Source: Intestinimonas butyriciproducens (GTDB taxonomy: Bacteria > Bacillota > Clostridia > Oscillospirales > Oscillospiraceae). From it: a stretch of DNA of 64,000 nucleotides. The stretch spans positions 2,852,001 through 2,916,000 of the forward strand of contig NZ_CP011524.1 in assembly GCF_004154955.1 (NCBI RefSeq), in the 5' to 3' direction. Shown here one piece after another: positions 1 through 64,000 of the stretch; the first letter of the stretch is position 1; each line of letters begins with the position of its first letter. The position numbers and the translations under genes are program-made. The notes beneath the pieces are model-generated. The model did no database searches, was not told the origin of the DNA, and saw nothing but the letters and a program-made list of their open reading frames with translations.

Positions 1-237
1 CAGCTTATAAGGCCGTTCCAGCGACAATGGGAAGGAAAACTTTGTTTGGAAACGCGCTCTGAGCGCGTCAAAGCTCATCACGACACAGTGTACATTTTCG
101 GGGTATGGAAGGGGCCTGTCATCGTCTGTGAGCAGCAGCCAATCCACATCCGGGTTATAGGCACAGGAGAGCAGGAAGAAATTAAACGATTGGGGGAGTT
201 TCCCAAAATACGGGACAACCATACAGATCTTTTTCAT
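1..237 (-). CDS. DUF6625-like cell-surface glycan protein, C-terminus cut off
   Basis: The minus strand reads from an ATG at 237 and runs off the window at codon 79, so only the N-terminus is visible. It opens MKKICMVVPYFGKLP and contains a TDD turn and a KFSFPLSLERPYKL segment. These match the two complete paralogs at 2573-3586 and 9481-10464 (VVPYYGKFP, KFDFPI, PYKLCDY). I recognise the family as DUF6625, found in capsule and exopolysaccharide clusters; its reaction is not established, and the beta-strand plus DD-like start suggests a nucleotide-sugar enzyme. It is the last gene visible in the cluster transcribed from the 15.3 kb promoter. Start assigned from the family N-terminus; no strong Shine-Dalgarno is seen. 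Confidence 0.75.
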   Translation of the reverse strand, partial: MKKICMVVPYFGKLPQSFNFFLLSCAYNPDVDWLLLTDDDRPLPYPENVHCVVMSFDALRARFQTKFSFPLSLERPYKL

Positions 238-344
238 ATTTTTGTATCCTTTCCAGCCGCCTTGCGCGCTGCATCAGTCTCATCCCTTACTTCCAACGCC
301 GGAGCCGGCACCCCGGCAAGCCACGGGCCCACCATTCGCCCACG

Positions 345-1505
345 TCAGGACATATCAGCCAGCCTGCACAGGGCATGGACGGCGGAAAAACTCCGGGCCC
401 GGTATTCCGGCATCGTCTCCTGGAGCCGGATGCGTATCGCCTCCTCATGCTCCAGCATCCAGCGGAAGGCCCGCGCCAAATCATCCCTCCGCTCCATGCC
501 TTGGACCGGTACCACATAGTGCTCCTCTGTGCCGAAAAGATCCCGGGCAATCCCTCTGGCCTTTACCGAATAGCCTGCCGCCAGCGTAGGCACGCAGGAG
601 GAGTAGGCCGCGATGGTGGCATGCGTCCGCGCACCCACAAAGAAGCGGCACCGTCCGATGAAGCCCTTGAGCTCCATACAGTTGTGGTCCCCTACCAGCA
701 GGACGCGGCCCGTGCCGCGGAACCGGTCGTACAGCGTCAGAAGACTCGCGCGGTCCTCATTTCCGCTTTTCTCCACATGCGGGATCAGCGCCACCTGCAT
801 CCCGGTCTCGTTCAGGATCAGCGCCACCAGTGCGGCATAATTTTCCACCACCAGATCGCCGCTCCCGTAACCCGCGGCAAGGGGGCTCACATTGATCCCT
901 ACGGTGTTCCCCGGCGAAAAGCCCTCCGGCAGAGGAAGGTCCACCCGGTCCAGTTGGAAGGCCGGGTCAGCGCAGAGGACCACGTTTTCTCTGATCCCCG
1001 CCTCCAGAAGCCCCTGATAGGTGATGGACTCCCGGGCCGTAATGAGATCATATCCCCTCATATCCTCCGCTATGGCCGGGTTCTGGAGCAGGGAAGGTTC
1101 TACCGAGCAGCCCCACAGGACCGTTTTCGCACCCCGCCGTTGGAGTTCCCGCCGGTAGATGCCGAGGATGTCCGTGCCGCCATAACAGTAATTGTCCCCG
1201 CCGATGGAGAGACAGATATCGCCCGGATGGACCGACTGGAAAAAATCCTGATGCGCGAGGCGGATATATACGGCGTCGTCGTGGCGGAGCTTAAAATGCA
1301 CCGCGTGCCGCAGGCGCTCCACCGCGCCCAACTGCCGCGGTGTATCCGGCAGGAGTGTGACGGCCTCCTCCACACCGTACCGCCGGTCCTCTTCCGGCGC
1401 GGTCGTCGCCAGCACCGCCGGGGACTCCAGCATCTTGACCGTGGCGCGCACAATGGCTTCACAGCCGTGGTTTCCGCTGCCACCATGGGCGTACAGCCTG
1501 ACCAT
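345..1505 (-). CDS. Polysaccharide pyruvyl transferase family protein
   Basis: A 386-residue protein of the polysaccharide pyruvyl transferase superfamily (PF04230). Members transfer pyruvate from phosphoenolpyruvate to a sugar as a ketal, on the cytoplasmic face. Visible signatures are the N-terminal HGGSGNHGCEAIVRA motif, a central LSIGGDNYCYGG loop and a C-terminal GARTHATIAAYSSCVPTL segment, which is the usual substrate-site region. An in-frame ATG exists at 1523, but GGAGGGGG sits eight bases before the ATG at 1505, so that start is chosen. The gene is 21 bases after the acyltransferase gene in the same operon. SLH domains of several Firmicutes bind pyruvylated wall polymer made by CsaB, a distant member; a link to the SLH proteins here is inference. 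Confidence 0.88.
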   Translation of the reverse strand: MVRLYAHGGSGNHGCEAIVRATVKMLESPAVLATTAPEEDRRYGVEEAVTLLPDTPRQLGAVERLRHAVHFKLRHDDAVYIRLAHQDFFQSVHPGDICLSIGGDNYCYGGTDILGIYRRELQRRGAKTVLWGCSVEPSLLQNPAIAEDMRGYDLITARESITYQGLLEAGIRENVVLCADPAFQLDRVDLPLPEGFSPGNTVGINVSPLAAGYGSGDLVVENYAALVALILNETGMQVALIPHVEKSGNEDRASLLTLYDRFRGTGRVLLVGDHNCMELKGFIGRCRFFVGARTHATIAAYSSCVPTLAAGYSVKARGIARDLFGTEEHYVVPVQGMERRDDLARAFRWMLEHEEAIRIRLQETMPEYRARSFSAVHALCRLADMS

Positions 1506-1526
1506 ATGATAGTCCCCCTCCATATG

Positions 1527-2576
1527 CTAAATATTTATAGGTCGATTGAGTTTATCCCAACGGTCCAGCCAGTGGTCTATCGTGCGGGAAAACAGTTTTT
1601 TTCTGCATACTGCAATCCCAGTACACAGAATAAAAATTACAACGATCGAGAGGAAAAGATGCGGAATGATCCATAATGAAGTCCAAAACGCACTACACCG
1701 GAGTAACCATTCAAACAGGAGGGCGCATGAGTTCAAATCACTATGGAGAAAATAAACATCAAATACATATTTCGATAACTCATTGATCCCCAAACTTTTT
1801 AAATCAATTTGTAAAAACAAAAGAAATATTACGACTGCGGCAACAATGTTGTTTATATATGCATACGAGAAAGGATTTATAAAATAGCTCGCAGCAAATG
1901 CACCTAATATACATATGATATATAAGGAAATTGCCCTCCCCTTGGTAATTGTTTTTATTGTCCTGCTATCTTTCCCCCAAAGACGGATATACCCGCCTAT
2001 TAGGTAAAGTGTAAAAAAATTAGTTATCCCATAACCACCATCCAGCAGAGGCGCACTAAGCCCCAGCGTCGGCCATAGAGAAAAAAATCCAAGCTGCGCC
2101 AATAAAAGAATTTGATAATTTCTTTTACTTAATGTTTGCACTAGTCTGCTTATAAATGGAGCAAAAAACAGCAAAATAATATAGGTTTCCACAAACCACC
2201 TTCGGCCTTGAAAAAAGGGGAATAGTGCAAAAAAGAGGCATTTTGCCGAGAGCTCTTGTCCCATAGTGACTCCAACAGCATAAGACACTACGCCATAGAA
2301 TGCAGTTAAAATTACTAGTTCCACTGCTTTCCTGAGACGGAGTCGTGTACTGATAATCATAAAAAATCCAGTAATAAGTACAAAACAATTTACCAGTGGA
2401 TAAAACGCGGATGTAAAAAATTGATTTATCCACCATTGCGGTGTTGGGTAAATCGCGTAAGTAGCCGCCCCTCCCATGTTACCATTGAAGTAGTGTAGTC
2501 CTATAATTGCCATCATTCCTATGATTCTTAATAATTCCAGTGAAGAATTTCGTTCCTGTTTTTCAGGAAACTTCAT
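1527..2576 (-). CDS. Acyltransferase family 3 membrane protein
   Basis: A 349-residue polytopic membrane protein of acyltransferase family 3 (PF01757), which typically O-acetylates surface sugars. The N-terminus carries the family signature SSLELLRIIGMMAIIGLHYFNG, with the conserved R and H. About ten hydrophobic segments follow, including FVETYIILLFFAPFI and FDVYFLHSD near the C-terminus. The ATG at 2576 overlaps the upstream stop as ATGA and is preceded by GAGGAGAG, so translation is probably coupled; the longer in-frame extension to 2672 is rejected. The coding sequence is strongly AT-rich compared with the genes after 5760, as are its three upstream neighbours, which suggests acquisition by transfer. 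Confidence 0.9.
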   Translation of the reverse strand: MKFPEKQERNSSLELLRIIGMMAIIGLHYFNGNMGGAATYAIYPTPQWWINQFFTSAFYPLVNCFVLITGFFMIISTRLRLRKAVELVILTAFYGVVSYAVGVTMGQELSAKCLFFALFPFFQGRRWFVETYIILLFFAPFISRLVQTLSKRNYQILLLAQLGFFSLWPTLGLSAPLLDGGYGITNFFTLYLIGGYIRLWGKDSRTIKTITKGRAISLYIICILGAFAASYFINPFSYAYINNIVAAVVIFLLFLQIDLKSLGINELSKYVFDVYFLHSDLNSCALLFEWLLRCSAFWTSLWIIPHLFLSIVVIFILCTGIAVCRKKLFSRTIDHWLDRWDKLNRPINI

Positions 2577-3586
2577 ATTTCTTCTCTCCTCTTTTTCCCA
2601 AATATCCATTGCCTGACGGGACCTGTTTTTTCTTTTATCCAATACACCGTCCCTCTTGCCCATTTCTTCCAATGCCTCTTATTTATAAGTCCCATTTTGA
2701 ACGATCGAATACGATATTTACATGGTATTATATCACTATAAGGAATAAATTGATTTGGTACACATAAAAATCTTGTTGCTTTGTTGTAGGGAAGGCATAC
2801 TTCCATTTTTCTTTTCTGAAAATGTACATACATCCATTCTTTTTTTGCCCAACCATCACCATTTTCTAGCCACTGGTATACATGTCCGTCTTCCCAGCTC
2901 GCAAAAGATGCCCTTTTCTCGACACTCCACCTTCGTTTAGATATATCTACGCAATCGAGTTCTAGCATAACGCGGTGAAAGTTCTCTTCATATGCTTCGA
3001 CATCGAAAAAATCGTTAAAAAACCAGACTCTTTTTTTCTGGTTAATAAAAATATCATTAATATTAATCCCAAACCATTCGTCAAATGCAAAATGTGCGCT
3101 GGAAGTTAGTACTTCTTTATAGCGTTCATGTCCATAAATGCGCTTCATAAAAAGCGTATTTATTTCCTCTGTGTTGCGATATAACGTAAAATGGCCTAGA
3201 TGTCCTATCTTATCATACTGTTCCAGCTTATTATCCGGAAGAAACTTGCGGATATCTCCAAACAACATGTCTGCATCGCTATAACCCCAATAATCATAAT
3301 CCTTCAAATAATCATTGAACAGGTATCCGGTCATTACCTTATAATCGCAGAGCTTATAGGGACTATCTAACACAATCGGAAAATCAAATTTACTTTGGAA
3401 CCACTTCTTTAATTCCTGAAATGTCATTTGGACCCTCAAAACATTTTTCGGATACTCAACCACCTCCATAATATCTGTAAAAACAATCCAATCTATTGTT
3501 GGATTGTTCTCACAAGATCTTAAAAACAATGCAAAATAGTTCGGAAATTTACCGTAATAAGGGACAACAATTCCTATTTTTTTCAT
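2573..3586 (-). CDS. DUF6625-like glycan-cluster protein
   Basis: A 337-residue soluble protein of the DUF6625 type. It begins MKKIGIVVPYYGKFPNYF, has FTDIMEV near residue 40, and carries KFDFPIVLDSPYKLCDYK and DYWGYSDADMLFGDIRKF near residues 70-120. The D-A-D in the last motif resembles the DxD metal/nucleotide-sugar site of glycosyltransferases, so a transferase role is inferred but unproven. The C-terminal quarter is basic. Its stop overlaps the acyltransferase start by four bases. AT-rich like its neighbours. Two relatives lie in the same cluster (1-237 and 9481-10464), and all three keep the KF-FP and YKL elements. Confidence 0.82.
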   Translation of the reverse strand: MKKIGIVVPYYGKFPNYFALFLRSCENNPTIDWIVFTDIMEVVEYPKNVLRVQMTFQELKKWFQSKFDFPIVLDSPYKLCDYKVMTGYLFNDYLKDYDYWGYSDADMLFGDIRKFLPDNKLEQYDKIGHLGHFTLYRNTEEINTLFMKRIYGHERYKEVLTSSAHFAFDEWFGININDIFINQKKRVWFFNDFFDVEAYEENFHRVMLELDCVDISKRRWSVEKRASFASWEDGHVYQWLENGDGWAKKEWMYVHFQKRKMEVCLPYNKATRFLCVPNQFIPYSDIIPCKYRIRSFKMGLINKRHWKKWARGTVYWIKEKTGPVRQWIFGKKRREEI

Positions 3587-3623
3587 AAGATTTCCTCATA
3601 AATGGTTGTCCATTCTTTTAGTG

Positions 3624-4775
3624 TCATTCATCAAATAACTGATAGTATTTTGATAAAAGGCACTCCATTGGGTTTGTTTGCTTTTTTAAATTATCCATTA
3701 AATACTCTTTCAGCCCATCCTGTGTTATCAGCTGTTTTATGGCGGCATAAATTTCTTCTGGTTTCACCCCTACAATTAAGGCCGTTTCCCCATGCTTGAA
3801 CTGCTCCCTCATTCCACACACATCAGTAACTACAATTGGCTTTTGAAGCACCTTCGCTTCTATTGTCGTTGTGCAGTATGCCTCATAGTACGAAGGCTGT
3901 ATATAAATATCACATAATTTAATATATGGATATGGATTAGCTTGATTGCCCGCAAAAATTACTTTATCTTCCAATCCATACTCATGACACTTTTCTTTTG
4001 AACTTGCCGCCATATCCCCATCCCCTATCCAAAACCATTGAAAGGGGATGCCATCTTGGGCCAGCATCTGTGCGGTCTTTAATAGAATATCTGGCCCCTT
4101 TTGATGCGTCAGCCTTCCTACTGTCACCAACTGCTGCACATCAGGTTTTTTACTGAATAGAACTCTTTCTTGTGCCTTTGTTTTAATTTCGCTCCAATCG
4201 ACAATATTATATAAAACTTTAATTTTATTTGATAGCTCAGGAAACACCTCTAACAGTATGTCTCTATCTCCATTTGACACTGCAATAATTGAATCAAATC
4301 GTGGGTAGTACTGTTTATCAAGCATATATCTCTTTTCTATCACATACCGGCCCTCATGGTGCCACATATATTTTTTTCGGGCATTTATTTGGTCTATCAC
4401 ATAATAGGGAACATATCCCGTGTGCGCATAAGCAATGGCGATATCATATGTATTATCCGGCGCATGGAACATCTTCCATGGTTTCCATCCCCATTTATTC
4501 CTAATTCGGAACAGCAAATATCTTGCATAATCCGCTATCCGAGCCTTTCGTTTTCTCATTTCCCCAACTGTATTTTCTGTATCCATAACATAATCGGCCG
4601 GATTGAGCAAATTCACTTTTGCTTTCAAATTCGGTAACATTCCATATTCTGGATTCATTGGAAGTAGGTCAATATCATAGCGTGTATAATCTATTGCATT
4701 TAACAGATTAATCATGCACCTCTCAATACCGCCCACTCCAATTCCATAACAGCAAAATAGTATCTTCTTTTTCAT
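3624..4775 (-). CDS. Glycosyltransferase family 4
   Basis: A 383-residue GT-B fold retaining glycosyltransferase acting in the cytoplasm on a lipid-linked glycan. The N-terminal domain opens KKKILFCCYGIGVGGIERCM, with the family GGIE turn that contacts the acceptor. The C-terminal Rossmann domain shows VTVGRLTHQKGPDILLKTAQ and the donor-binding E-x7-E region in PSYYEAYCTTTIEAKVLQKP. An ATG at 4826 would add 17 residues, but the 4775 start gives the family N-terminus and avoids overlapping the upstream gene, which ends 11 bases earlier. AT-rich. The donor and acceptor sugars cannot be read from the sequence. Confidence 0.92.
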   Translation of the reverse strand: MKKKILFCCYGIGVGGIERCMINLLNAIDYTRYDIDLLPMNPEYGMLPNLKAKVNLLNPADYVMDTENTVGEMRKRKARIADYARYLLFRIRNKWGWKPWKMFHAPDNTYDIAIAYAHTGYVPYYVIDQINARKKYMWHHEGRYVIEKRYMLDKQYYPRFDSIIAVSNGDRDILLEVFPELSNKIKVLYNIVDWSEIKTKAQERVLFSKKPDVQQLVTVGRLTHQKGPDILLKTAQMLAQDGIPFQWFWIGDGDMAASSKEKCHEYGLEDKVIFAGNQANPYPYIKLCDIYIQPSYYEAYCTTTIEAKVLQKPIVVTDVCGMREQFKHGETALIVGVKPEEIYAAIKQLITQDGLKEYLMDNLKKQTNPMECLLSKYYQLFDE

Positions 4776-4786
4776 TCTATATAACC

Positions 4787-5671
4787 TTATCGAATCATTT
4801 TCTTTATACAAAATACGGCAGCACACATTTTTATAACAATTGTAGGAACACTTATATATAAAGCAATTTCTCTACACGAATGTTTCTCCTTTAAATCGCA
4901 GTAAAAGCTATAATACATTTTCCATCTCTTTTTTAGCGAATACTCCAGGTACTGTGCTTTCTCCTTCTGCCATACCCCATATCCCCACGGATTTTGAGCG
5001 CAAATATTCTGGATATTCTTTGTAAGTCCATCATTTTGATGTTCCCATAAATAAATCACATCATTAAAACAACGCACTTGGTATCCATCGCGTGCCATTC
5101 TATTCCATGCAACTGCTTCTGGTACGAAAGTTTCTTCTTTGAATTCTGGATACTTATATTTCCGATGCACATCTGTGTAGAACACCCATGGTCTATCGTA
5201 TCCAATGAATTGTCCACTTTCAGGATATCGGTTTAAAAAAGTAGCATCAACATATTCCTCTTTAAAAATGGGATTTGTCGGTTCTCCGCTCATGTCTCCA
5301 TCACTGCCAGCAAAACCGCAGAACTTTTTATTCACCGGAAGTGTTTGTTCCCATTGGTCTATCTTCTCCAATGCGTTCTTTGTTAGCATATCATCAGAAT
5401 CTACAACAAAAAATAATTTACCTCTGGCCAAATCAAGTGCATGATTGATTGCTTTCTGTTTTCCCTGATTTTCTTGGTATACATAATGAATTGGAAACGT
5501 ATTTCCCCGCATCATCCATTCCTCTACCAGTTCCCTTGTGTTATCACAAGAACCATCATCTATAATGAGCCATTCAAATGCAGAGAAGGTCTGTTCCTGT
5601 AGGCAACGGTAAACCCTTTCTAATATGTACCCTCTGTTATACGTTGGTGTAAAAACTGTAATATATATCAC
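4787..5671 (-). CDS. Glycosyltransferase family 2
   Basis: A 294-residue GT-A fold glycosyltransferase. Motifs in order are FTPTYNRGYILERVY (residues 6-20), LIIDDGSCDNT near 35, and the metal-binding FVVDSDDM near 90. A downstream ETFVPEAVAWNRM segment resembles the catalytic-base region of this subgroup. The short hydrophobic C-terminus (IALYISVPTIVIKMCAAVF) may bring it to the membrane. It is close in plan to the enzyme at 10461-11378, so the two are probably paralogs. AT-rich and 11 bases upstream of the next gene. The 88-base gap before it holds the composition change back to GC-rich sequence. Confidence 0.92.
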   Translation of the reverse strand: MIYITVFTPTYNRGYILERVYRCLQEQTFSAFEWLIIDDGSCDNTRELVEEWMMRGNTFPIHYVYQENQGKQKAINHALDLARGKLFFVVDSDDMLTKNALEKIDQWEQTLPVNKKFCGFAGSDGDMSGEPTNPIFKEEYVDATFLNRYPESGQFIGYDRPWVFYTDVHRKYKYPEFKEETFVPEAVAWNRMARDGYQVRCFNDVIYLWEHQNDGLTKNIQNICAQNPWGYGVWQKEKAQYLEYSLKKRWKMYYSFYCDLKEKHSCREIALYISVPTIVIKMCAAVFCIKKMIR

Positions 5672-5759
5672 AATTTAAATATCCTCCACCTAATGATAGC
5701 TTTCAGTTTTAGACTCCTTAAAACCCGTAGGTCCGCAATATCTTCAAATTATATAACAA

Positions 5760-6746
5760 TCATACGTCATATTTATGTGCCGCACCTGTCGCCGTATCAT
5801 ACGCCTTCCGTACCATGCGGTACAGGGGGCGGGCATACAGCGCCCCCAGCGCCATGCAGCGCAGCTTTGCCGGGAGCTTGTCCAGCTCTCTCCGCACCGC
5901 GTAAAGTTTTTTTCGAGCCGATGAGGCGATTTCCGGGAATTGGTCTTGTGTGCAGTTTCCTGTCAGCACCCGAACATACCGCTCCAGCGCCGCCCCGTGA
6001 AGGCGATCATTTCCCATCGTGTCCTGGTACAGCCGCTCCATGACCCGCTGCGGATCTGAAAACTTATACCCCTGGGGCCGCGAAGTTGCGGCAGATCCCC
6101 GTCGAATCATATAATGATATTTACACTGATCGGTGTAGATTGAACGATCCGCATCGGAAAACAGGATAAAGTTCATCAAAAGGTCCTCGTTGATGCGAAT
6201 GTCCCTGTCCAGTGTGGGCCGTGTCAGCAGGCTTTGCAGCAACTCGGCCCGGTACAGCTTATTCCAGAGCCCTGGTTCCACAAACTTCCCGCAGATCAGG
6301 TCGTAAAGCCCTGTCTCCCGATCCTGCTCCACGGTACGCCCGGTATTATAGTACCAATCCACCCGACCGTTGGGAAATACCATCTGATAACCGCAGTGGG
6401 AGATATCAGCCCTATGCGTTTCCGCCTGCCGGAACAGCAGTTCAAACATGTCCGGCTCCACATAGTCGTCTCCATCGGCAAACCCGATATATTCCCCGGT
6501 CGCCAGCTTCAGCCCTGCGAAGCGGGCGCTGGTAACGCCGCCGTTTTTCTGATGGACCGGTATGATCCGCCCCTCCCGCTCCGCATATGCCTCCAGAATC
6601 GCCCCGGTCCCGTCTTTAGAGCCGTCGTCCACCACAATGATCTCCAGATCGACGTGGGTTTGTGCCAGGAGGCTGTCCAGGCAGCGCCCCAGATAGGGGG
6701 CGATATTATAGGCCGGGACGATCACGCTGATCCTTCGTCCGCCCAT
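5760..6746 (-). CDS. Glycosyltransferase family 2
   Basis: A 328-residue GT-A glycosyltransferase, with VIVPAYNIAPYLGRCLDSLL at the N-terminus, VVDDGSKDGT near residue 40 and the DxD-type GFADGDDYVEPDMFE near 90. The C-terminal third is basic and probably binds membrane or acceptor lipid. The ATG at 6746 shares its A with the TGA of the acetyltransferase gene (TGATG), indicating coupled translation; the open frame reaching to 6845 is an extension inside that upstream gene. From here onward the cluster has the high GC content of the rest of the window. Specificity unknown. Confidence 0.92.
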   Translation of the reverse strand: MGGRRISVIVPAYNIAPYLGRCLDSLLAQTHVDLEIIVVDDGSKDGTGAILEAYAEREGRIIPVHQKNGGVTSARFAGLKLATGEYIGFADGDDYVEPDMFELLFRQAETHRADISHCGYQMVFPNGRVDWYYNTGRTVEQDRETGLYDLICGKFVEPGLWNKLYRAELLQSLLTRPTLDRDIRINEDLLMNFILFSDADRSIYTDQCKYHYMIRRGSAATSRPQGYKFSDPQRVMERLYQDTMGNDRLHGAALERYVRVLTGNCTQDQFPEIASSARKKLYAVRRELDKLPAKLRCMALGALYARPLYRMVRKAYDTATGAAHKYDV

Positions 6747-7288
6747 CAGTCGATATACCCTATGCGGCCTGAGAGCTCGCTTTTCATCTGTTCCCGCTTC
6801 TCCATGGACACGTCCCGCCGGAGCGTATACTCCTCTCCATAGCACGGTGCATGCGCCATACGGGCGCGCTCCTTCTCCAGATATGCCTCCGTCGTGCAGA
6901 GGACCCGCGCCGGACAGCCCGCAGCCACCATACCGGCCGGAATATCGTGGGTCACCGTGCTGTTGACGCCGATGATCACATCATCCCCGATGGTCACACC
7001 GGGCAGCACCACAGAGGACGCGCCAATAAACACGTTGTTTCCAATGGTTACACGCCCGATCTTGGTGTATCCCAGCGCCGTTTTGGTACTGGCATCATGG
7101 CAGAGGATGTGTACGCCGGGGGCCATGGTCACCCGGTCGCCGATGTCTATGAGCCAGCAGTGAGACGGGTCCAGGATTACGCCTTTCAGCCGCTTGAAAT
7201 CCTTCCCGACATGCATCCCCATGGAGACCAGCCGTTCTGTGGTGTGCTCCCCCCTGAGGCGATAGACAAATTCTTTTAAGGGGTTCAT
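6746..7288 (-). CDS. Hexapeptide-repeat (left-handed beta-helix) acyltransferase
   Basis: A 180-residue sugar O-acetyltransferase-like protein. Imperfect [LIV]-G-x4 hexapeptides run from about residue 45 to 145, for example IDIGDRVTMAPGV, IGRVTIGNNVFIGASSVV and VTIGDDVIIGVNSTVTHDI. HILCHDAST carries the conserved His expected to activate the acceptor hydroxyl, and GCPARVL is the standard terminal coil of the maa/WbbJ group. It acts as a trimer in the cytoplasm using acetyl-CoA. The ATG overlaps the upstream stop by four bases (ATGA). It is one of two putative acylation enzymes in the cluster, the other being the membrane protein at 1527-2576. Confidence 0.93.
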   Translation of the reverse strand: MNPLKEFVYRLRGEHTTERLVSMGMHVGKDFKRLKGVILDPSHCWLIDIGDRVTMAPGVHILCHDASTKTALGYTKIGRVTIGNNVFIGASSVVLPGVTIGDDVIIGVNSTVTHDIPAGMVAAGCPARVLCTTEAYLEKERARMAHAPCYGEEYTLRRDVSMEKREQMKSELSGRIGYID

Positions 7289-8409
7289 AGCTTATCCAGC
7301 ATCTCCTCTACGGCCCGGACCGTCTGCCCCGTGGAAAATCGGCGTCCCCGTTCCCTGGCCTTCTCTTTATAGTGGCTGAGCCTCTCCGGCGCCGTGAGCA
7401 TCTCTTTCACGCCCTGATACAGCGCCTCTTCGCTGTTTTCTGTGATCACGCCGTACTCATTCTCCCCCAACATCTCCCGCATACCGGACACCTCCGTGGT
7501 GACCACAGGCGTCCCAACGATGAGGGCCTCGGTGACGGCGGTGGAAAAGCCCTCTGCATGGGAGGCGCATACAAACAGATCGCAGGCTGCTACATATTTA
7601 TAGGGATTGGTCTGATAGCCCAGGAACGTAAAGGTGTCGGAAAGTCCGTTTTCCGCGGCCCATGCCTCCAGCCCCTTCCTTTGAAATCCCTCTCCCAGAA
7701 TATAAGTATGTACGGGCAATCCGTCCTCTTCCCGAAGCCTTTTGTGGATACGGGCCAGCCGGTCAAAGCCCTTATTCGGCACGACCTTTCCTACCCCAAT
7801 CAGCTTGATCTCCCCGTCTGGAGTGCTCTTATCCTCCACCGGCTCCGCCGCATCCCTCAAGATTTCATCACTGTCCACTGTATTGTACAGTACCTCAGTA
7901 TCTCTCATCGGAATCCACCGACAGAATGCGGTCCTCACCTCTTGTGACACAAAAACACCGATATGAAATTTTCCATAGCAGGTCCTTGCCTCCTGAAAGC
8001 TTCGAAACCCGACTCCAATGGTTTCCTGGGATTCCATGGTACAGTGAACCCAAGATACCAGCTTTGTCCCGTCCCGGGGGCATCCACTGACAATACGGGC
8101 GCTGGGTCCCTCCAAATAGGAGACGATGGCATCATAGCGCCCCTTAATATAGTACCGGAATAACCGTTCAGGGGAAAACAGTTTCATGACGCGGCTGTTA
8201 CCCGGAAAGGGCCGCTTGTGCCCCACGATCAGCCGGATATCCGGATTCAAAAACGGTTCGTTGACTCCGCCTCCGAACAGGGCAAGGACTGTAACATCGA
8301 ATTTGCTTCGGTCCATGTGATTGACCAGGTTGACCAGGACCTTTTCAGCTCCACCCAGGTGCAGATCATGAATGACAAAAAGCACCTGTTTTTTCAACAT
8401 TTGACCCAT
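7285..8409 (-). CDS. Glycosyltransferase family 4
   Basis: A 374-residue GT-B glycosyltransferase. The N-terminus reads KKQVLFVIHDLHLGGAEKVL, with the GGAE acceptor loop. The C-terminal domain has GVGKVVPNKGFDRLARIHK and the donor-site CASHAEGFSTAVTEALIVG, containing E-x7-E, followed by TTEVSGMREML. The start at 8409 lies eight bases after the upstream stop and is preceded by GGGG; an ATG at 8400 would remove three residues and cannot be excluded. Architecture resembles the enzyme at 3624-4775 (same VSGMRE/VCGMRE element), so the pair are probably paralogs with different sugars. Confidence 0.92.
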   Translation of the reverse strand: MGQMLKKQVLFVIHDLHLGGAEKVLVNLVNHMDRSKFDVTVLALFGGGVNEPFLNPDIRLIVGHKRPFPGNSRVMKLFSPERLFRYYIKGRYDAIVSYLEGPSARIVSGCPRDGTKLVSWVHCTMESQETIGVGFRSFQEARTCYGKFHIGVFVSQEVRTAFCRWIPMRDTEVLYNTVDSDEILRDAAEPVEDKSTPDGEIKLIGVGKVVPNKGFDRLARIHKRLREEDGLPVHTYILGEGFQRKGLEAWAAENGLSDTFTFLGYQTNPYKYVAACDLFVCASHAEGFSTAVTEALIVGTPVVTTEVSGMREMLGENEYGVITENSEEALYQGVKEMLTAPERLSHYKEKARERGRRFSTGQTVRAVEEMLDKL

Positions 8410-8416
8410 ACGCTTC

Positions 8417-9481
8417 TTACCCCATGTTCCCTATTGATGACCGCTCCAATGGGTAACGTGCTTTTTCAAATATATCCTTTATCCCGGGCTTCTCCACTAG
8501 GGCTTTTATTCCCGCCTCAACCATCCCTGCTAGCCTCATACGGCTTTCGAACAGATAGGGATGTCTCAGGTAAAACCGAATCTCTCTTTTATCTCTTTCC
8601 CCAAGCCCCAACAGATCATAATCCCTAAACTTTTTAAACAGCGCATGCGTCCGAATCGTCTGCTCTAAAATATCTCGTCTACAGCCATACTTGAAATGCC
8701 ACACTGCCATCTCTTTCATCAGCCAGCAGCACACTTCCTCTTGCATATTTATCCATATTTCGTTATCTATATGATATACCTTCGCCAGCTCCAGCCGCCC
8801 GTTTATATAGGGAAGGAACTTTTGTATGCCGTCTTTTTTGCGCCGGGAAAGGGATCCCGGCGTCTTTCGGTAAGCGACGAGCGGGATCTCAGTACAAATG
8901 ATCCTATTCGAAAAATATATTGCTGCTGTTTTAAACACCTCGTCCTCTCCGTCGTTTATTCCAACTGGGAAATGCAATTGGTGCTGAAGTAAAAATGTAT
9001 TTTTATACAGCATGGTCCAAAAAAAGGAAAATCTCCAGGGGTCTCTTTTCTCCTCGCCGGCGTACTCGCCCCTCAGTCCCGCCTGTAAGCGAAACCGTGT
9101 CATTGACTCATTACAGTAATAGTATGCAAAATTGATGATATCCGCATCACTTTCTTCCACATATTTGCAGAGGGCAGATGTCATCGCTCCAGGCACCCAA
9201 GCATCATCGGAATCCAGAAATGCAACATATCTGCCTGTGGCATGCTTGATACCGTAATTACGCGCACTTGAAACTCCGCCGTTTTCTTTTTGAAATATCT
9301 TTATGCGCGGGTCCCTTGCTTGGTATCTTTTGCAAACCTCCGCGCTGCGGTCACTTGAGCCATCGTCAACCACAATGATCTCTAATGATCGGCAGGGTTG
9401 ATTGAGGACGCTCTCAAGCGCATCCACAATGAGTTTTTCGCGGTTATACACCGGGATAATGACACTTATTAGAGGTCCCAT
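8417..9481 (-). CDS. Glycosyltransferase family 2
   Basis: A 354-residue GT-A glycosyltransferase: VIIPVYNREKLIVDALES at residues 6-23, VVDDGSSDRS near 38, HATGRYVAFLDSDDAWVPGAM near 80-100 with the DSDD metal site. The C-terminal half is rich in basic and aromatic residues and carries no clear transmembrane helix. Its start lies at the end of the preceding DUF6625-like gene, sharing one base. GC content is intermediate between the AT-rich block and the rest of the cluster. Acceptor and donor unknown. Confidence 0.92.
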   Translation of the reverse strand: MGPLISVIIPVYNREKLIVDALESVLNQPCRSLEIIVVDDGSSDRSAEVCKRYQARDPRIKIFQKENGGVSSARNYGIKHATGRYVAFLDSDDAWVPGAMTSALCKYVEESDADIINFAYYYCNESMTRFRLQAGLRGEYAGEEKRDPWRFSFFWTMLYKNTFLLQHQLHFPVGINDGEDEVFKTAAIYFSNRIICTEIPLVAYRKTPGSLSRRKKDGIQKFLPYINGRLELAKVYHIDNEIWINMQEEVCCWLMKEMAVWHFKYGCRRDILEQTIRTHALFKKFRDYDLLGLGERDKREIRFYLRHPYLFESRMRLAGMVEAGIKALVEKPGIKDIFEKARYPLERSSIGNMG

Positions 9482-10464
9482 TATATATTATCCCCCCGGA
9501 ATACATTGCTGCACACAAAATTTCGATCCTTTAGCCGTTTTTTCAGGCTTTGCCACTTCACCGCCGGATACTGGTAATTCAGTACCCGGTACTTCCTGCA
9601 ATTTCGCAACAGTTGTTCCGGCCGCTGGGGCCCCGGAAGGAACCGGTTGGGCAGGATAAAGTACTCCTCTGCCCCACAGACCCGCTCCACATGCCTCATC
9701 CTGCGTTTTTGGAGGTGTACATAGGGCCGCTCCCTTTCGCAAAGCATCCCATCCGCCCAACTGTACTGATACAGCCGACCCGCCTTCCACCGGAACACGC
9801 TGTTATCCGCTGTTTCCCTGATGTACCGCTTTGCCGCTTGATCGTACCACACCAGCCGAAACGAGGTATAGTAGGGGTCGACATCCGCGCCAATGGCCTC
9901 AGCGAGGAGGGGCCAACCGTGGCATGCATAGCTTTGATTGATATTCCCGGGCATCCATTCGTCAAAGCCGCAACTTCCAGGCGTCGAAAATACTTCCCGA
10001 TACCGGGATGCCCCGTTGATGGGCTCCATAAATCTCACATTGTTTTCCGGCTTATTCCGATACAGAGTAAAGTGCCCCAACGTATACAGCTTGTCATATC
10101 GCTCTAGGAGCTCGGGCGTGACAAACCGCCCCAGCTCTCCAAAAATCTGGTCCATATCACAGTGACCCCAAAAATCAAATCCACTCAGATATGACTTAAA
10201 AAGGTATCCGTACGCACATTTATAATCGCACAGCTTCTGCGGCGTCTTTAAGGAGATCGGAAAGTCAAACTTATTCTGGATGAGCTCACGGCACCGCTGG
10301 AACGTCATGGAGATAATTTTTACATTGTTCGGCAGATCGCACGGGACACCAGAATCGGTCAGGATCAGCCATGTATAATCGGGGTTTGCCGCACATGATT
10401 GAAAAAACAGGGGAGCATATTCGGGAAAGGCGCCAAAATAGGGGAGTACCATCGCAATTTTCAC
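9481..10464 (-). CDS. DUF6625-like glycan-cluster protein
   Basis: A 327-residue DUF6625-type protein. A GTG start at 10464 is chosen because it overlaps the upstream stop as GTGA and has AGGAGG eleven bases before it, and because the family N-terminus (KIAMVLPYFGAFPEYAPLFF) begins there; the upstream in-frame extension is simply the shadow of the neighbouring gene. Family elements include LTDSGVP, KFDFPISLKTPQKLCDYKCA and FDFWGHCDMDQIFGELGRF, the last containing the D-x-D equivalent. Near the C-terminus are VHLQKRRM and EYFILPNRFLPG, which also occur in the paralog at 2573 (VHFQKRKM, FLCVPNQFIPY). Function unknown; a transferase role is inferred from the D-x-D and context. Confidence 0.83.
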   Translation of the reverse strand: MKIAMVLPYFGAFPEYAPLFFQSCAANPDYTWLILTDSGVPCDLPNNVKIISMTFQRCRELIQNKFDFPISLKTPQKLCDYKCAYGYLFKSYLSGFDFWGHCDMDQIFGELGRFVTPELLERYDKLYTLGHFTLYRNKPENNVRFMEPINGASRYREVFSTPGSCGFDEWMPGNINQSYACHGWPLLAEAIGADVDPYYTSFRLVWYDQAAKRYIRETADNSVFRWKAGRLYQYSWADGMLCERERPYVHLQKRRMRHVERVCGAEEYFILPNRFLPGPQRPEQLLRNCRKYRVLNYQYPAVKWQSLKKRLKDRNFVCSNVFRGDNI

Positions 10465-11378
10465 GTCTTCGTCCGCCTCCTGATCCAAAGATACAGCGCC
10501 AGCCCCATTGGGGCACAGAGCAGGGTCAAGCCTTTCCTGGGCGTGTGTGAAAAGAACGCCCAATCCCCTGCCAGCAGACTTTCCGCCACATAGTGGATTG
10601 CGGCGTTGGCACGCAGGCGCAGGGTCGGGGCATACTCCAGCACAAACTTCCGCTCGTCGCAAAAGCCTTTGGGATTGCGGACATATTGAGACAACATATG
10701 GTTTGTGCTGCCATCCTCCTGATACTCCACCACACAGACCGGCCGGTTATAAACTAAAATGGCATTATCCCGCTCGATGCGGTGCTGCTTATAGTAAAGG
10801 CTGTAATATTTCTCACCGGGAAACTCGGGAATAGGAGGATATCGGTTGATCACCGCGGTTACACCAATGAATTTTTTGTCCCCTCGGTTGTGGAAGACCT
10901 TCTTCTTCCCGTCCGTACCGACATAGTGTACCTCTTTATAGCCCCAACCTTTGAATTCCTTCAAATCGTCTGGAAAGGGCAGGCCGACAATCCTGCCATC
11001 CTCAAAGCGGTCCAGTGCATAAATCCCTCCAATGTCCTCTCTTTGATGTTCCCTCCAGAAGGCCAGCAGCTCTTCGATGGCGGTATCCGTCAAATAGTCG
11101 TCAGAATCCACATTAATGCTCAGTTCTGTGTCTATTCTCGCGTAGGCGCAGTTATACCCGGTATGCATTCCGCCATTTTCTTTATAGAGATACACGATCT
11201 CAAACCCATTTTCTGCCCTCTGCCAGCCCTCCACGATATCCTTTGTCTGGTCGGTGGACCCATCATCAATAATAAGCCACACAAAATCTTTGCAGCTCTG
11301 GCGGCAGAGGCTCTCATAGCACCGATGCAGGCAGTACGCCCGGTTATAGGTTGGGGTGAATACTGTAATGGCCGCCAT
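10461..11378 (-). CDS. Glycosyltransferase family 2
   Basis: A 305-residue GT-A enzyme opening AAITVFTPTYNRAYCLHRCY, with LIIDDGSTDQT near residue 35, NGGMHTGYNCAY near 70, and the metal-binding INVDSDDYLTD near 90. The ATG at 11378 has AGGA six to nine bases upstream and lies seven bases after the previous stop, so it is preferred to the ATG at 11405 inside that gene. A hydrophobic tail (LTLLCAPMGLALYLWI) could anchor it to the membrane. It parallels the enzyme at 4787-5671 in length, motif order and terminal hydrophobic patch. Confidence 0.92.
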   Translation of the reverse strand: MAAITVFTPTYNRAYCLHRCYESLCRQSCKDFVWLIIDDGSTDQTKDIVEGWQRAENGFEIVYLYKENGGMHTGYNCAYARIDTELSINVDSDDYLTDTAIEELLAFWREHQREDIGGIYALDRFEDGRIVGLPFPDDLKEFKGWGYKEVHYVGTDGKKKVFHNRGDKKFIGVTAVINRYPPIPEFPGEKYYSLYYKQHRIERDNAILVYNRPVCVVEYQEDGSTNHMLSQYVRNPKGFCDERKFVLEYAPTLRLRANAAIHYVAESLLAGDWAFFSHTPRKGLTLLCAPMGLALYLWIRRRTKT

Positions 11379-11385
11379 ATTCTTC

Positions 11386-12363
11386 CTACTTTCGAATTGC
11401 TGCATAGCCCCTGCACAAGAGGCACAGGGCCCGATATCCCAAGAGCCGGTCCACTACATACAGCAGCTGCACTTTTCGACTCGCAGCATTGTAACGCAGA
11501 AGCCACCGCTTTTCCCGCATCTCCTGCACCAGTCCGCGCCCCTCCGGCCCGTTGACTGAGGGTGCGCACACCAGGAAGGTGCCAAATTGGTAGGCCACAT
11601 AGCTCCAGTACAACTCTTTTATCGCCGTGCTCGCTCCCATCTCCTGAGGCAATTGGAGGCACAGCTCTATATTTTCCTTCAAATCCCGCAGGCTTTTCAA
11701 GTTCATTGTGCGGGTAATGGAGCCCGTTCTCTGCCGGTATCGGTAAAATCGGCAGGCGCTGAGGCCGAAAGACTTCGCGGCCAGCGCCAAGCGTGCGCAC
11801 CAGTCGATATCCTCTGAGGTCACGCCTTCCCGAAATCTGAGGTCGCACGAGGAAAACAGCTCCCGCCGAACCGCCTTGTTCCAGGCACAGGCGGTATAAC
11901 AGCCCTTTTGAAGCAAGTAGCCGAGCTGTGCCTCCCGCCCGGAGACCGGGCACCCCTCTGCGATGTCCGGGCCGATCCACCGCCCCCGCTCCGCGCCATT
12001 GGGTTCATACCATTTGGAAAAGCCGAATACCACCACATCCGATGTGAGCTGGGGGATCAGCCGTGCAAGTCCCTCCGGCTCCGCCCAGAAGTCATCTCCG
12101 TCCAGAAAGAGGATATACTCTCCTGTGGCCCGACACAGTCCGGCGTTTCTTGCGGAGGATAGCCCTCCGTTTTCCTTGTGCATCACGGTGATCCTGGCAT
12201 CATTCTTTGCATATTCGTCACAAATGACACCGCAGCGGTCCGGCGATCCATCCTCCACCAAAATCAGTTCCCATTCCCGGTGAGTCTGGCACAGTACGCT
12301 CTCAATACACGCCCGCAGATAGCGTTCCACCTGATAAACAGGGACAATGATGGATACCTTCAC
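11386..12363 (-). CDS. Glycosyltransferase family 2
   Basis: A 325-residue GT-A glycosyltransferase. Motifs are IIVPVYQVERYLRACIES at residues 5-22, LVEDGSPDRCG near 36, NGGLSSARNAG near 68 and the DxD-type ILFLDGDDFWAEPEG near 88. An EGVTSEDIDWCARLALAAKS segment near 180 contains the ED pair expected at the catalytic-base position. Thirteen bases separate its start from the end of the EpsG-like gene, so it belongs to the same transcript. Specificity cannot be read. Confidence 0.93.
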   Translation of the reverse strand: MKVSIIVPVYQVERYLRACIESVLCQTHREWELILVEDGSPDRCGVICDEYAKNDARITVMHKENGGLSSARNAGLCRATGEYILFLDGDDFWAEPEGLARLIPQLTSDVVVFGFSKWYEPNGAERGRWIGPDIAEGCPVSGREAQLGYLLQKGCYTACAWNKAVRRELFSSCDLRFREGVTSEDIDWCARLALAAKSFGLSACRFYRYRQRTGSITRTMNLKSLRDLKENIELCLQLPQEMGASTAIKELYWSYVAYQFGTFLVCAPSVNGPEGRGLVQEMREKRWLLRYNAASRKVQLLYVVDRLLGYRALCLLCRGYAAIRK

Positions 12364-12376
12364 TTTCTCATCTCCT

Positions 12377-13489
12377 CTATACCAGCCCCGCTATGAATGC
12401 AAAAAAGGAAACCCCGTGGTACGTGAACCCCCAGTTATCATACAGGAAAAACACCAGGAAGCATGCCGTGGCACACAGCTTGACCAGCCTGGCGGAACGG
12501 CGTTCAAAGATCTGATCGATCATCCACGGGAGGCTACACGCCGCGCCCAGCTCAAAATATGTGGCCAGCCGCCCAAACATATTGGCTCCGTTGACGGTTG
12601 CCATGAGCATGAACATAAGGCTGACGATGCTCATATTAATCAGCACAGCCTCCTGCCTCCCCATTGCCGGAAACAGCCGCCGCCGGAAAATCAGGGACAT
12701 CGCCGGCACCACGGCAAAGACCGCTACCCGCAGGGGATTCATCTGATTGCCGTCAAATACCTCAAACTCCGCCACATGCTTGCCCATAGAGTCCGCATAG
12801 GAGAGGAGCGTGCCGATGGAGTCCTCGAAGGTGAGCATCACCGTCACAGTCGCCAGCGCAACAAGGAGAATCCTCCCGCCCCAGGGCTTTCCGGTCAGCA
12901 GCGGCAGAAACACAAACAGGAACGCATAGGTGTGGAGGAGCCCCGCCAGCGCTACGATGATATAATATTTCGCCCATTTCCGTTCGTTCAGCGCCGGGAC
13001 CGCCAAGGTCAGCACCGCCATGGCCGTGATCTGTTTCATGGCGGCCATGGAGAATACATAGGCCCCGATTCCAAAGAACAGCCAGAGGCCAAACGCGAAA
13101 TTTCCGTCCGCGGTATACCGCTGGACAAAGCGGATCAGCAGCACTTCGTTGACTGCTGCAAAGATCAGCAGATAAATATGGTAGTTGTCCGTGACCGTGC
13201 GAATCAGAGCGGTCAGCCCATAAAACAGGGGATTGTGCAGAACATGAAGGTTTTCACTGTCCGACAGGAAGGCCCCGATGGTCTCAGCGCTCTGAAATCC
13301 CCGAATATAGGCGGCAGTATCATTGTAATCGGTCCGCAGCCCAGCGAAGAGGGAGAGGATCACCACTATCGCCAGCACAAACAGGTCCCACCGGGGCTTA
13401 TTCCCCCTCTCACGGATTCCGCCGCCGTACCACTGAGAGAGCTGTGCCAGTACGACAGAGGAGGCACATACCAGAAGCAGCGTGGTCAT
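12377..13489 (-). CDS. EpsG family polysaccharide polymerase
   Basis: A 370-residue polytopic membrane protein of the EpsG family (PF14897), the Wzy-like polymerase of Firmicutes exopolysaccharides. The first loop contains the family signature LFAGLRTDYNDTAAYIRGFQ, in which the Arg and Asp are characteristic. About ten membrane helices follow, including FGLWLFFGIGAYVFSMAAMKQ, where the MKQ motif is typical of the family. Its start overlaps the upstream glycosyltransferase stop by four bases. Presence of EpsG, with a priming transferase upstream, argues that the product is built as repeat units on polyprenyl phosphate and polymerised outside. No flippase is seen in the window; it may lie beyond position 1. 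Confidence 0.9.
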   Translation of the reverse strand: MTTLLLVCASSVVLAQLSQWYGGGIRERGNKPRWDLFVLAIVVILSLFAGLRTDYNDTAAYIRGFQSAETIGAFLSDSENLHVLHNPLFYGLTALIRTVTDNYHIYLLIFAAVNEVLLIRFVQRYTADGNFAFGLWLFFGIGAYVFSMAAMKQITAMAVLTLAVPALNERKWAKYYIIVALAGLLHTYAFLFVFLPLLTGKPWGGRILLVALATVTVMLTFEDSIGTLLSYADSMGKHVAEFEVFDGNQMNPLRVAVFAVVPAMSLIFRRRLFPAMGRQEAVLINMSIVSLMFMLMATVNGANMFGRLATYFELGAACSLPWMIDQIFERRSARLVKLCATACFLVFFLYDNWGFTYHGVSFFAFIAGLV

Positions 13490-14574
13490 AAGCCCTCCTC
13501 CTGCATCGCTGCGAGGACCCTGCGCACCACGTTGGCGCGGTTAAAACACGCCTCCATATGTACCCGACCGGCCCGGCCCATCTCCTCCCTCCGGATAGGG
13601 GGCAGCTCCACGAAGCGGCGCATGGCATGATAAAGCGCCTGGGCGTCGCCGGGCGGGCAGAGGAACCCGTTCTCCCCGTCGCACACCGCCTCCCGGCAGC
13701 CCGGAATATCCGAGGTGATGAGGGCACGCCCACTGGACGCCGCCTCCAGCAGTACGTTGGACATTCCCTCATGGTAGGAGGGGAGCACCACGCAGCTCGC
13801 CTCCTCATAAAATGGGCGGACATCCTCCTGAAAGCCGTGAAAATCCACCACGCCTTCCCGGACCAGCCCCTCCACCGCCTCCCGGTATGCATCCTCAAAA
13901 AACCCCACCATATCGAACCCGATCTCCGCGCCGAAGACCTCCTTTAGGCGCTGGGCAGCCCAAAACAGCTCTTCCACACCCTTTTCCCTCATGATACGGC
14001 CCACAAAGAGGAAGCGGACCCGCCCGTTTTCCCTGTAGGGACGCAGGGGGTACTCCGCCAGACTGACGCCCGCCCCAGGGAGCACACACGCCTTCTTCTG
14101 CGGGATAATATGCCTTTGAAAAAACAGCGCCGCATTGTCGCTGTTTTCAAAAAATACCCGTCTCGCGCCGCTCAATGCCGTCCGGTACAAAACTGTGACC
14201 AGCCGGGCCAGGCCGGGGCGCTGGAACGCCGTGCCCAGCCCCTGGACATTGGCGCAATAGGGGACTCTCATCATCCGGCATGCCAGACCGCCGTAAATAT
14301 TGGGCTTGATGGAATAGGTCAGCACCAGATCCGGCCGCTCCGCACGGAGCAGCTGCCGATAGGCGCGCAGCAGCTTGAGATCCGTGGCGGGGTTGACGCC
14401 TCTGCGGTCTACCGGCGTCTCCAGGCATCGGCAACCCATGTGTTCAAAATCTTCCTCATGCCCCACAAAAGGGGTGCTGATGACCACTTCATTTTCTTCC
14501 AGAAGGGTGGAAATGAGCTCCTTCCGGAACCTCCAGAGCATATAGGAGTGGTTTGTGAGCACCAGTATCTTCAT
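13486..14574 (-). CDS. Glycosyltransferase family 4
   Basis: A 362-residue GT-B enzyme beginning MKILVLTNHSYMLWRFRKEL. The pattern of YMLWRFRKEL, TYSIKPNIYGG and NVQGLGTAF resembles the N-acetylgalactosaminyl/epsD-like subgroup that acts second, just after priming. The donor site E-x7-E is EGMSNVLLEAASSGRA beginning near residue 269, followed by TSDIPGCREAV. The ATG at 14574 overlaps the sugar-transferase stop (ATGA) and is preceded by AGGAAGGAAA. Being the second gene of the operon fits a role in adding the second sugar, though this is inference. Confidence 0.92.
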   Translation of the reverse strand: MKILVLTNHSYMLWRFRKELISTLLEENEVVISTPFVGHEEDFEHMGCRCLETPVDRRGVNPATDLKLLRAYRQLLRAERPDLVLTYSIKPNIYGGLACRMMRVPYCANVQGLGTAFQRPGLARLVTVLYRTALSGARRVFFENSDNAALFFQRHIIPQKKACVLPGAGVSLAEYPLRPYRENGRVRFLFVGRIMREKGVEELFWAAQRLKEVFGAEIGFDMVGFFEDAYREAVEGLVREGVVDFHGFQEDVRPFYEEASCVVLPSYHEGMSNVLLEAASSGRALITSDIPGCREAVCDGENGFLCPPGDAQALYHAMRRFVELPPIRREEMGRAGRVHMEACFNRANVVRRVLAAMQEEGL

Positions 14575-15254
14575 CTCGTTTCCTTCCTGTCCCGGCGCTC
14601 CATGGCGCCCGTGCCGCCCTCCACCACGCCGCTCTGCCGGAACACGGCCAGGAAGGTGCCGAAAAAGCACTTGAGGTCGATGGCCGGTCCCAAGTGCTCC
14701 AGATAATAGCGGTCCAGGGCGGCCTTCTCCTGAATTTCCAGCTCATCCCGGCCGTGGATCTGCGCCCAGCCGGTCAGCCCGGGGCGGAGCTGATGGAGAC
14801 CGCAGCGGTCCCGCTCCCGGATCAGGTCGGTTTGATTGTACAGGCTGGGCCGGTAGGACACGATGTGAAGGGACCCGGTCAGGATATTCAGGAGCTGCGG
14901 CAGCTCATCCAGTGAGGTTTTCCGCAGGACCTTTCCCACCCTGGTGATGTACTGCTCCGGATGCTCCAGCAGATGGGTAGGCTTGTCATGGGGGGTATCG
15001 CTCTTCATGGTGCGGAATTTGAGGATGTGGAAGGGACGCTTTCCACGCCCCACCCGCCTCTGGGTGAACAGAACGGGAAAGCCGTCGTCCAGCACAATGG
15101 CGATCCCAATGGCCAGCAGCACCGGAGAGAGCAGGACCAGCCCCAGCAGTGAGAGCGCCACGTCGGCGGCCCGTTTGACACCGATATAAAACCGCTGCGC
15201 TCCCGTCAGCATATGGGGCGCCTGAGCCCTCTCCTGAACGGCGGCGTTTTCCAT
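14571..15254 (-). CDS. Undecaprenyl-phosphate sugar-1-phosphate transferase (priming)
   Basis: A 227-residue bacterial sugar transferase (PF02397) that starts glycan assembly by placing a sugar-1-phosphate on undecaprenyl phosphate. It has one membrane segment near residues 31-57, then LFTQRRVGRGKRPFHILKF, KTSLDELPQLLNIL at 112-125 with the catalytic DE, and RPGLTGWAQIHGRDELEI at 157-173. The usual MSLVGPRP motif is instead LHIVSYRPSLYNQ at 129-141, an unusual change. GGGAGG lies nine bases before the ATG at 15254, so that start replaces the longer frame to 15287. It is the first gene of the minus-strand cluster, 66 bases downstream of a good promoter -10. Confidence 0.92.
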   Translation of the reverse strand: MENAAVQERAQAPHMLTGAQRFYIGVKRAADVALSLLGLVLLSPVLLAIGIAIVLDDGFPVLFTQRRVGRGKRPFHILKFRTMKSDTPHDKPTHLLEHPEQYITRVGKVLRKTSLDELPQLLNILTGSLHIVSYRPSLYNQTDLIRERDRCGLHQLRPGLTGWAQIHGRDELEIQEKAALDRYYLEHLGPAIDLKCFFGTFLAVFRQSGVVEGGTGAMERRDRKETR

Positions 15255-15319
15255 TGGAATTCCTCCCCGGCCGCAACTGCGCGGCATTCATTTTCCGCCC
15301 TGCCATTGGTAATAGTAAT

Positions 15320-15348
15320 ATTTTATCATCTGTGCCTGGGATGTGCAA
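15320..15348 (-). promoter_or_regulatory. Candidate sigma-A promoter of the polysaccharide cluster
   Basis: On the minus strand TTGCAC (15348-15343) and TAAAAT (15325-15320) are separated by exactly 17 bases, and TG precedes the -10 by one base (extended -10). The -35 matches the consensus at three of six positions, the -10 at five of six. It lies upstream of the priming transferase and downstream of the lplA terminator, so the cluster probably forms its own transcription unit. Confidence 0.55.
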
Positions 15349-15410
15349 TGGCGCAGCGCTCAATCTCGTCAAAAAGGTCCTGTTTTCTCCTCTTTCCGCG
15401 CCTCCTGCCT

Positions 15411-15458
15411 ACAAAACTAACCGCGCCGCGCTCAGCCCAAGGGCAGAACGCGGCGCGG
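15411..15458 (-). terminator. Intrinsic terminator after lplA
   Basis: The ten-base arms CCGCGCCGCG (15421-15430) and CGCGGCGCGG (15449-15458) form a stem, with an inner GCCC/GGGC pairing; on the minus strand it is followed by TTAGTTTTGT. It begins five bases after the lplA stop and isolates lplA from the polysaccharide operon. Confidence 0.8.
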
Positions 15459-15462
15459 TCCG

Positions 15463-16455
15463 TCACTGCAGCAGGACCTCCAGAAAGGTCTCCAGGTCCA
15501 TGTGGTTAAAATATGTTCCGATCTCCAGGTCCTTCAGGGCGGTGCGGATGGCCGCCGCCTCCATGGGGCAGCCCGACAACCTGCGCGCCAACGACTGCGT
15601 ATCTTCATTCCCAAAATAGTCTCCATAGAAAGCGACGTCCCGCAGGATCCCTTTCTGCACATCCAAAAAAATCTCCAGCTTTCCGCATCCGTCCACCTGC
15701 CGGGCCTTGCGGAGCCGGTATGCGGGGGAGGCCCCGTAGTTCCAGCTCCACTGATCATAGCGCTCCGCCTGAAGGGCCCGGATCTCCGCAAGCTGCCCCT
15801 GGGAGAGGCGGTAGGGCTGCAGAGCGTACTCCTGGAACAGGAAGTCGCGCAGGGCGGCAAAAAACGCCTCGGTGGAGATGTCTCCGGCAATATAAGGGCG
15901 CACATTGGTCACCCTGCTTCGGACCGACTGGATCCCCTTCCCCTCCAGTTTATCCCGGGATACCGTCAGCGCCTTTCCCACCACCTCCAAGTCGGAGTCA
16001 TACAGAATGGTGCCGTGGTGCATGGTCCGTCCCTGTTTCCCGTACTGGGAATTCCCGGAGAACTTCTTGCCGTCAATGGTCATATCGTTCCGCCCGTTGA
16101 TCTCCGCATGGACTCCAAAGTGCTCCAGCGCCTTCACAATAGGGCGGCAAAAGGTGGAAAAGTCAAAGGCAGCCGTGGCGCCGCTGTCTACAATAAAGGT
16201 AAAGTTGATGTTCCCCAGGTCATGGTACACCGCCCCGCCGCCGGAGAGCCGGCGTACCACCCGGATTCCATGCTCCTTTACATAGGCGGCGTTGATCTCG
16301 CCGACGGTATTCTGGTTTTTCCCCACAATGATGGCGTTGTCGTTTTGCCAGAGCATGCAGTATGCATGGGCCCGGTCCAGCCGGTCAAAGACATACTGCT
16401 CCAACGCCAGGTTGAATCCGGGATCATGGCTGCCACTCTCCAGATAATACATCAT
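15463..16455 (-). CDS. lplA: Lipoate-protein ligase A
   Basis: A 330-residue ATP-dependent ligase that activates free lipoate and attaches it to lipoyl domains such as GcvH or 2-oxoacid dehydrogenase E2. The binding loop VVRRLSGGGAVYHDLGNINF is at residues 66-85, and GKKFSGNSQYGKQGRTMHHG near 135-155 includes the adenylate-contacting Lys. A C-terminal accessory domain is present (to residue 330), as in the stand-alone bacterial enzyme. AGGAGGGG lies eight bases before the first ATG; a second ATG follows immediately. No promoter is evident just upstream, so it may be read together with the SLH gene at 16537. No lipoyl-domain gene is in the window. Confidence 0.93.
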   Translation of the reverse strand: MMYYLESGSHDPGFNLALEQYVFDRLDRAHAYCMLWQNDNAIIVGKNQNTVGEINAAYVKEHGIRVVRRLSGGGAVYHDLGNINFTFIVDSGATAAFDFSTFCRPIVKALEHFGVHAEINGRNDMTIDGKKFSGNSQYGKQGRTMHHGTILYDSDLEVVGKALTVSRDKLEGKGIQSVRSRVTNVRPYIAGDISTEAFFAALRDFLFQEYALQPYRLSQGQLAEIRALQAERYDQWSWNYGASPAYRLRKARQVDGCGKLEIFLDVQKGILRDVAFYGDYFGNEDTQSLARRLSGCPMEAAAIRTALKDLEIGTYFNHMDLETFLEVLLQ

Positions 16456-16496
16456 GCCGCATACCCCTCCTGATTTCTGTGCTCCCGCCGTTTTTT

Positions 16497-16528
16497 GGGG
16501 CCGGACGCCGCGTGCGGCATCCGGCCCC
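16497..16528. other. Strong hairpin without T-tract between SLH gene and lplA
   Basis: GGGGCCGGACGCCGC and GCGGCATCCGGCCCC pair with one mismatch across a two-base turn. It begins eight bases after the SLH stop on the minus strand, but the bases beyond it there are AAAAAA, not T. It could stabilise or process the mRNA between the two genes rather than terminate it. Confidence 0.4.
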
Positions 16529-16536
16529 GATTGACG

Positions 16537-17607
16537 TTATTCCGAAGTTCCGCTCTCCCCGGACGCCGGGGTATAGTGGAATGTGATCTTCACCGCAGGT
16601 CCCTCTTCGCCCTGCCGCAGGTAGAGCGTGGAGGTTTTCTCCACCTCATTGGCGTCGATATCCGCCGTTTCCGCGCCATTGACGTAGACCATCAGGCTGT
16701 CCAGACGATGGGCCTCCGAGAGGGCATCGCTGCTCTTGGCCTGGAACCAAGTCTCTCCGTCCCGGCTGTATGTAAGCGTCTCCACCCGGACCAGGCCGCC
16801 CAGCTGGAGCTGTACACCCATCCATTTCCCGGCCTCGCGGGGCTGGCCGGGGCCGTCGGCATCCGCTTCCTGCCCGGTCAGGGCCTCCAGGCCGGAGAGC
16901 GCCACGGTATAGCCCTCCTCTGACGCCGTCACAGTCTCCACCCGGAACTTTCCGTCGTTCACCTGCCGGGCCGCACCCTCTGCCAGCACCCCTTCGGCGT
17001 CTCTGGTCCGGACGATCAGCCCGGTGATCAGGCCCTCCTCCTCCACGGCCGCAGTGAGGCTCTGGACCATCTCGGCATAGGTCACGGTGCTCGCAGGGCG
17101 GAACAGCCCCTGCGAGCCCTGCATGACACCGGCCTGGGTCACTGCGGACACAGCCCCTTCCGCCCAGCCGGCGATCTCCGCCGCGTCGGTATAGTCCGTC
17201 TGTCCGCCCGCGGAGAGGTGGAAGGCCCGGTCCAGCATCACCGCAGTCTCCTGACGGGTCACGGCCGCGTCGGGCAGAAGCTGTCCGGTCCCGTTCCCCT
17301 GCAATACTCCGGCGTCTACCAGGCGCAGCAGCGCGCCGGAATGGGCGTCCTCCGCCCTGATGTCGGTAAAACGGTTCTCCGCCTCCTGGGTGTAGGTCAT
17401 CACCCGGTCGATGGCGGCGGCCACCTCCCCCCGGGTCATCACATGCTCCGGGGACATGCTCTGATCCAGCTTGCCGCAGTCCTCCCAGCGCTTTGCCGCC
17501 TGTGACGCCCAGGCCGGAAAGTCCTCCGAGGCCGCCGAGGCCGGAAAGGTCAGCATACCGATGCAGAGTGCGGCCGCCGTACAGGCCGCGATCCTCTTAT
17601 GTCTCAT
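16537..17607 (-). CDS. Exported SLH-domain protein
   Basis: A 356-residue secreted protein. MRHKRIAACTAAALCIG and the PASA-A cleavage site near residue 25 form a signal peptide. Three divergent S-layer homology repeats follow (about 28-215): FPAWASQAAKRWEDCGKL, FTDIRAEDAHSGALLRLVDA with VTRQETAVMLDRA, and DAAEIAGWAEGAVSAVTQAG with VTYAEMVQSL. They should anchor it to wall polymer. The C-terminal 140 residues (VRVETLTYSRDGETWFQAKS) look like a small beta-sandwich of unknown role. GGAGG nine bases before the ATG at 17607 fixes the start; the longer frame to 17673 lacks a ribosome site. It may be cotranscribed with lplA. It is unrelated in its C-terminus to the two large SLH genes. Confidence 0.88.
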   Translation of the reverse strand: MRHKRIAACTAAALCIGMLTFPASAASEDFPAWASQAAKRWEDCGKLDQSMSPEHVMTRGEVAAAIDRVMTYTQEAENRFTDIRAEDAHSGALLRLVDAGVLQGNGTGQLLPDAAVTRQETAVMLDRAFHLSAGGQTDYTDAAEIAGWAEGAVSAVTQAGVMQGSQGLFRPASTVTYAEMVQSLTAAVEEEGLITGLIVRTRDAEGVLAEGAARQVNDGKFRVETVTASEEGYTVALSGLEALTGQEADADGPGQPREAGKWMGVQLQLGGLVRVETLTYSRDGETWFQAKSSDALSEAHRLDSLMVYVNGAETADIDANEVEKTSTLYLRQGEEGPAVKITFHYTPASGESGTSE

Positions 17608-17671
17608 CTGTTTTCGCCTCCAAGAATCGAAATCATGCAGCAGCGGCGCGCATGGCGCGCTGTGTGGAGTC

Positions 17672-17680
17672 ATTATAGCA
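17672..17680 (-). promoter_or_regulatory. Candidate extended -10 promoter of the SLH gene
   Basis: The minus strand reads TGCTATAAT, a perfect TATAAT (17677-17672) with an extended TG one base before. The -35 region is AT-rich but has no good TTGACA. It lies between the integrase stop and the SLH start, giving a leader of about 58 bases. Confidence 0.55.
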
Positions 17681-17715
17681 CAAAGTTCAAAAAAAGTCTC
17701 TTCCTTTTTCTGTTT

Positions 17716-18855
17716 TCAAGCGCCCCGGATACTTCTGGCCACCGCGCTGACCGCCTCGACATGGGTCTGGTCGAAAATATGGGTATAGACCCTGCCCGTC
17801 ACCACCACATCCTTGTGCCCCAGCGCACGACTGATATCCGGCAGCGGGATGTGGGCGCTGTTGGCCACACTGGCAAAGGTGTGGCGCAGGCCGTGGAGAG
17901 TAATGGGGGGTAGCCCGTTGACCTCCACAAACGCCTCCATGGCCCGGGTGACCTGATTGGGGTTCCAGGGCCGTCCCCGCCGGTCTGCGAGTACAAAACC
18001 GGTGTCCTCGGCCAGACCGGCGCACACCGCCGCGCGCTGCTCCTCCCGGGTACGGCGGAGCAGACGCTCCAGGTCCTCCAGCCCCGCAAAGCCCAGGCTC
18101 CGGAGAGAGTTGGGCGTTTTGGGAGGCTTTTCCACCACGGTCCCGCCGGCGGTGGTGCGGGCCAGACGGACGGAGAGCACCTTCTTCCGAAAATCGATGT
18201 TCTCCCAGCGCAGGCCGCAGATCTCCCCCCGGCGAAGGCCCAGATACCCGGCCAGCTTGACGATGAGCTCCATCCGCCCGCCCTCCGCGGCCTGGAAGAG
18301 CAGCTTGAGCTCCTGCGGCGTATAGTAGAGCTGGCGGGCCGCCCGCGCTCTGGGGGGCTCCACCCGGTCCACAGGGTTACTGCCGAGGATCTCCTGGCGA
18401 AACGCCAGCTTTAGCGCCGTGTGCAGCAGGATATGGTGCTTATGCACGGTGTTCGGGCTCAGCCCCTTGCCCTTGATCATCTGCGTATAATACTGCTGGA
18501 TGCGCAGCGGCGTGAGCTCCCGCAGCAGGACCCGGCCCAGACTTGGCTTGAGGTGGTTCCGGATGATGTTGGCATAGCAGTAGTAGGTGGTGTATTCCAA
18601 GTTGGGCCGTACGATCTCCTCCAGCCAGTAGTCCAGCCACGCCCCAACGGTGATGGCCTCGGCCGCCGGGAGCCCCCCCTCCCTGCGCTCCGCCGCAAAG
18701 GTTTCGACCGCCTGGACCGCCTCCCGCTCGCTGCGGAAGGTCCTTGTCCATCGCTCCCGCCGCCCGTTCTTTCCGCGCCCTCCGTCAAAGTAGGCGTAGT
18801 AGAGCTTCTTTTCCGTGTCATAGGCCACATTCTTTCCTATCCGTTTTCTAGACAT
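17716..18855 (-). CDS. Tyrosine recombinase (phage-integrase family)
   Basis: A 379-residue site-specific recombinase of the Tn916-Int/phage integrase type. Residues 1-55 resemble an arm-binding domain, 66-165 a SAM-like core-binding domain, and 175-379 the catalytic domain. The catalytic set is complete: R208 in LGLRRGEICGL, a beta-hairpin Lys near 246, H321-x-x-R324 in HGLRH, H347 in LGHKDVV, and nucleophile Y357 in GRVYTHI. AGGAGG five bases before the ATG supports the start. No excisionase, relaxase or phage gene is near, so it is not part of a recognisable element. It lies head-to-head with the left SLH gene, 128 bases from the inverted repeat, so a role in inversion of the 19-30 kb segment is possible but unproven. 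Confidence 0.93.
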   Translation of the reverse strand: MSRKRIGKNVAYDTEKKLYYAYFDGGRGKNGRRERWTRTFRSEREAVQAVETFAAERREGGLPAAEAITVGAWLDYWLEEIVRPNLEYTTYYCYANIIRNHLKPSLGRVLLRELTPLRIQQYYTQMIKGKGLSPNTVHKHHILLHTALKLAFRQEILGSNPVDRVEPPRARAARQLYYTPQELKLLFQAAEGGRMELIVKLAGYLGLRRGEICGLRWENIDFRKKVLSVRLARTTAGGTVVEKPPKTPNSLRSLGFAGLEDLERLLRRTREEQRAAVCAGLAEDTGFVLADRRGRPWNPNQVTRAMEAFVEVNGLPPITLHGLRHTFASVANSAHIPLPDISRALGHKDVVVTGRVYTHIFDQTHVEAVSAVARSIRGA

Positions 18856-18983
18856 CGTATCCTCCTATCGGTCTGTGTCAGGGACGTTCCGGCGTCCGTC
18901 CCACAGATATCCACGGTTACCAGATGGCTACCCGCCTCCTCGCAAAGGCTTGTGCGGAGCGGCCTTTCCCCCGTATGCGGCAA

Positions 18984-19690
18984 GATGTCTCCTCCTCCCG
19001 GGAAAATAATGAAGGAGGAATTCCACATGAGAAACCTCAAGCGGGCTCTTAGCCTGGCAATGGCTTCCATCATGGTCCTGGGCATGATGGTCGTCGGCGC
19101 CGGCGCTGTGAGCTACGACGACTTTTCCGACAAGGACAAGATCGTCAACGACGAGGCCGTCTCCATGCTCGTTGAGCTGAATGTCATCAACGGCAAGGAC
19201 GACGGCAGCTTTGATCCCGAGGGGATCGTGACCCGTGCCGAGATGGCCAAGATGATCTGCGTCGTCCTCAACGGCGGCAAGGATCCCAGCCTGGGCAACG
19301 TGTCCAACTACACCTACACCGACACGGTGGGCCACTGGGCTGCTGCGTACATTGAGTACTGCACCACCCTGGGCATCGTGGCCGGCGACGGCACCGGCAA
19401 GTTCAACCCCTCCAACACCGTGACCGGTGCTGAGGCGGCCAAGATGCTGCTGGTGGCTCTGGGCTTCAAGTCCGAGATCGAAGGCTTCACCGGCGCGAAC
19501 TGGGCCGTGAACGTCAACGTGCGCGCCAACCAGAAGGGCCTGTTCGACGAGCTGAGCATCAACCCCTCCGAGGGTCTGTCCCGCGACAACGCCGCTCAGA
19601 TGGTGTGGAACGCCCTGGATGCCGGCGTGGTCTCCTATGACTACACCCTGATCACCGACGGCTCCTCCATCACCTCCAGCCCCACCCTCA
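18984..19690 (+). repeat. Left arm of a 707-bp inverted repeat (SLH-coding)
   Basis: This stretch matches the complement of 29531-30237 base for base without gaps; I count five mismatches (about 99.3% identity), with an unbroken identical run of 417 bases at 19162-19578. It covers 43 bases of leader with the ribosome site, the signal peptide and the SLH domains, and stops abruptly at codon 222. The flanks beyond both ends differ. Arms in inverted orientation 9.8 kb apart would let recombination flip the segment between them. Confidence 0.95.
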
Positions 19691-21723
19691 AGGACGACAA
19701 GGACGACAAGACCCTGTTGGAGGACAAGTTCAAGGTCGCCAAGCTGGAGGGCGTGATCATCTCCAACGAGTACGCCACCTCCACCAGCACCGCTCCTGAA
19801 AAAGAGGGCAACACCATCCTGCTGCTGACCTCTGACGACGCCACCAGCGGCAAGGACGAGGGCGCTAAGATCACCCTGAAGACCACCACCGCCGCCAACC
19901 TGCTGGGCAAGTCCGTCACTATGTTTGCCAAGGACTGGAAGAACGGGTCCTATGACACCGTGCTGGGCAATCCTGTCCTCTCCTCCGACAACCTGATCGC
20001 CACCATCACCGAGGATTCCGACTCCGACGACGTGAACGACGCCCTGAAGGCCGCCGGCATCAAGACGGTGAAGGACGCCGTCCTGGTGGAAAACTATGTC
20101 CGCAACAGCGATAAGGTCGACGGCAAGGACGTGGACCGCACCGTCTCCGGCATGGAGGCTGTGTCCAAGCTGACCGGCAACGGCATTGAGGTCACCGTCA
20201 TCAGCAACGATGACGACAACGAGGCCGATTTCGTCATCGTGACCAAGATGATCGCCGGCAAGGTCTCCGCCTATAACGCCAACGGCAACGACGGCGACGG
20301 CTATATTACCGTCACCCCGTTCACCAACCTTGATGACAGCGATGATCGAATCTCTGGCGAGGAGTTTGACGACGTGGTGGGCGTCAAGGACGTGGCGAAG
20401 GACGACATCGTGCTCTACTACCGCGTGGACGACACCTATTATATTGAGAAGGCCGAATCCGTCAGCGTGACCGTTACCTCCACCAAGGGCGGCGACACCA
20501 TTAAGGACGGCTCCGACACCTATGAGCAGTCCGCCCTGTCCTGGAAGTTCGACGACGACAGCAGCATCAAGAAGAACGCGAACCTGACCGACGTGGTGGA
20601 GATCGATGACGAGGTCACCCTGTATCTGGACAACTTCGGCTACGTCATCTATACGGACGGCTCCGAGAGCAGTGACGACTACATGTTCATCACCGGTGCG
20701 GATGCCAGCGTAAAGACGAATTTCGAGACCCTGACCATCAAAGCCGTGCTGAACGACGGCACCGAGGTCACCGCCTCCGTCAACAAGATCGACGGCAAGA
20801 AGCTCTCCACCTATGTGGAAAATGCCAAGGAAGATGCCAAGGAAGATGCCAAGGAAGATGCCAAGAAAGATGCCAAGAAGGAGAATAAAGACTACAGCGA
20901 TCTCGACCTTGAGAAGGAAGTGCTCCATCAGATCGCAACCTATACCAAGAGCGGTTCCAGCTACAACATTAAGCTGAAGAAGACCGTTGCGATTGAGCAG
21001 GTGAAGAAGGGCAACGCCAAGCTGTCCGGTAACTACTCCGCCAACAGCAAGACCATCTTTGTAATCGGCGACCACAACGACAACTACAAGGCATACACCG
21101 GCATCTCCAACGTGCCCGACGTGGACAGCGTTGGAACCAATGGTGTGAAGGTCGCCTATGTCAAGGACAAGGAAACGGTGGCCAAGTTCGTGGCTGTGAC
21201 CAAGGCCAAGACCTCCGATGGTGATACCGAGGGCATCTATATCCTGGGCAAGACCCCCTCTGCCAAGAAGAACAGCAGCGACGACACCATCTATGTGACC
21301 CAGGCCTATGTGAACGGCAAATATGTGGCCGAGTTGGAGTTGGAGGGCTACGACAAGGTCGACGGCGAGGTGTCGCGCGGCTACTACGGCGGTGTGACCA
21401 CCAGCGGCAGCAATGTGGTGGACTGGCACGATCTTCTGAACGCGAAGAAGAACGGAGCCGATTACAGCAAGGACGATTGGTATGATTTCGGCAGCTACGT
21501 GACCGACTGCGGCGACGGCATCATCTCCAGTCAGAACCATAAGACCGCTCTGACCTACGACAAAGACACCGTGGTGATCGTTGTGGACGGCACCAAGGAG
21601 ATGGCCCCCGGCGACATCGACGAGGTCATCTGCGTGGACGGCGCACCCTCTGACAGCGATGTGGTGGTTATCGTGCCTGACGACGATGATGAACACGCTG
21701 ACTACGTGTTCATCATCCGCTGA
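19027..21723 (+). CDS. S-layer-like SLH protein, left copy (probably without own promoter)
   Basis: An 898-residue secreted protein. Residues 1-27 are a signal peptide ending AGA. Three SLH repeats span about 28-200 (VTRAEMAKMICVVL, TVTGAEAAKMLLVALG, SRDNAAQMVWNAL), anchoring it to the wall. The remaining 680 residues are Asp-, Thr- and Val-rich with beta-strand character and end HADYVFIIR. AAGGAGGAA precedes the ATG. Its first 222 residues are almost identical to the protein at 27648-30194 (differences E43D and S/T near 185); after that the two are roughly half identical. A 12-base tandem repeat near 20824 encodes a KEDA stretch missing from the other copy. I see no sigma-A promoter in the 170 bases upstream, so this may be a silent cassette. 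Metal or glycan binding is unknown. Confidence 0.9.
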   Translation: MRNLKRALSLAMASIMVLGMMVVGAGAVSYDDFSDKDKIVNDEAVSMLVELNVINGKDDGSFDPEGIVTRAEMAKMICVVLNGGKDPSLGNVSNYTYTDTVGHWAAAYIEYCTTLGIVAGDGTGKFNPSNTVTGAEAAKMLLVALGFKSEIEGFTGANWAVNVNVRANQKGLFDELSINPSEGLSRDNAAQMVWNALDAGVVSYDYTLITDGSSITSSPTLKDDKDDKTLLEDKFKVAKLEGVIISNEYATSTSTAPEKEGNTILLLTSDDATSGKDEGAKITLKTTTAANLLGKSVTMFAKDWKNGSYDTVLGNPVLSSDNLIATITEDSDSDDVNDALKAAGIKTVKDAVLVENYVRNSDKVDGKDVDRTVSGMEAVSKLTGNGIEVTVISNDDDNEADFVIVTKMIAGKVSAYNANGNDGDGYITVTPFTNLDDSDDRISGEEFDDVVGVKDVAKDDIVLYYRVDDTYYIEKAESVSVTVTSTKGGDTIKDGSDTYEQSALSWKFDDDSSIKKNANLTDVVEIDDEVTLYLDNFGYVIYTDGSESSDDYMFITGADASVKTNFETLTIKAVLNDGTEVTASVNKIDGKKLSTYVENAKEDAKEDAKEDAKKDAKKENKDYSDLDLEKEVLHQIATYTKSGSSYNIKLKKTVAIEQVKKGNAKLSGNYSANSKTIFVIGDHNDNYKAYTGISNVPDVDSVGTNGVKVAYVKDKETVAKFVAVTKAKTSDGDTEGIYILGKTPSAKKNSSDDTIYVTQAYVNGKYVAELELEGYDKVDGEVSRGYYGGVTTSGSNVVDWHDLLNAKKNGADYSKDDWYDFGSYVTDCGDGIISSQNHKTALTYDKDTVVIVVDGTKEMAPGDIDEVICVDGAPSDSDVVVIVPDDDDEHADYVFIIR
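20824..20883 (+). repeat. Tandem 12-bp repeat in the left SLH gene
   Basis: Five units of GCCAAGGAAGAT: three are exact, and the last two differ by one and a few bases. They encode AKEDAKEDAKEDAKKDAKKE, a charged linker within the surface-exposed part. The other SLH copy lacks it. In-frame units mean changes in copy number would alter length without breaking the gene. Confidence 0.9.
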
Positions 21724-21757
21724 GTACCTGTAGCCCCTGATTAAAAACGTTTGTTTT

Positions 21758-21796
21758 CCGCTCCCCATCCAAAGAATTGGATGGGGAGCGGTTTTG
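21758..21796 (+). terminator. Intrinsic terminator of the left SLH gene
   Basis: A perfect 15-bp stem, CCGCTCCCCATCCAA (21758-21772) with TTGGATGGGGAGCGG (21777-21791), and a four-base loop, followed by TTTTGT. It starts 34 bases after the stop. Its stem core CCCCATCCA is shared with the terminator of the right copy at 27578-27607. Confidence 0.92.
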
Positions 21797-21931
21797 TAGT
21801 TGGGCACAAAATATTTACTTAGTGTAGAATTATTTAGTGAACAAAATATGAATATAAAATGAAATTTTTTTGTATTTTAAAAAGGTCCTCTTCTCTGCGT
21901 TCCCACAATCGCGGGAAGCTGTGTACTTTCA

Positions 21932-21960
21932 TTGACATAACGGGCCATTCGGGATAAAAT
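21932..21960 (+). promoter_or_regulatory. Sigma-A promoter of the internal glycan genes
   Basis: TTGACA (21932-21937, full consensus) and TAAAAT (21955-21960) lie 17 bases apart, with an AT-rich run upstream (21805-21885) that could act as an UP element. It is 34 bases before the ATG at 21994 and lies inside the invertible segment, so it would move with its genes. Confidence 0.82.
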
Positions 21961-21993
21961 ACTGTAGAATACAGGTGAATGTGGGAGAAAGCC

Positions 21994-23376
<1,383 letters not shown>

Positions 23377-23394
23377 TACAAGGAGCGTAGAACC

Positions 23395-25953
23395 ATGTCA
23401 AAAAAACAGACCAAGGCGTCCCGGAAGAGACCGGATGTTTCCCCTGCGGCGCCGGGTACGGAAGCCGCCGCCCCCGACGGTGGGGAGGCCCGGACCGCAC
23501 CGGTCAGGCCGTCCCCCGCGCCCGGGCGCCCTCCCGCAGACCCTGAGCCGCCTCTCCGTATCGGCTGGAGCGCCCCTTTGCGCTATGCCATTCTGGGGGT
23601 GTTGCTCTTTCTGGTGATCGCCCTCCAGGCCGGAGGGAACGACCGGGCCGCCGCGGTGGGGATGTCTCTGGTCCTCATTGCCTGCGTCTTCGGCAGAATG
23701 CCCCAATGGAGCCTGCGCCACCGTCTTTCGATCCCTGTGCTGGCGGTGTTCGCCTACCTCCTCCTCAACAGCGCGGCCGGGCTCTATTCCCGGTTCGGCA
23801 GCTTTGCCGCCGGGGAGTTCGGTAAGATCCTCTGCGCCTTCTGTGTGTTCTGTGTGGTGCTGCTCCGGGCACGCCGGGGCGAGGCGCGGTATCTGGCCGC
23901 CATGGCCTCCGCCGTCAGCGCCGTCTTCGGCCTCATCAGCATCGACGGCTCCTCTCTCAAGCTGCTCTCCTCCGCCTTTATCCGGGTGATGGACGGGGCC
24001 CTGGGATGCTATTATGCCAGCCTCAGCACGGGCTACGAGTCCGGTATCCGCGTCACCGGCATCTTCGGCAACGCCAATGTTCTGGCCGGCTTCCTGGCGC
24101 TGGGCGTTTTTCTCGCCCTCTATCTGGTCCGCACGGCGGGCTCCCGCCGGGCCCGTCTGGGCGGCTGTATGCTCCTTTTCGTCAACTCCCTCAGCTTCCT
24201 GCTGGCCTTCAGCATGGGCGCCATCGGCATGTTTGCGGTCGCGGTGCTCTTCTATCTTCTGGCTGAACGGAAGGGGCTCCGCTTCTCGCTCTTCCTCCTG
24301 ATGGTGGAGACAGCCGCCGTGGCCCTCCTGATGGCCTTTCTCTCCTTTGCCGGTCTGGGAAAGACCGGAGCCATGGCGGCGCTGCCGGTCTGCGCGGCGC
24401 TGCTGGGCGGCGTGCTCCTGTGGGCGCTCCACGAATTCGTGGGCCTGCCCCTCTCCCAGCGTCTCTCCGCCCATGGCCGGACCGCCGGTCTGGTGGTGGC
24501 CGGGCTGGCCGGGCTGCTGTGTGTCTACGCGGTGCTGGCCTTCAACGTCACCGGGGGCTACGCCCTCTCCCCCGGAGAGACCCTCCGCCGCTCGGTGTAT
24601 CCCGCCCCCGGGGACTACACGCTGGAGGGCGACTGGAGCGGCGGGGTCCAGCTCACAGTGGAGAGCCAGAACAAGACCGAAACCATCATGCACACCAGCA
24701 CGGTCCTCTACAGAGGGCCGCTGGACGGCGCGGCTTTCACCGTGCCGGAGGATTCCACCGTGGTCTACCTCGATCTCTCCGCCCAGGACGGTGCGGCGCT
24801 GGAGCGGCTGTCCCTCTCGGGCGGCCCCTCCGTCAAGCTGGGCTATCGCCTGCTGCCCGGCTTTGCCGCCAACCGCCTCCAGGGCCTGTGGGCCAATCAG
24901 AACGCCATCCAGCGCACGGAGTTCTTCCGGGACGGCCTGCGCATCTATGCCCAGAGCCCCGTCATCGGAAACGGGCTCGGCAGTGTGGAGGGGTTGGTCA
25001 CCAGCGTACAGAGCTTTTACTATGAGAGCAAATACGTCCACAACCACTATATCCAGGTCCTGGCCGAGATGGGCATTCCGGGCCTGCTGGCTTTTCTGGC
25101 CATTCTGGGCTCCGCCGCCGTCACCCTCTGGAAGCGGCGGCGGGAGGGGGAGGAAGACGCACTGCTTCCGGCGCTCTGTGCCTGCCTGGCCATGGCGGCG
25201 CTCCATGCCGCCGCGGAGGCGGTGTGGTCCCTGGGACAGTATCAGACCATGGCCCTGCTGGTCCTGTCCATGATCGCCGTCTGCTTCGGCCGCCCTGTGA
25301 CCAGACTGACCTCCAAAACCGCCGCGCTGGCCTCTTCGGCCCTCTTGTGTCTCTTTTCCGCCGTGTTCGCCTGGCTGCTCTACGGAAATCTCGCTGCGGA
25401 GCGGGCTTACGCCGAGATCCAGGCCGGCACCCGGATTCAGGACGCCTACAGCATGACCAATCTGGCCCGCCGCGACCGCTACGGCTGGGCCCAATACAAG
25501 CTGGATATGGCCGTCAACGCCGCCAGCTCTCCCGTGGAGGAATTCGCCCAGACCGCTGCAAGCTATGCCCAGGACTGCCGCAAGCTGCGGGTCCACTCCA
25601 TCAACTTCAGCCTGGAACGGTACGTCTATCTGCCCCAGGGGCGGTATGAGGAGCTCTTCACCGCCTCCCGGGAGGGCATCCCTCAAAAAGCCTCCGTGTC
25701 CAGGACATGGCAGGAGGAATTCTCCCTCTATGAAGAGGCCCTTCGCAGCGACCCCGAGGGGGTCCTGGACGACATCCAGTGGTTCGCCGATCAGGTCCTC
25801 CAGACCGAGCAGATGATGCACGACTACAATGCCGACAGGATGGAGCCTGTCACCCTGACCGGTGACAATCTGGCTTTCCTGGAGCGTATCCAAGCGGTGA
25901 AGGCTACCGGGGCTACCGGGGCCGACGCCGCGGCGCTGCTGGGCCTGACATAA
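23395..25953 (+). CDS. O-antigen ligase / polymerase-like membrane protein
   Basis: An 852-residue polytopic protein. The first 55 residues are charged and Pro/Ala-rich (cytoplasmic). About ten helices follow from residue 60, interrupted near residues 390-490 by a soluble extracellular domain (GDYTLEGDWSGGVQLTVESQ). The O-antigen ligase (PF04932) signature is YVHNHYIQVLAEMGIPGLLA near 543-562, with the catalytic-type H-N-H. After further helices a 190-residue soluble tail (to LLGLT) follows. Such proteins join or polymerise lipid-linked glycans onto a carrier outside the membrane; in Gram-positives they can attach glycan to proteins or wall. With SLH genes on both sides, S-layer glycosylation is a reasonable guess. 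AAGGAGCGTAGAACC precedes the ATG. Confidence 0.88.
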   Translation: MSKKQTKASRKRPDVSPAAPGTEAAAPDGGEARTAPVRPSPAPGRPPADPEPPLRIGWSAPLRYAILGVLLFLVIALQAGGNDRAAAVGMSLVLIACVFGRMPQWSLRHRLSIPVLAVFAYLLLNSAAGLYSRFGSFAAGEFGKILCAFCVFCVVLLRARRGEARYLAAMASAVSAVFGLISIDGSSLKLLSSAFIRVMDGALGCYYASLSTGYESGIRVTGIFGNANVLAGFLALGVFLALYLVRTAGSRRARLGGCMLLFVNSLSFLLAFSMGAIGMFAVAVLFYLLAERKGLRFSLFLLMVETAAVALLMAFLSFAGLGKTGAMAALPVCAALLGGVLLWALHEFVGLPLSQRLSAHGRTAGLVVAGLAGLLCVYAVLAFNVTGGYALSPGETLRRSVYPAPGDYTLEGDWSGGVQLTVESQNKTETIMHTSTVLYRGPLDGAAFTVPEDSTVVYLDLSAQDGAALERLSLSGGPSVKLGYRLLPGFAANRLQGLWANQNAIQRTEFFRDGLRIYAQSPVIGNGLGSVEGLVTSVQSFYYESKYVHNHYIQVLAEMGIPGLLAFLAILGSAAVTLWKRRREGEEDALLPALCACLAMAALHAAAEAVWSLGQYQTMALLVLSMIAVCFGRPVTRLTSKTAALASSALLCLFSAVFAWLLYGNLAAERAYAEIQAGTRIQDAYSMTNLARRDRYGWAQYKLDMAVNAASSPVEEFAQTAASYAQDCRKLRVHSINFSLERYVYLPQGRYEELFTASREGIPQKASVSRTWQEEFSLYEEALRSDPEGVLDDIQWFADQVLQTEQMMHDYNADRMEPVTLTGDNLAFLERIQAVKATGATGADAAALLGLT

Positions 25954-25969
25954 CGGAAATTCGGAATAT

Positions 25970-26014
25970 CGCTGCTTTCCCGCACGTTTTTACCGGGAAA
26001 GCAGCGGTATTTTC
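25970..26014 (+). terminator. Intrinsic terminator after the ligase gene
   Basis: Stem CGCTGCTTTCCCG (25970-25982) with CGGGAAAGCAGCG (25994-26006), an 11-base loop, then GTATTTTC. It separates the two-gene unit from the following glycosyltransferase. Confidence 0.8.
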
Positions 26015-26033
26015 GGTCGAATGAAGCGCAGAC

Positions 26034-26078
26034 GCAGGCCCTGTTTGGTCATATTTCCTATGACCAAACAGGGCCTGC
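26034..26078. repeat. Perfect 20-bp palindrome upstream of a promoter
   Basis: GCAGGCCCTGTTTGGTCATA (26034-26053) is followed, after five bases, by its exact complement (26059-26078). The right arm ends five bases before the -35 of the next promoter, and neither strand has a T-tract after it. It could be a protein-binding operator, a small mobile remnant or an RNA stem; nothing in the sequence decides. Confidence 0.85.
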
Positions 26079-26082
26079 GCTC

Positions 26083-26111
26083 TTGCATCTGAAAAAAAGA
26101 TATACTATAAT
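26083..26111 (+). promoter_or_regulatory. Promoter of the internal glycosyltransferase gene
   Basis: TTGCAT (26083-26088) and a perfect TATAAT (26106-26111) are 17 bases apart. The leader of about 83 bases to the ATG at 26201 shows no obvious structure. The palindrome at 26034-26078 directly abuts the -35 side. Confidence 0.7.
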
Positions 26112-26200
26112 CAAATAACTTGAAAAGTGGGGTTACTTCTTTTATCGGAGGCTGGGCACAGCTTCCCTTATTTGAAACAAAGCCGTCAGGAGGTGCACCC

Positions 26201-27343
26201 ATGCCCGGCAAGCTGCTCTATACCGCCTCTACATACTCCCATATCGCCAATTTTCACCTGCCCTATCTGCGCGCCTTCCGGGAGGCGGGATGGACCGTGC
26301 ATGTGGCCTGCGGCGGAACGGCCATGGCGCTTCCCGAAGCCGACCGCGTGGTGGACGTCCCCTTTGCAAAGCGGATGACCGCGCCGGAAAACCTGGGGTG
26401 CGCCCGCCGCCTGGGGGAATTGATGAAGTGTGAGGCCTATGATCTGGTCATCACCCATACCTCCCTGGCGGCCTTTTTCACCCGGCTGCCCCTTCTGGGG
26501 CGGAAGGACCGCCCCCGCGTCATCAATACGGTCCACGGCTATCTCTTCGACGACGACACGACCGCCCCCAAGCGGCAAATCCTTCTGGCCGCCGAACGGC
26601 TCACCGCCCCCTGCACAGATCTGGTGCTGGTCATGAACCGCGCCGACGAGGCGCTGGCCCGGCGCTACCGCTTGGGCGGCGAGATTGGCTTTATCCCGGG
26701 CATGGGGGTCCCCTATGGGCGGCTGGACGCGGTCAGCGAGACGGATGGGCGGACATACCGCCGGGAACTTGGTATCCCCGACACCGCCTTTTTGATGGTC
26801 TACGCCGCGGAATTCTCCCGGCGGAAGCATCAGGCTTTTCTCATCCAGGCCCTCCGCGGCCTGCCGGAGCGGGCCATGCTCCTGCTCCCTGGAGAGGGTG
26901 CGGAGCGCGGGGCCTGCCAGGCTCTGGCGGAGGAGCTGGGGTTGGCGGAGCGGGTGCGCTTTCCCGGTCAGCTCGGGGATCCCTCCCTCTGTTACCGGGC
27001 GGCGGACTGCGCCGTGTCCTCCAGCCGCAGCGAGGGGCTTCCCTTCAATATCATGGAGGCCATGCACGCCGGTCTGCCGGTGGTGGCCAGCGATGTAAAA
27101 GGCCACCGGGATCTGTTGGGTGACGGCTGCGGTCTTTTATATCCCTACGACGACCGTGCCGCTTTCCAGAAGGCGGTCACGCTCCTGATGGATTCCCCCG
27201 GCGAGGCCATGCGCCTGGGCCTCGCCGCCGCCGGAGCCGCGGAACGCCTCCGCCTGGAGGCGGTACTGCCTCAGGTGCTGGAGGCCTACGGCCTCATCGT
27301 CCCCGCCGGGACACAGGAGCCCAGCGGCTCCGTCCGCACGTAG
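26201..27343 (+). CDS. Glycosyltransferase family 4 (EpsD-like)
   Basis: A 380-residue GT-B enzyme. The N-terminus reads KLLYTASTYSHIANFHLPYL, then NTVHGYLFDDDT and PGMGVPYGRLDAV, the pattern of EpsD/CapM-type transferases. The donor site E-x7-E is SRSEGLPFNIMEAMHAGLPV, followed by ASDVKGHRDLL. AGGAGG seven bases before the ATG at 26201 selects this start over the open frame from 26120. It has its own promoter and terminator inside the segment flanked by the SLH inverted repeat, and it probably acts with the glycosylphosphotransferase at 21994. Sugar specificity is unknown. Confidence 0.92.
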   Translation: MPGKLLYTASTYSHIANFHLPYLRAFREAGWTVHVACGGTAMALPEADRVVDVPFAKRMTAPENLGCARRLGELMKCEAYDLVITHTSLAAFFTRLPLLGRKDRPRVINTVHGYLFDDDTTAPKRQILLAAERLTAPCTDLVLVMNRADEALARRYRLGGEIGFIPGMGVPYGRLDAVSETDGRTYRRELGIPDTAFLMVYAAEFSRRKHQAFLIQALRGLPERAMLLLPGEGAERGACQALAEELGLAERVRFPGQLGDPSLCYRAADCAVSSSRSEGLPFNIMEAMHAGLPVVASDVKGHRDLLGDGCGLLYPYDDRAAFQKAVTLLMDSPGEAMRLGLAAAGAAERLRLEAVLPQVLEAYGLIVPAGTQEPSGSVRT

Positions 27344-27359
27344 CCGGGCAAAAGAATAC

Positions 27360-27396
27360 AGAGAGGTCAGCGCAAGTCGGCCTCTCTCTTTTTTTT
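27360..27396 (+). terminator. Intrinsic terminator of the glycosyltransferase gene
   Basis: Stem AGAGAGG (27360-27366) with CCTCTCT (27381-27387), then C and eight T bases (27389-27396). It begins 17 bases after the stop. Confidence 0.85.
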
Positions 27397-27416
27397 GCCG
27401 CTCTTCCAGGTATAAA

Positions 27417-27553
27417 GCTTCCTGTGCCCGGGACACACTAGGATGGCGGGTGAAACGGACGTCACCGGAAGCTTTTGCGCATATGGGCAGTCCCAGCCCA
27501 TGCGCTTGTGATCCCATGGCCGTACTCGCCGCAGGCGGTACGATGGCCTTTTT
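27417..27553 (+). ncRNA. Unassigned structured non-coding region (possible RNA)
   Basis: Between two convergent terminators the plus strand can fold as a three-way junction: outer stem GCTTCC (27417-27422) with GGAAGC (27467-27472), inner TGTG/CACA (27423-27426, 27434-27437) and GGTGA/TCACC (27449-27453, 27462-27466). A second hairpin follows (27477-27505, GCGCA and TGGGC arms), then CGTAC-CGCC with GGCG-GTACG (about 27524-27546) and TTTTT. The last two parts look like a terminator. TATAAA at 27411 is the only -10-like element. It matches no RNA family I recognise, and it may be chance in GC-rich DNA. Confidence 0.3.
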
Positions 27554-27571
27554 GCTGTGTCTTCGCACAGC

Positions 27572-27607
27572 AAAAAACGTCCCCCATCCAGTACTGGATG
27601 GGGGACG
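27572..27607 (-). terminator. Intrinsic terminator of the right SLH gene
   Basis: CGTCCCCCATCCAG and CTGGATGGGGGACG (27578-27607) pair around TA, followed on the minus strand by TTTTTT (27577-27572). A further hairpin GCTGTG/CACAGC (27554-27571) lies beyond it. The stem core is shared with the left SLH gene terminator. Confidence 0.9.
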
Positions 27608-27647
27608 AAAAACACTTGTTTTTTAGTGATTGCGGTGTGTCTGATCC

Positions 27648-30194
27648 TTAGCGGATGATGAACACATAGTCGGCGTGACCCTCGTCACTGCCGGTACCCT
27701 CGACCAGGACCACCTTGGAGCTGGCGTTGGTGTCGCCCTTGACATAGACGATCTCATCGATGTCGCCGCCCTCAATGTGCTTGGTGCCGTCCACGATGAT
27801 GACGGTGGTGTCCTTATCGTAGGTCAGAGCACCCTTGCCGTTGTTGATGATGCCGTCGCCGAAATCGGTCACGGCGCTACCGGCGTCAACCTTCTTGGGA
27901 TCAAGCTTACTAAAGTCAACGGTGTTGCCGCCGCTGGTGCTCACATCCTTGTAGTAGCCGCGGGTGATGGTCTCGCCCTTGGTGTAGCCGTCCAGCTCCA
28001 GCTCAGCCACGTACTCGTCGTTCACATAGGCCTCAACCACATAGATGGTGTCGTCGCCGTCCTTCTTAGCGGAAGCGGTCTTGCCCAGGATGTAGATGCC
28101 GTTGGTATCGCCGTCGGAGGTGGTGGCACTCAGAGCAACCACGAACTTGGCAACGCCGGACTTGGCATAGCAGTACAGCTTCGCATCCTTGTTAGTCACA
28201 TTGGGCACGTTGGAGATGCCGGTGTAGACCTTGTAGTTGTCGTTCTTGTCGCCGATCACGAAGATGGTCTTGCTGTTGGCGGTAGCGCCGCCCAGGTTGG
28301 CCTTATTCTTCTGAATCTGAGTGATTTTGGTATCGTCCTTCACAGTGATATTGTACTTCTCACCGGTCTTGGTGTAGGTCACGATCTTGTTGTTGACCAT
28401 GGCCTCGGCAGCAGACTCAGTCTTGCCGTCGAAAGCAGAGGAGAGCTTCTTGCTGTCGAGCTTGTTGACGGAAGCGGTGACCTCGGTGCCGTCGGAGAGC
28501 ACGCCCTTGATGGTCAGGCTCTCAAAGCCGGGCTTCACGGAGGCGTCGGAACCGGTGATGAACATATACTCATCAGCGGCGGTCACGGCGTCGGTGTACA
28601 CCACGTAGCCGAAGTTGTCCAGATACAGGGTGACCTCGTCGTCAGGCTCTACAGCAGTGGTCAGCACGGTGTTGTTGTCATCGTCGTACTTGCTGGACAG
28701 AGCGGAGGCCTTATAGGTGTTCTTTCCGTCCTTGATGGTGTCACTGCCCTTGGTGGAGGTGACGGTCACGTTGACGGAGTCGGCCTTCTCAGCATAGAAG
28801 GTGTCGCCCACGCGGTAGTAGAGCACGATGTCGTCCTTCGCCAGGTCCTCAGAGCCCTTCACGTCAGCGAACTCAGCGCCGGCGATCTGGTCGGCCTTGG
28901 CAATATCGGTCAGCGCAGAAACGGTGATGTAGCCGTCGCCGTCGTTGCCCTTGGCGTTGTAGGCGGAGACCTTGCCGGCGATCATCTTGGTCACGATGAC
29001 GAAATCGGCCTTGTTGTCGTTGTCGTTGCTGATGACGGTGACCTCAATGCCGTTGCCGGTCAGCTTGGCCACGTCGGCCATGCCGGAGATGGTGAGCTCC
29101 TTGTCGTCCTTGTCAGTGGCGCGGATGAAGTTCTGCACCAGAACGGCCTTGCTCACTTCCTTGATGCCGGCGTCCTTCAGGGCGTCCTTCACGTCGTCGG
29201 CGTCGGAGGACTCGCTGATGGTGGCGATCATGTTGTCAGAGGAGACAACGGGGTTGCCCAGCACGGTCTGATAAGCGCCGTTCTTCCAGTCCTTGGCGAA
29301 CATGGTGACGGACTTGCCCAGCAGGTTGGCGGCGGTGGCAGTCTTCAGGGTGATGGTATCGCCCTCGTCCTGCTTGCTGTCGGCATCGTCGGAGGTCAGC
29401 AGGAGAACAGTGACATCCTCCTTCTCCACGGCGGTGCCGGTAGAGGTGGCATTCTCGTTGGCAACGATCACACCCTCCAGCTTGGCGACCTTAAACTTGT
29501 CGGTCAGCAGGGTCTTGCTCTCGTTGTCGATGAGGGTGGGGCTGGAGGTGATGGAGGAGCCGTCGGTGATCAGGGTGTAGTCATAGGAGACCACGCCGGC
29601 ATCCAGGGCGTTCCACACCATCTGAGCGGCGTTGTCGCGGGTCAGACCCTCGGAGGGGTTGATGCTCAGCTCGTCGAACAGGCCCTTCTGGTTGGCGCGC
29701 ACGTTGACGTTCACGGCCCAGTTCGCGCCGGTGAAGCCTTCGATCTCGGACTTGAAGCCCAGAGCCACCAGCAGCATCTTGGCCGCCTCAGCACCGGTCA
29801 CGGTGTTGGAGGGGTTGAACTTGCCGGTGCCGTCGCCGGCCACGATGCCCAGGGTGGTGCAGTACTCAATGTACGCAGCAGCCCAGTGGCCCACCGTGTC
29901 GGTGTAGGTGTAGTTGGACACGTTGCCCAGGCTGGGATCCTTGCCGCCGTTGAGGACGACGCAGATCATCTTGGCCATCTCGGCACGGGTCACGATCCCC
30001 TCGGGATCAAAGCTGCCGTCGTCCTTGCCGTTGATGACATTCAGCTCAACGAGCATGGAAACGGCGTCGTCGTTGACGATCTTGTCCTTATCGGAAAAGT
30101 CGTCGTAGCTCACAGCGCCGGCGCCGACAACCATCATGCCCAGGACCATGATGGAAGCCATTGCCAGGCTAAGAGCCCGCTTGAGGTTTCTCAT
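27648..30194 (-). CDS. S-layer-like SLH protein, right copy (promoter-linked)
   Basis: An 848-residue secreted protein with the same plan as 19027-21723: signal peptide (1-27), three SLH repeats to about residue 200, then a long Asp/Thr/Val-rich beta-type region ending GHADYVFIIR. The first 222 residues are nearly identical to the left copy, the rest only roughly half, with scattered strongly conserved blocks such as GNGIEVTVISND, TLYLDNFGYV and ANSKTIFVIGD. AAGGAGGAA precedes the ATG at 30194. Unlike the left copy it has a strong promoter 66-94 bases upstream, so it is probably the expressed major surface protein in this orientation. The abundant Asp could bind calcium (inference). Confidence 0.92.
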   Translation of the reverse strand: MRNLKRALSLAMASIMVLGMMVVGAGAVSYDDFSDKDKIVNDDAVSMLVELNVINGKDDGSFDPEGIVTRAEMAKMICVVLNGGKDPSLGNVSNYTYTDTVGHWAAAYIEYCTTLGIVAGDGTGKFNPSNTVTGAEAAKMLLVALGFKSEIEGFTGANWAVNVNVRANQKGLFDELSINPSEGLTRDNAAQMVWNALDAGVVSYDYTLITDGSSITSSPTLIDNESKTLLTDKFKVAKLEGVIVANENATSTGTAVEKEDVTVLLLTSDDADSKQDEGDTITLKTATAANLLGKSVTMFAKDWKNGAYQTVLGNPVVSSDNMIATISESSDADDVKDALKDAGIKEVSKAVLVQNFIRATDKDDKELTISGMADVAKLTGNGIEVTVISNDNDNKADFVIVTKMIAGKVSAYNAKGNDGDGYITVSALTDIAKADQIAGAEFADVKGSEDLAKDDIVLYYRVGDTFYAEKADSVNVTVTSTKGSDTIKDGKNTYKASALSSKYDDDNNTVLTTAVEPDDEVTLYLDNFGYVVYTDAVTAADEYMFITGSDASVKPGFESLTIKGVLSDGTEVTASVNKLDSKKLSSAFDGKTESAAEAMVNNKIVTYTKTGEKYNITVKDDTKITQIQKNKANLGGATANSKTIFVIGDKNDNYKVYTGISNVPNVTNKDAKLYCYAKSGVAKFVVALSATTSDGDTNGIYILGKTASAKKDGDDTIYVVEAYVNDEYVAELELDGYTKGETITRGYYKDVSTSGGNTVDFSKLDPKKVDAGSAVTDFGDGIINNGKGALTYDKDTTVIIVDGTKHIEGGDIDEIVYVKGDTNASSKVVLVEGTGSDEGHADYVFIIR

Positions 30195-30237
30195 GTGGAA
30201 TTCCTCCTTCATTATTTTCCCGGGAGGAGGAGACATC
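29531..30237 (-). repeat. Right arm of the 707-bp inverted repeat
   Basis: Complementary to 18984-19690 with five mismatches by my count and no gaps. The outer end (30237) stops 23 bases short of the -10 at 30260-30265, so the promoter is unique to this side. A crossover within the arms would exchange the two SLH genes' downstream parts and leave this promoter in place. Confidence 0.95.
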
Positions 30238-30259
30238 CTCTTCCCTAGGGTACGACGAT

Positions 30260-30288
30260 ACTATACAATCCAAACGCCTTTCCGTCAA
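30260..30288 (-). promoter_or_regulatory. Strong sigma-A promoter of the right SLH gene
   Basis: On the minus strand TTGACG (30288-30283) and TATAGT (30265-30260) are 17 bases apart, each matching five of six consensus bases. Transcription would start near 30253, giving a leader of about 58 bases that holds the AAGGAGGAA site. No comparable element precedes the left copy. Confidence 0.85.
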
Positions 30289-30373
30289 GTGAAAAACCGG
30301 ATTTGTAATATAAGCGTAATCTAGCGGCCATACTCTCCCAACCCATGGGGGAGCATGGCTTCGGGGCCGCCGC

Positions 30374-30640
30374 TCAGCATGGCCCGCCCCTGCTGGGGCC
30401 CCTGACCAGCTCCGTCCACGCTCCGTCACACTGGCTGTACAGCCGCTCCCACACCAGATGCCGCCACAGCGCCTCCGGAGGGCGCGCCCCCTCCTTCATC
30501 GGGAAGCACACACAGGTGCCGCAGGAGGCCGACACCGCCCTCGGCACCGGCATGAGGCGGACGTCCAGACCGGCGCTTTTCAGCGTCCGATTCGCAAAAA
30601 TAGCGTCGAAATGGGAGGAAAACGTCATCAGATACAGCAT
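30374..30640 (-). CDS. DUF3343 small protein
   Basis: An 88-residue protein of the DUF3343 family (PF11823), described as a putative Se/S carrier-like domain. It reads LYLMTFSSHFDAIFANRTLK, then MPVPRAVSASCGTCVCFP, where the P-R-x-(I/V)-S-A-x-C-G motif and its cysteine are the family mark; two more Cys follow. The open frame extends upstream to 30784, but the family N-terminus begins at the ATG at 30640, with AGGAGG 12 bases before it, a long spacing. It follows the rplQ terminator and precedes the SLH promoter; no selenium-metabolism gene is nearby. Confidence 0.75.
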   Translation of the reverse strand: MLYLMTFSSHFDAIFANRTLKSAGLDVRLMPVPRAVSASCGTCVCFPMKEGARPPEALWRHLVWERLYSQCDGAWTELVRGPSRGGPC

Positions 30641-30777
30641 AATAAAATATGTCCTCCTCCCGCTCCGTGGGCGCTGTGTCAAACGCTGGTCAAGCGTGTC
30701 TTCAGGCGGCAGGACACGCCGCCTGCGTCTGGGCTTCGCCGCCGCTTCCCTCTCAAAAGTCCAATTCTTTTTCCTCT

Positions 30778-30835
30778 GAAACAAGGAAGAGCCTCTTGCG
30801 GACTCCCGGGCACCGGGGGGGCCGCAAGAGGCTCT
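30778..30835 (-). terminator. Terminator of the ribosomal protein cluster
   Basis: A perfect 14-bp stem, AGAGCCTCTTGCGG (30788-30801) with CCGCAAGAGGCTCT (30822-30835), then TCCTTGTTTC on the minus strand. It lies 20 bases after the rplQ stop and ends the long transcript begun near 47,503. Confidence 0.8.
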
Positions 30836-30855
30836 CTTCGCCCTTGAAGCAGGGA

Positions 30856-31197
30856 TTACACCAACTGAACGATTGCCATCTCGGCGGCGTCGCCGCGGCG
30901 GGGCCCGATCTTTACGACGCGGGTATAGCCGCCGTCACGGGTGGCGTACTTGGGGCCGATCTCATCAAACAGCTTCTTGGCCACATCTTCCTTAGTGATG
31001 AAGCTCAGCGCCTGACGATAAGAGGCCAGGTTGTTGTGTTTGGCCAGGGTGATCATCTTTTCGCACACGGGGGCCACCTCTTTGGCGCGGGCATAGGTGG
31101 TCTTGATCTGGCCGTTCTCCAGCAGATAGGTCACCATAGCGCGGAGCATGGCCTTGCGCTGGTCGGAACGCTTACCCAGTTTACGGTATCCGGACAT
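30856..31197 (-). CDS. rplQ: 50S ribosomal protein L17
   Basis: A 113-residue large-subunit protein located near the exit tunnel. The N-terminus [18 protein letters not shown] is the invariant L17 start (equivalent to RKLGRTSSQRKALLR), and [20 protein letters not shown] follows at residues 35-55. AGGAG nine bases before the ATG at 31197 fixes the start; an upstream TTG at 31206 is rejected. Last gene of the cluster. The 189 bases before it (31198-31386) hold only a GGCCCGC/GCGGGCC hairpin near 31300. Confidence 0.98.
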
Positions 31198-31386
31198 GTG
31201 AGTCAACTCCTATTGGCATTTCGCGCGGCGAAAGCCCTTGTAAATTCGTCCTGAGGACCCCCCGGCCCTCGGAAAGACGCCGCAGTGCGGCAGCAGGCCC
31301 GCGGTCATGGCGGGCCCGTATCCGGGAGGGGACGTTACATGCCCCCGGACTGCCTTTCTCTCGGTTTGATCGCAGGCCGCAGGGAC

Positions 31387-32340
31387 CTAGTTGCTGCTGT
31401 CGTCGCTGGCCAGGCTCAGGCCCATCATAGCCAGCTTGTTGATGACCTCTTCCAGGGATTTGCGTCCCAGGTTGCGCACCTTCATCATCTCATCCTCGGT
31501 CTTGGAGATCAGGTCCTCCACCGTGTTGATGTTGGCGCGCTTGAGGCAGTTGAAGGAGCGGACGGAGAGGTCCAGCTCCTCGATGGTCAGCTCCAGCACC
31601 TTGTCCCGCTGCGCCTCCGCCTTCTCCACCACCGTGGACTTGTTGCCCATGGTCTCGGAGAGATCGGTGAAGAGCATAAAGTGGTCCACCAGGATGCGGG
31701 CGCCCAGAGAAACTGCATCCCGGGCGTCGATGGTGCCGTTGGTCCACACCTCCAGGGTCAGCTTGTCATAGTCGGTGAGATCACCCACACGGGTGTTCTC
31801 AACGGTATAGTTGACCTTCTTGACCGGAGTGTAGATGGAGTCCACCGGGATCAGACCGATGACCGTCTGGGCCGGCTTGTTCCGGTCGGCAGGGACATAG
31901 CCCCGGCCGTGGGACAGCGTCAGCTCCATGTTGAGGGAGGCATCGGGGCCCAGGGTGGCGATGTGGTGGTCGGGATTCAGGATCTCCACCTCGCCGTCAG
32001 CCTTGATATCGCCGGCAGTGACCTCGCACTCGCCGTTCATCTCAATGTAGACGGTCTTCACGCCCTCGGAGTGAAGCTTGGCGATGATGCCCTTCACGTT
32101 GAGGACGATCTCAGTCACGTCTTCCTTGACGCCGGGGATGGTGGAGAACTCATGCTGTACGCCTGCGATCTTGATGGAGGTCACAGCCGTACCGGGCAGA
32201 GAAGAGAGCAGGATCCGGCGCAGGGAGTTTCCCAGCGTAGTGCCATAGCCGCGCTCCAGCGGCTCCACCACGTATTTGCCATAGGAGCCGTCGCCAGGGT
32301 TTTCCACGCATTCGATGCGCGGCTTTTCGATTTCTACCAT
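31387..32340 (-). CDS. rpoA: DNA-directed RNA polymerase subunit alpha
   Basis: A 317-residue protein that dimerises to nucleate core RNA polymerase. The N-terminal domain shows [20 protein letters not shown] near residues 31-50 and the conserved [19 protein letters not shown]. The C-terminal domain has the helix-hairpin-helix [20 protein letters not shown] and [16 protein letters not shown], which contact UP-element DNA and activators. Length is usual. The 121-base gap upstream, to rpsD, contains a strong GC hairpin without T-tract (32408-32439). Confidence 0.98.
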
Positions 32341-32407
32341 GAATCAGTTACCCTCCTTGTTGCGGCGGCGGATGGGTTGGCTCCGCCGTATCGTCATTAG
32401 GTTCATC

Positions 32408-32439
32408 GGGGACCGCGGGGGATCACCCCCGCGGTCCCC
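32408..32439. other. 14-bp GC hairpin between rpsD and rpoA
   Basis: GGGGACCGCGGGGG (32408-32421) pairs perfectly with CCCCCGCGGTCCCC (32426-32439) around ATCA. On the minus strand GATGAACC follows, with no T-tract, so it is unlikely to be a full terminator. It might set relative rpoA-rplQ levels by processing. Confidence 0.6.
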
Positions 32440-32461
32440 ACAGTCGAGGGTATCAAATAAA

Positions 32462-33064
32462 TTACTTGGAATACAGCTCGACGATCAGGTGCTCCTCAAC
32501 GGGCAGGTCGATGTCTTCCCGGAAGGGCATCCTTGTCACAGTACCCTTGAGGGAATTCTTCTCCCGCTCCAGCCACTGGGGCACCATGACCACCACGGCG
32601 TCCTCTCCGGTCAGGCGCTTGAACTTGACGGAGGAGCGGCTCTTCTCCGCCACCTCGATCACATCGCCCGCGCTCACCAAGTAAGAGGGGATGTTCACGC
32701 GCTTGCCGTTCACGGTGAAGTGGCCGTGGTTCACCAGCTGGCGGGCCTCACGACGGGTCATGGCGAGGCCCAGACGGTACACCACATTGTCCAGACGGCG
32801 CTCCACCAAGATCAGCAGGTTCTCGCCGGTCTTGCCCTGGGTCTTGGAGGCCTTCTCGTAGTACATACGGAACTGCTTCTCCATGATGCCGTAGACAAAT
32901 TTGACCTTCTGCTTCTCGTTGAGCTGCATGGCGTACTCGGACTTCTTCTTCCGCACATTGGCCTTGGGGTTGCGGTTGGTGGTCTTTTTGCTGTATCCCA
33001 TGGCCGCGGGGGAGATGTCCAGCGCCGCGCAGCGCTTGGCCACAGGTTGCATATTCTTAGCCAT
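32462..33064 (-). CDS. rpsD: 30S ribosomal protein S4
   Basis: A 200-residue primary 16S-binding protein that initiates 30S assembly. The S4 RNA-binding domain is clear near residues 90-150: [20 protein letters not shown], then [18 protein letters not shown]. The N-terminus ([20 protein letters not shown]) lacks the paired cysteines of zinc-binding S4, so it is the zinc-free form. In Firmicutes S4 represses its own gene, but no known S4-binding leader is recognised here. It is 23 bases downstream of rpsK. Confidence 0.98.
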
Positions 33065-33087
33065 ATTGTTTTCTTCCCTCCTCTAAA

Positions 33088-33489
33088 TCAGACGCGGCGG
33101 CGCTTGGGCGGACGGCAGCCGTTGTGGGGAACGGGGGTCACGTCCTTGATGAGGGTGACTTCCAGGCCCACGGCCTGCAGGGCGCGGATGGCGGCCTCAC
33201 GACCGGCGCCGGGGCCCTTGACGTACACCTCCACGGTCTTCAGCCCGTGCTCCATGGCGGCCTTTGCAGCCGTCTCGGCGGCGGTCTGAGCGGCGAAGGG
33301 AGTGGATTTACGGGAACCGCGGAAGCCCAGGCCGCCGGAGGAGGCCCAGCTCAGGGCGTTGCCGCCCATATCGGTCACAGTGACCATGGTGTTGTTGAAG
33401 GAGGAGCGGATATGCACCTGGCCCTTCTCGATATTCTTACGCTCGCGGCGCTTACGCACCACTTTCTTGCCCTTAGCAGCAGTAGCCAT
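33088..33489 (-). CDS. rpsK: 30S ribosomal protein S11
   Basis: A 133-residue platform protein. Signatures are [20 protein letters not shown] near residue 28, [19 protein letters not shown] near 52, and the conserved C-terminal tail [17 protein letters not shown] that enters the RNA core. The N-terminal 25 residues are highly basic. Normal length; 16 bases after rpsM. Confidence 0.99.
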
Positions 33490-33505
33490 TGTTCATATCC
33501 CTCCC

Positions 33506-33874
33506 TTACTTCTTCTTGTTGGCGACCGTGCGCTTCGGACCCTTGCGGGTACGGGCGTTGGTCTTGCTGCGCTGACCGCGGACGGGCAGGCCCTTGCGGT
33601 GACGCATCCCGCGGTAGCAGCCGATCTCGGTCAAACGCTTGATGTCCATCGCCACATCGCGGCGGAGGTCGCCCTCCACGGTGTATCCGTTGGCGATCAC
33701 CTCGCGCAGCTTCGCCTCGTCTTCCTCGGTGAGATCCTTCACGCGGGTGTCGGGATTGATCCCGGCCTCCTTCAGGATCTTGTTGGCGCTGGTGCGCCCA
33801 ATGCCGAAGATGTAAGTGAGACCGATCTCCACTCTCTTATCCTTCGGCAGGTCAATGCCGGCAATACGTGCCAT
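33506..33874 (-). CDS. rpsM: 30S ribosomal protein S13
   Basis: A 122-residue head protein contacting the P-site tRNA and the B1 bridge. [20 protein letters not shown] is the N-terminus, the helix-hairpin-helix [11 protein letters not shown] follows at 24-34, and the basic tail has [20 protein letters not shown] near 93-112. Normal length; 18 bases after rpmJ. Confidence 0.99.
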
Positions 33875-33892
33875 ATTTCTTCAGCGCCTCCT

Positions 33893-34006
33893 TTAACCTT
33901 GTCTCTGCTTATGCTTGGGGTTTTCGCAAATAACCATGACTTTGCCCTTGCGCTTGATGATCTTGCACTTCTCGCACATGGGCTTCACGGACGGTCTTAC
34001 TTTCAT
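33893..34006 (-). CDS. rpmJ: 50S ribosomal protein L36, zinc form
   Basis: A 37-residue zinc-ribbon protein: [20 protein letters not shown] at the start, then [15 protein letters not shown]. Ligands are C11, C14, C27 and H32, so this is the zinc-binding (C+) form. AGGAGG lies seven bases before the ATG at 34006. The next 190 bases upstream, to infA (34007-34196), hold no gene; repeated GGGAAGCGGA elements and a CCTCCGGGCCCG-type stem are all I see there. Confidence 0.98.
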
Positions 34007-34196
34007 GATAAACCTCCTTGAATGCCTTGATGGCCCCGACGGCCGTGGGCAAAGCCCTGGCGCGGCCGCCGGTCGTTGTCGTCGTCGCAAGGTCCGCTTC
34101 CCTGCGCCCTCTGTGGGCGCTCGTTCCGCTTCCCTGTGCCTCCTCTCCAAACGGACACCGCTTTGCTGTGCTTCCATTCGGGCCCGGAGGCCGGGC

Positions 34197-34415
34197 TTAC
34201 TTGCTTCTCCAGGTGATCCGGCCCCGGGTCAGGTCGTAGGGTGACATCTGCACCGTTACCTTGTCGCCGGGCAGGATTCGGATAAAGTTCATGCGGAGCT
34301 TTCCCGAGATATGGGCCAGAATGATATGCCCATTCCCGATATCCACATGGAAGGTGGTGTTGGGCAGGGATTCGGTGACGATCCCCTCCAGCTCGATCAT
34401 ATCGCTTTTTGCCAA
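34197..34415 (-). CDS. infA: Translation initiation factor IF-1
   Basis: A 72-residue OB-fold factor that blocks the A site during initiation. It reads [40 protein letters not shown], and [20 protein letters not shown], matching the family throughout. Its start lies 19 bases inside the upstream KOW-protein gene, whose C-terminal codons contain the AAGGAGGG ribosome site, so translation is likely coupled. Confidence 0.99.
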
Positions 34416-34711
34416 GCGTGATTCCCTCCTTGGTCTGACTCGTCACGGAAGGCGGCGAGCACCCTCCTGAGTTCCCTGTCGGACACCGGTGTTCCGTCCT
34501 TCAGCTTCCGGAGCACCGGATGCCCAAAGTTCCCTCGGCACACTATGTCCACGTGGCCGCGCTTTTTGCGCTTGGGTGAGGCCGCCTTTCGCCGCTTGCC
34601 GTCCGCCAGCAGGAGGAACTCCCCCTCCTCGCCCAGCACGCACAGGAGCTTCCCCCTGTCGCGCCCCACGGCGGAGCGGACGATCCAGCCGGCACTGCAG
34701 CAGTCCGGCAT
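34397..34711 (-). CDS. KOW-domain RNA-binding protein (L14e-like)
   Basis: A 104-residue basic protein of the KOW-containing group typically found between map and infA in Clostridia. A KOW-type beta hairpin is near residues 6-45: [20 protein letters not shown], then [20 protein letters not shown]. The C-terminus ([17 protein letters not shown]) is helical. The ATG shares its A with the map stop (TAATG). Thought to bind RNA or ribosomes; the exact role is not established. It overlaps infA by 19 bases. Confidence 0.85.
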
Positions 34712-35475
34712 TACACGTCCCCGCCCAGGGGAGTCAGCAGCTCCGGCTCCCCCTCGGTAATGAGTATGGTGTTCTCATAGTGGGCGGCGAGGGAGCCGTC
34801 CACAGTGACGGTGGTCCAGCCGTCCTTCAGGACCCGGACCTCCCAGCCTCCGGCGTTCACCATGGGCTCCACCGCCAGGACCATCCCGGGCAAGAGCCGG
34901 GCACCGTGTCCGGCGGGGCCGAAATTGGGGACCTCCGGGGGCTCATGGAGCTTGGCGCCCACGCCATGGCCCACAAAGTTGCGGACCACGGAGTACCCGT
35001 TCTGCTCCACATACTGCTGGACCGCGTGGGAGATGTCGGAGACCCGGTTGCCGGGTCTGGCCATCCTGATCCCCTCAAAAAAGCTCTGCCGGGTCACGTC
35101 GATGAGCCGTCTGGCCTCAGGGCTGATCGTGCCGCAGGCAAAGGTGCCGCAGCAATCGCCGTGGAAGCCGTCCAGGTAGGCGCCCACATCCACACTGACG
35201 ATATCCCCCTCCAGCAGCTTCCGGTGGTCCGGGATGCCGTGGATCACCACCTCATTGATGGAGATGCAGGCGGACCCGGGATAGCCGCTGTAGTTGAGGA
35301 AAGAAGGCTCGGCCCCGTGAGAGCGGATGAAATCCCGCACCGCGTGGTCGATTTCCAGGGTGGAGACGCCTGGCTTGACCATAGAGCCGGCCAGCGCGCG
35401 GGCCTGGGACGTAAGGGCCCCGGCCCGGCGCATCAGTTCGATCTCTCGGTCGGACTTGATGGAAATCATGTTCAA
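34711..35475 (-). CDS. map: Methionine aminopeptidase, type I
   Basis: A 254-residue dimetal enzyme removing N-terminal Met from nascent proteins. Metal ligands are visible in order: D in VSVDVGAYLDGFHGDCCGTF (two Asp), H in GHGVGAKLHEPPEVPNF, E in VLAVEPMV and E in HYENTILIT. A TTG at 35475 has GGAGG at ideal spacing and overlaps the adk stop (TTGA); an ATG two codons later (35469) is the alternative with longer spacing. It lies in the usual adk-map-KOW-infA order. Confidence 0.97.
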   Translation of the reverse strand: MNMISIKSDREIELMRRAGALTSQARALAGSMVKPGVSTLEIDHAVRDFIRSHGAEPSFLNYSGYPGSACISINEVVIHGIPDHRKLLEGDIVSVDVGAYLDGFHGDCCGTFACGTISPEARRLIDVTRQSFFEGIRMARPGNRVSDISHAVQQYVEQNGYSVVRNFVGHGVGAKLHEPPEVPNFGPAGHGARLLPGMVLAVEPMVNAGGWEVRVLKDGWTTVTVDGSLAAHYENTILITEGEPELLTPLGGDV

Positions 35476-36113
35476 TGGGATGCCTCCAGGACCTGCTTGA
35501 TGGCCCTCGTGGTATCTTCAATGGTGCCCAGATCGCCGGGCACGGTGTCGAGCTTGCCGCGTTTCTCGTAGAAGTGCTTCAGGGGCTCAGTCTCCTCGTG
35601 GTAGACCACCAGCCGGGCCCGGACCGTCTCGGGTCTGTCGTCATCGCGCTCGGTGAGTTCGCCGCCGCACAGGTCACAGATCCCCTCCGCCCTGGGAGGC
35701 TTGGACTCCACGTGGAAAGGCGTGCCGCAGTGGGTGCATACCCGGCGACCGTCCATCCGCTTCACGATGGCCTCGTCCGCGATTTCAAGAGAGATCACAT
35801 GGTCAAACTCGATCCCATGTGCCTCCAGGGCTTCGGCCTGGGCGATGGTACGGGGCACACCGTCCAGGATATAGCCGCCGGTGCAGTCGGGCTCGGCCAG
35901 CCTCTCCTGAATGATGCCGATGATGACCTCGTCGGGAACCAGCTTGCCGGCATCCATATAGGACTTGGCCTGCAGGCCGATGGGCGTACCGGCCTTGACG
36001 GCGGCACGGAGGATATTACCGGTGGAAATGGTAGGGATGTTCAGCTCACGGGAGAGGACCTCGGCCTGGGTGCCTTTGCCGGCGCCCGGTGGCCCTAACA
36101 GGATCATCTTCAT
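35472..36113 (-). CDS. adk: Adenylate kinase, zinc-lid type
   Basis: A 213-residue enzyme balancing ATP, ADP and AMP. The P-loop LLGPPGAGKGTQAE is at residues 4-17. DGVPRTIAQAEAL carries the AMP-site Arg. The LID contains RRVCTHCGTPFHVE and GICDLCGGEL, whose four cysteines form the structural zinc site common in Gram-positive enzymes. Sixteen bases separate it from secY. Confidence 0.99.
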   Translation of the reverse strand: MKMILLGPPGAGKGTQAEVLSRELNIPTISTGNILRAAVKAGTPIGLQAKSYMDAGKLVPDEVIIGIIQERLAEPDCTGGYILDGVPRTIAQAEALEAHGIEFDHVISLEIADEAIVKRMDGRRVCTHCGTPFHVESKPPRAEGICDLCGGELTERDDDRPETVRARLVVYHEETEPLKHFYEKRGKLDTVPGDLGTIEDTTRAIKQVLEASH

Positions 36114-36129
36114 AGCCTGAACCCTCCCC

Positions 36130-37455
36130 TTATTCCAGGAAGCCTTTGTAATGCCGCATCAGCATCTGGGCTTCCAGCGCCTTCATCGTCTCCAGCGCCA
36201 CGCTGACAACGATGATGATGGACGTACCGCCGATGGCCAGGTTCCGCGCCCCAGTCAGGTTCTGGGTGATGATGGGGGCAATGGCGATGACGGACAGATA
36301 GAGCGCGCCGAACAGGGTGATCTTATTGAGCACCTTGTGAATGAAGTCGGCGGTAGGCTTGCCGGGGCGGAAGCCGGGGATGAAGCCGCCGTTCTTCTTC
36401 AGATTGTTGGCCACCTCGATGGGGTTGAACTGCATGGTGGAGTAAAAGTAGCTAAAGCCCAGAATCAGCAGGAAATAGATTACGGAGTAAAGGAGCCCCG
36501 CAGTATCGAACACCCGCATCAGGCCGCCGCCAAAGCCCTCGGTGGTGGTGTCCCACCCCGCGAACGCGCCGATGGTAGCCGGCAGAGAGGCGATGGACTG
36601 GGCGAAGATGATGGGCATGACGCCGGACATATTCACCTTCATGGGGATGTGGCTGGACTGGCCGCCGTACATCTTCCGACCCACCACCCGTTTGGCGTAC
36701 TGCACGGGCAGGCGCCGTTCGGCGTTGGAGATGAAGACGATGAAGACCACGATAGCCAGCATACCCACCACGATGAGGACCGCGCCCCACCAGGGCAGAG
36801 AGAACACGTTGTCGCCGGAGATGCCACTGATGTTGTTGGTGACGCCCAGCCAGAGGGTCTGCACCATGGAGGGCACCCGGGACACGATGCCGGCGAACAG
36901 GATGATGGAGATGCCGTTACCGATACCGAACTCGGTGATCTGCTCACCCAGCCACATGATGAAGGCAGAGCCGGCAGTAAAGGACACCACGATGACGATG
37001 CCGGCCCAGACGCCGTTCATACCGCCCAGATTGAGCAGGCCGTTGGCCTTGATGAGGGTGTAGTAGCCGAAGCCCTGCAAAAGGGCGATGGCCACCGTGG
37101 TATAACGGGTGATGGCGGCGATCTTCTTCCGGCCCTCCTCGCCGCCCTCCTTCTGGAGCCGCTCCAGGGCAGGGATGGCGACAGTGAGGAGCTGGATGAT
37201 GATCGAACTGTTGATATAGGGCTGCACACCCAGGGCGAACACCGTGGCGGTGGCGAAAGCGCCGCCGCTCATGGCGTTCATCAGCCCAAAGATGGTGCCG
37301 CTCATATTGTTGAGGTAGTTGCCCAGCAGTGTCGTGTTCACGAAGGGTACAGGCACTGCGGAGCCCAGCCGGAAGATGAGGAGCGCAAAGACTGTAAACA
37401 TGATCTTTTTGCGCAGCTCAGGGATCTTCCAGGCATTTTTGATGGTCTGGATCAC
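36130..37455 (-). CDS. secY: Protein translocase subunit SecY
   Basis: A 441-residue, ten-helix channel of the Sec translocon. The N-terminus IQTIKNAWKIPELRKKIMFT precedes TM1 (LLIFRLGSAVPVPF). TM2 has GGAFATATVFALGVQPYINS with the plug region, and the cytoplasmic loop GFIPGFRPGKPTADFIHKVL is the SecA/ribosome contact. A GTG at 37455 is chosen: it lies one base after the rplO stop, has GAGGTGG eight bases upstream and gives the family N-terminus. The open frame to 37488 is within rplO. Confidence 0.97.
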   Translation of the reverse strand: MIQTIKNAWKIPELRKKIMFTVFALLIFRLGSAVPVPFVNTTLLGNYLNNMSGTIFGLMNAMSGGAFATATVFALGVQPYINSSIIIQLLTVAIPALERLQKEGGEEGRKKIAAITRYTTVAIALLQGFGYYTLIKANGLLNLGGMNGVWAGIVIVVSFTAGSAFIMWLGEQITEFGIGNGISIILFAGIVSRVPSMVQTLWLGVTNNISGISGDNVFSLPWWGAVLIVVGMLAIVVFIVFISNAERRLPVQYAKRVVGRKMYGGQSSHIPMKVNMSGVMPIIFAQSIASLPATIGAFAGWDTTTEGFGGGLMRVFDTAGLLYSVIYFLLILGFSYFYSTMQFNPIEVANNLKKNGGFIPGFRPGKPTADFIHKVLNKITLFGALYLSVIAIAPIITQNLTGARNLAIGGTSIIIVVSVALETMKALEAQMLMRHYKGFLE

Positions 37456-37456
37456 G

Positions 37457-37897
37457 TCAGACCACCTCGTACTTTCCACCTGCCGCAACGATCTTCTCCT
37501 TAGCGGAGGCGGAGAAGGCGTTGGCCCGGACGATCAGCTTCTTCTCGAGGCTGCCGTTGCCGAGGATCTTTACACCGTACTCGCACTTAGAGAGGATACC
37601 CTTCTCCAGCAGATCGCAAACATTGACGGTGGCGCCGTCCTCAAATTTATTCAGAGCGGAGACATTGACGATCTCCAGGGGCTTGGCAAAGATGTTGTTG
37701 AAGCCGCGCTTGGGGATACGGCGGACCAGAGGCATCTGGCCGCCCTCAAAGCCCACGCGGACGCCGCCGCCGGAGCGGGCCTTCTGGCCCTTGTGACCCT
37801 TGCCGGCGGTCTTGCCGTTGCCGGAGCCGGCGCCGCGGCCCTTACGGTAGGCGCTCTTCACGGAGCCGGGCGCGGGGGAGAGTTCATGCAGATTCAT
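37457..37897 (-). CDS. rplO: 50S ribosomal protein L15
   Basis: A 146-residue late-assembly protein. The Gly-rich N-terminus reads [20 protein letters not shown], followed by [20 protein letters not shown] near 28-47 and [17 protein letters not shown] near 51-67. GAGGAGG at good spacing fixes the ATG at 37897. It is 13 bases after rpmD and adjoins secY. Confidence 0.98.
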
Positions 37898-37910
37898 TTC
37901 GCGCACCTCC

Positions 37911-38093
37911 TCACTGTTCCTCGGTGACCTGGAGCAGGTAACCGATATGGGCGATCTTGCCGCGGGTAGCCTCGTTGTCGGGCTGCACGGTGGTGTCGCC
38001 GATCTTGCGCAGACCCAGAGCCTCTGCCGTCGCCTTGTGTTTGGCAATCCGGCCGTTCAGGCTCTTGACCAGCTTGATGTTCAGCTTAGCCAT
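37911..38093 (-). CDS. rpmD: 50S ribosomal protein L30
   Basis: A 60-residue protein reading [20 protein letters not shown], then [20 protein letters not shown] and [14 protein letters not shown]: the standard beta-alpha-beta fold of L30, of normal length. Thirteen bases follow to rplO and 13 precede from rpsE. Confidence 0.98.
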
Positions 38094-38106
38094 TTCCTAG
38101 CCCTCC

Positions 38107-38607
38107 TTAACCTACGATCTCTTCCACGCTCTTACCGCGGATGCGGGCAACCTCCTCAGGGCCGCGCAGGGACTTGAGGCCCTGCATGGTGGCGGCCACC
38201 ACGTTCTGGGGGTTGTTGGAGCGCAGGCACTTGGTACGGATGTCCTTGATGCCGGCAGTCTCCAGCACGGCGCGGACGGGGCCGCCAGCAATCACGCCGG
38301 TACCGGGGGCGGCGGGCTTGAGCAACACGCGGCCGGCGCCGAACTCACCGATCACCTCGTGGGGGATGGTGGTCCCGGACAGCGTCACATTGATCATGTT
38401 TTTCTTGGCGTCTTCAATGCCCTTGCGGATCGCCTCGGGCACCTCGGCGGCCTTACCCAGGCCGAAGCCCACGCGCCCCTTCTCGTCGCCGACCACCATG
38501 AGGGCGGCAAACTTGAAGATACGGCCGCCCTTGACGGTCTTGCTGACGCGGTTCAGAGAAACGAGCTTCTCGGTGAACTCGCTGGGTTCTCTTTCAAATC
38601 TAGCCAT
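38107..38607 (-). CDS. rpsE: 30S ribosomal protein S5
   Basis: A 166-residue protein at the mRNA entry site, involved in decoding accuracy. The N-terminal dsRBD-like half has [20 protein letters not shown] and [20 protein letters not shown]; the C-terminal half has [20 protein letters not shown] and [20 protein letters not shown]. Normal length. Confidence 0.99.
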
Positions 38608-38625
38608 GTTCGTTCTCTCCTCCCC

Positions 38626-38985
38626 TTAAAATTCCAGGCCGCCCTCGCGGGCGCCCTCGGCCAGAGCCTGGACCCGGCCGTGATAGACATAGCCGCCGCG
38701 GTCAAAGACCACAGTAGTGATGCCGGCGGCCTTGGCGCGCTCGGCCACCATCTGGCCCACCTTCTTGGCGGCGTCGGACTTGGTGCCCTCGCAGGCAAAG
38801 TCCTTCTCCAGGGAGGAAGCGGAGACCAAGGTCTTGCCGCTGACGTCGTCGATGACCTGAGCGTAAATGTTGGTCTCGCTGCGGAACACATTCAGGCGGG
38901 GTCTCTCGGGCGTGCCGGAGATTTTCCCGCGCACTCTCTTGTGGCGCTTAAGCCGCTGAGCGTTGGTATTGGGTCTGTTGATCAT
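38626..38985 (-). CDS. rplR: 50S ribosomal protein L18
   Basis: A 119-residue 5S-rRNA-binding protein. Segments [20 protein letters not shown] and [20 protein letters not shown] lead to the C-terminal [20 protein letters not shown] and AREGGLEF, all typical of bacterial L18. Eighteen bases separate it from rpsE. Confidence 0.99.
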
Positions 38986-38999
38986 TTTGGCACACCTCC

Positions 39000-39548
39000 T
39001 TATTTCTTCTTGACGCCGGTCTTGCCTTCCTTGCGGCGGATGACCTCGTCAGTGTATTTGATGCCCTTGCCCTTATACGGCTCAGGCGGACGTTTCTCTC
39101 TGACCTCGGCGGCGAACTGGCCCACCTGCTGCTTGCTGGCGCCGGAGATGATGATCTTGTTGGGGTTGGGCACGTCGATGGCGATACCCTCCGGCTCCTC
39201 CATGGTGACCTGATGGGAGAAGCCCAGGTTCATGACAAGCTTCTTGCCCTCTTTGGCCACACGATAGCCCACGCCGTTGACATCCAGCTCCTTTTTGAAG
39301 CCGTCGGTCACGCCTACCACCATGTTGTGGAGAAGGCTGCGGGTCAGGCCGTGGAGCGCACGGTTCTCCTTGGCGTCGTTGGGACGGGTCACATGGAGCT
39401 CGGCACCCTCCTGTGCGATGGTCATGGCGGGGCTGAGCTGCTGGGTGAGGGTGCCCTTGGGGCCCTTCACAGTAACCAGGTTGTCTGCGCCGATGGTGAT
39501 CTCCACGCCGGCGGGGACAGAGATAGGCATTCTTCCGATTCTAGACAT
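39000..39548 (-). CDS. rplF: 50S ribosomal protein L6
   Basis: A 182-residue protein at the sarcin-ricin/factor site. Two tandem L6 folds: [20 protein letters not shown] at the start, [18 protein letters not shown] near 24-41, and the second half with [20 protein letters not shown], then [20 protein letters not shown] near the C-terminus. Normal length, 14 bases before rplR. Confidence 0.99.
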
Positions 39549-39563
39549 TTCTCTCTCCCTCCC

Positions 39564-39962
39564 TTACCACACGAAGGCCAGGACTTCACCGCCGACATGC
39601 TGGGCACGGGCAGCCTTGTCGGTCATGACGCCCTTGGACGTGGACACGATCGCGATACCCAAGCCGCGGAGCACCTTGGGGAGCTCGTCAGCGCCCGCGT
39701 AGACGCGCAGGCCGGGCTTGGAGACACGGCGAAGGCCGGTGATGACCTTCTCCTTGCCGGGGTTATACTTCAGGGTGATACGGATCACGCCCTGAGTGCC
39801 GTCGTCGATGAGCTGGAAGTTTTTGATATAGCCTTCATCCAGCAGGATCTGCGCGATGGACTTCTTCATGTTGGACGCGGGCACGTCCACAGTGTCATGC
39901 TTGGCATTGTTGGCGTTGCGGATGCGGGTGAGCATATCCGCAATGGGGTCCGTGATATGCAT
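39564..39962 (-). CDS. rpsH: 30S ribosomal protein S8
   Basis: A 132-residue primary 16S-binding protein. It opens [20 protein letters not shown] and has [20 protein letters not shown], then [19 protein letters not shown] near 103-121, all conserved. AGGAGG precedes the ATG at suitable spacing. The 227 bases upstream, to rpsN, hold an unusual non-coding insert with a hairpin. Confidence 0.99.
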
Positions 39963-40127
39963 GGATCTTACCTCCTATATAAGAGTTACAGACATCTGCC
40001 TGTTGCAGCGGAAGGTATCGGAGCTAGGTAACTTCGACCTGTTGACCGCCGGCATAATCGGAGCAGGTTCTGCCTTCCCGCCCCGGCTGTGGCCGGGCGT
40101 GCAGGCGACTCCCCTGCTCCTCCTCAT

Positions 40128-40156
40128 CACATGGAAGCCCAAAGGGCTTCCATGTG
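40128..40156. other. 13-bp hairpin in the rpsN-rpsH gap
   Basis: CACATGGAAGCCC (40128-40140) pairs exactly with GGGCTTCCATGTG (40144-40156) around AAA. On the transcribed (minus) strand seven T bases precede it rather than follow it, so it is not a terminator for this operon. The surrounding 39963-40189 contains no convincing gene. Confidence 0.8.
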
Positions 40157-40189
40157 AAAAAAAGGACGAGAGCTGCACGGGGACGCGTC

Positions 40190-40375
40190 TTACCAGGACG
40201 CCTTCTTGACGCCGGGAATCTGGCCCTTGTAGGCCAGCTCACGGAAGCAGATACGGCAGATGCCGTAGTCACGCAGATATGCGTGGGGGCGGCCGCAGAT
40301 CTTGCACCGGTTGTAACGCCGGGTGGAGAACTTGGGCTCACGCTGCTGCTTGAGGATCATAGATTTCTTAGCCAT
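40190..40375 (-). CDS. rpsZ: 30S ribosomal protein S14, zinc type
   Basis: A 61-residue type Z S14: [20 protein letters not shown], then [20 protein letters not shown] and [20 protein letters not shown]. The four cysteines in CKIC and CRIC bind zinc. This is the short zinc form typical of Firmicutes. AAGGAG lies close before the ATG at 40375, 15 bases after rplE. Confidence 0.99.
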
Positions 40376-40390
40376 GTTTCCTTCTCCTCC

Positions 40391-40951
40391 TTAGCGCCCG
40401 GCAAAGGGAGCGCCGATCAGGGTCAGCAACTCCTTGGCCTCTTCGTCGGTCTGGGCGGTGGTGCAGAACACCACGTCTAGGCCGCGGATTTTGTCGATCT
40501 TGTCGTACTCGATCTCGGGGAAAATGAGCTGCTCCTTCAGGCCCAGGGCATAGTTGCCGCGGCCATCGAACGCGTTGGGATTGATGCCGCGGAAGTCGCG
40601 GACGCGGGGCAGGGCCACATTGAAGAGGCGGTCCAGGAACTCCCACATCCGGTCGCCGCGCAGGGTGACCTTGGCGCCGATGGGCATGCCCTCACGGAGC
40701 TTGAAGTTGGCCACGGACTTCTTGGCCTTCGTAATGATCGCCTTCTGGCCGGTGATGGTGGTGAGATCGCTCACGACGGCCTCCAGCACCTTGGAGTTGT
40801 CGCGGGCTTCGCCGCAGCCGCAGTTCACCACGATCTTATCCAGCTTGGGAATCTGCATGGTGCTCTTGTAGCCGAACTTCTGCATGAGAGCAGGAGCGAC
40901 TTCCTGCTGGTATTTGGCCTTCAGGTTAGGCACTTTCTTTTCCTCTGCCAT
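40391..40951 (-). CDS. rplE: 50S ribosomal protein L5
   Basis: A 186-residue 5S-rRNA and P-site tRNA contact protein. It contains [38 protein letters not shown], and [20 protein letters not shown], then [20 protein letters not shown] and [20 protein letters not shown] near the end. An ATG at 40951 with AGGAGG about ten bases upstream is chosen; a TTG two codons earlier is possible. Confidence 0.98.
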
Positions 40952-40971
40952 ATTCAATCACTCCTCCTCTC

Positions 40972-41286
40972 TCAGATTTCAGCGCCGCACTTCTTGCAGA
41001 CGCGGACCTTCTTGCCGCCCTCGACCTTATGGCCGATGCGGGTGGGCTTATTGCACTTGGGGCACACCTTCTGCACCTTGCAGGCATAGATGGGGGCTTC
41101 CTTCTTCAGGATGCCACCCTCCTCGCCCTGCTTGCGGGGTTTGGTGTGGCGGGAGACGATGTTGACCTTCTCCACGATGACCTTGCTCTCCTTGGGGAGG
41201 ACGGAGAGGACCTTGCCCTGCTTGCCCTTGTCCTTGCCGGAGAGGACGACCACCAGGTCGTCTTTTTTGATGCTCATCTTGTTCAT
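40972..41286 (-). CDS. rplX: 50S ribosomal protein L24
   Basis: A 104-residue assembly-initiator protein with an N-terminal KOW motif ([20 protein letters not shown]). [20 protein letters not shown] is the conserved middle. The C-terminus [20 protein letters not shown] and CKKCGAEI carries two CxxC pairs, which look like a zinc knuckle. AGGAG six bases before the ATG at 41286. Confidence 0.98.
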
Positions 41287-41302
41287 GTTTTCTCCTACCC
41301 CC

Positions 41303-41671
41303 TTACAGCACTTCGGGAGCCAGGGACAGGATCTTCATGTAATCCTTGTCGCGCAGCTCACGGGCCACGGGCCCAAAGATACGGGTACCGCGGGGATTCT
41401 TGTCGTCCTTGATGAGGACAGCGGCATTGTCGTCAAAGCGGACATAGCTGCCGTCGGCGCGGCGGACGCCGCGGGCGGAGCGGACGATCACGGCCTTGAC
41501 GACCTCGCCCTTCTTCACGGTGCCGCCGGGCTGAGCCTTACGGACGGAGGCCACGACCACATCGCCGATATTGCCGTACTTGCGCTTGGAGCCGCCAAGC
41601 ACGCGGATGGTCTTGATCTCCTTGGCGCCGGTATTGTCGGCCACCTTCAGATAACTTTCCTGCTGAATCAT
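41303..41671 (-). CDS. rplN: 50S ribosomal protein L14
   Basis: A 122-residue protein at the intersubunit face. [20 protein letters not shown], then [20 protein letters not shown] and [20 protein letters not shown] are nearly invariant. Terminal [11 protein letters not shown] is standard. Twelve bases after rpsQ. Confidence 0.99.
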
Positions 41672-41683
41672 TCCGGCACCTCC

Positions 41684-41944
41684 TTACTTCGCTTTTTCAA
41701 TGATTTCGACCACGCGCCACCGCTTGTCCTTGCTGAGGGGGCGGGTCTCCATGACCTTCACGCGGTCGCCCACGCCGCAAGCGTTCTGCTCGTCATGGGC
41801 TTTGAGCTTGTAGGTCCTCTTTACAATCTTCTTATAGAGGGGATGGGCCACACGGTCGGCGATGGCCACCACCACGGTCTTATCCATCTTGTCCGAGACA
41901 ACCAGGCCGACTCTGGTTTTACGGGAAGAAGTTCTGTTCTCCAT
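41684..41944 (-). CDS. rpsQ: 30S ribosomal protein S17
   Basis: An 86-residue OB-fold protein that binds 16S rRNA early. It reads [40 protein letters not shown], then [20 protein letters not shown]. The ATG at 41944 has AGGAGG eight bases upstream; the ATG at 41950 is too close to it. Confidence 0.98.
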
Positions 41945-41963
41945 CTTCATTTCCTCCTATTCC

Positions 41964-42164
41964 TTATCGGCCTGCGAGCTGCTGCTCACGGATCATGGTC
42001 TTGACTCGGGCAATGTCTTTCTTGACCTCCGCGATGCGGATGGGGTTGTCGAGCTGATTGGTGGCGTGCTGCAGGCGCAGCTGGAACAGGTCCTTTTTCA
42101 GGTCCAGGAGCTTGGCGTCCAGCTCTGCGGCGGACATCTTGCGTACCTCAGTTGCCTTCATCAT
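41964..42164 (-). CDS. rpmC: 50S ribosomal protein L29
   Basis: A 66-residue two-helix protein at the tunnel exit: [20 protein letters not shown], then [20 protein letters not shown] and [20 protein letters not shown]. Its ATG shares the last base of the rplP stop (TAATG); a second ATG follows immediately at 42161. Confidence 0.98.
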
Positions 42165-42598
42165 TATTCACCACCATTCTCGGTCTCGGCGGTCTCTTTC
42201 GCCACGATTTTGCACTTGACAGGCAGCTTGTGGGAGGCGAGACGCAGGGCCTCACGGGCGGTCTCCTCGGAAACGCCCGCGATCTCAAACATGACGCGGC
42301 CGGGCTTGACCACGGCCACCCAGTACTCGGGAGAGCCCTTACCGGAACCCATGCGGGTCTCGGCCGGCTTCTCGGTGATGGGCTTGTCGGGGAAGATCTT
42401 GATCCAGACCTTACCGCCACGCTTGGTATAGCGGGTCATGGCGATACGGGCGGCCTCGATCTGATTGGAGGTGATCCACGCGGGCTCGGTGGCCTGCAGG
42501 CCGAACTCACCGTAGGTGACGGTATTGCCCCGGGTGGCCTTGCCCTTCATGCGGCCGCGGTGGACGCGGCGATATTTGACTCTCTTAGGCAGCAGCAT
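42164..42598 (-). CDS. rplP: 50S ribosomal protein L16
   Basis: A 144-residue A-site tRNA contact protein. [20 protein letters not shown] at the start, [20 protein letters not shown] near 31-50, then [20 protein letters not shown] and [20 protein letters not shown], all invariant regions. Its start overlaps the rpsC stop by one base (TAATG). Confidence 0.99.
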
Positions 42599-43506
42599 TA
42601 GTTGGCGCCTCCTTCCTTAGGAGTAGCAGGAGCGGCGGGACGGGGGGCGGCGGGACGGTTGTTGAAGCCGCCCTGGGGACGCTGGCCACCGAAGCCCTGA
42701 CCGGCGGGGCGCTGGCCGTAGCCGCCCTGAGGACGCTGGCCGCCGAAGCCGGGCTTGCGGTCGCCGAAACCGGGCTTCCGATCGCCGAACTTCCGGTCAC
42801 CGTCGCGGCGGCGGGGCCGGTCGGGACGCTCCTTGAAGTTCTTGGTATCTAGGGTGCGGGGAGTGGTCCGCAGGGCCTGGGAAAGGACCTCGCCCTTGTA
42901 GATCCAGCACTTAACACCGATGCGGCCGTAAGTGGTAGCGGCCTCGGCAAAGCCGTAATCGATATCGGCGCGGAGCGTCTGCAGGGGAATGGTGCCGTCA
43001 TGGTAGTGCTCGGTGCGGGCGATCTCAGCGCCGTTGAGACGGCCGGAGACCTGGACCTTGATGCCCAGAGCGCCCATCCGCATGGCGCGACCCATGGCGT
43101 TTTTCATGGCGCGGCGGAAGGCGATACGCTTCTCCAGCTGCTGGGCGATGTTCTCCGCCACCAGCTGGGCGTCCATATCGGGGTTCTTGACCTCGACGAT
43201 GTTCAGCGCTACGCTCTTGCCGATGAGCTTCTCCACCTCCAGGCGGATACGCTCGATCTCGGTGCCGCCCTTGCCGATGACCACGCCGGGGCGGGCGCAG
43301 TGCAGGTAGATGCGGACCTTGGCGCTGTCCCGCTCGATCTCGATCTTCGGGATGCCGGCGGAATAGAGGGTCTTCTTCAGATACTTGCGGATCTTGTCGT
43401 CCTCGACCAGCAGGTCGCCCACCTTCTCGTTGCGGGCATACCAGCGGGAGTCCCAATCCTTAATGACGCCCACGCGCAGGCCGTGGGGATTCACTTTCTG
43501 TCCCAT
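42598..43506 (-). CDS. rpsC: 30S ribosomal protein S3 with long RG/Q-rich tail
   Basis: A 302-residue S3, against about 215-225 in most bacteria. The core is normal: [20 protein letters not shown] at the start, the KH domain with [20 protein letters not shown] near 72-91, and [20 protein letters not shown] near 157-176, to about residue 217. After that come some 80 residues of [20 protein letters not shown] followed by repeats of the kind [18 protein letters not shown] and a Pro/Ala end. The tail is low complexity and basic, probably disordered and RNA-binding, facing the mRNA entry. The frame is intact to a stop that overlaps rplP, so the extension is real coding sequence. Confidence 0.97.
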
Positions 43507-43523
43507 AGATTCTGCCTCCTCCC

Positions 43524-43856
43524 TTAGCGTTCTGCCACAGCGATGGTGACGTGAGAAGTTCGCTTGTTGATCCGGTAGCCGCGGCCCTGGGCCCGGGGCA
43601 TCATGCGCTTGATGATGGGGCCGGGGGTGGCGAAGGTCTCGGAGACGTAGAGCTTCTCGGGGTCCATCCCGTGGTTGTTCTCGGCGTTGGCCGCGGCGCT
43701 CTTGAGGAGCTTGAGCAGAGGCTCGGAGGCGGCCTTGGGGGTATTCATCAGGATCGCGGTGGCCTGGGCCACGCTCTTCCCGCGGATGAGATCACAGACG
43801 ATCTGGATCTTTCGGGGAGAGATCCGGACGTATCTCAGATGTGCTTTCGCTTCCAT
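43524..43856 (-). CDS. rplV: 50S ribosomal protein L22
   Basis: A 110-residue tunnel protein. It reads [20 protein letters not shown] at residues 5-24, [20 protein letters not shown] near 47-66, and the long tunnel hairpin with [20 protein letters not shown] near 86-105. Macrolide-site hairpin of normal length. Fifteen bases after rpsS. Confidence 0.99.
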
Positions 43857-43871
43857 TCTTCTCTCTCCTCC

Positions 43872-44144
43872 TTACTTGCCGGACTTGGCGCCCGCGTGGC
43901 CCTTAAAGGTGCGGGTGGGGGCGAACTCGCCCAGCTTGTGGCCGACCATATCCTCGGTCACATAGACGGGAACGTGCTTGCGGCCGTCATGGACGGCAAA
44001 GGTGTGACCGACGAAGGAGGGGAAGATGGTGGAGGCGCGGCTCCAGGTCTTCAGGACCTTCTTATCTCCGGTCTTATTCATTTCGTCAACCCGCTTGAGC
44101 AGCTCGGGGGCGCAAAACGGGCCTTTCTTAACGCTTCTGGACAT
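43872..44144 (-). CDS. rpsS: 30S ribosomal protein S19
   Basis: A 90-residue head protein partnering S13. [20 protein letters not shown] starts it; then [20 protein letters not shown] and [31 protein letters not shown], all conserved. Eighteen bases after rplB. Confidence 0.99.
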
Positions 44145-44162
44145 GTTTCACTGCCTCCTTAC

Positions 44163-44999
44163 TTACTTGGAATTCCGGTGCTTGACGATGAACTGCTCGG
44201 TGCGGCTCTTCTTCTTGCGGGTCTTGTAGCCCATGGCCGGCTTACCCCAGGGGGTGACAGGCCCGGGACGGCCCACAGGGCTCTTGCCCTCGCCGCCGCC
44301 GTGGGGGTGGTCGTTGGGGTTCATGACGCTGCCGCGGACGGTGGGCCGCCAGCCCATGTGGCGCTTGCGGCCGGCCTTGCCGATCTGAATGTTGCCGTGA
44401 TCAGTGTTGCCGACCTGGCCGATGCAGGCCTTGCACTCCTCACGCACATAACGGACCTCGCCGGAAGGGAGGCGGACCTGAGCCATGCCGTTCTCCTTGG
44501 CCATGAGCTGACCGGCCACGCCGGCGGAGCGGACCAACTGGGCGCCCTTGCCGGGATAGAGCTCGATGTTGTGGATGAGCTCGCCCACAGGAATGTTGGC
44601 GATGGGCAGGCAGTTGCCGGGGAGAATGTCGGCCTCGGGGCCGGAGACGATCTTGTGGCCGGGCTTCAGGCCGACAGGGGCCAGGATATAGGCCTTCTCT
44701 CCGTCGGTATACTGGATGAGGGCAATGTTGGCGGAGCGGTTGGGATCGTACTCCAGGCGAAGCACGGTGGCCTCCACGCCATCCTTCTGGCGTTTGAAGT
44801 CGATGATGCGGTATTTCTTCTTGTTGCCGCCGCCGCGATGGCGGACGGTAATGCGGCCGTAGCTGTTGCGCCCGGCGTTCTTCTTCAGGTTCTCGGTCAG
44901 GCTGCGCTCAGGCTTGGCCTTCTTATCGATGCCCTCGAAGGCCGACACGGTCATGTGGCGGCGGGAGGGCGTCGTGGGCTTATAAGTCTTGATAGCCAT
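44163..44999 (-). CDS. rplB: 50S ribosomal protein L2
   Basis: A 278-residue core protein near the peptidyl-transferase centre. [40 protein letters not shown] and the C-terminal [20 protein letters not shown] with [20 protein letters not shown] mark it, including the conserved His of the HPHGGG loop. Seventeen bases after rplW. Confidence 0.99.
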
Positions 45000-45016
45000 T
45001 GTCTCTCTTCTCCTCC

Positions 45017-45307
45017 TTACGCCTCAAAGAACTCGATGGCCTTGGAGTCCTCGGTCAGGGTGACCATGGCCTTCTTCCAGGAGGGGCGGCGACCGGCGGG
45101 GAACCGTCCGGTGCGCTTCTCCTTGCCATACATGTTCAGAGTATTGACCTTGGCCACCTTCACGCCAAAGATCTCCTCCACCGCCTTGGCGATCTCGATC
45201 TTGTTGGCGTCCTTGGCGACCTCAAAGGTGTAGCGCTTGTCCTCGGTCATCGACATAGACTTCTCGGTGATGATGGGGCGCTTAATGATGTCATAAGCCT
45301 TTGTCAT
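45017..45307 (-). CDS. rplW: 50S ribosomal protein L23
   Basis: A 96-residue tunnel-exit protein, docking site for trigger factor and [23 protein letters not shown], then [20 protein letters not shown] and [20 protein letters not shown]. Its ATG overlaps the rplD stop by one base (TAATG). Confidence 0.99.
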
Positions 45308-45927
45308 TACGCAAACACCTCCTCGATGACGGCCAGCGCAGCCTTGTCGACGATGAGCTGCTTGGCGTTGAGAATGTCATAGACATTGATGAGCTTTGCG
45401 GTGGTGGCGCTCACGCCGGGGATGTTCCGGGCGGACTTCACCACGTTCATGTTGACCTCAGGGGTGACCAGCACGGCCTTGCCGGCGTTCACGGCGGTGA
45501 GGAAGCTCTGCATGGTCTTGGTCTTGATCTCGGGGACGTTCAGCTCATCCACCACGATCACGTTGCCCTCAGCGGCCTTGGCGGAGAGGACGGACTTGAG
45601 GGCCAGACGCTTCACCTTCTTGTTGAGGGTGTAGCGATAGGAGCGGGGCTTGGGGGCGAACACGATGCCGCCGTGGGTCCACTGGGGAGCCCGGGTGGAG
45701 CCCTGACGGGCACGGCCGGTCCCCTTCTGGCGGTAGGGCTTGATGCCGCCGCCGGAGACCTCGGCGCGGGTGAGGGCGGACTGGGTGCCCTGGCGGCAGT
45801 TGGCCAGGTGGTTCTTCACGACGGCGTGGACGACGTCCTCGTTGGGCTCGATCCCGAACACAGCTTCGGAGAGCTCCACTTCACCGACCTTGGTGCCGGA
45901 CATGTTCACAACAGTTGCCTTAGGCAT
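45307..45927 (-). CDS. rplD: 50S ribosomal protein L4
   Basis: A 206-residue tunnel protein whose extended loop lines the constriction: [20 protein letters not shown] and [20 protein letters not shown] at about residues 59-98. [20 protein letters not shown] follows in the globular domain. In E. coli L4 represses the S10 operon through the leader; whether the long leader here serves that purpose is unknown. Eighteen bases after rplC. Confidence 0.99.
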
Positions 45928-45944
45928 TTGGTTTCTCTCCTTTC

Positions 45945-46670
45945 TTACTTGTTACGGGCGGAAGCCTTCTGGGGATTGACGCGGGCGGAAGCCTTCTGCG
46001 GGTTGAGGCTGGCGTTGGCCGCGGCGCCCTTCTCCTTGACGTTGATCACGCTGTTGCGCAGATACACAACGCCGCCCTTGGGGCCGGGAACGGCGCCCCG
46101 CACGGCAATGATGCCCAGCTCAGGGTCGACCTTGACCACGTCCAGATTCAGGACGGTGACCTGCTCGTCTCCCATGTGGCCGGCACCGATCTTGCCCTTG
46201 AAGATGCGGGAGGGATCGGTGCTGGAGCCCATAGAACCAGCATGGCGGTGCACAGGGCCGCCGCCGTGGCTGGTGGGGGTGCGCTGGGCGCCCCAGCGCT
46301 TGATGACGCCGGCATACCCCTTACCCTTGCTGACGCCGGTGACGTCTACGCGGTCACCCTCGGCAAAGGTATCCACCTTGATCTCGTCGCCCACGTTCAG
46401 GTCGGCGGCGCCGTTGAGCTTGAACTCCTTGAGGACCTTCTTCCGGGCCTCGCCAGTCTTCTTCAGGTGGCCCAACTCAGGCTTGGTGAGTTTCTTTTCG
46501 GCAACATCTTCATAGCCCAGCTGGACCGCCTCATAGCCGTCCTTTTCCGTGGTCTTCTTCTGGACCACGGTGCAGGGGCCGGCCTCGATGACCGTGACCG
46601 GGATGATGTGGCCGGCTTCATCGAAGATCTGGGACATGCCCACTTTCTTGCCGATGATCGCCTTTTCCAT
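45945..46670 (-). CDS. rplC: 50S ribosomal protein L3 with repeated tail
   Basis: A 241-residue L3, about 30 residues longer than usual. Core: [20 protein letters not shown] at the start, [20 protein letters not shown] near 135-154 with the Gln methylation loop, and [20 protein letters not shown]. The tail after [11 protein letters not shown] is a duplicated NPQKASAR element (two copies) ending RNK. The repeat is visible in the DNA as near-identical GCGGAAGCCTTCTG blocks. Its role is unknown. The 250 bases upstream are non-coding. Confidence 0.98.
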
Positions 46671-46920
46671 GTGACTTCCTCCTTAAAATAAGGTTATTGG
46701 TCGGGAGAGGTGCCCATCAGGCTGGCATTGCTCTCGCGACTTGACCCGTCCATCTCAAAAACGCGATGGACTGCGGTACTGACTTCGTTACAAAGTCCGC
46801 TTTGCTCCGTTTTCGCCTGCGGCAAAAACCGCGCTGCGCTACCTTGTTCCTCGTCTCCGAATCAAACCCGCTTCGCCGGGCTTTGATCTGGCAGGACGGG
46901 AGATGTGCGGCGCACTTGGC
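46671..46920 (-). other. Hairpin-rich spacer between rpsJ and rplC
   Basis: A 250-base stretch inside the S10 operon with no credible gene. It is built of small palindromes, for example CCCGGCGAAGCGGG, GCGCAGCGC, TTTTTGCCGCAGGCGAAAA and GACTTTGTAACGAAGTC on the minus strand. The regular spacing of such elements resembles short interspersed palindromic repeats; no T-tract indicates termination. The ribosome site of rplC is at its end. Confidence 0.6.
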
Positions 46921-47235
46921 TTACAGTTTGATTTCGATCTCAACGCCGGCGGGAAGCTCCAGGGCCATCAGGGCCTCCACCGTCTTGGGAGAGGGCTTGA
47001 TGACGTCGATGAGGCGTTTATGGGTGCGGCGCTCGAACTGCTCACGGGAGTCCTTGTACTTGTGTACGGCGCGCAGGATGGTAACGACCTCCTTCTTAGT
47101 GGGCAGGGGCACGGGGCCGGACACGGTGGCGCCGGTGCGTTTGGCGGTCTCCACGATCTTCTCGGCACTCTGGTCGATCAGCTGGTGGTCGTACGCCTTG
47201 AGACGGATGCGGATCATTTCCTTCTGAGCTGCCAT
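46921..47235 (-). CDS. rpsJ: 30S ribosomal protein S10
   Basis: A 104-residue head protein, also the NusB partner in antitermination. [20 protein letters not shown], then [20 protein letters not shown] and [36 protein letters not shown]. First gene of the cluster; AAGGAGGAACAACC precedes the ATG. A leader of about 270 nt and a 250-nt spacer flank it. Confidence 0.99.
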
Positions 47236-47503
47236 GGTTGTTCCTCCTTAAAACATACGAAGTGGTTTGTGACGTCTGCCGCTCCGTACGGTGAGAAATC
47301 TTTTATACACTCTTCCGTGCGTATCATTCCGAGGCATGAAGGAGGCCGGCACACATAACGTAGCCGGCCGTCGCACTCAAGTCCCGGCGATATACGCCGA
47401 GCGCATGATTTCTCAGCCGCCCGATCAACGGACATACTCCGCAGAAGTTACCTCATTTCTGAGCAATCTCCTGCATCATCGCAGACTGCGCCCAAACAGG
47501 CGC
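47236..47503 (-). promoter_or_regulatory. Long 5' leader of the S10 operon
   Basis: About 268 bases between the predicted transcription start and rpsJ. Near its 5' end GCGCCTGTTTGGGCGC can form a hairpin, and GGCCGGCTACGTTATGTGTGCCGGCC a second one near 47345-47370. No T-tract terminator is evident. Such leaders bind L4 in gamma-proteobacteria; the sequence here does not resemble that element to my eye, so a regulatory function is inferred only from length and structure. Confidence 0.5.
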
Positions 47504-47509
47504 TTGATT

Positions 47510-47538
47510 ATGATATAACATACAAGGCCCGATGTCAA
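47510..47538 (-). promoter_or_regulatory. Strong sigma-A promoter of the S10-spc-alpha cluster
   Basis: Minus strand TTGACA (47538-47533, full consensus) and TATCAT (47515-47510, five of six) separated by 17 bases, with AT-rich sequence upstream (47540-47565). It is the only strong promoter seen for the ribosomal genes, and it is back-to-back with the marR promoter. Confidence 0.85.
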
Positions 47539-47648
47539 GCATAAATTACACAATTTTCGCGTGTATTTCAAGGATTTCTTCGCCCTTCTCACCTGGGCCC
47601 CGCCTCCTCTCCATTTATAAACATTTCGTAAAACTTCCTCCGAGAGAA

Positions 47649-47677
47649 TTGACGAACCCCGCAGAACGCGATATGCT
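47649..47677 (+). promoter_or_regulatory. Candidate promoter of the marR gene
   Basis: TTGACG (47649-47654) and TATGCT (47672-47677) are 17 bases apart. The leader to the ATG at 47727 is about 43 bases. The 110 bases between this and the S10 promoter are AT-rich and could hold a regulator site, but I see no clear palindrome. Confidence 0.6.
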
Positions 47678-47726
47678 CTGTTCATACACGAAATAGCCTC
47701 TCTTCTCTTGGAAAGGAGTTTTGGCG

Positions 47727-48173
47727 ATGAAGGGTTCTGACGATATCCTGATGACCTATCTTCGGGTCTCCCAGCACATGTCCCGGCTGTTCCGCGTCCA
47801 TTTTGGCCGGCTGCAGCTCACTTTCCCCCAGGCCCTGGTCCTCACCGTGCTGGGCGAGGAGGGTCCCATGCCCATCAGCACCCTGGCCGAACGCACCGGC
47901 AGCACCAATTCCACCGTTTCCGGCATCGTGGACCGCCTGGAGAAGTTGGAGCTGGCCCGCCGCGACCGCTCCGGTGAGGACCGCAGAGTGATCTATGTCG
48001 CCGTCACCGAAAACTATCGGGCGCTGCGGAAAAAGGCGGAGACCGACGTGGGCGGCTACTTCAGCTCCGTCCTGTGCTCCATGCCGAAGGAGGACCGACT
48101 CCTCATCACCTCCGCCTTGCACAAGCTGGATGAGGCTCTTTTGTCCAAGGAGGCGGAGGACGCTGGGCTGTAA
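47727..48173 (+). CDS. MarR-family transcriptional regulator
   Basis: A 148-residue winged-helix regulator that binds DNA as a dimer. The recognition region is PMPISTLAERTGSTNSTVSG (about residues 47-66), followed by the wing LARRDRSGEDRRVIYVAVTE, where D-x-R-x3-(V/Y) is the MarR signature. The helical ends (residues 5-30 and 115-140) form the dimer interface. AAAGGAG eight bases before the ATG at 47727 fixes the start; a TTG two codons earlier is possible. Its target is unclear: the divergent ribosomal promoter and the downstream DUF4015 gene are the nearest candidates. Confidence 0.9.
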   Translation: MKGSDDILMTYLRVSQHMSRLFRVHFGRLQLTFPQALVLTVLGEEGPMPISTLAERTGSTNSTVSGIVDRLEKLELARRDRSGEDRRVIYVAVTENYRALRKKAETDVGGYFSSVLCSMPKEDRLLITSALHKLDEALLSKEAEDAGL

Positions 48174-48311
48174 GTTTGTTTTCCATGTGATTTTTCCCTC
48201 ATTATCTGATATACTTACTTTATAGTAAACGGTTTTCCCGGCGGGCGCCGGACGGACGAATCCGGCGCGGTCCTCACTCCGTGCCGCTGTGACGAAGGAT
48301 GGAATCCAAAA

Positions 48312-49379
48312 ATGAGGAAACATTACGGCTACGACTCCTATCGGGGGCGCTCCCCGCTCCGCACATTTCTAAAGGCGACCGCCGTTGTACTGGCCGTGGT
48401 CCTGCTTCTGGGCGTGGCGGCGCTGTTTTTCCTGGAGCCCTATTGGGTCGTTTCCGCGGATGGGGCGCAGCTCCGCCTGCCTTGGAGCCAGCAGACGCCC
48501 GCACCTTCCGCCGAACCCAGCCCCTTCTCCTCCTCTCCCGTGGTGGTGGTCACGCCGGAGATCCAGACCCCGGCATATCTCCACGCCGCCTTTCTGCCCG
48601 GCGAGGCCCTCTATGACGGCAGCGCCGCAGCACGGCTTACGGAGGCCGGCGCAGAGGCGGCTCTTTTTGATATGAAAACCGATGAGGGGCTTCTGCACTA
48701 CCGCTCCGAGCTCCCCCTGGCGGATCAGGCAGGCGTCAATCCGAAGGACACCGCTCTCAACGCCGCTATTCTGGCCCTCAACGGGACTGACGGGCTCTAT
48801 ACGGTGGCCCGCGTGTCCTGTTTCCGGGACAATTCCCTGCCCAAGGCGCGCAACGACATGGCCGTCCGCTCTCCCGCCGGAAACTGGAGGGACAACGGCG
48901 GCTATCGCTGGCTCTCCCCCTCCAGCAGCGACGCCCAGGGCTATCTCATCGATATCTGTCTGGAGCTGGCGGGCCTTGGTTTTGACGAGATCCTGCTGGA
49001 CAACGCAGGGTACCCCGTGGACGGAAACTTGGATTATATCGTGAGGAACGATGCCTATGACAGCGCCCTCTTCCCCGCCACCGTCCGCGGCTTTTACACG
49101 GACCTGGTACAGCGGCTGGAGGAGCAGTACCCGGAAGTGGTCCTCTCCGTAGTCACAGACCGGGACACGCTAGAGGCTGCCACCAGCGAAGAGAGCGGCC
49201 AGACCCTGTCCGGCATGGCAGAGCGCATGGACCGGATCTGGGTCCGGGATCTGGGCGCCGCCTGGACACAGTGCGTCCAACTGCTGGACGAAGCCGGCCT
49301 CTCCCGGCCCGAGGTCAATCTGGTATCTATCGACACGCAGGCGGGCGTTTCAGACCGCAGTTGGTGCCTCTGGCCTTGA
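48312..49379 (+). CDS. DUF4015-type putative glycoside hydrolase, membrane-anchored
   Basis: A 355-residue exported protein. A single N-terminal membrane segment (about 20-42, VVLAVVLLLGVAALFFLEPY) leads to a Ser/Pro-rich linker, then a domain resembling DUF4015 (PF13200), a TIM-barrel glycoside-hydrolase-like family. Supporting segments are AALFDMKTDEGLLHYRSELP, VARVSCFRDNSLPKARND, GYLIDICLELAGLGFDEILL and DNAGYP, where the Asp residues occupy barrel-end positions. No substrate is known. AAGGATGGA before the ATG is a modest ribosome site. A gap of 138 bases separates it from marR; TATAGT near 48222 may be part of its promoter. Confidence 0.72.
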   Translation: MRKHYGYDSYRGRSPLRTFLKATAVVLAVVLLLGVAALFFLEPYWVVSADGAQLRLPWSQQTPAPSAEPSPFSSSPVVVVTPEIQTPAYLHAAFLPGEALYDGSAAARLTEAGAEAALFDMKTDEGLLHYRSELPLADQAGVNPKDTALNAAILALNGTDGLYTVARVSCFRDNSLPKARNDMAVRSPAGNWRDNGGYRWLSPSSSDAQGYLIDICLELAGLGFDEILLDNAGYPVDGNLDYIVRNDAYDSALFPATVRGFYTDLVQRLEEQYPEVVLSVVTDRDTLEAATSEESGQTLSGMAERMDRIWVRDLGAAWTQCVQLLDEAGLSRPEVNLVSIDTQAGVSDRSWCLWP

Positions 49380-49516
49380 CCCCGTCAAAACGCCGAATTT
49401 TCTCTCCATTTTTCTCCATCCTGATTTTGAGGCGGGGTTGGAGCTAAAAATTTTTTGTTCTCATTCTTCCTTTTCCGTCAGTATTTGGATACTATTTTCC
49501 CACTTATTACAATTTT

Positions 49517-49563
49517 AGGAGGCCGCACAGCGACAGCTTTTGTGTGGTCTCCTGAAATTTTTT
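49517..49563 (+). terminator. Terminator after the DUF4015 gene
   Basis: AGGAGGCCGCACA (49517-49529) pairs with TGTGTGGTCTCCT (49541-49553) using two G-U pairs, followed by GAAA and seven T bases. It separates the DUF4015 gene from the V-ATPase operon. The rest of the 318-base gap (49380-49697) is AT-rich and holds the promoter below. Confidence 0.8.
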
Positions 49564-49605
49564 CTATAGGCCCCACCAATTTAGACATTGGTTCAAGTTT
49601 GTATA

Positions 49606-49634
49606 TTGATTTTGACGCCCCAAACGTGTATCAT
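49606..49634 (+). promoter_or_regulatory. Candidate promoter of the V-type ATPase operon
   Basis: TTGATT (49606-49611) and TATCAT (49629-49634) are 17 bases apart, the -10 matching five of six consensus positions. Transcription would begin about 57 bases before the first gene at 49698. Confidence 0.65.
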
Positions 49635-49697
49635 GGTAAGTATTCTGGGGCAGTATCCAGATGTTCGTGCTTAAGCACATGGAAAGGCGGTGATGGA

Positions 49698-50011
49698 ATG
49701 TCTTTGGAAGCAGTCCAAAAGGTGACGGAAACCGAGCAGAAGGCCCGCGCGCGTAAGGCGGAGGCGGTGGAACAGGCAAAGAAGCTGATCGCCGACGCAG
49801 AACGTCAGGGCCGAGAGCGTCTGAGCGCGGCAAAGGCCGAGGCGGACGTCCAGGTCAAGGTCATGCTCACCAAAGCGGAGGAGTCCGCGGCGAAACACTC
49901 GGAAGCCGTCATGGAGGAAACGCGGCGGTCCTGCGACAGCCTGCGCCAAGCGGCGGAAGGTAAACTGGAGGACGCGGCGGCACTCATTATCAGAAGGGTA
50001 GTGGGAGTCTA

Positions 50012-50012
<1 letters not shown>
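49698..50012 (+). CDS. ntpF: V-type ATPase peripheral-stalk subunit (G/H-type coiled coil)
   Basis: A 104-residue protein almost entirely heptad-rich coiled coil: KVTETEQKARARKAEAVEQA, then KLIADAERQGRERLSAAKAE and EETRRSCDSLRQAAEGKLED. It pairs with subunit E to form the peripheral stalk. Position first in the operon and length match E. hirae NtpF and archaeal AhaH. The longer open frame from 49455 lacks similarity; the ATG at 49698 is preceded by AGGCGGTGATGG. Its stop overlaps the ntpI start (TAATG). Confidence 0.85.
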
Positions 50013-52457
<2,445 letters not shown>

Positions 52458-52500
52458 GGGCGGTCCTTCGGGACAAGACAGGAAGGAAAGGCGGTAACCT

Positions 52501-53187
52501 ATGAACGGTATCGAAAAAATCACCGGTCAGATCGAGGCCGACGTCCAGCGCGAGATCGACGATCTGACCGCCCAGGCCCAGGCCCAGGCGGCGGAAATCC
52601 TGGCCGACTATGAGGCCAGGGCCAGGGCCGAGGCCGAGGCCACCCTGAAGCGGGGCGCTCTGGCCGCCGCCCAGCGGGAAGAGCGGCTGGGGGATATGGC
52701 CCGGCTGGAGGCCCGCAAGCTGACGCTGGGCACCAAGCAGGAGATGGTGGAAAGGGCTTTCCAGCGGGCGCTGGAGAAGCTCACCAGCCTGCCCGACGCC
52801 GAGTATGTCTCTCTTCTGGCCAATCTGGCCGCAGCCGGCAGCCGCTCCGGACATGAGGCTGTCATCTTCTCACAGAAGGACCGGGCCCGCTTCGGCAAGC
52901 AGGTCGTCACCCTGGCCAATGACATCCTGGCCCGGAAGGTGGCCCCCAAGCTTCCCGAGGAGCTCACCGGTTCCAAGGCCGGCGCCATTCTGGACAAGGT
53001 GGTGGCCGGCGCCTCCGCCGTGCTGGCAGGGACCGGCATGCTCACCCTGGCCGAGGAATCCCGTCCCATGGCCGGCGGTCTCATCCTCCGGGACAACAAC
53101 GTGGAGACCAACTGCTCCTTCGAGGTGCTCATCCACCTCCAGCGGGACGCCCTGGCCGCGGAAGTGGCAAAGACTCTCTTTGATTAG
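52501..53187 (+). CDS. ntpE: V-type ATPase subunit E
   Basis: A 228-residue peripheral-stalk subunit. The first 100 residues are charged coiled coil (GIEKITGQIEADVQREIDDL, EILADYEARARAEAEATLKR). The C-terminal globular domain has MAGGLILRDNNVETNCSFEV, equivalent to the GGvi(l)-D-G-x-Ie-vn motif that contacts subunits A/B. Its start follows ntpK by 43 bases; AAAGGCGG is upstream. Confidence 0.93.
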   Translation: MNGIEKITGQIEADVQREIDDLTAQAQAQAAEILADYEARARAEAEATLKRGALAAAQREERLGDMARLEARKLTLGTKQEMVERAFQRALEKLTSLPDAEYVSLLANLAAAGSRSGHEAVIFSQKDRARFGKQVVTLANDILARKVAPKLPEELTGSKAGAILDKVVAGASAVLAGTGMLTLAEESRPMAGGLILRDNNVETNCSFEVLIHLQRDALAAEVAKTLFD

Positions 53188-53219
53188 GGCCTCTCGCCGC
53201 AAGGAAAGGAGGGTGACCA

Positions 53220-54221
53220 TTGGCCAAAAAAATCAATGAGTACGACTATCTCTATATTTCGGCCCGCATCCATGCGATGGAAAACCGGCTCCTGACCCGG
53301 GAGCGCATGGAGCGGATGCTGGGCGCCCACAGCGTGGACGACGCCGCCAAGGTCCTGTCCGAGTGCGGTTACGGGGAGTTCGCCTCCCTGACGCCCGCCT
53401 CCATCGAGCACACCCTGGATCAGGCCAGGCTGGAGCTGTTCACCGAGCTGCGCCGCTCCGTGCCCGACCCCAGCATCGTGGACGTGTTCTGTATCAAGTA
53501 CGACTACCACAACGCCAAGGTGCTCCTGAAGGCGGAGGCCACCGGGCAGCGTCCGGACGGGCTGTTCCTGGACGCCGGCCGCTATCCCGCCGCCGCCCTG
53601 CAGGAGGACTACCTCAAGGGAGATCTGAGTCGGTACAGCGAGACCTTCCGGGCCGCCGTGGCGGAGGCCAAGGACACCATGGCCTCCAGCGGCGACCCGC
53701 AGGCCGCGGACTTTGTGCTGGACCGGGCCTATTATGCGGAGATGCTCCAGGCGGCGGAGGCCGCCCGCAGCCAGTTCCTTCTGGGCTACGTCCGGCTGTC
53801 CATCGACAGCGCCAACCTGCGCTCGGCGGTCCGCTCCGCGCGGATGGGCAAGGGGGCGGACTTCCTCCGCCGGGCGCTGATCCCCGGTGGGAATGTGAGT
53901 CTGGACAGCATCACCGCCGCCGTCACCGGCCGCGGCGAGCTGACGCAGGTCTTTTCCCACACCTATCTGGAGGCCGCCGCGGCCTCCGGCGCCGAAGCGG
54001 TCAAGGGGGGCGCCCTCACCGACTTTGAGCGGCTCTGCGACAACGCCCTCACCGCTTATCTCACCCAGGGAAAGCGGGTGGCCTTCGGTGAGCACCCCCT
54101 GATCGGCTATCTGTACGCCAAAGAGAACGAGCTCACCACCATCCGCATCATCCTCACCGGCCGGCTGGCCGGGCTGGATTCGGATACCATCCGGGAAAGG
54201 CTGCGTGAGAGCTATGTCTAA
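53220..54221 (+). CDS. ntpC: V-type ATPase subunit C (d)
   Basis: A 333-residue, mostly helical funnel protein linking the central stalk to the K ring. DYLYISARIHAMENRLLTRE at the start and SIVDVFCIKYDYHNAKVLLK near 85-104 are the conserved segments, with YVRLSIDSANLRSAVRSAR and GEHPLIGYLYAKENELTTIR near the end. The start is TTG at 53220, preceded by AGGAGGGTG at good spacing; no ATG is near enough. Its last eight bases overlap ntpG. Confidence 0.92.
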   Translation: MAKKINEYDYLYISARIHAMENRLLTRERMERMLGAHSVDDAAKVLSECGYGEFASLTPASIEHTLDQARLELFTELRRSVPDPSIVDVFCIKYDYHNAKVLLKAEATGQRPDGLFLDAGRYPAAALQEDYLKGDLSRYSETFRAAVAEAKDTMASSGDPQAADFVLDRAYYAEMLQAAEAARSQFLLGYVRLSIDSANLRSAVRSARMGKGADFLRRALIPGGNVSLDSITAAVTGRGELTQVFSHTYLEAAAASGAEAVKGGALTDFERLCDNALTAYLTQGKRVAFGEHPLIGYLYAKENELTTIRIILTGRLAGLDSDTIRERLRESYV

Positions 54222-54534
54222 CGAAAAATACCGCATCGCCGTGCTGGGGGATCAGGCCAGCGTCCTGGGCTTCAAGGCCCTGGGGCTGGACGTCTACCCC
54301 GCCGAGACGGTGGAGGCGGCCCGGGAGATCCTCCACCGCCTGGCCAAGAGCGACACCGCCATTATCTACCTCACCGAACAGCTTGCCCAGGGGCTGGAGC
54401 CGGAGATCGCCCGCTACAAGGATAATCTGACCCCCGCCATCATCCTTATCCCCGGCAAGGGCGGCAGTCTGGGCATCGGCATGGCCAACGTGAAAAAATC
54501 CGTGGAACGGGCGGTAGGCGCGGATATCCTGTAA
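54214..54534 (+). CDS. ntpG: V-type ATPase subunit F (central stalk)
   Basis: A 106-residue Rossmann-like subunit of the rotor shaft. SNEKYRIAVLGDQASVLGFK at the start and AIIYLTEQLAQGLEPEIARY near 50-70 fit the family, then PAIILIPGKGGSLGIGMANV. An in-frame GTG at 54205 is the alternative start; the ATG at 54214 overlaps the ntpC end by eight bases. Named ntpG after the E. hirae gene in this operon position. Confidence 0.9.
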   Translation: MSNEKYRIAVLGDQASVLGFKALGLDVYPAETVEAAREILHRLAKSDTAIIYLTEQLAQGLEPEIARYKDNLTPAIILIPGKGGSLGIGMANVKKSVERAVGADIL

Positions 54535-54582
54535 TCCCCCGCCCGCATCGCAGCGAAATCACCCGAAAGAAGGTCGATATAT

Positions 54583-56361
54583 TTGAGCAGCGGAAAGATC
54601 GTAAAAATCTCCGGCCCGCTGGTGGTCGCCACGGGACTTTCGGACGCCAACATGGCCGACGTGGTCCGCGTGGGCGAGCAGCGCCTCATCGGCGAGATCC
54701 TCACCATGAACGGGGACTCCGCCTCCATCCAGGTCTATGAGGAGACCTCCGGCCTGGGCCCCGGCGCGGCGGTAGAAACCACCGGCTCCCCCCTGTCGGT
54801 GGAGCTGGGCCCCGGCCTGATCGAAAATATCTACGACGGCATCCAGCGGCCCCTGGAGGGCATCATGAAGATCGCCGGCTCCACCATTACCCGCGGCATC
54901 GAGGTCCCGGCCCTGGACCGCCAGAAGCACTGGGACTTCCAGGCCACCGCCAAGCCCGGCGACAAGGTGGAGGGCGGCGACGTCATCGGCACCGTCCAGG
55001 AGACCTCCTCCGTCCTCCACAAGATCATGATCCCTCCCAAGATGAGCGGCACCCTGGAGACCATCCAGTCCGGCTCCTTCACCGTGCTGGACACCGTGGC
55101 CACCCTGCGCACCCCCAAGGGGGACGTGGTGCCCCTCACCATGACGCAGAAATGGCCCGTCCGTGTGGGCCGCCCCTACAAACACAAATATCCCCCCAAG
55201 ACGCCCCTTCTCTCCGGCCAGCGCATCGTGGACGCCATGTTCCCCGTGGCCAAGGGCGGCACCGCCGCCATCCCCGGGCCCTTCGGCTCCGGCAAGACCG
55301 TCATGCAGCACCAGCTGGCCAAGTGGTCCGATGTGGATATCGTCATCTACATCGGCTGCGGCGAGCGCGGCAACGAGATGACCGACGTGCTCCGGGAGTT
55401 CCCCGAGCTGGTGGACCCCCGTACCGGCGAGTCCCTGATGAAGCGGACCGTGCTCATCGCAAACACCTCCGATATGCCTGTGGCCGCCCGTGAGGCGTCC
55501 ATCTACACCGGCATCACCATTGCCGAGTATTTCCGTGACATGGGGTACGACGTGGCCGTTATCGCCGACTCCACCTCCCGCTGGGCCGAGGCCCTGCGCG
55601 AGATGTCCGGCCGCCTGGAGGAGATGCCCGGCGAGGAGGGCTACCCCGCCTACCTCGCCTCCCGTCTGGCCCAGTTCTACGAGCGGGCCGGTTCGGTGGA
55701 GTGCATCACCTCCCAGGGAGACCGCCGCGGCAGCCTGACCGCCGTGGGCGCGGTCTCTCCCCCGGGCGGCGACCTCTCCGAGCCCGTCAGCCAGGCCACC
55801 ATGCGCATCGTCAAGGTGTTCTGGGCTTTGGACGCCTCGCTGGCCTACCGCCGTCACTTCCCCGCCATCAACTGGCTCAACTCCTATTCCCTGTACCTCG
55901 ACTCCCTCAAGCCCTGGTACGACGAGAATCTGGGGCCCCAGTTCATGGTCAACCGCGACAAGGCCATGAGCATCCTCCAGGAGGAGGCCAGCCTCAACGA
56001 GATCGTCCAGCTGGTGGGCAAGGACTCCCTGTCCGCCGCCGACCAGCTCACCCTGGAGACCGCAAAAATGCTGCGGGAGGATTTCCTCCAGCAGAACGGC
56101 TTCATGGAGGTGGACTGGTACTCCAGCTATGACCGCCAGGACAAGATGCTGGGCATGATCCTGGAGTACGACAAGCTCTGCCGCGCCGCCATTGTAAAGG
56201 GCGCCCCGGTGACCGACCTCTTCGCCATCCCCTTCCGGGAGCGGATGGGCCGCGCCAAGAGCGTGCCCGACGCCGACTATCCCGCCGTCTATGCCGCCAT
56301 GGAGCAGGAGATGGCCGAGCAGATCGACGCGGCGGTTGCCAAGGGAGGTGCTGAGGAATGA
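54583..56361 (+). CDS. ntpA: V-type ATPase catalytic subunit A
   Basis: A 592-residue catalytic ATPase subunit. N-terminal beta barrel (1-75), the subunit-A bulge domain (about 115-185), and the nucleotide domain with Walker A GPFGSGKT at 232-239, then [20 protein letters not shown], and the Walker B region [20 protein letters not shown]. It hydrolyses or makes ATP with subunit B in an A3B3 ring. The start is TTG at 54583, preceded by AGAAGGT; its TGA overlaps the ntpB ATG (ATGA). Confidence 0.98.
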
Positions 56362-57740
56362 TTCGTGAATACCGCACCATTCAGGAGGTCAACGGACCCC
56401 TGATGCTGGTCAAGCAGGTCCAGGGCGTCGCCTACGACGAGCTGGGCGAGATCGAGCTGCCCGACGGCTCCGTCCGCCGCTGCCAGGTGCTGGAGGTCAA
56501 CGGCGATACCGCCGTGGTCCAGCTTTTCGAGCCCTCCGCCGGCATCAATCTGGCCGAGTCCAAGATCCGCTTCCTGGGCCATCCGCTGCAGCTCGGCGTA
56601 TCCGGCGACATGCTGGGCCGGGTCTTTAACGGCATGGGCCAGCCCATCGACGGCGGCCCCGCCATCCTGGCCGAGGAGTTCCGGGACATCAACGGCCTGC
56701 CCATGAACCCCGCCGCCCGGGACTACCCCAATGAGTTCATTCAGACGGGTATCTCCACCATCGACGGCCTGAACACCCTGGTCCGCGGCCAGAAGCTGCC
56801 CATCTTTTCCGGCTCCGGCCTGCCCCACGCCAATCTGGCCGCCCAGATCGCCCGCCAGGCCAAGGTGCTGGGGGACGACGCGGGCAATTTCGCCGTGGTC
56901 TTTGCCGCCATCGGCATCACCTTCGAGGAGGCCGACTTCTTTATCCAGGACTTCCGCCGCACCGGGGCCATCGACCGCACCGTGCTCTTCACCAACCTGG
57001 CCAACGACCCGGCCGTGGAGCGTATCGCTACCCCCCGCATGGCCCTGACCGCCGCCGAGTATCTGGCCTTTGAGAAGGGCATGCACGTGCTGGTCATCCT
57101 TACCGACATCACCAACTATGCCGAGGCCCTCCGGGAGGTGTCCGCGGCCAAGAAGGAGGTCCCGGGCCGCCGCGGCTATCCCGGCTACCTCTATACCAAC
57201 CTGGCCACCATCTACGAGCGGGCCGGTCGTCAGTTGGGCAAGCCCGGCTCCATCACCCTCATCCCCATCCTCACCATGCCCGAGGACGACAAGACCCACC
57301 CCATCCCCGACCTCACCGGCTATATCACCGAGGGCCAGATCATCCTCTCCCGCGAGCTCTACCGCAAGGGCATCAATCCCCCTGTGGACGTGCTGCCCTC
57401 CCTGTCCCGTCTGAAGGACAAGGGCATCGGCGTGGGGCGGACCCGCGAGGACCACGCCGGGACCATGAACCAGCTCTTCGCCGCCTATGCCACCGGCAAA
57501 GAGAACAAGGAGCTGATGTCCATCCTGGGCGAGGCGGCTCTCTCCCCCACCGATCTCCTGTACGCCAAGTTCGCCGATGAGTTCGAAAAGCGGTATGTGA
57601 ACCAGGGCACCGACGAGAACCGCTCCATCACCGAGACCCTGGACCTGGGCTGGGACCTTCTGTCCATCCTGCCCGCCTCCGAGCTCAAGCGGATCAAGCC
57701 GGAGTTCATTGAAAAGTACCTCCCGAAAAAGGAGGGATAA
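56358..57740 (+). CDS. ntpB: V-type ATPase subunit B
   Basis: A 460-residue non-catalytic partner. [20 protein letters not shown] starts it. The P-loop position is degenerate ([20 protein letters not shown]), as expected for [21 protein letters not shown] and [20 protein letters not shown] follow, then the signature [12 protein letters not shown]. Overlaps ntpA by four bases. Confidence 0.98.
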
Positions 57741-57743
57741 CGC

Positions 57744-58457
57744 ATGCCTGCGACCACTGTGAATCCCACCCGAATGGAGCTCACCCGCCTCAAGGGGCGG
57801 CTGAAGACGGCCCGCCGGGGCCACAAGCTCCTGAAGGATAAGCGGGACGAGCTGATGAAGCAGTTTCTGGATGTGGTCCGGGAAAACCGCGCCCTCCGGA
57901 GGCGGGTGGAGGAGGCCCTGATGCAGGCCCACGGCTCCTTTACCGTGGCCTCGGCCCTGATGTCCACCGAGATGCTGGAGCAGTCCCTCATGTACCCCAA
58001 GCAGTCTGTGGAGCTGACCATGGACTTCCAGAACGTCATGTCGGTCAACGTGCCGGAGTACCACTTCAAGACCAAGAACGCCGAGGCGGGGGACGTGTAC
58101 CCCTACGGCTTTGCCGCCACCTCCGGCGCTCTGGACGACGCGGTGGACGCCCTCTCGGGCGTGTTCCAGGATATGCTGCGCCTGGCTGAGATGGAAAAGA
58201 CCTCCCAGCTCCTGGCAGAGGAGATCGAAAAGACCCGCCGCCGGGTCAACGCCCTGGAATACGTCAAGATCCCCCAGATGGAAGAGAGCATCAAATATAT
58301 CTCCATGAAGCTGGATGAAAATGAGCGCGCCTCTACCATCCGCCTCATGAAGGTCAAGGATATGCTCCTCAAAGACGCCATCGAGGAGAAGAGAGCCGAA
58401 GACGCCAGGGCCATCAGGACCTTCGGCGGCTCAGGCGAAGGTCCCCAGGAGATATAA
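57744..58457 (+). CDS. ntpD: V-type ATPase subunit D (central stalk)
   Basis: A 237-residue antiparallel coiled-coil rotor subunit. VNPTRMELTRLKGRLKTARR and GHKLLKDKRDELMKQFLDVV are the conserved N-terminal helix; RRRVNALEYVKIPQMEESIK near 170 is the returning helix. Last gene of the operon, three bases after ntpB, followed by a terminator that is shared with the convergent RHH gene. Confidence 0.97.
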   Translation: MPATTVNPTRMELTRLKGRLKTARRGHKLLKDKRDELMKQFLDVVRENRALRRRVEEALMQAHGSFTVASALMSTEMLEQSLMYPKQSVELTMDFQNVMSVNVPEYHFKTKNAEAGDVYPYGFAATSGALDDAVDALSGVFQDMLRLAEMEKTSQLLAEEIEKTRRRVNALEYVKIPQMEESIKYISMKLDENERASTIRLMKVKDMLLKDAIEEKRAEDARAIRTFGGSGEGPQEI

Positions 58458-58475
58458 TGATAGAACACGCCAAAA

Positions 58476-58516
58476 GAGGAGGGCGCTCAATAGAGCGCCC
58501 TCCTCTTCTCATATTT
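58476..58516. terminator. Bidirectional terminator, V-ATPase operon / RHH gene
   Basis: GAGGAGGGCGCTC (58476-58488) pairs exactly with GAGCGCCCTCCTC (58493-58505) around AATA. The plus strand continues TTCTCATATTTTTT and the minus strand TTTTGG, so it may stop both transcripts. The right arm lies within the coding sequence of the RHH gene and encodes its last residues. Confidence 0.82.
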
Positions 58517-58660
58517 TTTGAGCAGGTCCTCAATGGCCTCATCCAGGAGCCGGGATTTGGGGACCCGCGTCTCAGCAGAGAGCTGGTTAAATTGTGGAAC
58601 CAGTTCATTTTTCAAGGATGAGATAAACTTCGTCCGATTTACCAGTTGTGCTTCACCCAT
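58487..58660 (-). CDS. Small ribbon-helix-helix DNA-binding protein
   Basis: A 57-residue protein too short for most gene finders: MGEAQLVNRTKFISSLKNEL, VPQFNQLSAETRVPKSRLLD, EAIEDLLKKYEKRRALY. The beta strand (LVNRTKFISSL) and two helices with TRVPKSRLLDEAIEDLL are the RHH/CopG pattern, so it should bind DNA as a dimer. Two ATGs (58663 and 58660) are adjacent; the second has GGGGGG seven bases upstream and is chosen. Its stop lies in the loop of the shared terminator. A 15-bp inverted repeat surrounds its promoter and suggests self-regulation. Confidence 0.85.
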   Translation of the reverse strand: MGEAQLVNRTKFISSLKNELVPQFNQLSAETRVPKSRLLDEAIEDLLKKYEKRRALY

Positions 58661-58673
58661 CATATTACCCCCC

Positions 58674-58739
58674 TATACACCATGTATGCACTATATCATA
58701 TGCAACTTTTTTCAACAAGTGGTACATACATGGTATATA
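58674..58739. promoter_or_regulatory. Inverted-repeat operator candidate around the divergent promoter
   Basis: TATACACCATGTATG (58674-58688) and CATACATGGTATATA (58725-58739) are inverted copies matching at 14 of 15 positions, with ACCATGTATG/CATACATGGT perfect. They flank the RHH promoter and the right arm covers TATACT (58736-58741), a possible -10 of the rightward gene. The RHH protein is the natural candidate to bind here. Confidence 0.65.
58690..58718 (-). promoter_or_regulatory. Promoter of the RHH gene
   Basis: Minus strand TTGTTG (58718-58713) and TATAGT (58695-58690) with a 17-base spacer and an extended TG before the -10. It lies between the two arms of the inverted repeat at 58674-58739. 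Confidence 0.65.
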
Positions 58740-58760
58740 CTAAGTACAGAGGTGATATAG

Positions 58761-58925
58761 ATGGAAAACACAAAAACCTGCGAGACCTGCAAACACTTTA
58801 TCCAACACTACTACAAGTTCGGACAGACCTTCCGCCCGCTGTCCGTGGGGCACTGCACGGACCCCCGCTGCCGGGACAAGAAGGTGGAGACCCCCGCCTG
58901 CCACCGCTATCTCCTGAAAAAGTGA
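58761..58925 (+). CDS. Small Cys-rich protein, possibly zinc-binding
   Basis: A 54-residue protein: MENTKTCETCKHFIQHYYKF, then GQTFRPLSVGHCTDPRCRDK and KVETPACHRYLLKK. Five Cys and four His, with CETCKH, HCTDPRC and ACH clusters, suggest a small zinc-ribbon-like fold. AGAGGTGAT eight bases before the ATG is a good ribosome site, and the end is followed by a strong terminator, so the gene looks real. It is divergent from the RHH gene and may share its operator. Function unknown. Confidence 0.75.
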   Translation: MENTKTCETCKHFIQHYYKFGQTFRPLSVGHCTDPRCRDKKVETPACHRYLLKK

Positions 58926-58937
58926 GGCCCCAAAACT

Positions 58938-58971
58938 GTGCCCGCTGCAACCCTCGGGTTGCAGCGGGCAC
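58938..58971. terminator. Bidirectional terminator, Cys-rich / ferritin-like genes
   Basis: GTGCCCGCTGCAACC pairs with GGTTGCAGCGGGCAC (58938-58971). The minus strand continues AGTTTTGG and the plus strand GGCTTTACATTTTC. It sits between the two convergent stop codons. Confidence 0.85.
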
Positions 58972-58975
58972 GGCT

Positions 58976-59671
58976 TTACATTTTCTCCAGCATCCCACGC
59001 AGCATCCAGCCGTGGGCGTTTTCGTCCTCCGCCAGCTCCAGGTACAGCTCCCGCAGGCAGGGGTCCTCGGTCCGTCCGGCGGCGGCGCGGTACTCCGCCT
59101 CCCCCTTCTGTTCTCCCAAAAAGCGGCTGCGCAGGGTGCTCAGATAGGTCCCCTCCAGCCGCACAGGGGCCCGGTCCGCCGGCCAGTAGCGCACGCCTGA
59201 GATGAGAAAATAGGCCGCAGAGAGCCGCTTGGCGTGGCGCTTCTCATCCGCCGCCATGGAGGCGAAGGTCCGGGAGGCCTGCCCGGCGGTCCGCCGGGAC
59301 AGCGCGGTATAGGTCCTGTGGTCTCCCAGCTCATCCTCAATGAAGGCCTGGAGCTCCGCGCCGTGGACGGCGGAGGAGGGGCCCAGACAGCGGATATCGG
59401 CGGCCTCCGCCCGCCTGGGCTCCGGGGCGGGAGAGGGCTCCGGCTGGACCGGAGCCGGCATCGCCGGCACAGGGGCCGGCTCGGGAGCCGTGACCTGGGG
59501 CATATACCCCTGTATGTACTGGGGGGCGTGCGGCCATTCCGCCGCCGGAACGGGCTCGATGGGGCTCTCCGCCCCGCCCGAGCGCGTCACGCGCCCCCAC
59601 ACCCGCTCGAAGATCTCGCGGTCGCTGCCGCAGAGTCCCGGGCCCGGCTGTGGCATCTGATTCTGTTCCAT
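58976..59671 (-). CDS. Ferritin-like domain protein with Pro-rich N-terminus
   Basis: A 231-residue protein. Residues 1-100 are Pro/Ala/Glu-rich and low complexity (APEPAPVPAMPAPVQPEPSP). Residues 105-231 form a ferritin/rubrerythrin-like four-helix bundle: AFIEDELGDHRTYTALSRRT, SMAADEKRHAKRLSAAYFLI, GEQKGEAEYRAAAGRTEDPC and LAEDENAHGWMLRGMLEKM, with the E and E-x-x-H ligands of a di-iron site. No rubredoxin CxxC domain is present. AGGAGG nine bases before the ATG. A peroxide-, iron- or spore-coat-related role is possible; none can be fixed. Lies divergent to the suf genes. Confidence 0.8.
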   Translation of the reverse strand: MEQNQMPQPGPGLCGSDREIFERVWGRVTRSGGAESPIEPVPAAEWPHAPQYIQGYMPQVTAPEPAPVPAMPAPVQPEPSPAPEPRRAEAADIRCLGPSSAVHGAELQAFIEDELGDHRTYTALSRRTAGQASRTFASMAADEKRHAKRLSAAYFLISGVRYWPADRAPVRLEGTYLSTLRSRFLGEQKGEAEYRAAAGRTEDPCLRELYLELAEDENAHGWMLRGMLEKM

Positions 59672-59759
59672 ATGAAACTGCCTCCTATAAATCCAGTGAT
59701 TCAGTCCATACTATGCAGAAGCGGCCAAACCGGCACGGGCCGGGGAGGAAAAGAAATTC

Positions 59760-59788
59760 TTGTTAATCAATCGGAATTATGGTAGAAT
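59760..59788 (+). promoter_or_regulatory. Promoter of the sufCB-thioesterase genes
   Basis: TTGTTA (59760-59765) and TAGAAT (59783-59788) with a 17-base spacer and an extended TG. The leader to sufC is about 36 bases. No obvious IscR- or Fur-like palindrome is seen. Confidence 0.7.
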
Positions 59789-59830
59789 AAAAAGTCAAGA
59801 TGCGACATAGAAACAAAAGGAGTCCTTAAC

Positions 59831-60562
59831 ATGCTGGAAATCAGGCATTTATCCTATCAGGTGTCCGACGAATCCGGCGGGGAGCTCGGCATCCTCAACG
59901 ACGTCTCCCTTACCATCGCGGATCACAAATTCGTGGTCGTCACCGGCCCCAACGGCGGCGGCAAGACCACGCTGGCGAAGGCCATTATGGGGCTGGTGAA
60001 GCCCACCTCCGGCTCCATCCTCTGGAACGGCGAGGATATCACCGGCCTTTCCATCACCGACCGCGCCCGGAAGGGCATCAGCTACGGCTTCCAGCAGCCC
60101 CCCCGGTTCAAGGGCCTGCGGGTCCGGGATCTGCTGGAGCTCGCCTCCGGCCGCCAGGACCTCTCCCACGAGGAGGAGTGCCAGTACCTCACCCGGGTGG
60201 GCCTGTGCGCCAACGACTATATCGACCGCGAGGTGGACGCCTCCCTCTCCGGCGGCGAGGTCAAACGCATAGAGATCGCCACCATCCTGGCCCGGTCCGC
60301 GGGGCTGATGATCTTTGACGAGCCGGAGGCCGGCATCGACCTGTGGTCCTTCTCCCGTCTGACCGAGACCTTCCGCCAGCTCCATGACGAGAAGAGCGCC
60401 ACCCTGGTGGTCATCTCCCATCAGGAGCGCATCATCGATCTGGCCGACGAGATCGTGATGGTCTCCGGCGGCGTCATCACCCAGCATGGCCCCAAGGAGG
60501 AGATCTTTCCTCAGATCCTGGCCAACACCGTGTCCGGGTGCAGCTATATGAAGGAGGCGTAA
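59831..60562 (+). CDS. sufC: Fe-S cluster assembly ATPase SufC
   Basis: A 243-residue ABC-type ATPase that drives the SufB scaffold. Walker A GPNGGGKT is at residues 39-46, the Q-loop FQQPPRF near 87, the signature LSGGEVKRIEIATILARS near 139-156, Walker B GLMIFDEPEAGIDLWSFSRL with the SufC-type insert, and the H-loop VVISHQERI. Soluble, no membrane partner. AAAGGAG nine bases before the ATG. Four bases separate it from the SufB-like gene; no sufD, sufS or sufU follows. Confidence 0.95.
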   Translation: MLEIRHLSYQVSDESGGELGILNDVSLTIADHKFVVVTGPNGGGKTTLAKAIMGLVKPTSGSILWNGEDITGLSITDRARKGISYGFQQPPRFKGLRVRDLLELASGRQDLSHEEECQYLTRVGLCANDYIDREVDASLSGGEVKRIEIATILARSAGLMIFDEPEAGIDLWSFSRLTETFRQLHDEKSATLVVISHQERIIDLADEIVMVSGGVITQHGPKEEIFPQILANTVSGCSYMKEA

Positions 60563-60566
60563 CACC

Positions 60567-61484
60567 ATGGACAAATTAGAAGCCAAGCTCCTCAAGGAGA
60601 TCGCCGACCTGGACAGTCTCCCCGTGGGGGCCTATAACATCCGCAAAAACGGCGGCGCGGGCGGCCGGAACAACACCGCCCACATCGTGATCGACACCAA
60701 GACCGACAAGTCCGGCATCGACATCCACATCGCCCCCGGCACCAAGCATGAGTCGGTCCACATCCCCGTCATCATCACCGAGACCGGCCTCACGGAGCTG
60801 GTGTACAACGATTTCTATATCGGCGAGGACTGCGACGTGGACATCGTCGCCGGCTGCGGCATCCACAACGGCGGCTGCGATACCAGCCAGCACGACGGCG
60901 TGCACACCTTCCACGTGGGCAAAAACGCCAAGGTGCGCTATTATGAAAAGCACTACGGCGAGGGCGAGGGGACCGGCAAGCGCATCTTCAACCCCCAGAC
61001 CATCGCCTATCTGGAGGAGGGCGCCTCCATCCATATGGAGACCACGCAGATCCGGGGCGTGGACTCCACCAAGCGCTACACCAAGATCGTGGTGGGCCCC
61101 GGCGGCGAGGGGACCATCACTGAGAAGCTCCTCACCGACGGCGCGCAGGTGGCCGAGTCCGAGATGGACATCGTCCTGGCCGGTGATGGCGCCTCCGGTC
61201 GGGTCATCTCCCGCTCTGTGGCCCAGGACGAGTCCCAGCAGATCTTCTACCCCAGAATGATCGGCGAGGCCAAGTGCTTCGGCCATGTCCAGTGCGACTC
61301 CATCATCATGGGCAACGCCAAGATCAAGTCCATCCCCGCCATCACCGCCGAGTGTCCCGACGCCCAGCTCATCCACGAGGCCGCCATCGGCCGCATCGCG
61401 GGAGACCAGCTCATGAAGCTCATGACCCTGGGCCTTACCGAAGAGGAGGCCGAGGAGAGGATACTCAATGGCTTCCTGCAATAA
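60567..61484 (+). CDS. sufB: SufB/SufD-family protein, short form
   Basis: A 305-residue scaffold of the SufBD family, much shorter than classic SufB (about 470-490). A beta-helix core is evident: HIVIDTKTDKSGIDIHIAPG, DFYIGEDCDVDIVAGCGIHN, YEKHYGEGEGTGKRIFNPQT and FGHVQCDSIIMGNAKIKSIP near 250-270, followed by LIHEAAIGRIAGDQLMKLMT, which holds the conserved C and the H/E pair at the SufB-SufD interface. With sufC alone as partner it resembles the two-gene minimal SufCB system of anaerobes (called SMS in recent work). Its end overlaps the next gene by 17 bases. Confidence 0.92.
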   Translation: MDKLEAKLLKEIADLDSLPVGAYNIRKNGGAGGRNNTAHIVIDTKTDKSGIDIHIAPGTKHESVHIPVIITETGLTELVYNDFYIGEDCDVDIVAGCGIHNGGCDTSQHDGVHTFHVGKNAKVRYYEKHYGEGEGTGKRIFNPQTIAYLEEGASIHMETTQIRGVDSTKRYTKIVVGPGGEGTITEKLLTDGAQVAESEMDIVLAGDGASGRVISRSVAQDESQQIFYPRMIGEAKCFGHVQCDSIIMGNAKIKSIPAITAECPDAQLIHEAAIGRIAGDQLMKLMTLGLTEEEAEERILNGFLQ

Positions 61485-61890
61485 GAAAAACATTCTGGAC
61501 GCCCAGGCCATCGCCGAAAAGGACCCCTTCTCCACCCGCAACAACATTCGTGTTACCGCCGCCTATGCCGACGGCAGCGGCGAGGGCGAGCTGACGATCA
61601 CGCCGGAATGTCTCAACCCCAGGGGCGCGGTCCACGGCGGCTGCCTCGCCACGCTGGCCAACGCCGTCAGCGGCTGGGTGGCGGGTGCCGTGCAGCACTG
61701 CAACAGCGCCACCGCCAGCTATACCCTCAACTTTCTCCGTCCGGCCATGGGCACCAGCCGGAAAATCCGCTGCCGGGCCGCGCCGGTAAAACTGGGCCGG
61801 ACGCTGTGCGTCTATCACGTAGTTCTCCTGGACGACGCCGACACCGTGGTGGCCAGCGGAGACTTTACCTATTTTATGTCGGCCCTATAA
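61468..61890 (+). CDS. Hotdog-fold thioesterase, PaaI-like (first of a tandem pair)
   Basis: A 140-residue hotdog protein: PFSTRNNIRVTAAYADGSGE, GELTITPECLNPRGAVHGGC, LATLANAVSGWVAGAVQHCN and ASYTLNFLRPAMGTSRKIRC. GAVHGG marks the active-site turn, but the residue after LA that is normally the catalytic Asp is Asn (LAN), unlike the neighbour (LAD). Substrate would be an acyl-CoA thioester. AGGAGAGG before the ATG lies in the end of sufB; overlap 17 bases suggests coupled expression. It is about half identical to the next protein. Confidence 0.88.
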   Translation: MASCNKKNILDAQAIAEKDPFSTRNNIRVTAAYADGSGEGELTITPECLNPRGAVHGGCLATLANAVSGWVAGAVQHCNSATASYTLNFLRPAMGTSRKIRCRAAPVKLGRTLCVYHVVLLDDADTVVASGDFTYFMSAL

Positions 61891-61943
61891 GTCTTTGAAT
61901 CATGCCTGTCCCCATTCTCAGGGGGCCAGGGAAAGGATGCTCC

Positions 61944-62417
61944 ATGGATTCTTCCACGAAAAAAAAGCTTTTGGACGCCGAGGCCATCGCCCGGTACGAT
62001 CCCTTTTCTTCCCACAACAACATTCGGGTCACCGCCACCTACGAGGACGGCAGCGGCGAGGGCGAGCTGATCGTCACCCGCGAGAGCCTGAACCCCCACG
62101 GCATTGTCCACGGGGGCTGTCTGGCCGCCCTGGCCGACTCCGTGGGCGGCTGGACCGCCTCCTCCGCCCAGCACCGCACCTGCGTGACGGTGAACTATGC
62201 CTTCCACTTTCTCCGTCCGGCCATGGGCACCAATCAGAAGATCCGCTGCCGGGCCACACCGGAAAAAACGGGGCGTACGCTCAGCGTCTATCACGTATCC
62301 CTCACCGACGACGAGGGCCTGGAGGTGGCCACCGGGAACTTTACCTTCTTTATGATGGACAAGCGGCTCAACGGCACCACCCCGGAATGTCTGGAGCACA
62401 CCGCGGACGAGTCATAG
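61944..62417 (+). CDS. Hotdog-fold thioesterase, PaaI-like (second copy)
   Basis: A 157-residue hotdog thioesterase. YDPFSSHNNIRVTATYEDGS, GIVHGGCLAALADSVGGWTA (with the expected catalytic Asp) and HFLRPAMGTNQKIRCRATPE align closely with the preceding protein, so the two arose by tandem duplication. The C-terminus is about 15 residues longer (RLNGTTPECLEHTADES). The ATG at 61944 has AAAGGATG eight bases upstream; the open frame from 61902 is an extension. Substrate unknown. Confidence 0.9.
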   Translation: MDSSTKKKLLDAEAIARYDPFSSHNNIRVTATYEDGSGEGELIVTRESLNPHGIVHGGCLAALADSVGGWTASSAQHRTCVTVNYAFHFLRPAMGTNQKIRCRATPEKTGRTLSVYHVSLTDDEGLEVATGNFTFFMMDKRLNGTTPECLEHTADES

Positions 62418-62422
62418 AAAAC

Positions 62423-62467
62423 AAGGCCCGGAGCAATGGCTCCGGGCCTTGTCTATCCATCATTTTT
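62423..62467. terminator. Terminator after the thioesterase pair
   Basis: CAAGGCCCGGAGC and GCTCCGGGCCTTG (62425-62454) pair around AATG, followed on the plus strand by TCTATCCATCATTTTTT. On the minus strand the bases beyond it are TTTTC, so it may also serve the small gene at 62468-62659. Confidence 0.85.
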
Positions 62468-62659
62468 TCACTCGTCCCAGTCGGCATAATCGTCGAACTC
62501 GGAGGGGTGGCAGCAGCACTCGCCCTTCTCGGAGAGCTTATCTTTCAGGCAGCACAGACTGCTGGTGATCTTGTCCCAGTAAGCCACGACACAGCACACC
62601 GCCGCGGCCAGCGCCAAGGACCAGCCGACGATCTTCAACACAAAACGGGCAACTTTCAT
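62468..62659 (-). CDS. Small membrane protein with Cys-rich tail
   Basis: A 63-residue protein: KVARFVLKIVGWSLALAAAV, then CCVVAYWDKITSSLCCLKDK and LSEKGECCCHPSEFDDYADW. One membrane helix spans about residues 6-27; the tail has CC, CCC and an acidic end. It resembles short hypothetical proteins seen in related Clostridia, function unknown. GGAGG nine bases before the ATG at 62659 supports this start over the ATG at 62677. Confidence 0.72.
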   Translation of the reverse strand: MKVARFVLKIVGWSLALAAAVCCVVAYWDKITSSLCCLKDKLSEKGECCCHPSEFDDYADWDE

Positions 62660-62694
62660 CCCAAATACGCCTCCCATTGTTCAGAGATATTCAT

Positions 62695-62723
62695 AGTGTA
62701 CACGATTTCTGTGCAAATTACAA
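62695..62723 (-). promoter_or_regulatory. Weak candidate promoter of the small membrane protein gene
   Basis: Minus strand TTGTAA (62723-62718) and TACACT (62700-62695) 17 bases apart, each four of six to consensus. The surrounding 62690-62815 is AT-rich and must also hold the rightward promoter for the Asp23 gene; TATACT near 62797 is a possible -10 for it. Confidence 0.4.
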
Positions 62724-62821
62724 TCACCCCTTATAACTTTTTCCCTTGTATTTAAGGCCAAAATAGAATACAATATATAAAATCCAAAATAGGTATACTC
62801 TGTCCTGTAAGGAGGTTCCAT

Positions 62822-63172
62822 ATGAGACTGGAAACAGAGCGGGGCGCCATCTCCATCAGCCCTGACGTCTTCACCAACATCACCGGCGCCGCGGCCACCA
62901 ACTGCTACGGCGTCAAGGGTATGGCTGTGCGCTCCACCACCGACGGCCTGGTCCATCTCCTGCGCCGGGAATCCATGGCCAAGGGCGTCAAAGTCCGCTT
63001 CAACGACGACGCCACCGTCTCCATCGAGCTCCACATCATTGTGGACAACGGCGTAAATCTCACCGCCGTCAGCCGCTCCATCATGAGTGAGGTGCGCTAT
63101 ATCGTCGAGCGCATCACCGGCGTGAAGGTAAAAAATGTGGACGTCTGCGTAGACTCCATGGTCATCGGCTGA
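62822..63172 (+). CDS. Asp23/Gls24 family envelope protein
   Basis: A 116-residue Asp23 (DUF322) protein, YloU-like. ISPDVFTNITGAAATNCYGV is the conserved N-terminal segment, and SIELHIIVDNGVNLTAVSRS leads to VRYIVERITGVKVKNVDVCV. It lacks a membrane segment; relatives sit at the membrane via partners and link to envelope stress. TAAGGAGG before the ATG. In Bacillota it usually precedes the DAK2/FakA gene, as here. Confidence 0.93.
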   Translation: MRLETERGAISISPDVFTNITGAAATNCYGVKGMAVRSTTDGLVHLLRRESMAKGVKVRFNDDATVSIELHIIVDNGVNLTAVSRSIMSEVRYIVERITGVKVKNVDVCVDSMVIG

Positions 63173-63210
63173 TCGCCCAGCCCAAACCGTCATAGAAAGG
63201 AACATTCGAC

Positions 63211-64000
63211 ATGAGAGGAACCATTGACGGGGCGTCGCTGGCTCAGATGGTGATCCACGCCGCGGCCTCCATCAATTCCCAGAAGCAGCAGATCAACGAG
63301 CTCAACGTCTTTCCGGTCCCCGACGGGGATACCGGCACCAACATGAGCATGACCATCTCCACCGCCGCCGCCGAGCTGAAGAAGAAGGCGCCCGCCGGCG
63401 TGGGCGCGGTGGCCCAGACCAACGCCAACGCCCTTCTGCGGGGCGCCCGCGGCAACTCCGGCGTCATTCTCTCCCTCCTGTTCCGGGGCTTTGCCAAGGC
63501 CCTCAAGGACAAGGAGCAGGCTGACGGCGGCGACTTCGCCGTGGCCCTGGATTACGGCGTGGCAACCGCCTACAAGGCGGTGATGAAGCCCGCCGAGGGC
63601 ACCATCCTCACCGTCTCCCGCCTGGCCGCCCGGCGGGCCGCGGAGGCCGCCCGTGAGGACCGCTCCGTGGAGTTCGTGCTGGACGAGGCCATCAAGGAGG
63701 GCCACATCGCCCTGGCCGACACCGTCAACCAGAACCCGGTTCTCAAGAAGGCCGGCGTGGTGGACGCCGGCGGCAAGGGCTTCCTGGTCATTCTCCAGGG
63801 CATGCTGGACGAGCTGCGGGGCGAGCCCATGCCCGCGGGCACGGAGGACGAGGCGCCCTCCAAGGTCCAGGAGCACGCTGATTTCGGCACCTTCAAGACG
63901 GAGGACATCAAATTCGGTTACTGCACCGAGTTCATCTGCTCCCGTGACAGCAAGAAGGACCCGGAGGCCCTGCGGGGCTTTCTCTCCGCACTGGGCGACT
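63211..64000 (+). CDS. DAK2-domain phosphatase/kinase-like protein (YloV/FakA), 3' end cut
   Basis: The first 263 residues of a protein that normally reaches about 550 and is truncated by the window. The DAK2/DhaL domain is clear: NELNVFPVPDGDTGTNMSMT near residues 31-50 carries the Asp residues binding Mg-ATP, then NALLRGARGNSGVILSLLFR, and GVVDAGGKGFLVILQGMLDE near 180-200. The family member FakA phosphorylates fatty acids held by FakB. AAAGGAACATTCGAC precedes the ATG. It follows the Asp23 gene by 38 bases, the standard yloU-yloV pair. Confidence 0.94.
   Translation, partial: MRGTIDGASLAQMVIHAAASINSQKQQINELNVFPVPDGDTGTNMSMTISTAAAELKKKAPAGVGAVAQTNANALLRGARGNSGVILSLLFRGFAKALKDKEQADGGDFAVALDYGVATAYKAVMKPAEGTILTVSRLAARRAAEAAREDRSVEFVLDEAIKEGHIALADTVNQNPVLKKAGVVDAGGKGFLVILQGMLDELRGEPMPAGTEDEAPSKVQEHADFGTFKTEDIKFGYCTEFICSRDSKKDPEALRGFLSALGD

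What the first reader, a model, noticed from the sequence alone, without database searches (positions are those of the whole stretch)
18984..30237. Invertible S-layer locus: convergent SLH genes sharing a 99% identical 707-bp inverted repeat
Two large SLH genes point at each other across 9.8 kb. Their first 707 bases (leader, signal peptide, SLH domains) match without gaps and with only about five mismatches, while the rest of the proteins is only roughly half identical. Synonymous positions in the arms are almost unchanged, which indicates recent or repeated recombination, not protein-level selection alone. Only the right copy has a promoter, located just outside the repeat. A crossover would place the left gene's body behind that promoter. 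The plan matches the slpA/slpB inversion of Lactobacillus acidophilus, here with SLH proteins and a glycan payload; I know of no description of it in this group.
Basis: partly seen in the sequence, partly recalled or inferred. Interest (0 to 1): 0.92.

Follow-up and report, generated by a model that had tools for sequence, protein, structure and literature searches.

The report
Recombinase-linked S-layer gene switch
Two surface-coat genes in a gut bacterium share an almost identical front end but only one has a promoter, and the gene of a DNA-rearranging enzyme sits beside the silent one, so the cell can probably swap its protein coat; related gut bacteria carry the same parts, one of them with about ten spare coat genes.

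Summary
Inverted arms 18984-19701 / 29520-30237 (718 nt, 9 mismatches; 5 in the first 707) open two convergent, complete SLH genes. Arm dS is 0.019, body dS 0.51; bodies are 69% identical, not half. Only the right gene has a recognisable promoter, just outside its arm.

These parts recur in the family. Promoter copies lack the tandem repeat (15 of 15); other copies in recombinase-bearing genomes have it (49 of 53). Cores match within genomes (32 of 35 silent sites) but differ between genomes. Promoter and silent copies are inverted in 25 of 28 pairs. Eight of ten close recombinase orthologs lie divergently beside a promoterless SLH copy. In two other genera the inner glycan genes are turned round relative to promoter and recombinase.

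Best reading: recombinase-driven S-layer cassette switching, working like mycoplasma Vpma and Campylobacter fetus sap, but with repeats that mark the silent end. Switching itself was not observed; no reads or second strain were available.

The parts
16537..17673 (-). small SLH protein (378 aa), outer flank; a 44% identical homolog also follows the recombinase in G087
   Evidence: PF00395, two stretches; G087 match
17716..18855 (-). tyrosine recombinase, 379 aa, divergent from the left SLH gene; proposed switch enzyme
   Evidence: PF00589 1.9e-21 and PF14659; lambda Int among solved structures matched; R208, K246, H321, R324, H347, Y357 invariant in 11 orthologs (that these are the catalytic set is recalled)
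18915..18932 (+). tandem repeat GGTTACC-AGAT-GGCTACC at the silent end; proposed arm-type binding sites of the recombinase
   Evidence: only match in the genome with up to 3 mismatches; same kind of repeat before 49 of 53 non-promoter copies in recombinase-bearing genomes
18984..18999 (+). core site of the silent copy, in the 5' leader; left edge of the repeat
   Evidence: start of identity (position); core shared by promoter and silent site in 14 genomes
18984..19701 (+). left arm: leader, ribosome-binding site, signal peptide, two SLH domains
19027..21723 (+). left SLH gene, 898 aa, no promoter found, proposed silent
21758..21791 (+). terminator-like hairpin after the left SLH gene
   Evidence: 15 pairs then T-rich tail
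21932..21960 (+). promoter-like site of the glycan genes
   Evidence: TTGACA-17-TAAAAT
21979..23376 (+). WcaJ-type sugar-phosphate transferase, inside the invertible segment
   Evidence: TIGR03023 462 bits
23395..25953 (+). O-antigen ligase-like (Wzy_C) protein
   Evidence: PF04932 34.8 bits
26120..27343 (+). family 4 glycosyltransferase
   Evidence: PF00534 2.3e-29
27578..27607 (-). terminator-like hairpin after the right SLH gene
   Evidence: 13 pairs then T-rich tail
27648..30194 (-). right SLH gene, 848 aa, behind the promoter, proposed expressed
29520..30237 (-). right arm
30222..30246 (-). core site at the promoter side, in an imperfect palindrome
   Evidence: read; pairs in the fold, which is not more stable than shuffles
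30260..30288 (-). promoter of the expression site
   Evidence: TTGACG-17-TATAGT, preceded by ATTACA at 30309 as in relatives

Best explanation
A recombinase-operated S-layer cassette switch. One expression site (promoter plus bare core in the leader) drives one SLH gene. A second SLH gene without promoter waits in inverted orientation behind an equivalent core that is preceded by tandem CTACC-type repeats. The neighbouring tyrosine recombinase binds the repeats, pairs the two cores and inverts the DNA between them, which puts the other S-layer body behind the fixed promoter. Promoter and repeats lie outside the exchanged part, so the product has the same layout as the substrate and the switch is reversible. 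Homologous exchange or conversion between the 700-nt arms, in addition, keeps signal peptide and SLH anchor alike. Shown: the parts, their recurrence, and the covariation of core, repeats, promoter and orientation. Inferred: that this enzyme acts at this core, that inversion happens in cells, and that only the right gene is expressed.
For: Arm dS 0.019 against body dS 0.51. Recombinase with complete conserved residues beside the silent copy; 8 of 10 orthologs of 56-62% identity lie divergently beside a promoterless SLH copy, a ninth (G277) on a contig that ends inside the arm. Tandem repeat before 49 of 53 non-promoter copies and 0 of 15 promoter copies; 0.02 per set in shuffles. Core equal at promoter and silent sites within genomes (32 of 35 silent sites, 14 genomes; 0 of 100000 shuffles as good, 1 of 100000 when shuffled within core class). 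Promoter and silent copies inverted in 25 of 28 same-contig pairs, p 2.7e-5. wcaJ-wzyC turned round relative to promoter and recombinase in G087 and G395. Nearly identical arms before diverging bodies in other species too: G395 about 1000 nt, G360 700 nt at 100%.
Against: No inversion seen in any read or strain pair. In genomes with orthologs of 39-53% identity the recombinase is mostly not near the cassettes: an SLH match in the fetched stretch for 6 of 41 such loci. 47 of the 67 genomes with the recombinase have no arm match at E<=1e-60. Mosaic, high-identity arms also occur in G348 and G246, which lack the recombinase, so arm identity alone does not need it. Exceptions to the repeat rule: G006:C56:9938, G277:C289, G312:C10:299236, G032b. 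G006 has two promoter copies. In G239 the cassette beside the recombinase is gone. Some counts rest on patterns written after seeing the data and on hand-entered lists.
Confidence: 0.78

Rival explanations
1. Inversion is purely homologous (RecA-type), by crossover anywhere in the 700-nt arms; the recombinase does something else.
For: Long, nearly identical inverted arms. Mosaic arms also in genomes without the recombinase (G348, G246). L. acidophilus slp and C. fetus sap use long shared 5' regions (recalled).
Against: Does not explain the core shared by promoter and silent sites while the leader just after it differs (G395, G341), the tandem repeats restricted to silent copies, nor the recombinase beside silent copies in several genera.
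Confidence: 0.13
2. No switching: two fixed paralogs whose 5' ends are kept alike by gene conversion; the left copy is a dead or differently regulated gene.
For: Conversion alone gives a low-dS arm beside a high-dS body. No flipped state was seen. Bodies are closer within than between genomes (69, 51 and 66% against about 35% or less).
Against: Inverted orientation in 25 of 28 pairs, reversed inner segment in G087 and G395, intact long silent frames, and one promoter with many promoterless copies in G275 and G312.
Confidence: 0.07
3. The recombinase is only the integrase left by a phage or integrative element that happened to insert here.
For: Its family is that of phage and ICE integrases; 1555 of 50697 phage records have a match, all below 60% identity.
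Against: The ten best-listed phage matches are 28.7-31.6% identical. One copy in 63 of the 67 family genomes that have it. Same divergent position beside SLH copies in several genera. No mobile-element gene among the 19 window frames scanned, apart from the recombinase itself.
Confidence: 0.02

Closest known systems
Vpma (Mycoplasma agalactiae) and Vsp (M. bovis), recombinases Xer1/Mbr
   Same: One unique promoter, silent genes linked to it by site-specific inversion, recombination site in the 5' untranslated region, conserved signal-peptide region with diverging bodies, tyrosine-recombinase gene beside the locus (passages of PMC2268961)
   Different: Different proteins (SLH S-layer, not lipoproteins) and lineage; tandem repeats only at silent sites; arms of 700 nt; cassettes can be far apart (G312)
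Vsa of Mycoplasma pulmonis (HvsR)
   Same: Inversion joins a promoter and a shared 5' coding part to different 3' ends (714 nt of coding region; passage of PMC2268961)
   Different: There the shared coding part moves with the promoter; here every copy has its own
sap locus of Campylobacter fetus
   Same: S-layer genes with a shared 5' region and a single promoter on an invertible segment (title seen in a reference list; details recalled)
   Different: Not SLH proteins; no dedicated recombinase with repeat-marked silent sites that I recall
slpA/slpB of Lactobacillus acidophilus
   Same: Two S-layer genes in opposite directions, one silent, interchanged by inversion (title seen in a reference list)
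   Different: Not SLH proteins; here a neighbouring recombinase, a core with tandem repeats, relatives with many cassettes, and glycan genes inside the segment
Lambda/Tn916-type integrase att systems
   Same: Enzyme family and a site pair of which only one partner has flanking direct repeats (the att comparison is recalled)
   Different: Repeats lie on one side only and outside the exchanged part, so the same pair would be regenerated instead of attL/attR

Membership tests
Tyrosine recombinase, lambda-integrase type | Catalytic domain with conserved Arg, Lys, His-x-x-Arg, His, Tyr | tested here: met
   PF00589; the six residues invariant in 11 orthologs
Tyrosine recombinase, lambda-integrase type | N-terminal arm-binding domain and SAM-like core-binding domain | tested here: inconclusive
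   SAM-like domain PF14659 met; N-terminus modelled as strands then a helix, but whole model poor, mean pLDDT 49.5
Tyrosine recombinase, lambda-integrase type | Recombines a defined core site | not testable with these tools
   Needs an in vitro or plasmid test
SLH-anchored S-layer protein | SLH domains near a signal peptide, long C-terminal body | tested here: met
   PF00395 in both; N-terminus and length read
SLH-anchored S-layer protein | Forms the surface lattice | not testable with these tools
   Needs proteomics or microscopy
Single-promoter surface-gene switching by inversion (the Vpma/sap kind) | One promoter copy, other copies without promoter | tested here: met
   Window; one promoter copy among the copies examined in G087 and G275, both single-contig. 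Two in G006; none seen in 15 of 29 genomes, though G005 and G009 show one elsewhere
Single-promoter surface-gene switching by inversion (the Vpma/sap kind) | Inverted sites in the shared 5' region | tested here: met
Single-promoter surface-gene switching by inversion (the Vpma/sap kind) | Both orientations present in a population | not testable with these tools
   No reads; only a reversed inner segment between genera
Vpma/Vsp or sap family proper | Homologous surface proteins | tested here: not met
   SLH proteins by Pfam, not mycoplasma lipoproteins; so it works like these systems but is not a member

The most novel reading that the evidence does not exclude
A phage/ICE-type integrase has been domesticated in Oscillospiraceae into a reversible S-layer cassette switch: a bare core with a promoter is the expression site, cores preceded by tandem arm-type repeats mark the silent cassettes (about ten on one contig of G312, which matches Flavonifractor sp. 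An10), and each exchange regenerates the same pair of sites, so no directionality factor is needed.
Probability: 0.6. Interest if true: 0.9.

Novelty: new variant of a known kind. Interest (0 to 1): 0.82.

Why it matters
If right, common gut commensals (Intestinimonas, Flavonifractor, Pseudoflavonifractor) change a major surface protein by a programmed DNA rearrangement, as some mycoplasmas and Campylobacter fetus do. That bears on phage escape, immune recognition and differences between strains. Enzyme, site and the expected flipped junctions are given here, so existing long-read gut data could test it directly.

Tried and rejected
Glycan genes as switched payload: rejected, own promoter-like site and a terminator on either side. 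RNA element at the leader: no Rfam match at the locus, and the leader does not fold better than shuffles (z 0.67 and -0.35). Matching bodies across the G000/G087 reversal: tried, not resolvable. Bodies silent in one species and expressed in another: only a lead, a G393 non-promoter copy against the G188 promoter copy, 62.5% over 667 aa. G006:C56 shows a second convergent pair, but the two genes run into each other and may be an assembly artefact; it is nevertheless one of the 28 pairs. The first promoter/motif script was too strict for the promoter and was replaced. Script one search failed in its main part; one search answered the question. No fold search with the recombinase model, because the model is poor. 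Ten paper searches were made; seven bear on this group or on SLH/S-layer switching and none of the listed titles or abstract starts reports it in Oscillospiraceae. I saw only the top of longer lists, and the library is open-access only. PMC11892184 was seen in passages only: it reports a short inverton of I. butyriciproducens, not shown to be this locus; the words S-layer and SLH do not occur in its main text.

Full report
WHAT IS THERE. The window is G000:C1:2852001-2916000 of a 3.22 Mb single-contig genome. Two SLH genes face each other, 19027-21723 (+, 898 aa) and 27648-30194 (-, 848 aa). Their starts form an inverted repeat of 718 nt with nine mismatches, five in the first 707. dS is 0.019 in the arm and 0.51 in the body; the bodies are 69% identical in protein. 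Both genes run to the same C-terminal motif and end before strong terminator-like hairpins: complete paralogs, not fragments. The whole arm occurs twice in the genome.

PROMOTER AND LEADER. Only the right copy has a promoter-like site, TTGACG-17-TATAGT at 30288-30260. The repeat begins with GATGTCTCC in the leader, 43 nt before the start codon, with no similarity beyond. On the promoter side this core lies in an imperfect palindrome (30222-30246). The silent side has GGTTACC-AGAT-GGCTACC at 18915-18932, the only match in the genome with up to three mismatches. The glycan genes between the copies have a promoter-like site of their own at 21932-21960.

A RECOMBINASE NEXT DOOR. Divergent from the left gene lies a 379-aa tyrosine recombinase, 17716-18855, with PF00589 and a SAM-like domain. 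By sequence it matches lambda Int (1z1b, E 1.4e-5) and the Int protein of 6emy (E 4.6e-10; recalled as Tn1549 Int). Six residues that I recall as the catalytic set are invariant in 11 orthologs. The ten best-listed phage matches are 28.7-31.6% identical. A structure model is poor overall (mean pLDDT 49.5); its N-terminus shows strands followed by a helix, compatible with an arm-binding domain but no proof.

THE SAME PARTS IN RELATIVES. The recombinase is found at E<=1e-60 in 67 of 400 family genomes, once in 63 of these. Ten orthologs are 56-62% identical (G087, G312, G060, G370, G127, G277, G239, G032, G190, G395). Eight of the ten lie divergently beside an SLH copy without promoter. In G277 the contig ends inside the arm; in G239 the cassette is gone and another gene lies there, with what looks like a remnant of the repeats. 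Orthologs of 39-53% are mostly not near cassettes: an SLH match in the fetched stretch for 6 of 41 such loci. One of these, G360, has the recombinase between a convergent pair whose first 700 nt are 100% identical. Of 38 genomes with an arm homolog at E<=1e-60, 18 of 20 with the recombinase have two or more copies, against 6 of 18 without it (Fisher p 5e-4). Copy numbers are lower bounds, since only seven candidates per genome were scored, and genomes are not independent. Of the 67 recombinase genomes 47 have no arm match at that threshold.

PROMOTER COPIES AND OTHER COPIES DIFFER BY RULE. Searches examined 68 copies with at least 200 nt upstream from 29 recombinase-bearing genomes. Fifteen copies in 14 genomes have a promoter of the same type (TTGACG..TATnnT, preceded by a TTACA motif; those of the window and of G360 were missed by the script and read by eye). 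None of the 15 has the strict tandem repeat; of the other 53, 49 have it. The exceptions are G006:C56:9938, G277:C289, G312:C10:299236 and G032b. Dinucleotide shuffles give 0.02 per set. The strict pattern was written after seeing the data; a looser one gives 52 of 68 (two of them promoter copies) against 5.1 in shuffles and 1 of 23 copies in genomes without the recombinase. In 15 of the 29 genomes no promoter copy was among the copies; two of these show one elsewhere (G005; G009, on a contig end). G006 has two. The single-contig genomes G000, G087 and G275 have one each among the copies examined. Single-copy relatives without the recombinase (G001, G002, G004, G008) have the same promoter type.

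CORE SITE. Many silent sites read AGGGGCGTTATACGCCCCT or close to it, promoter sites AGGGGAGTTATAC; the window and the genomes with the closest recombinases have another class, around TGTTCCC/TGTCTCC. In the 14 genomes where I read both, the 7-8 nt core is equal at promoter and silent sites for 32 of 35 silent sites, while it differs between genomes; 0 of 100000 shuffles of promoter cores between genomes reach this, and 1 of 100000 within core class. Left out: G312:C10:299236 and G006:C56:9938 (no such core), the second promoter copy of G006, the G312 copy on C5, and all genomes without a readable promoter copy. By eye, the base before the core is A at promoter sites and C or T at most silent ones; G393 has A at silent sites. 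In G395 and G341 the core is shared while the leader right after it is not, so the core is conserved for itself.

ORIENTATION. Where both lie on one contig, silent and promoter copies are inverted in 25 of 28 pairs (p 2.7e-5; by genome 10 of 10 with one tie left out, p 0.002). Ten of the 25 come from G312, one of these with only a degenerate SLH start; one pattern match on the other strand there (C10:283874) was not followed up. The excess is expected if direct pairs are lost by deletion.

A REVERSED SEGMENT BETWEEN GENERA. With the promoter left and the recombinase right, the window reads: promoter, SLH, gt4, wzyC, wcaJ, SLH, recombinase, small SLH gene; the three glycan genes point to the promoter. 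G087 reads: promoter, SLH, wcaJ, wzyC, one more frame, gt4, SLH, recombinase, small SLH gene; wcaJ and wzyC point away from the promoter, gt4 towards it. In G395 wcaJ, wzyC and gt4 all point away. So the inner segment has turned at least once relative to its flanks. Gt4 moved in addition, and bodies cannot be matched across species, so this is support, not proof. The promoter copy lies beside rplQ-rpoA in the window and in G341 (the rplQ name is inferred from position).

HOW IT LIKELY WORKS. The recombinase pairs the bare core at the promoter with a repeat-marked silent core and inverts the DNA between. Promoter and repeats stay outside the exchanged part, so the same layout returns and the step is reversible. 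The near-identity of the arms needs a second process, homologous exchange or conversion; arms of uneven identity are seen in several genomes, also without the recombinase. Shown: parts, rules, covariation. Inferred: enzyme action, inversion in cells, silence of the left gene.

KNOWN SYSTEMS. It works like Vpma/Vsp, where a neighbouring recombinase and sites in the leader bring silent genes behind one promoter (abstract, outline and passages of PMC2268961), and like C. fetus sap and L. acidophilus slp (titles in the reference list of PMC4902306; details recalled). It is not a member of these. Seven searches bearing on the group listed no report of it.

Noticed in passing
L178-L179, L200, L202, L253-L258 (G312, matching Flavonifractor sp. 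An10): About ten repeat-marked SLH cassettes, all on one strand of a 467-kb contig, and one promoter copy on the other strand.
   Followed up: partly
L261-L265 (G343, matching Flavonifractor plautii ATCC 29863): Several repeat-marked sites, three of five fetched ones within about 500 nt of a contig end, as expected if near-identical arms break assembly.
   Followed up: partly
L170-L172, L182, L212 (G348) and L176-L177, L203-L204 (G246): Several SLH copies each with arms of uneven identity but no close recombinase and no repeat-marked sites; some have other promoters.
   Followed up: no
window 345-15287 (-): Several of the frames scanned are glycosyltransferases, an acyltransferase and a sugar transferase, so a surface-glycan cluster probably lies beside the switch.
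   Followed up: no
window 30374-30784 (-): Small Se/S-carrier-like protein (PF11823) between the expression site and the rpoA region.
   Followed up: no
window 47417-47487 (-): S10-Clostridia ribosomal protein leader (RF03136, 36.3 bits).
   Followed up: no
whole genome G000: 80 SLH-domain matches in the genome, so the two switch genes are part of a large SLH repertoire.
   Followed up: no
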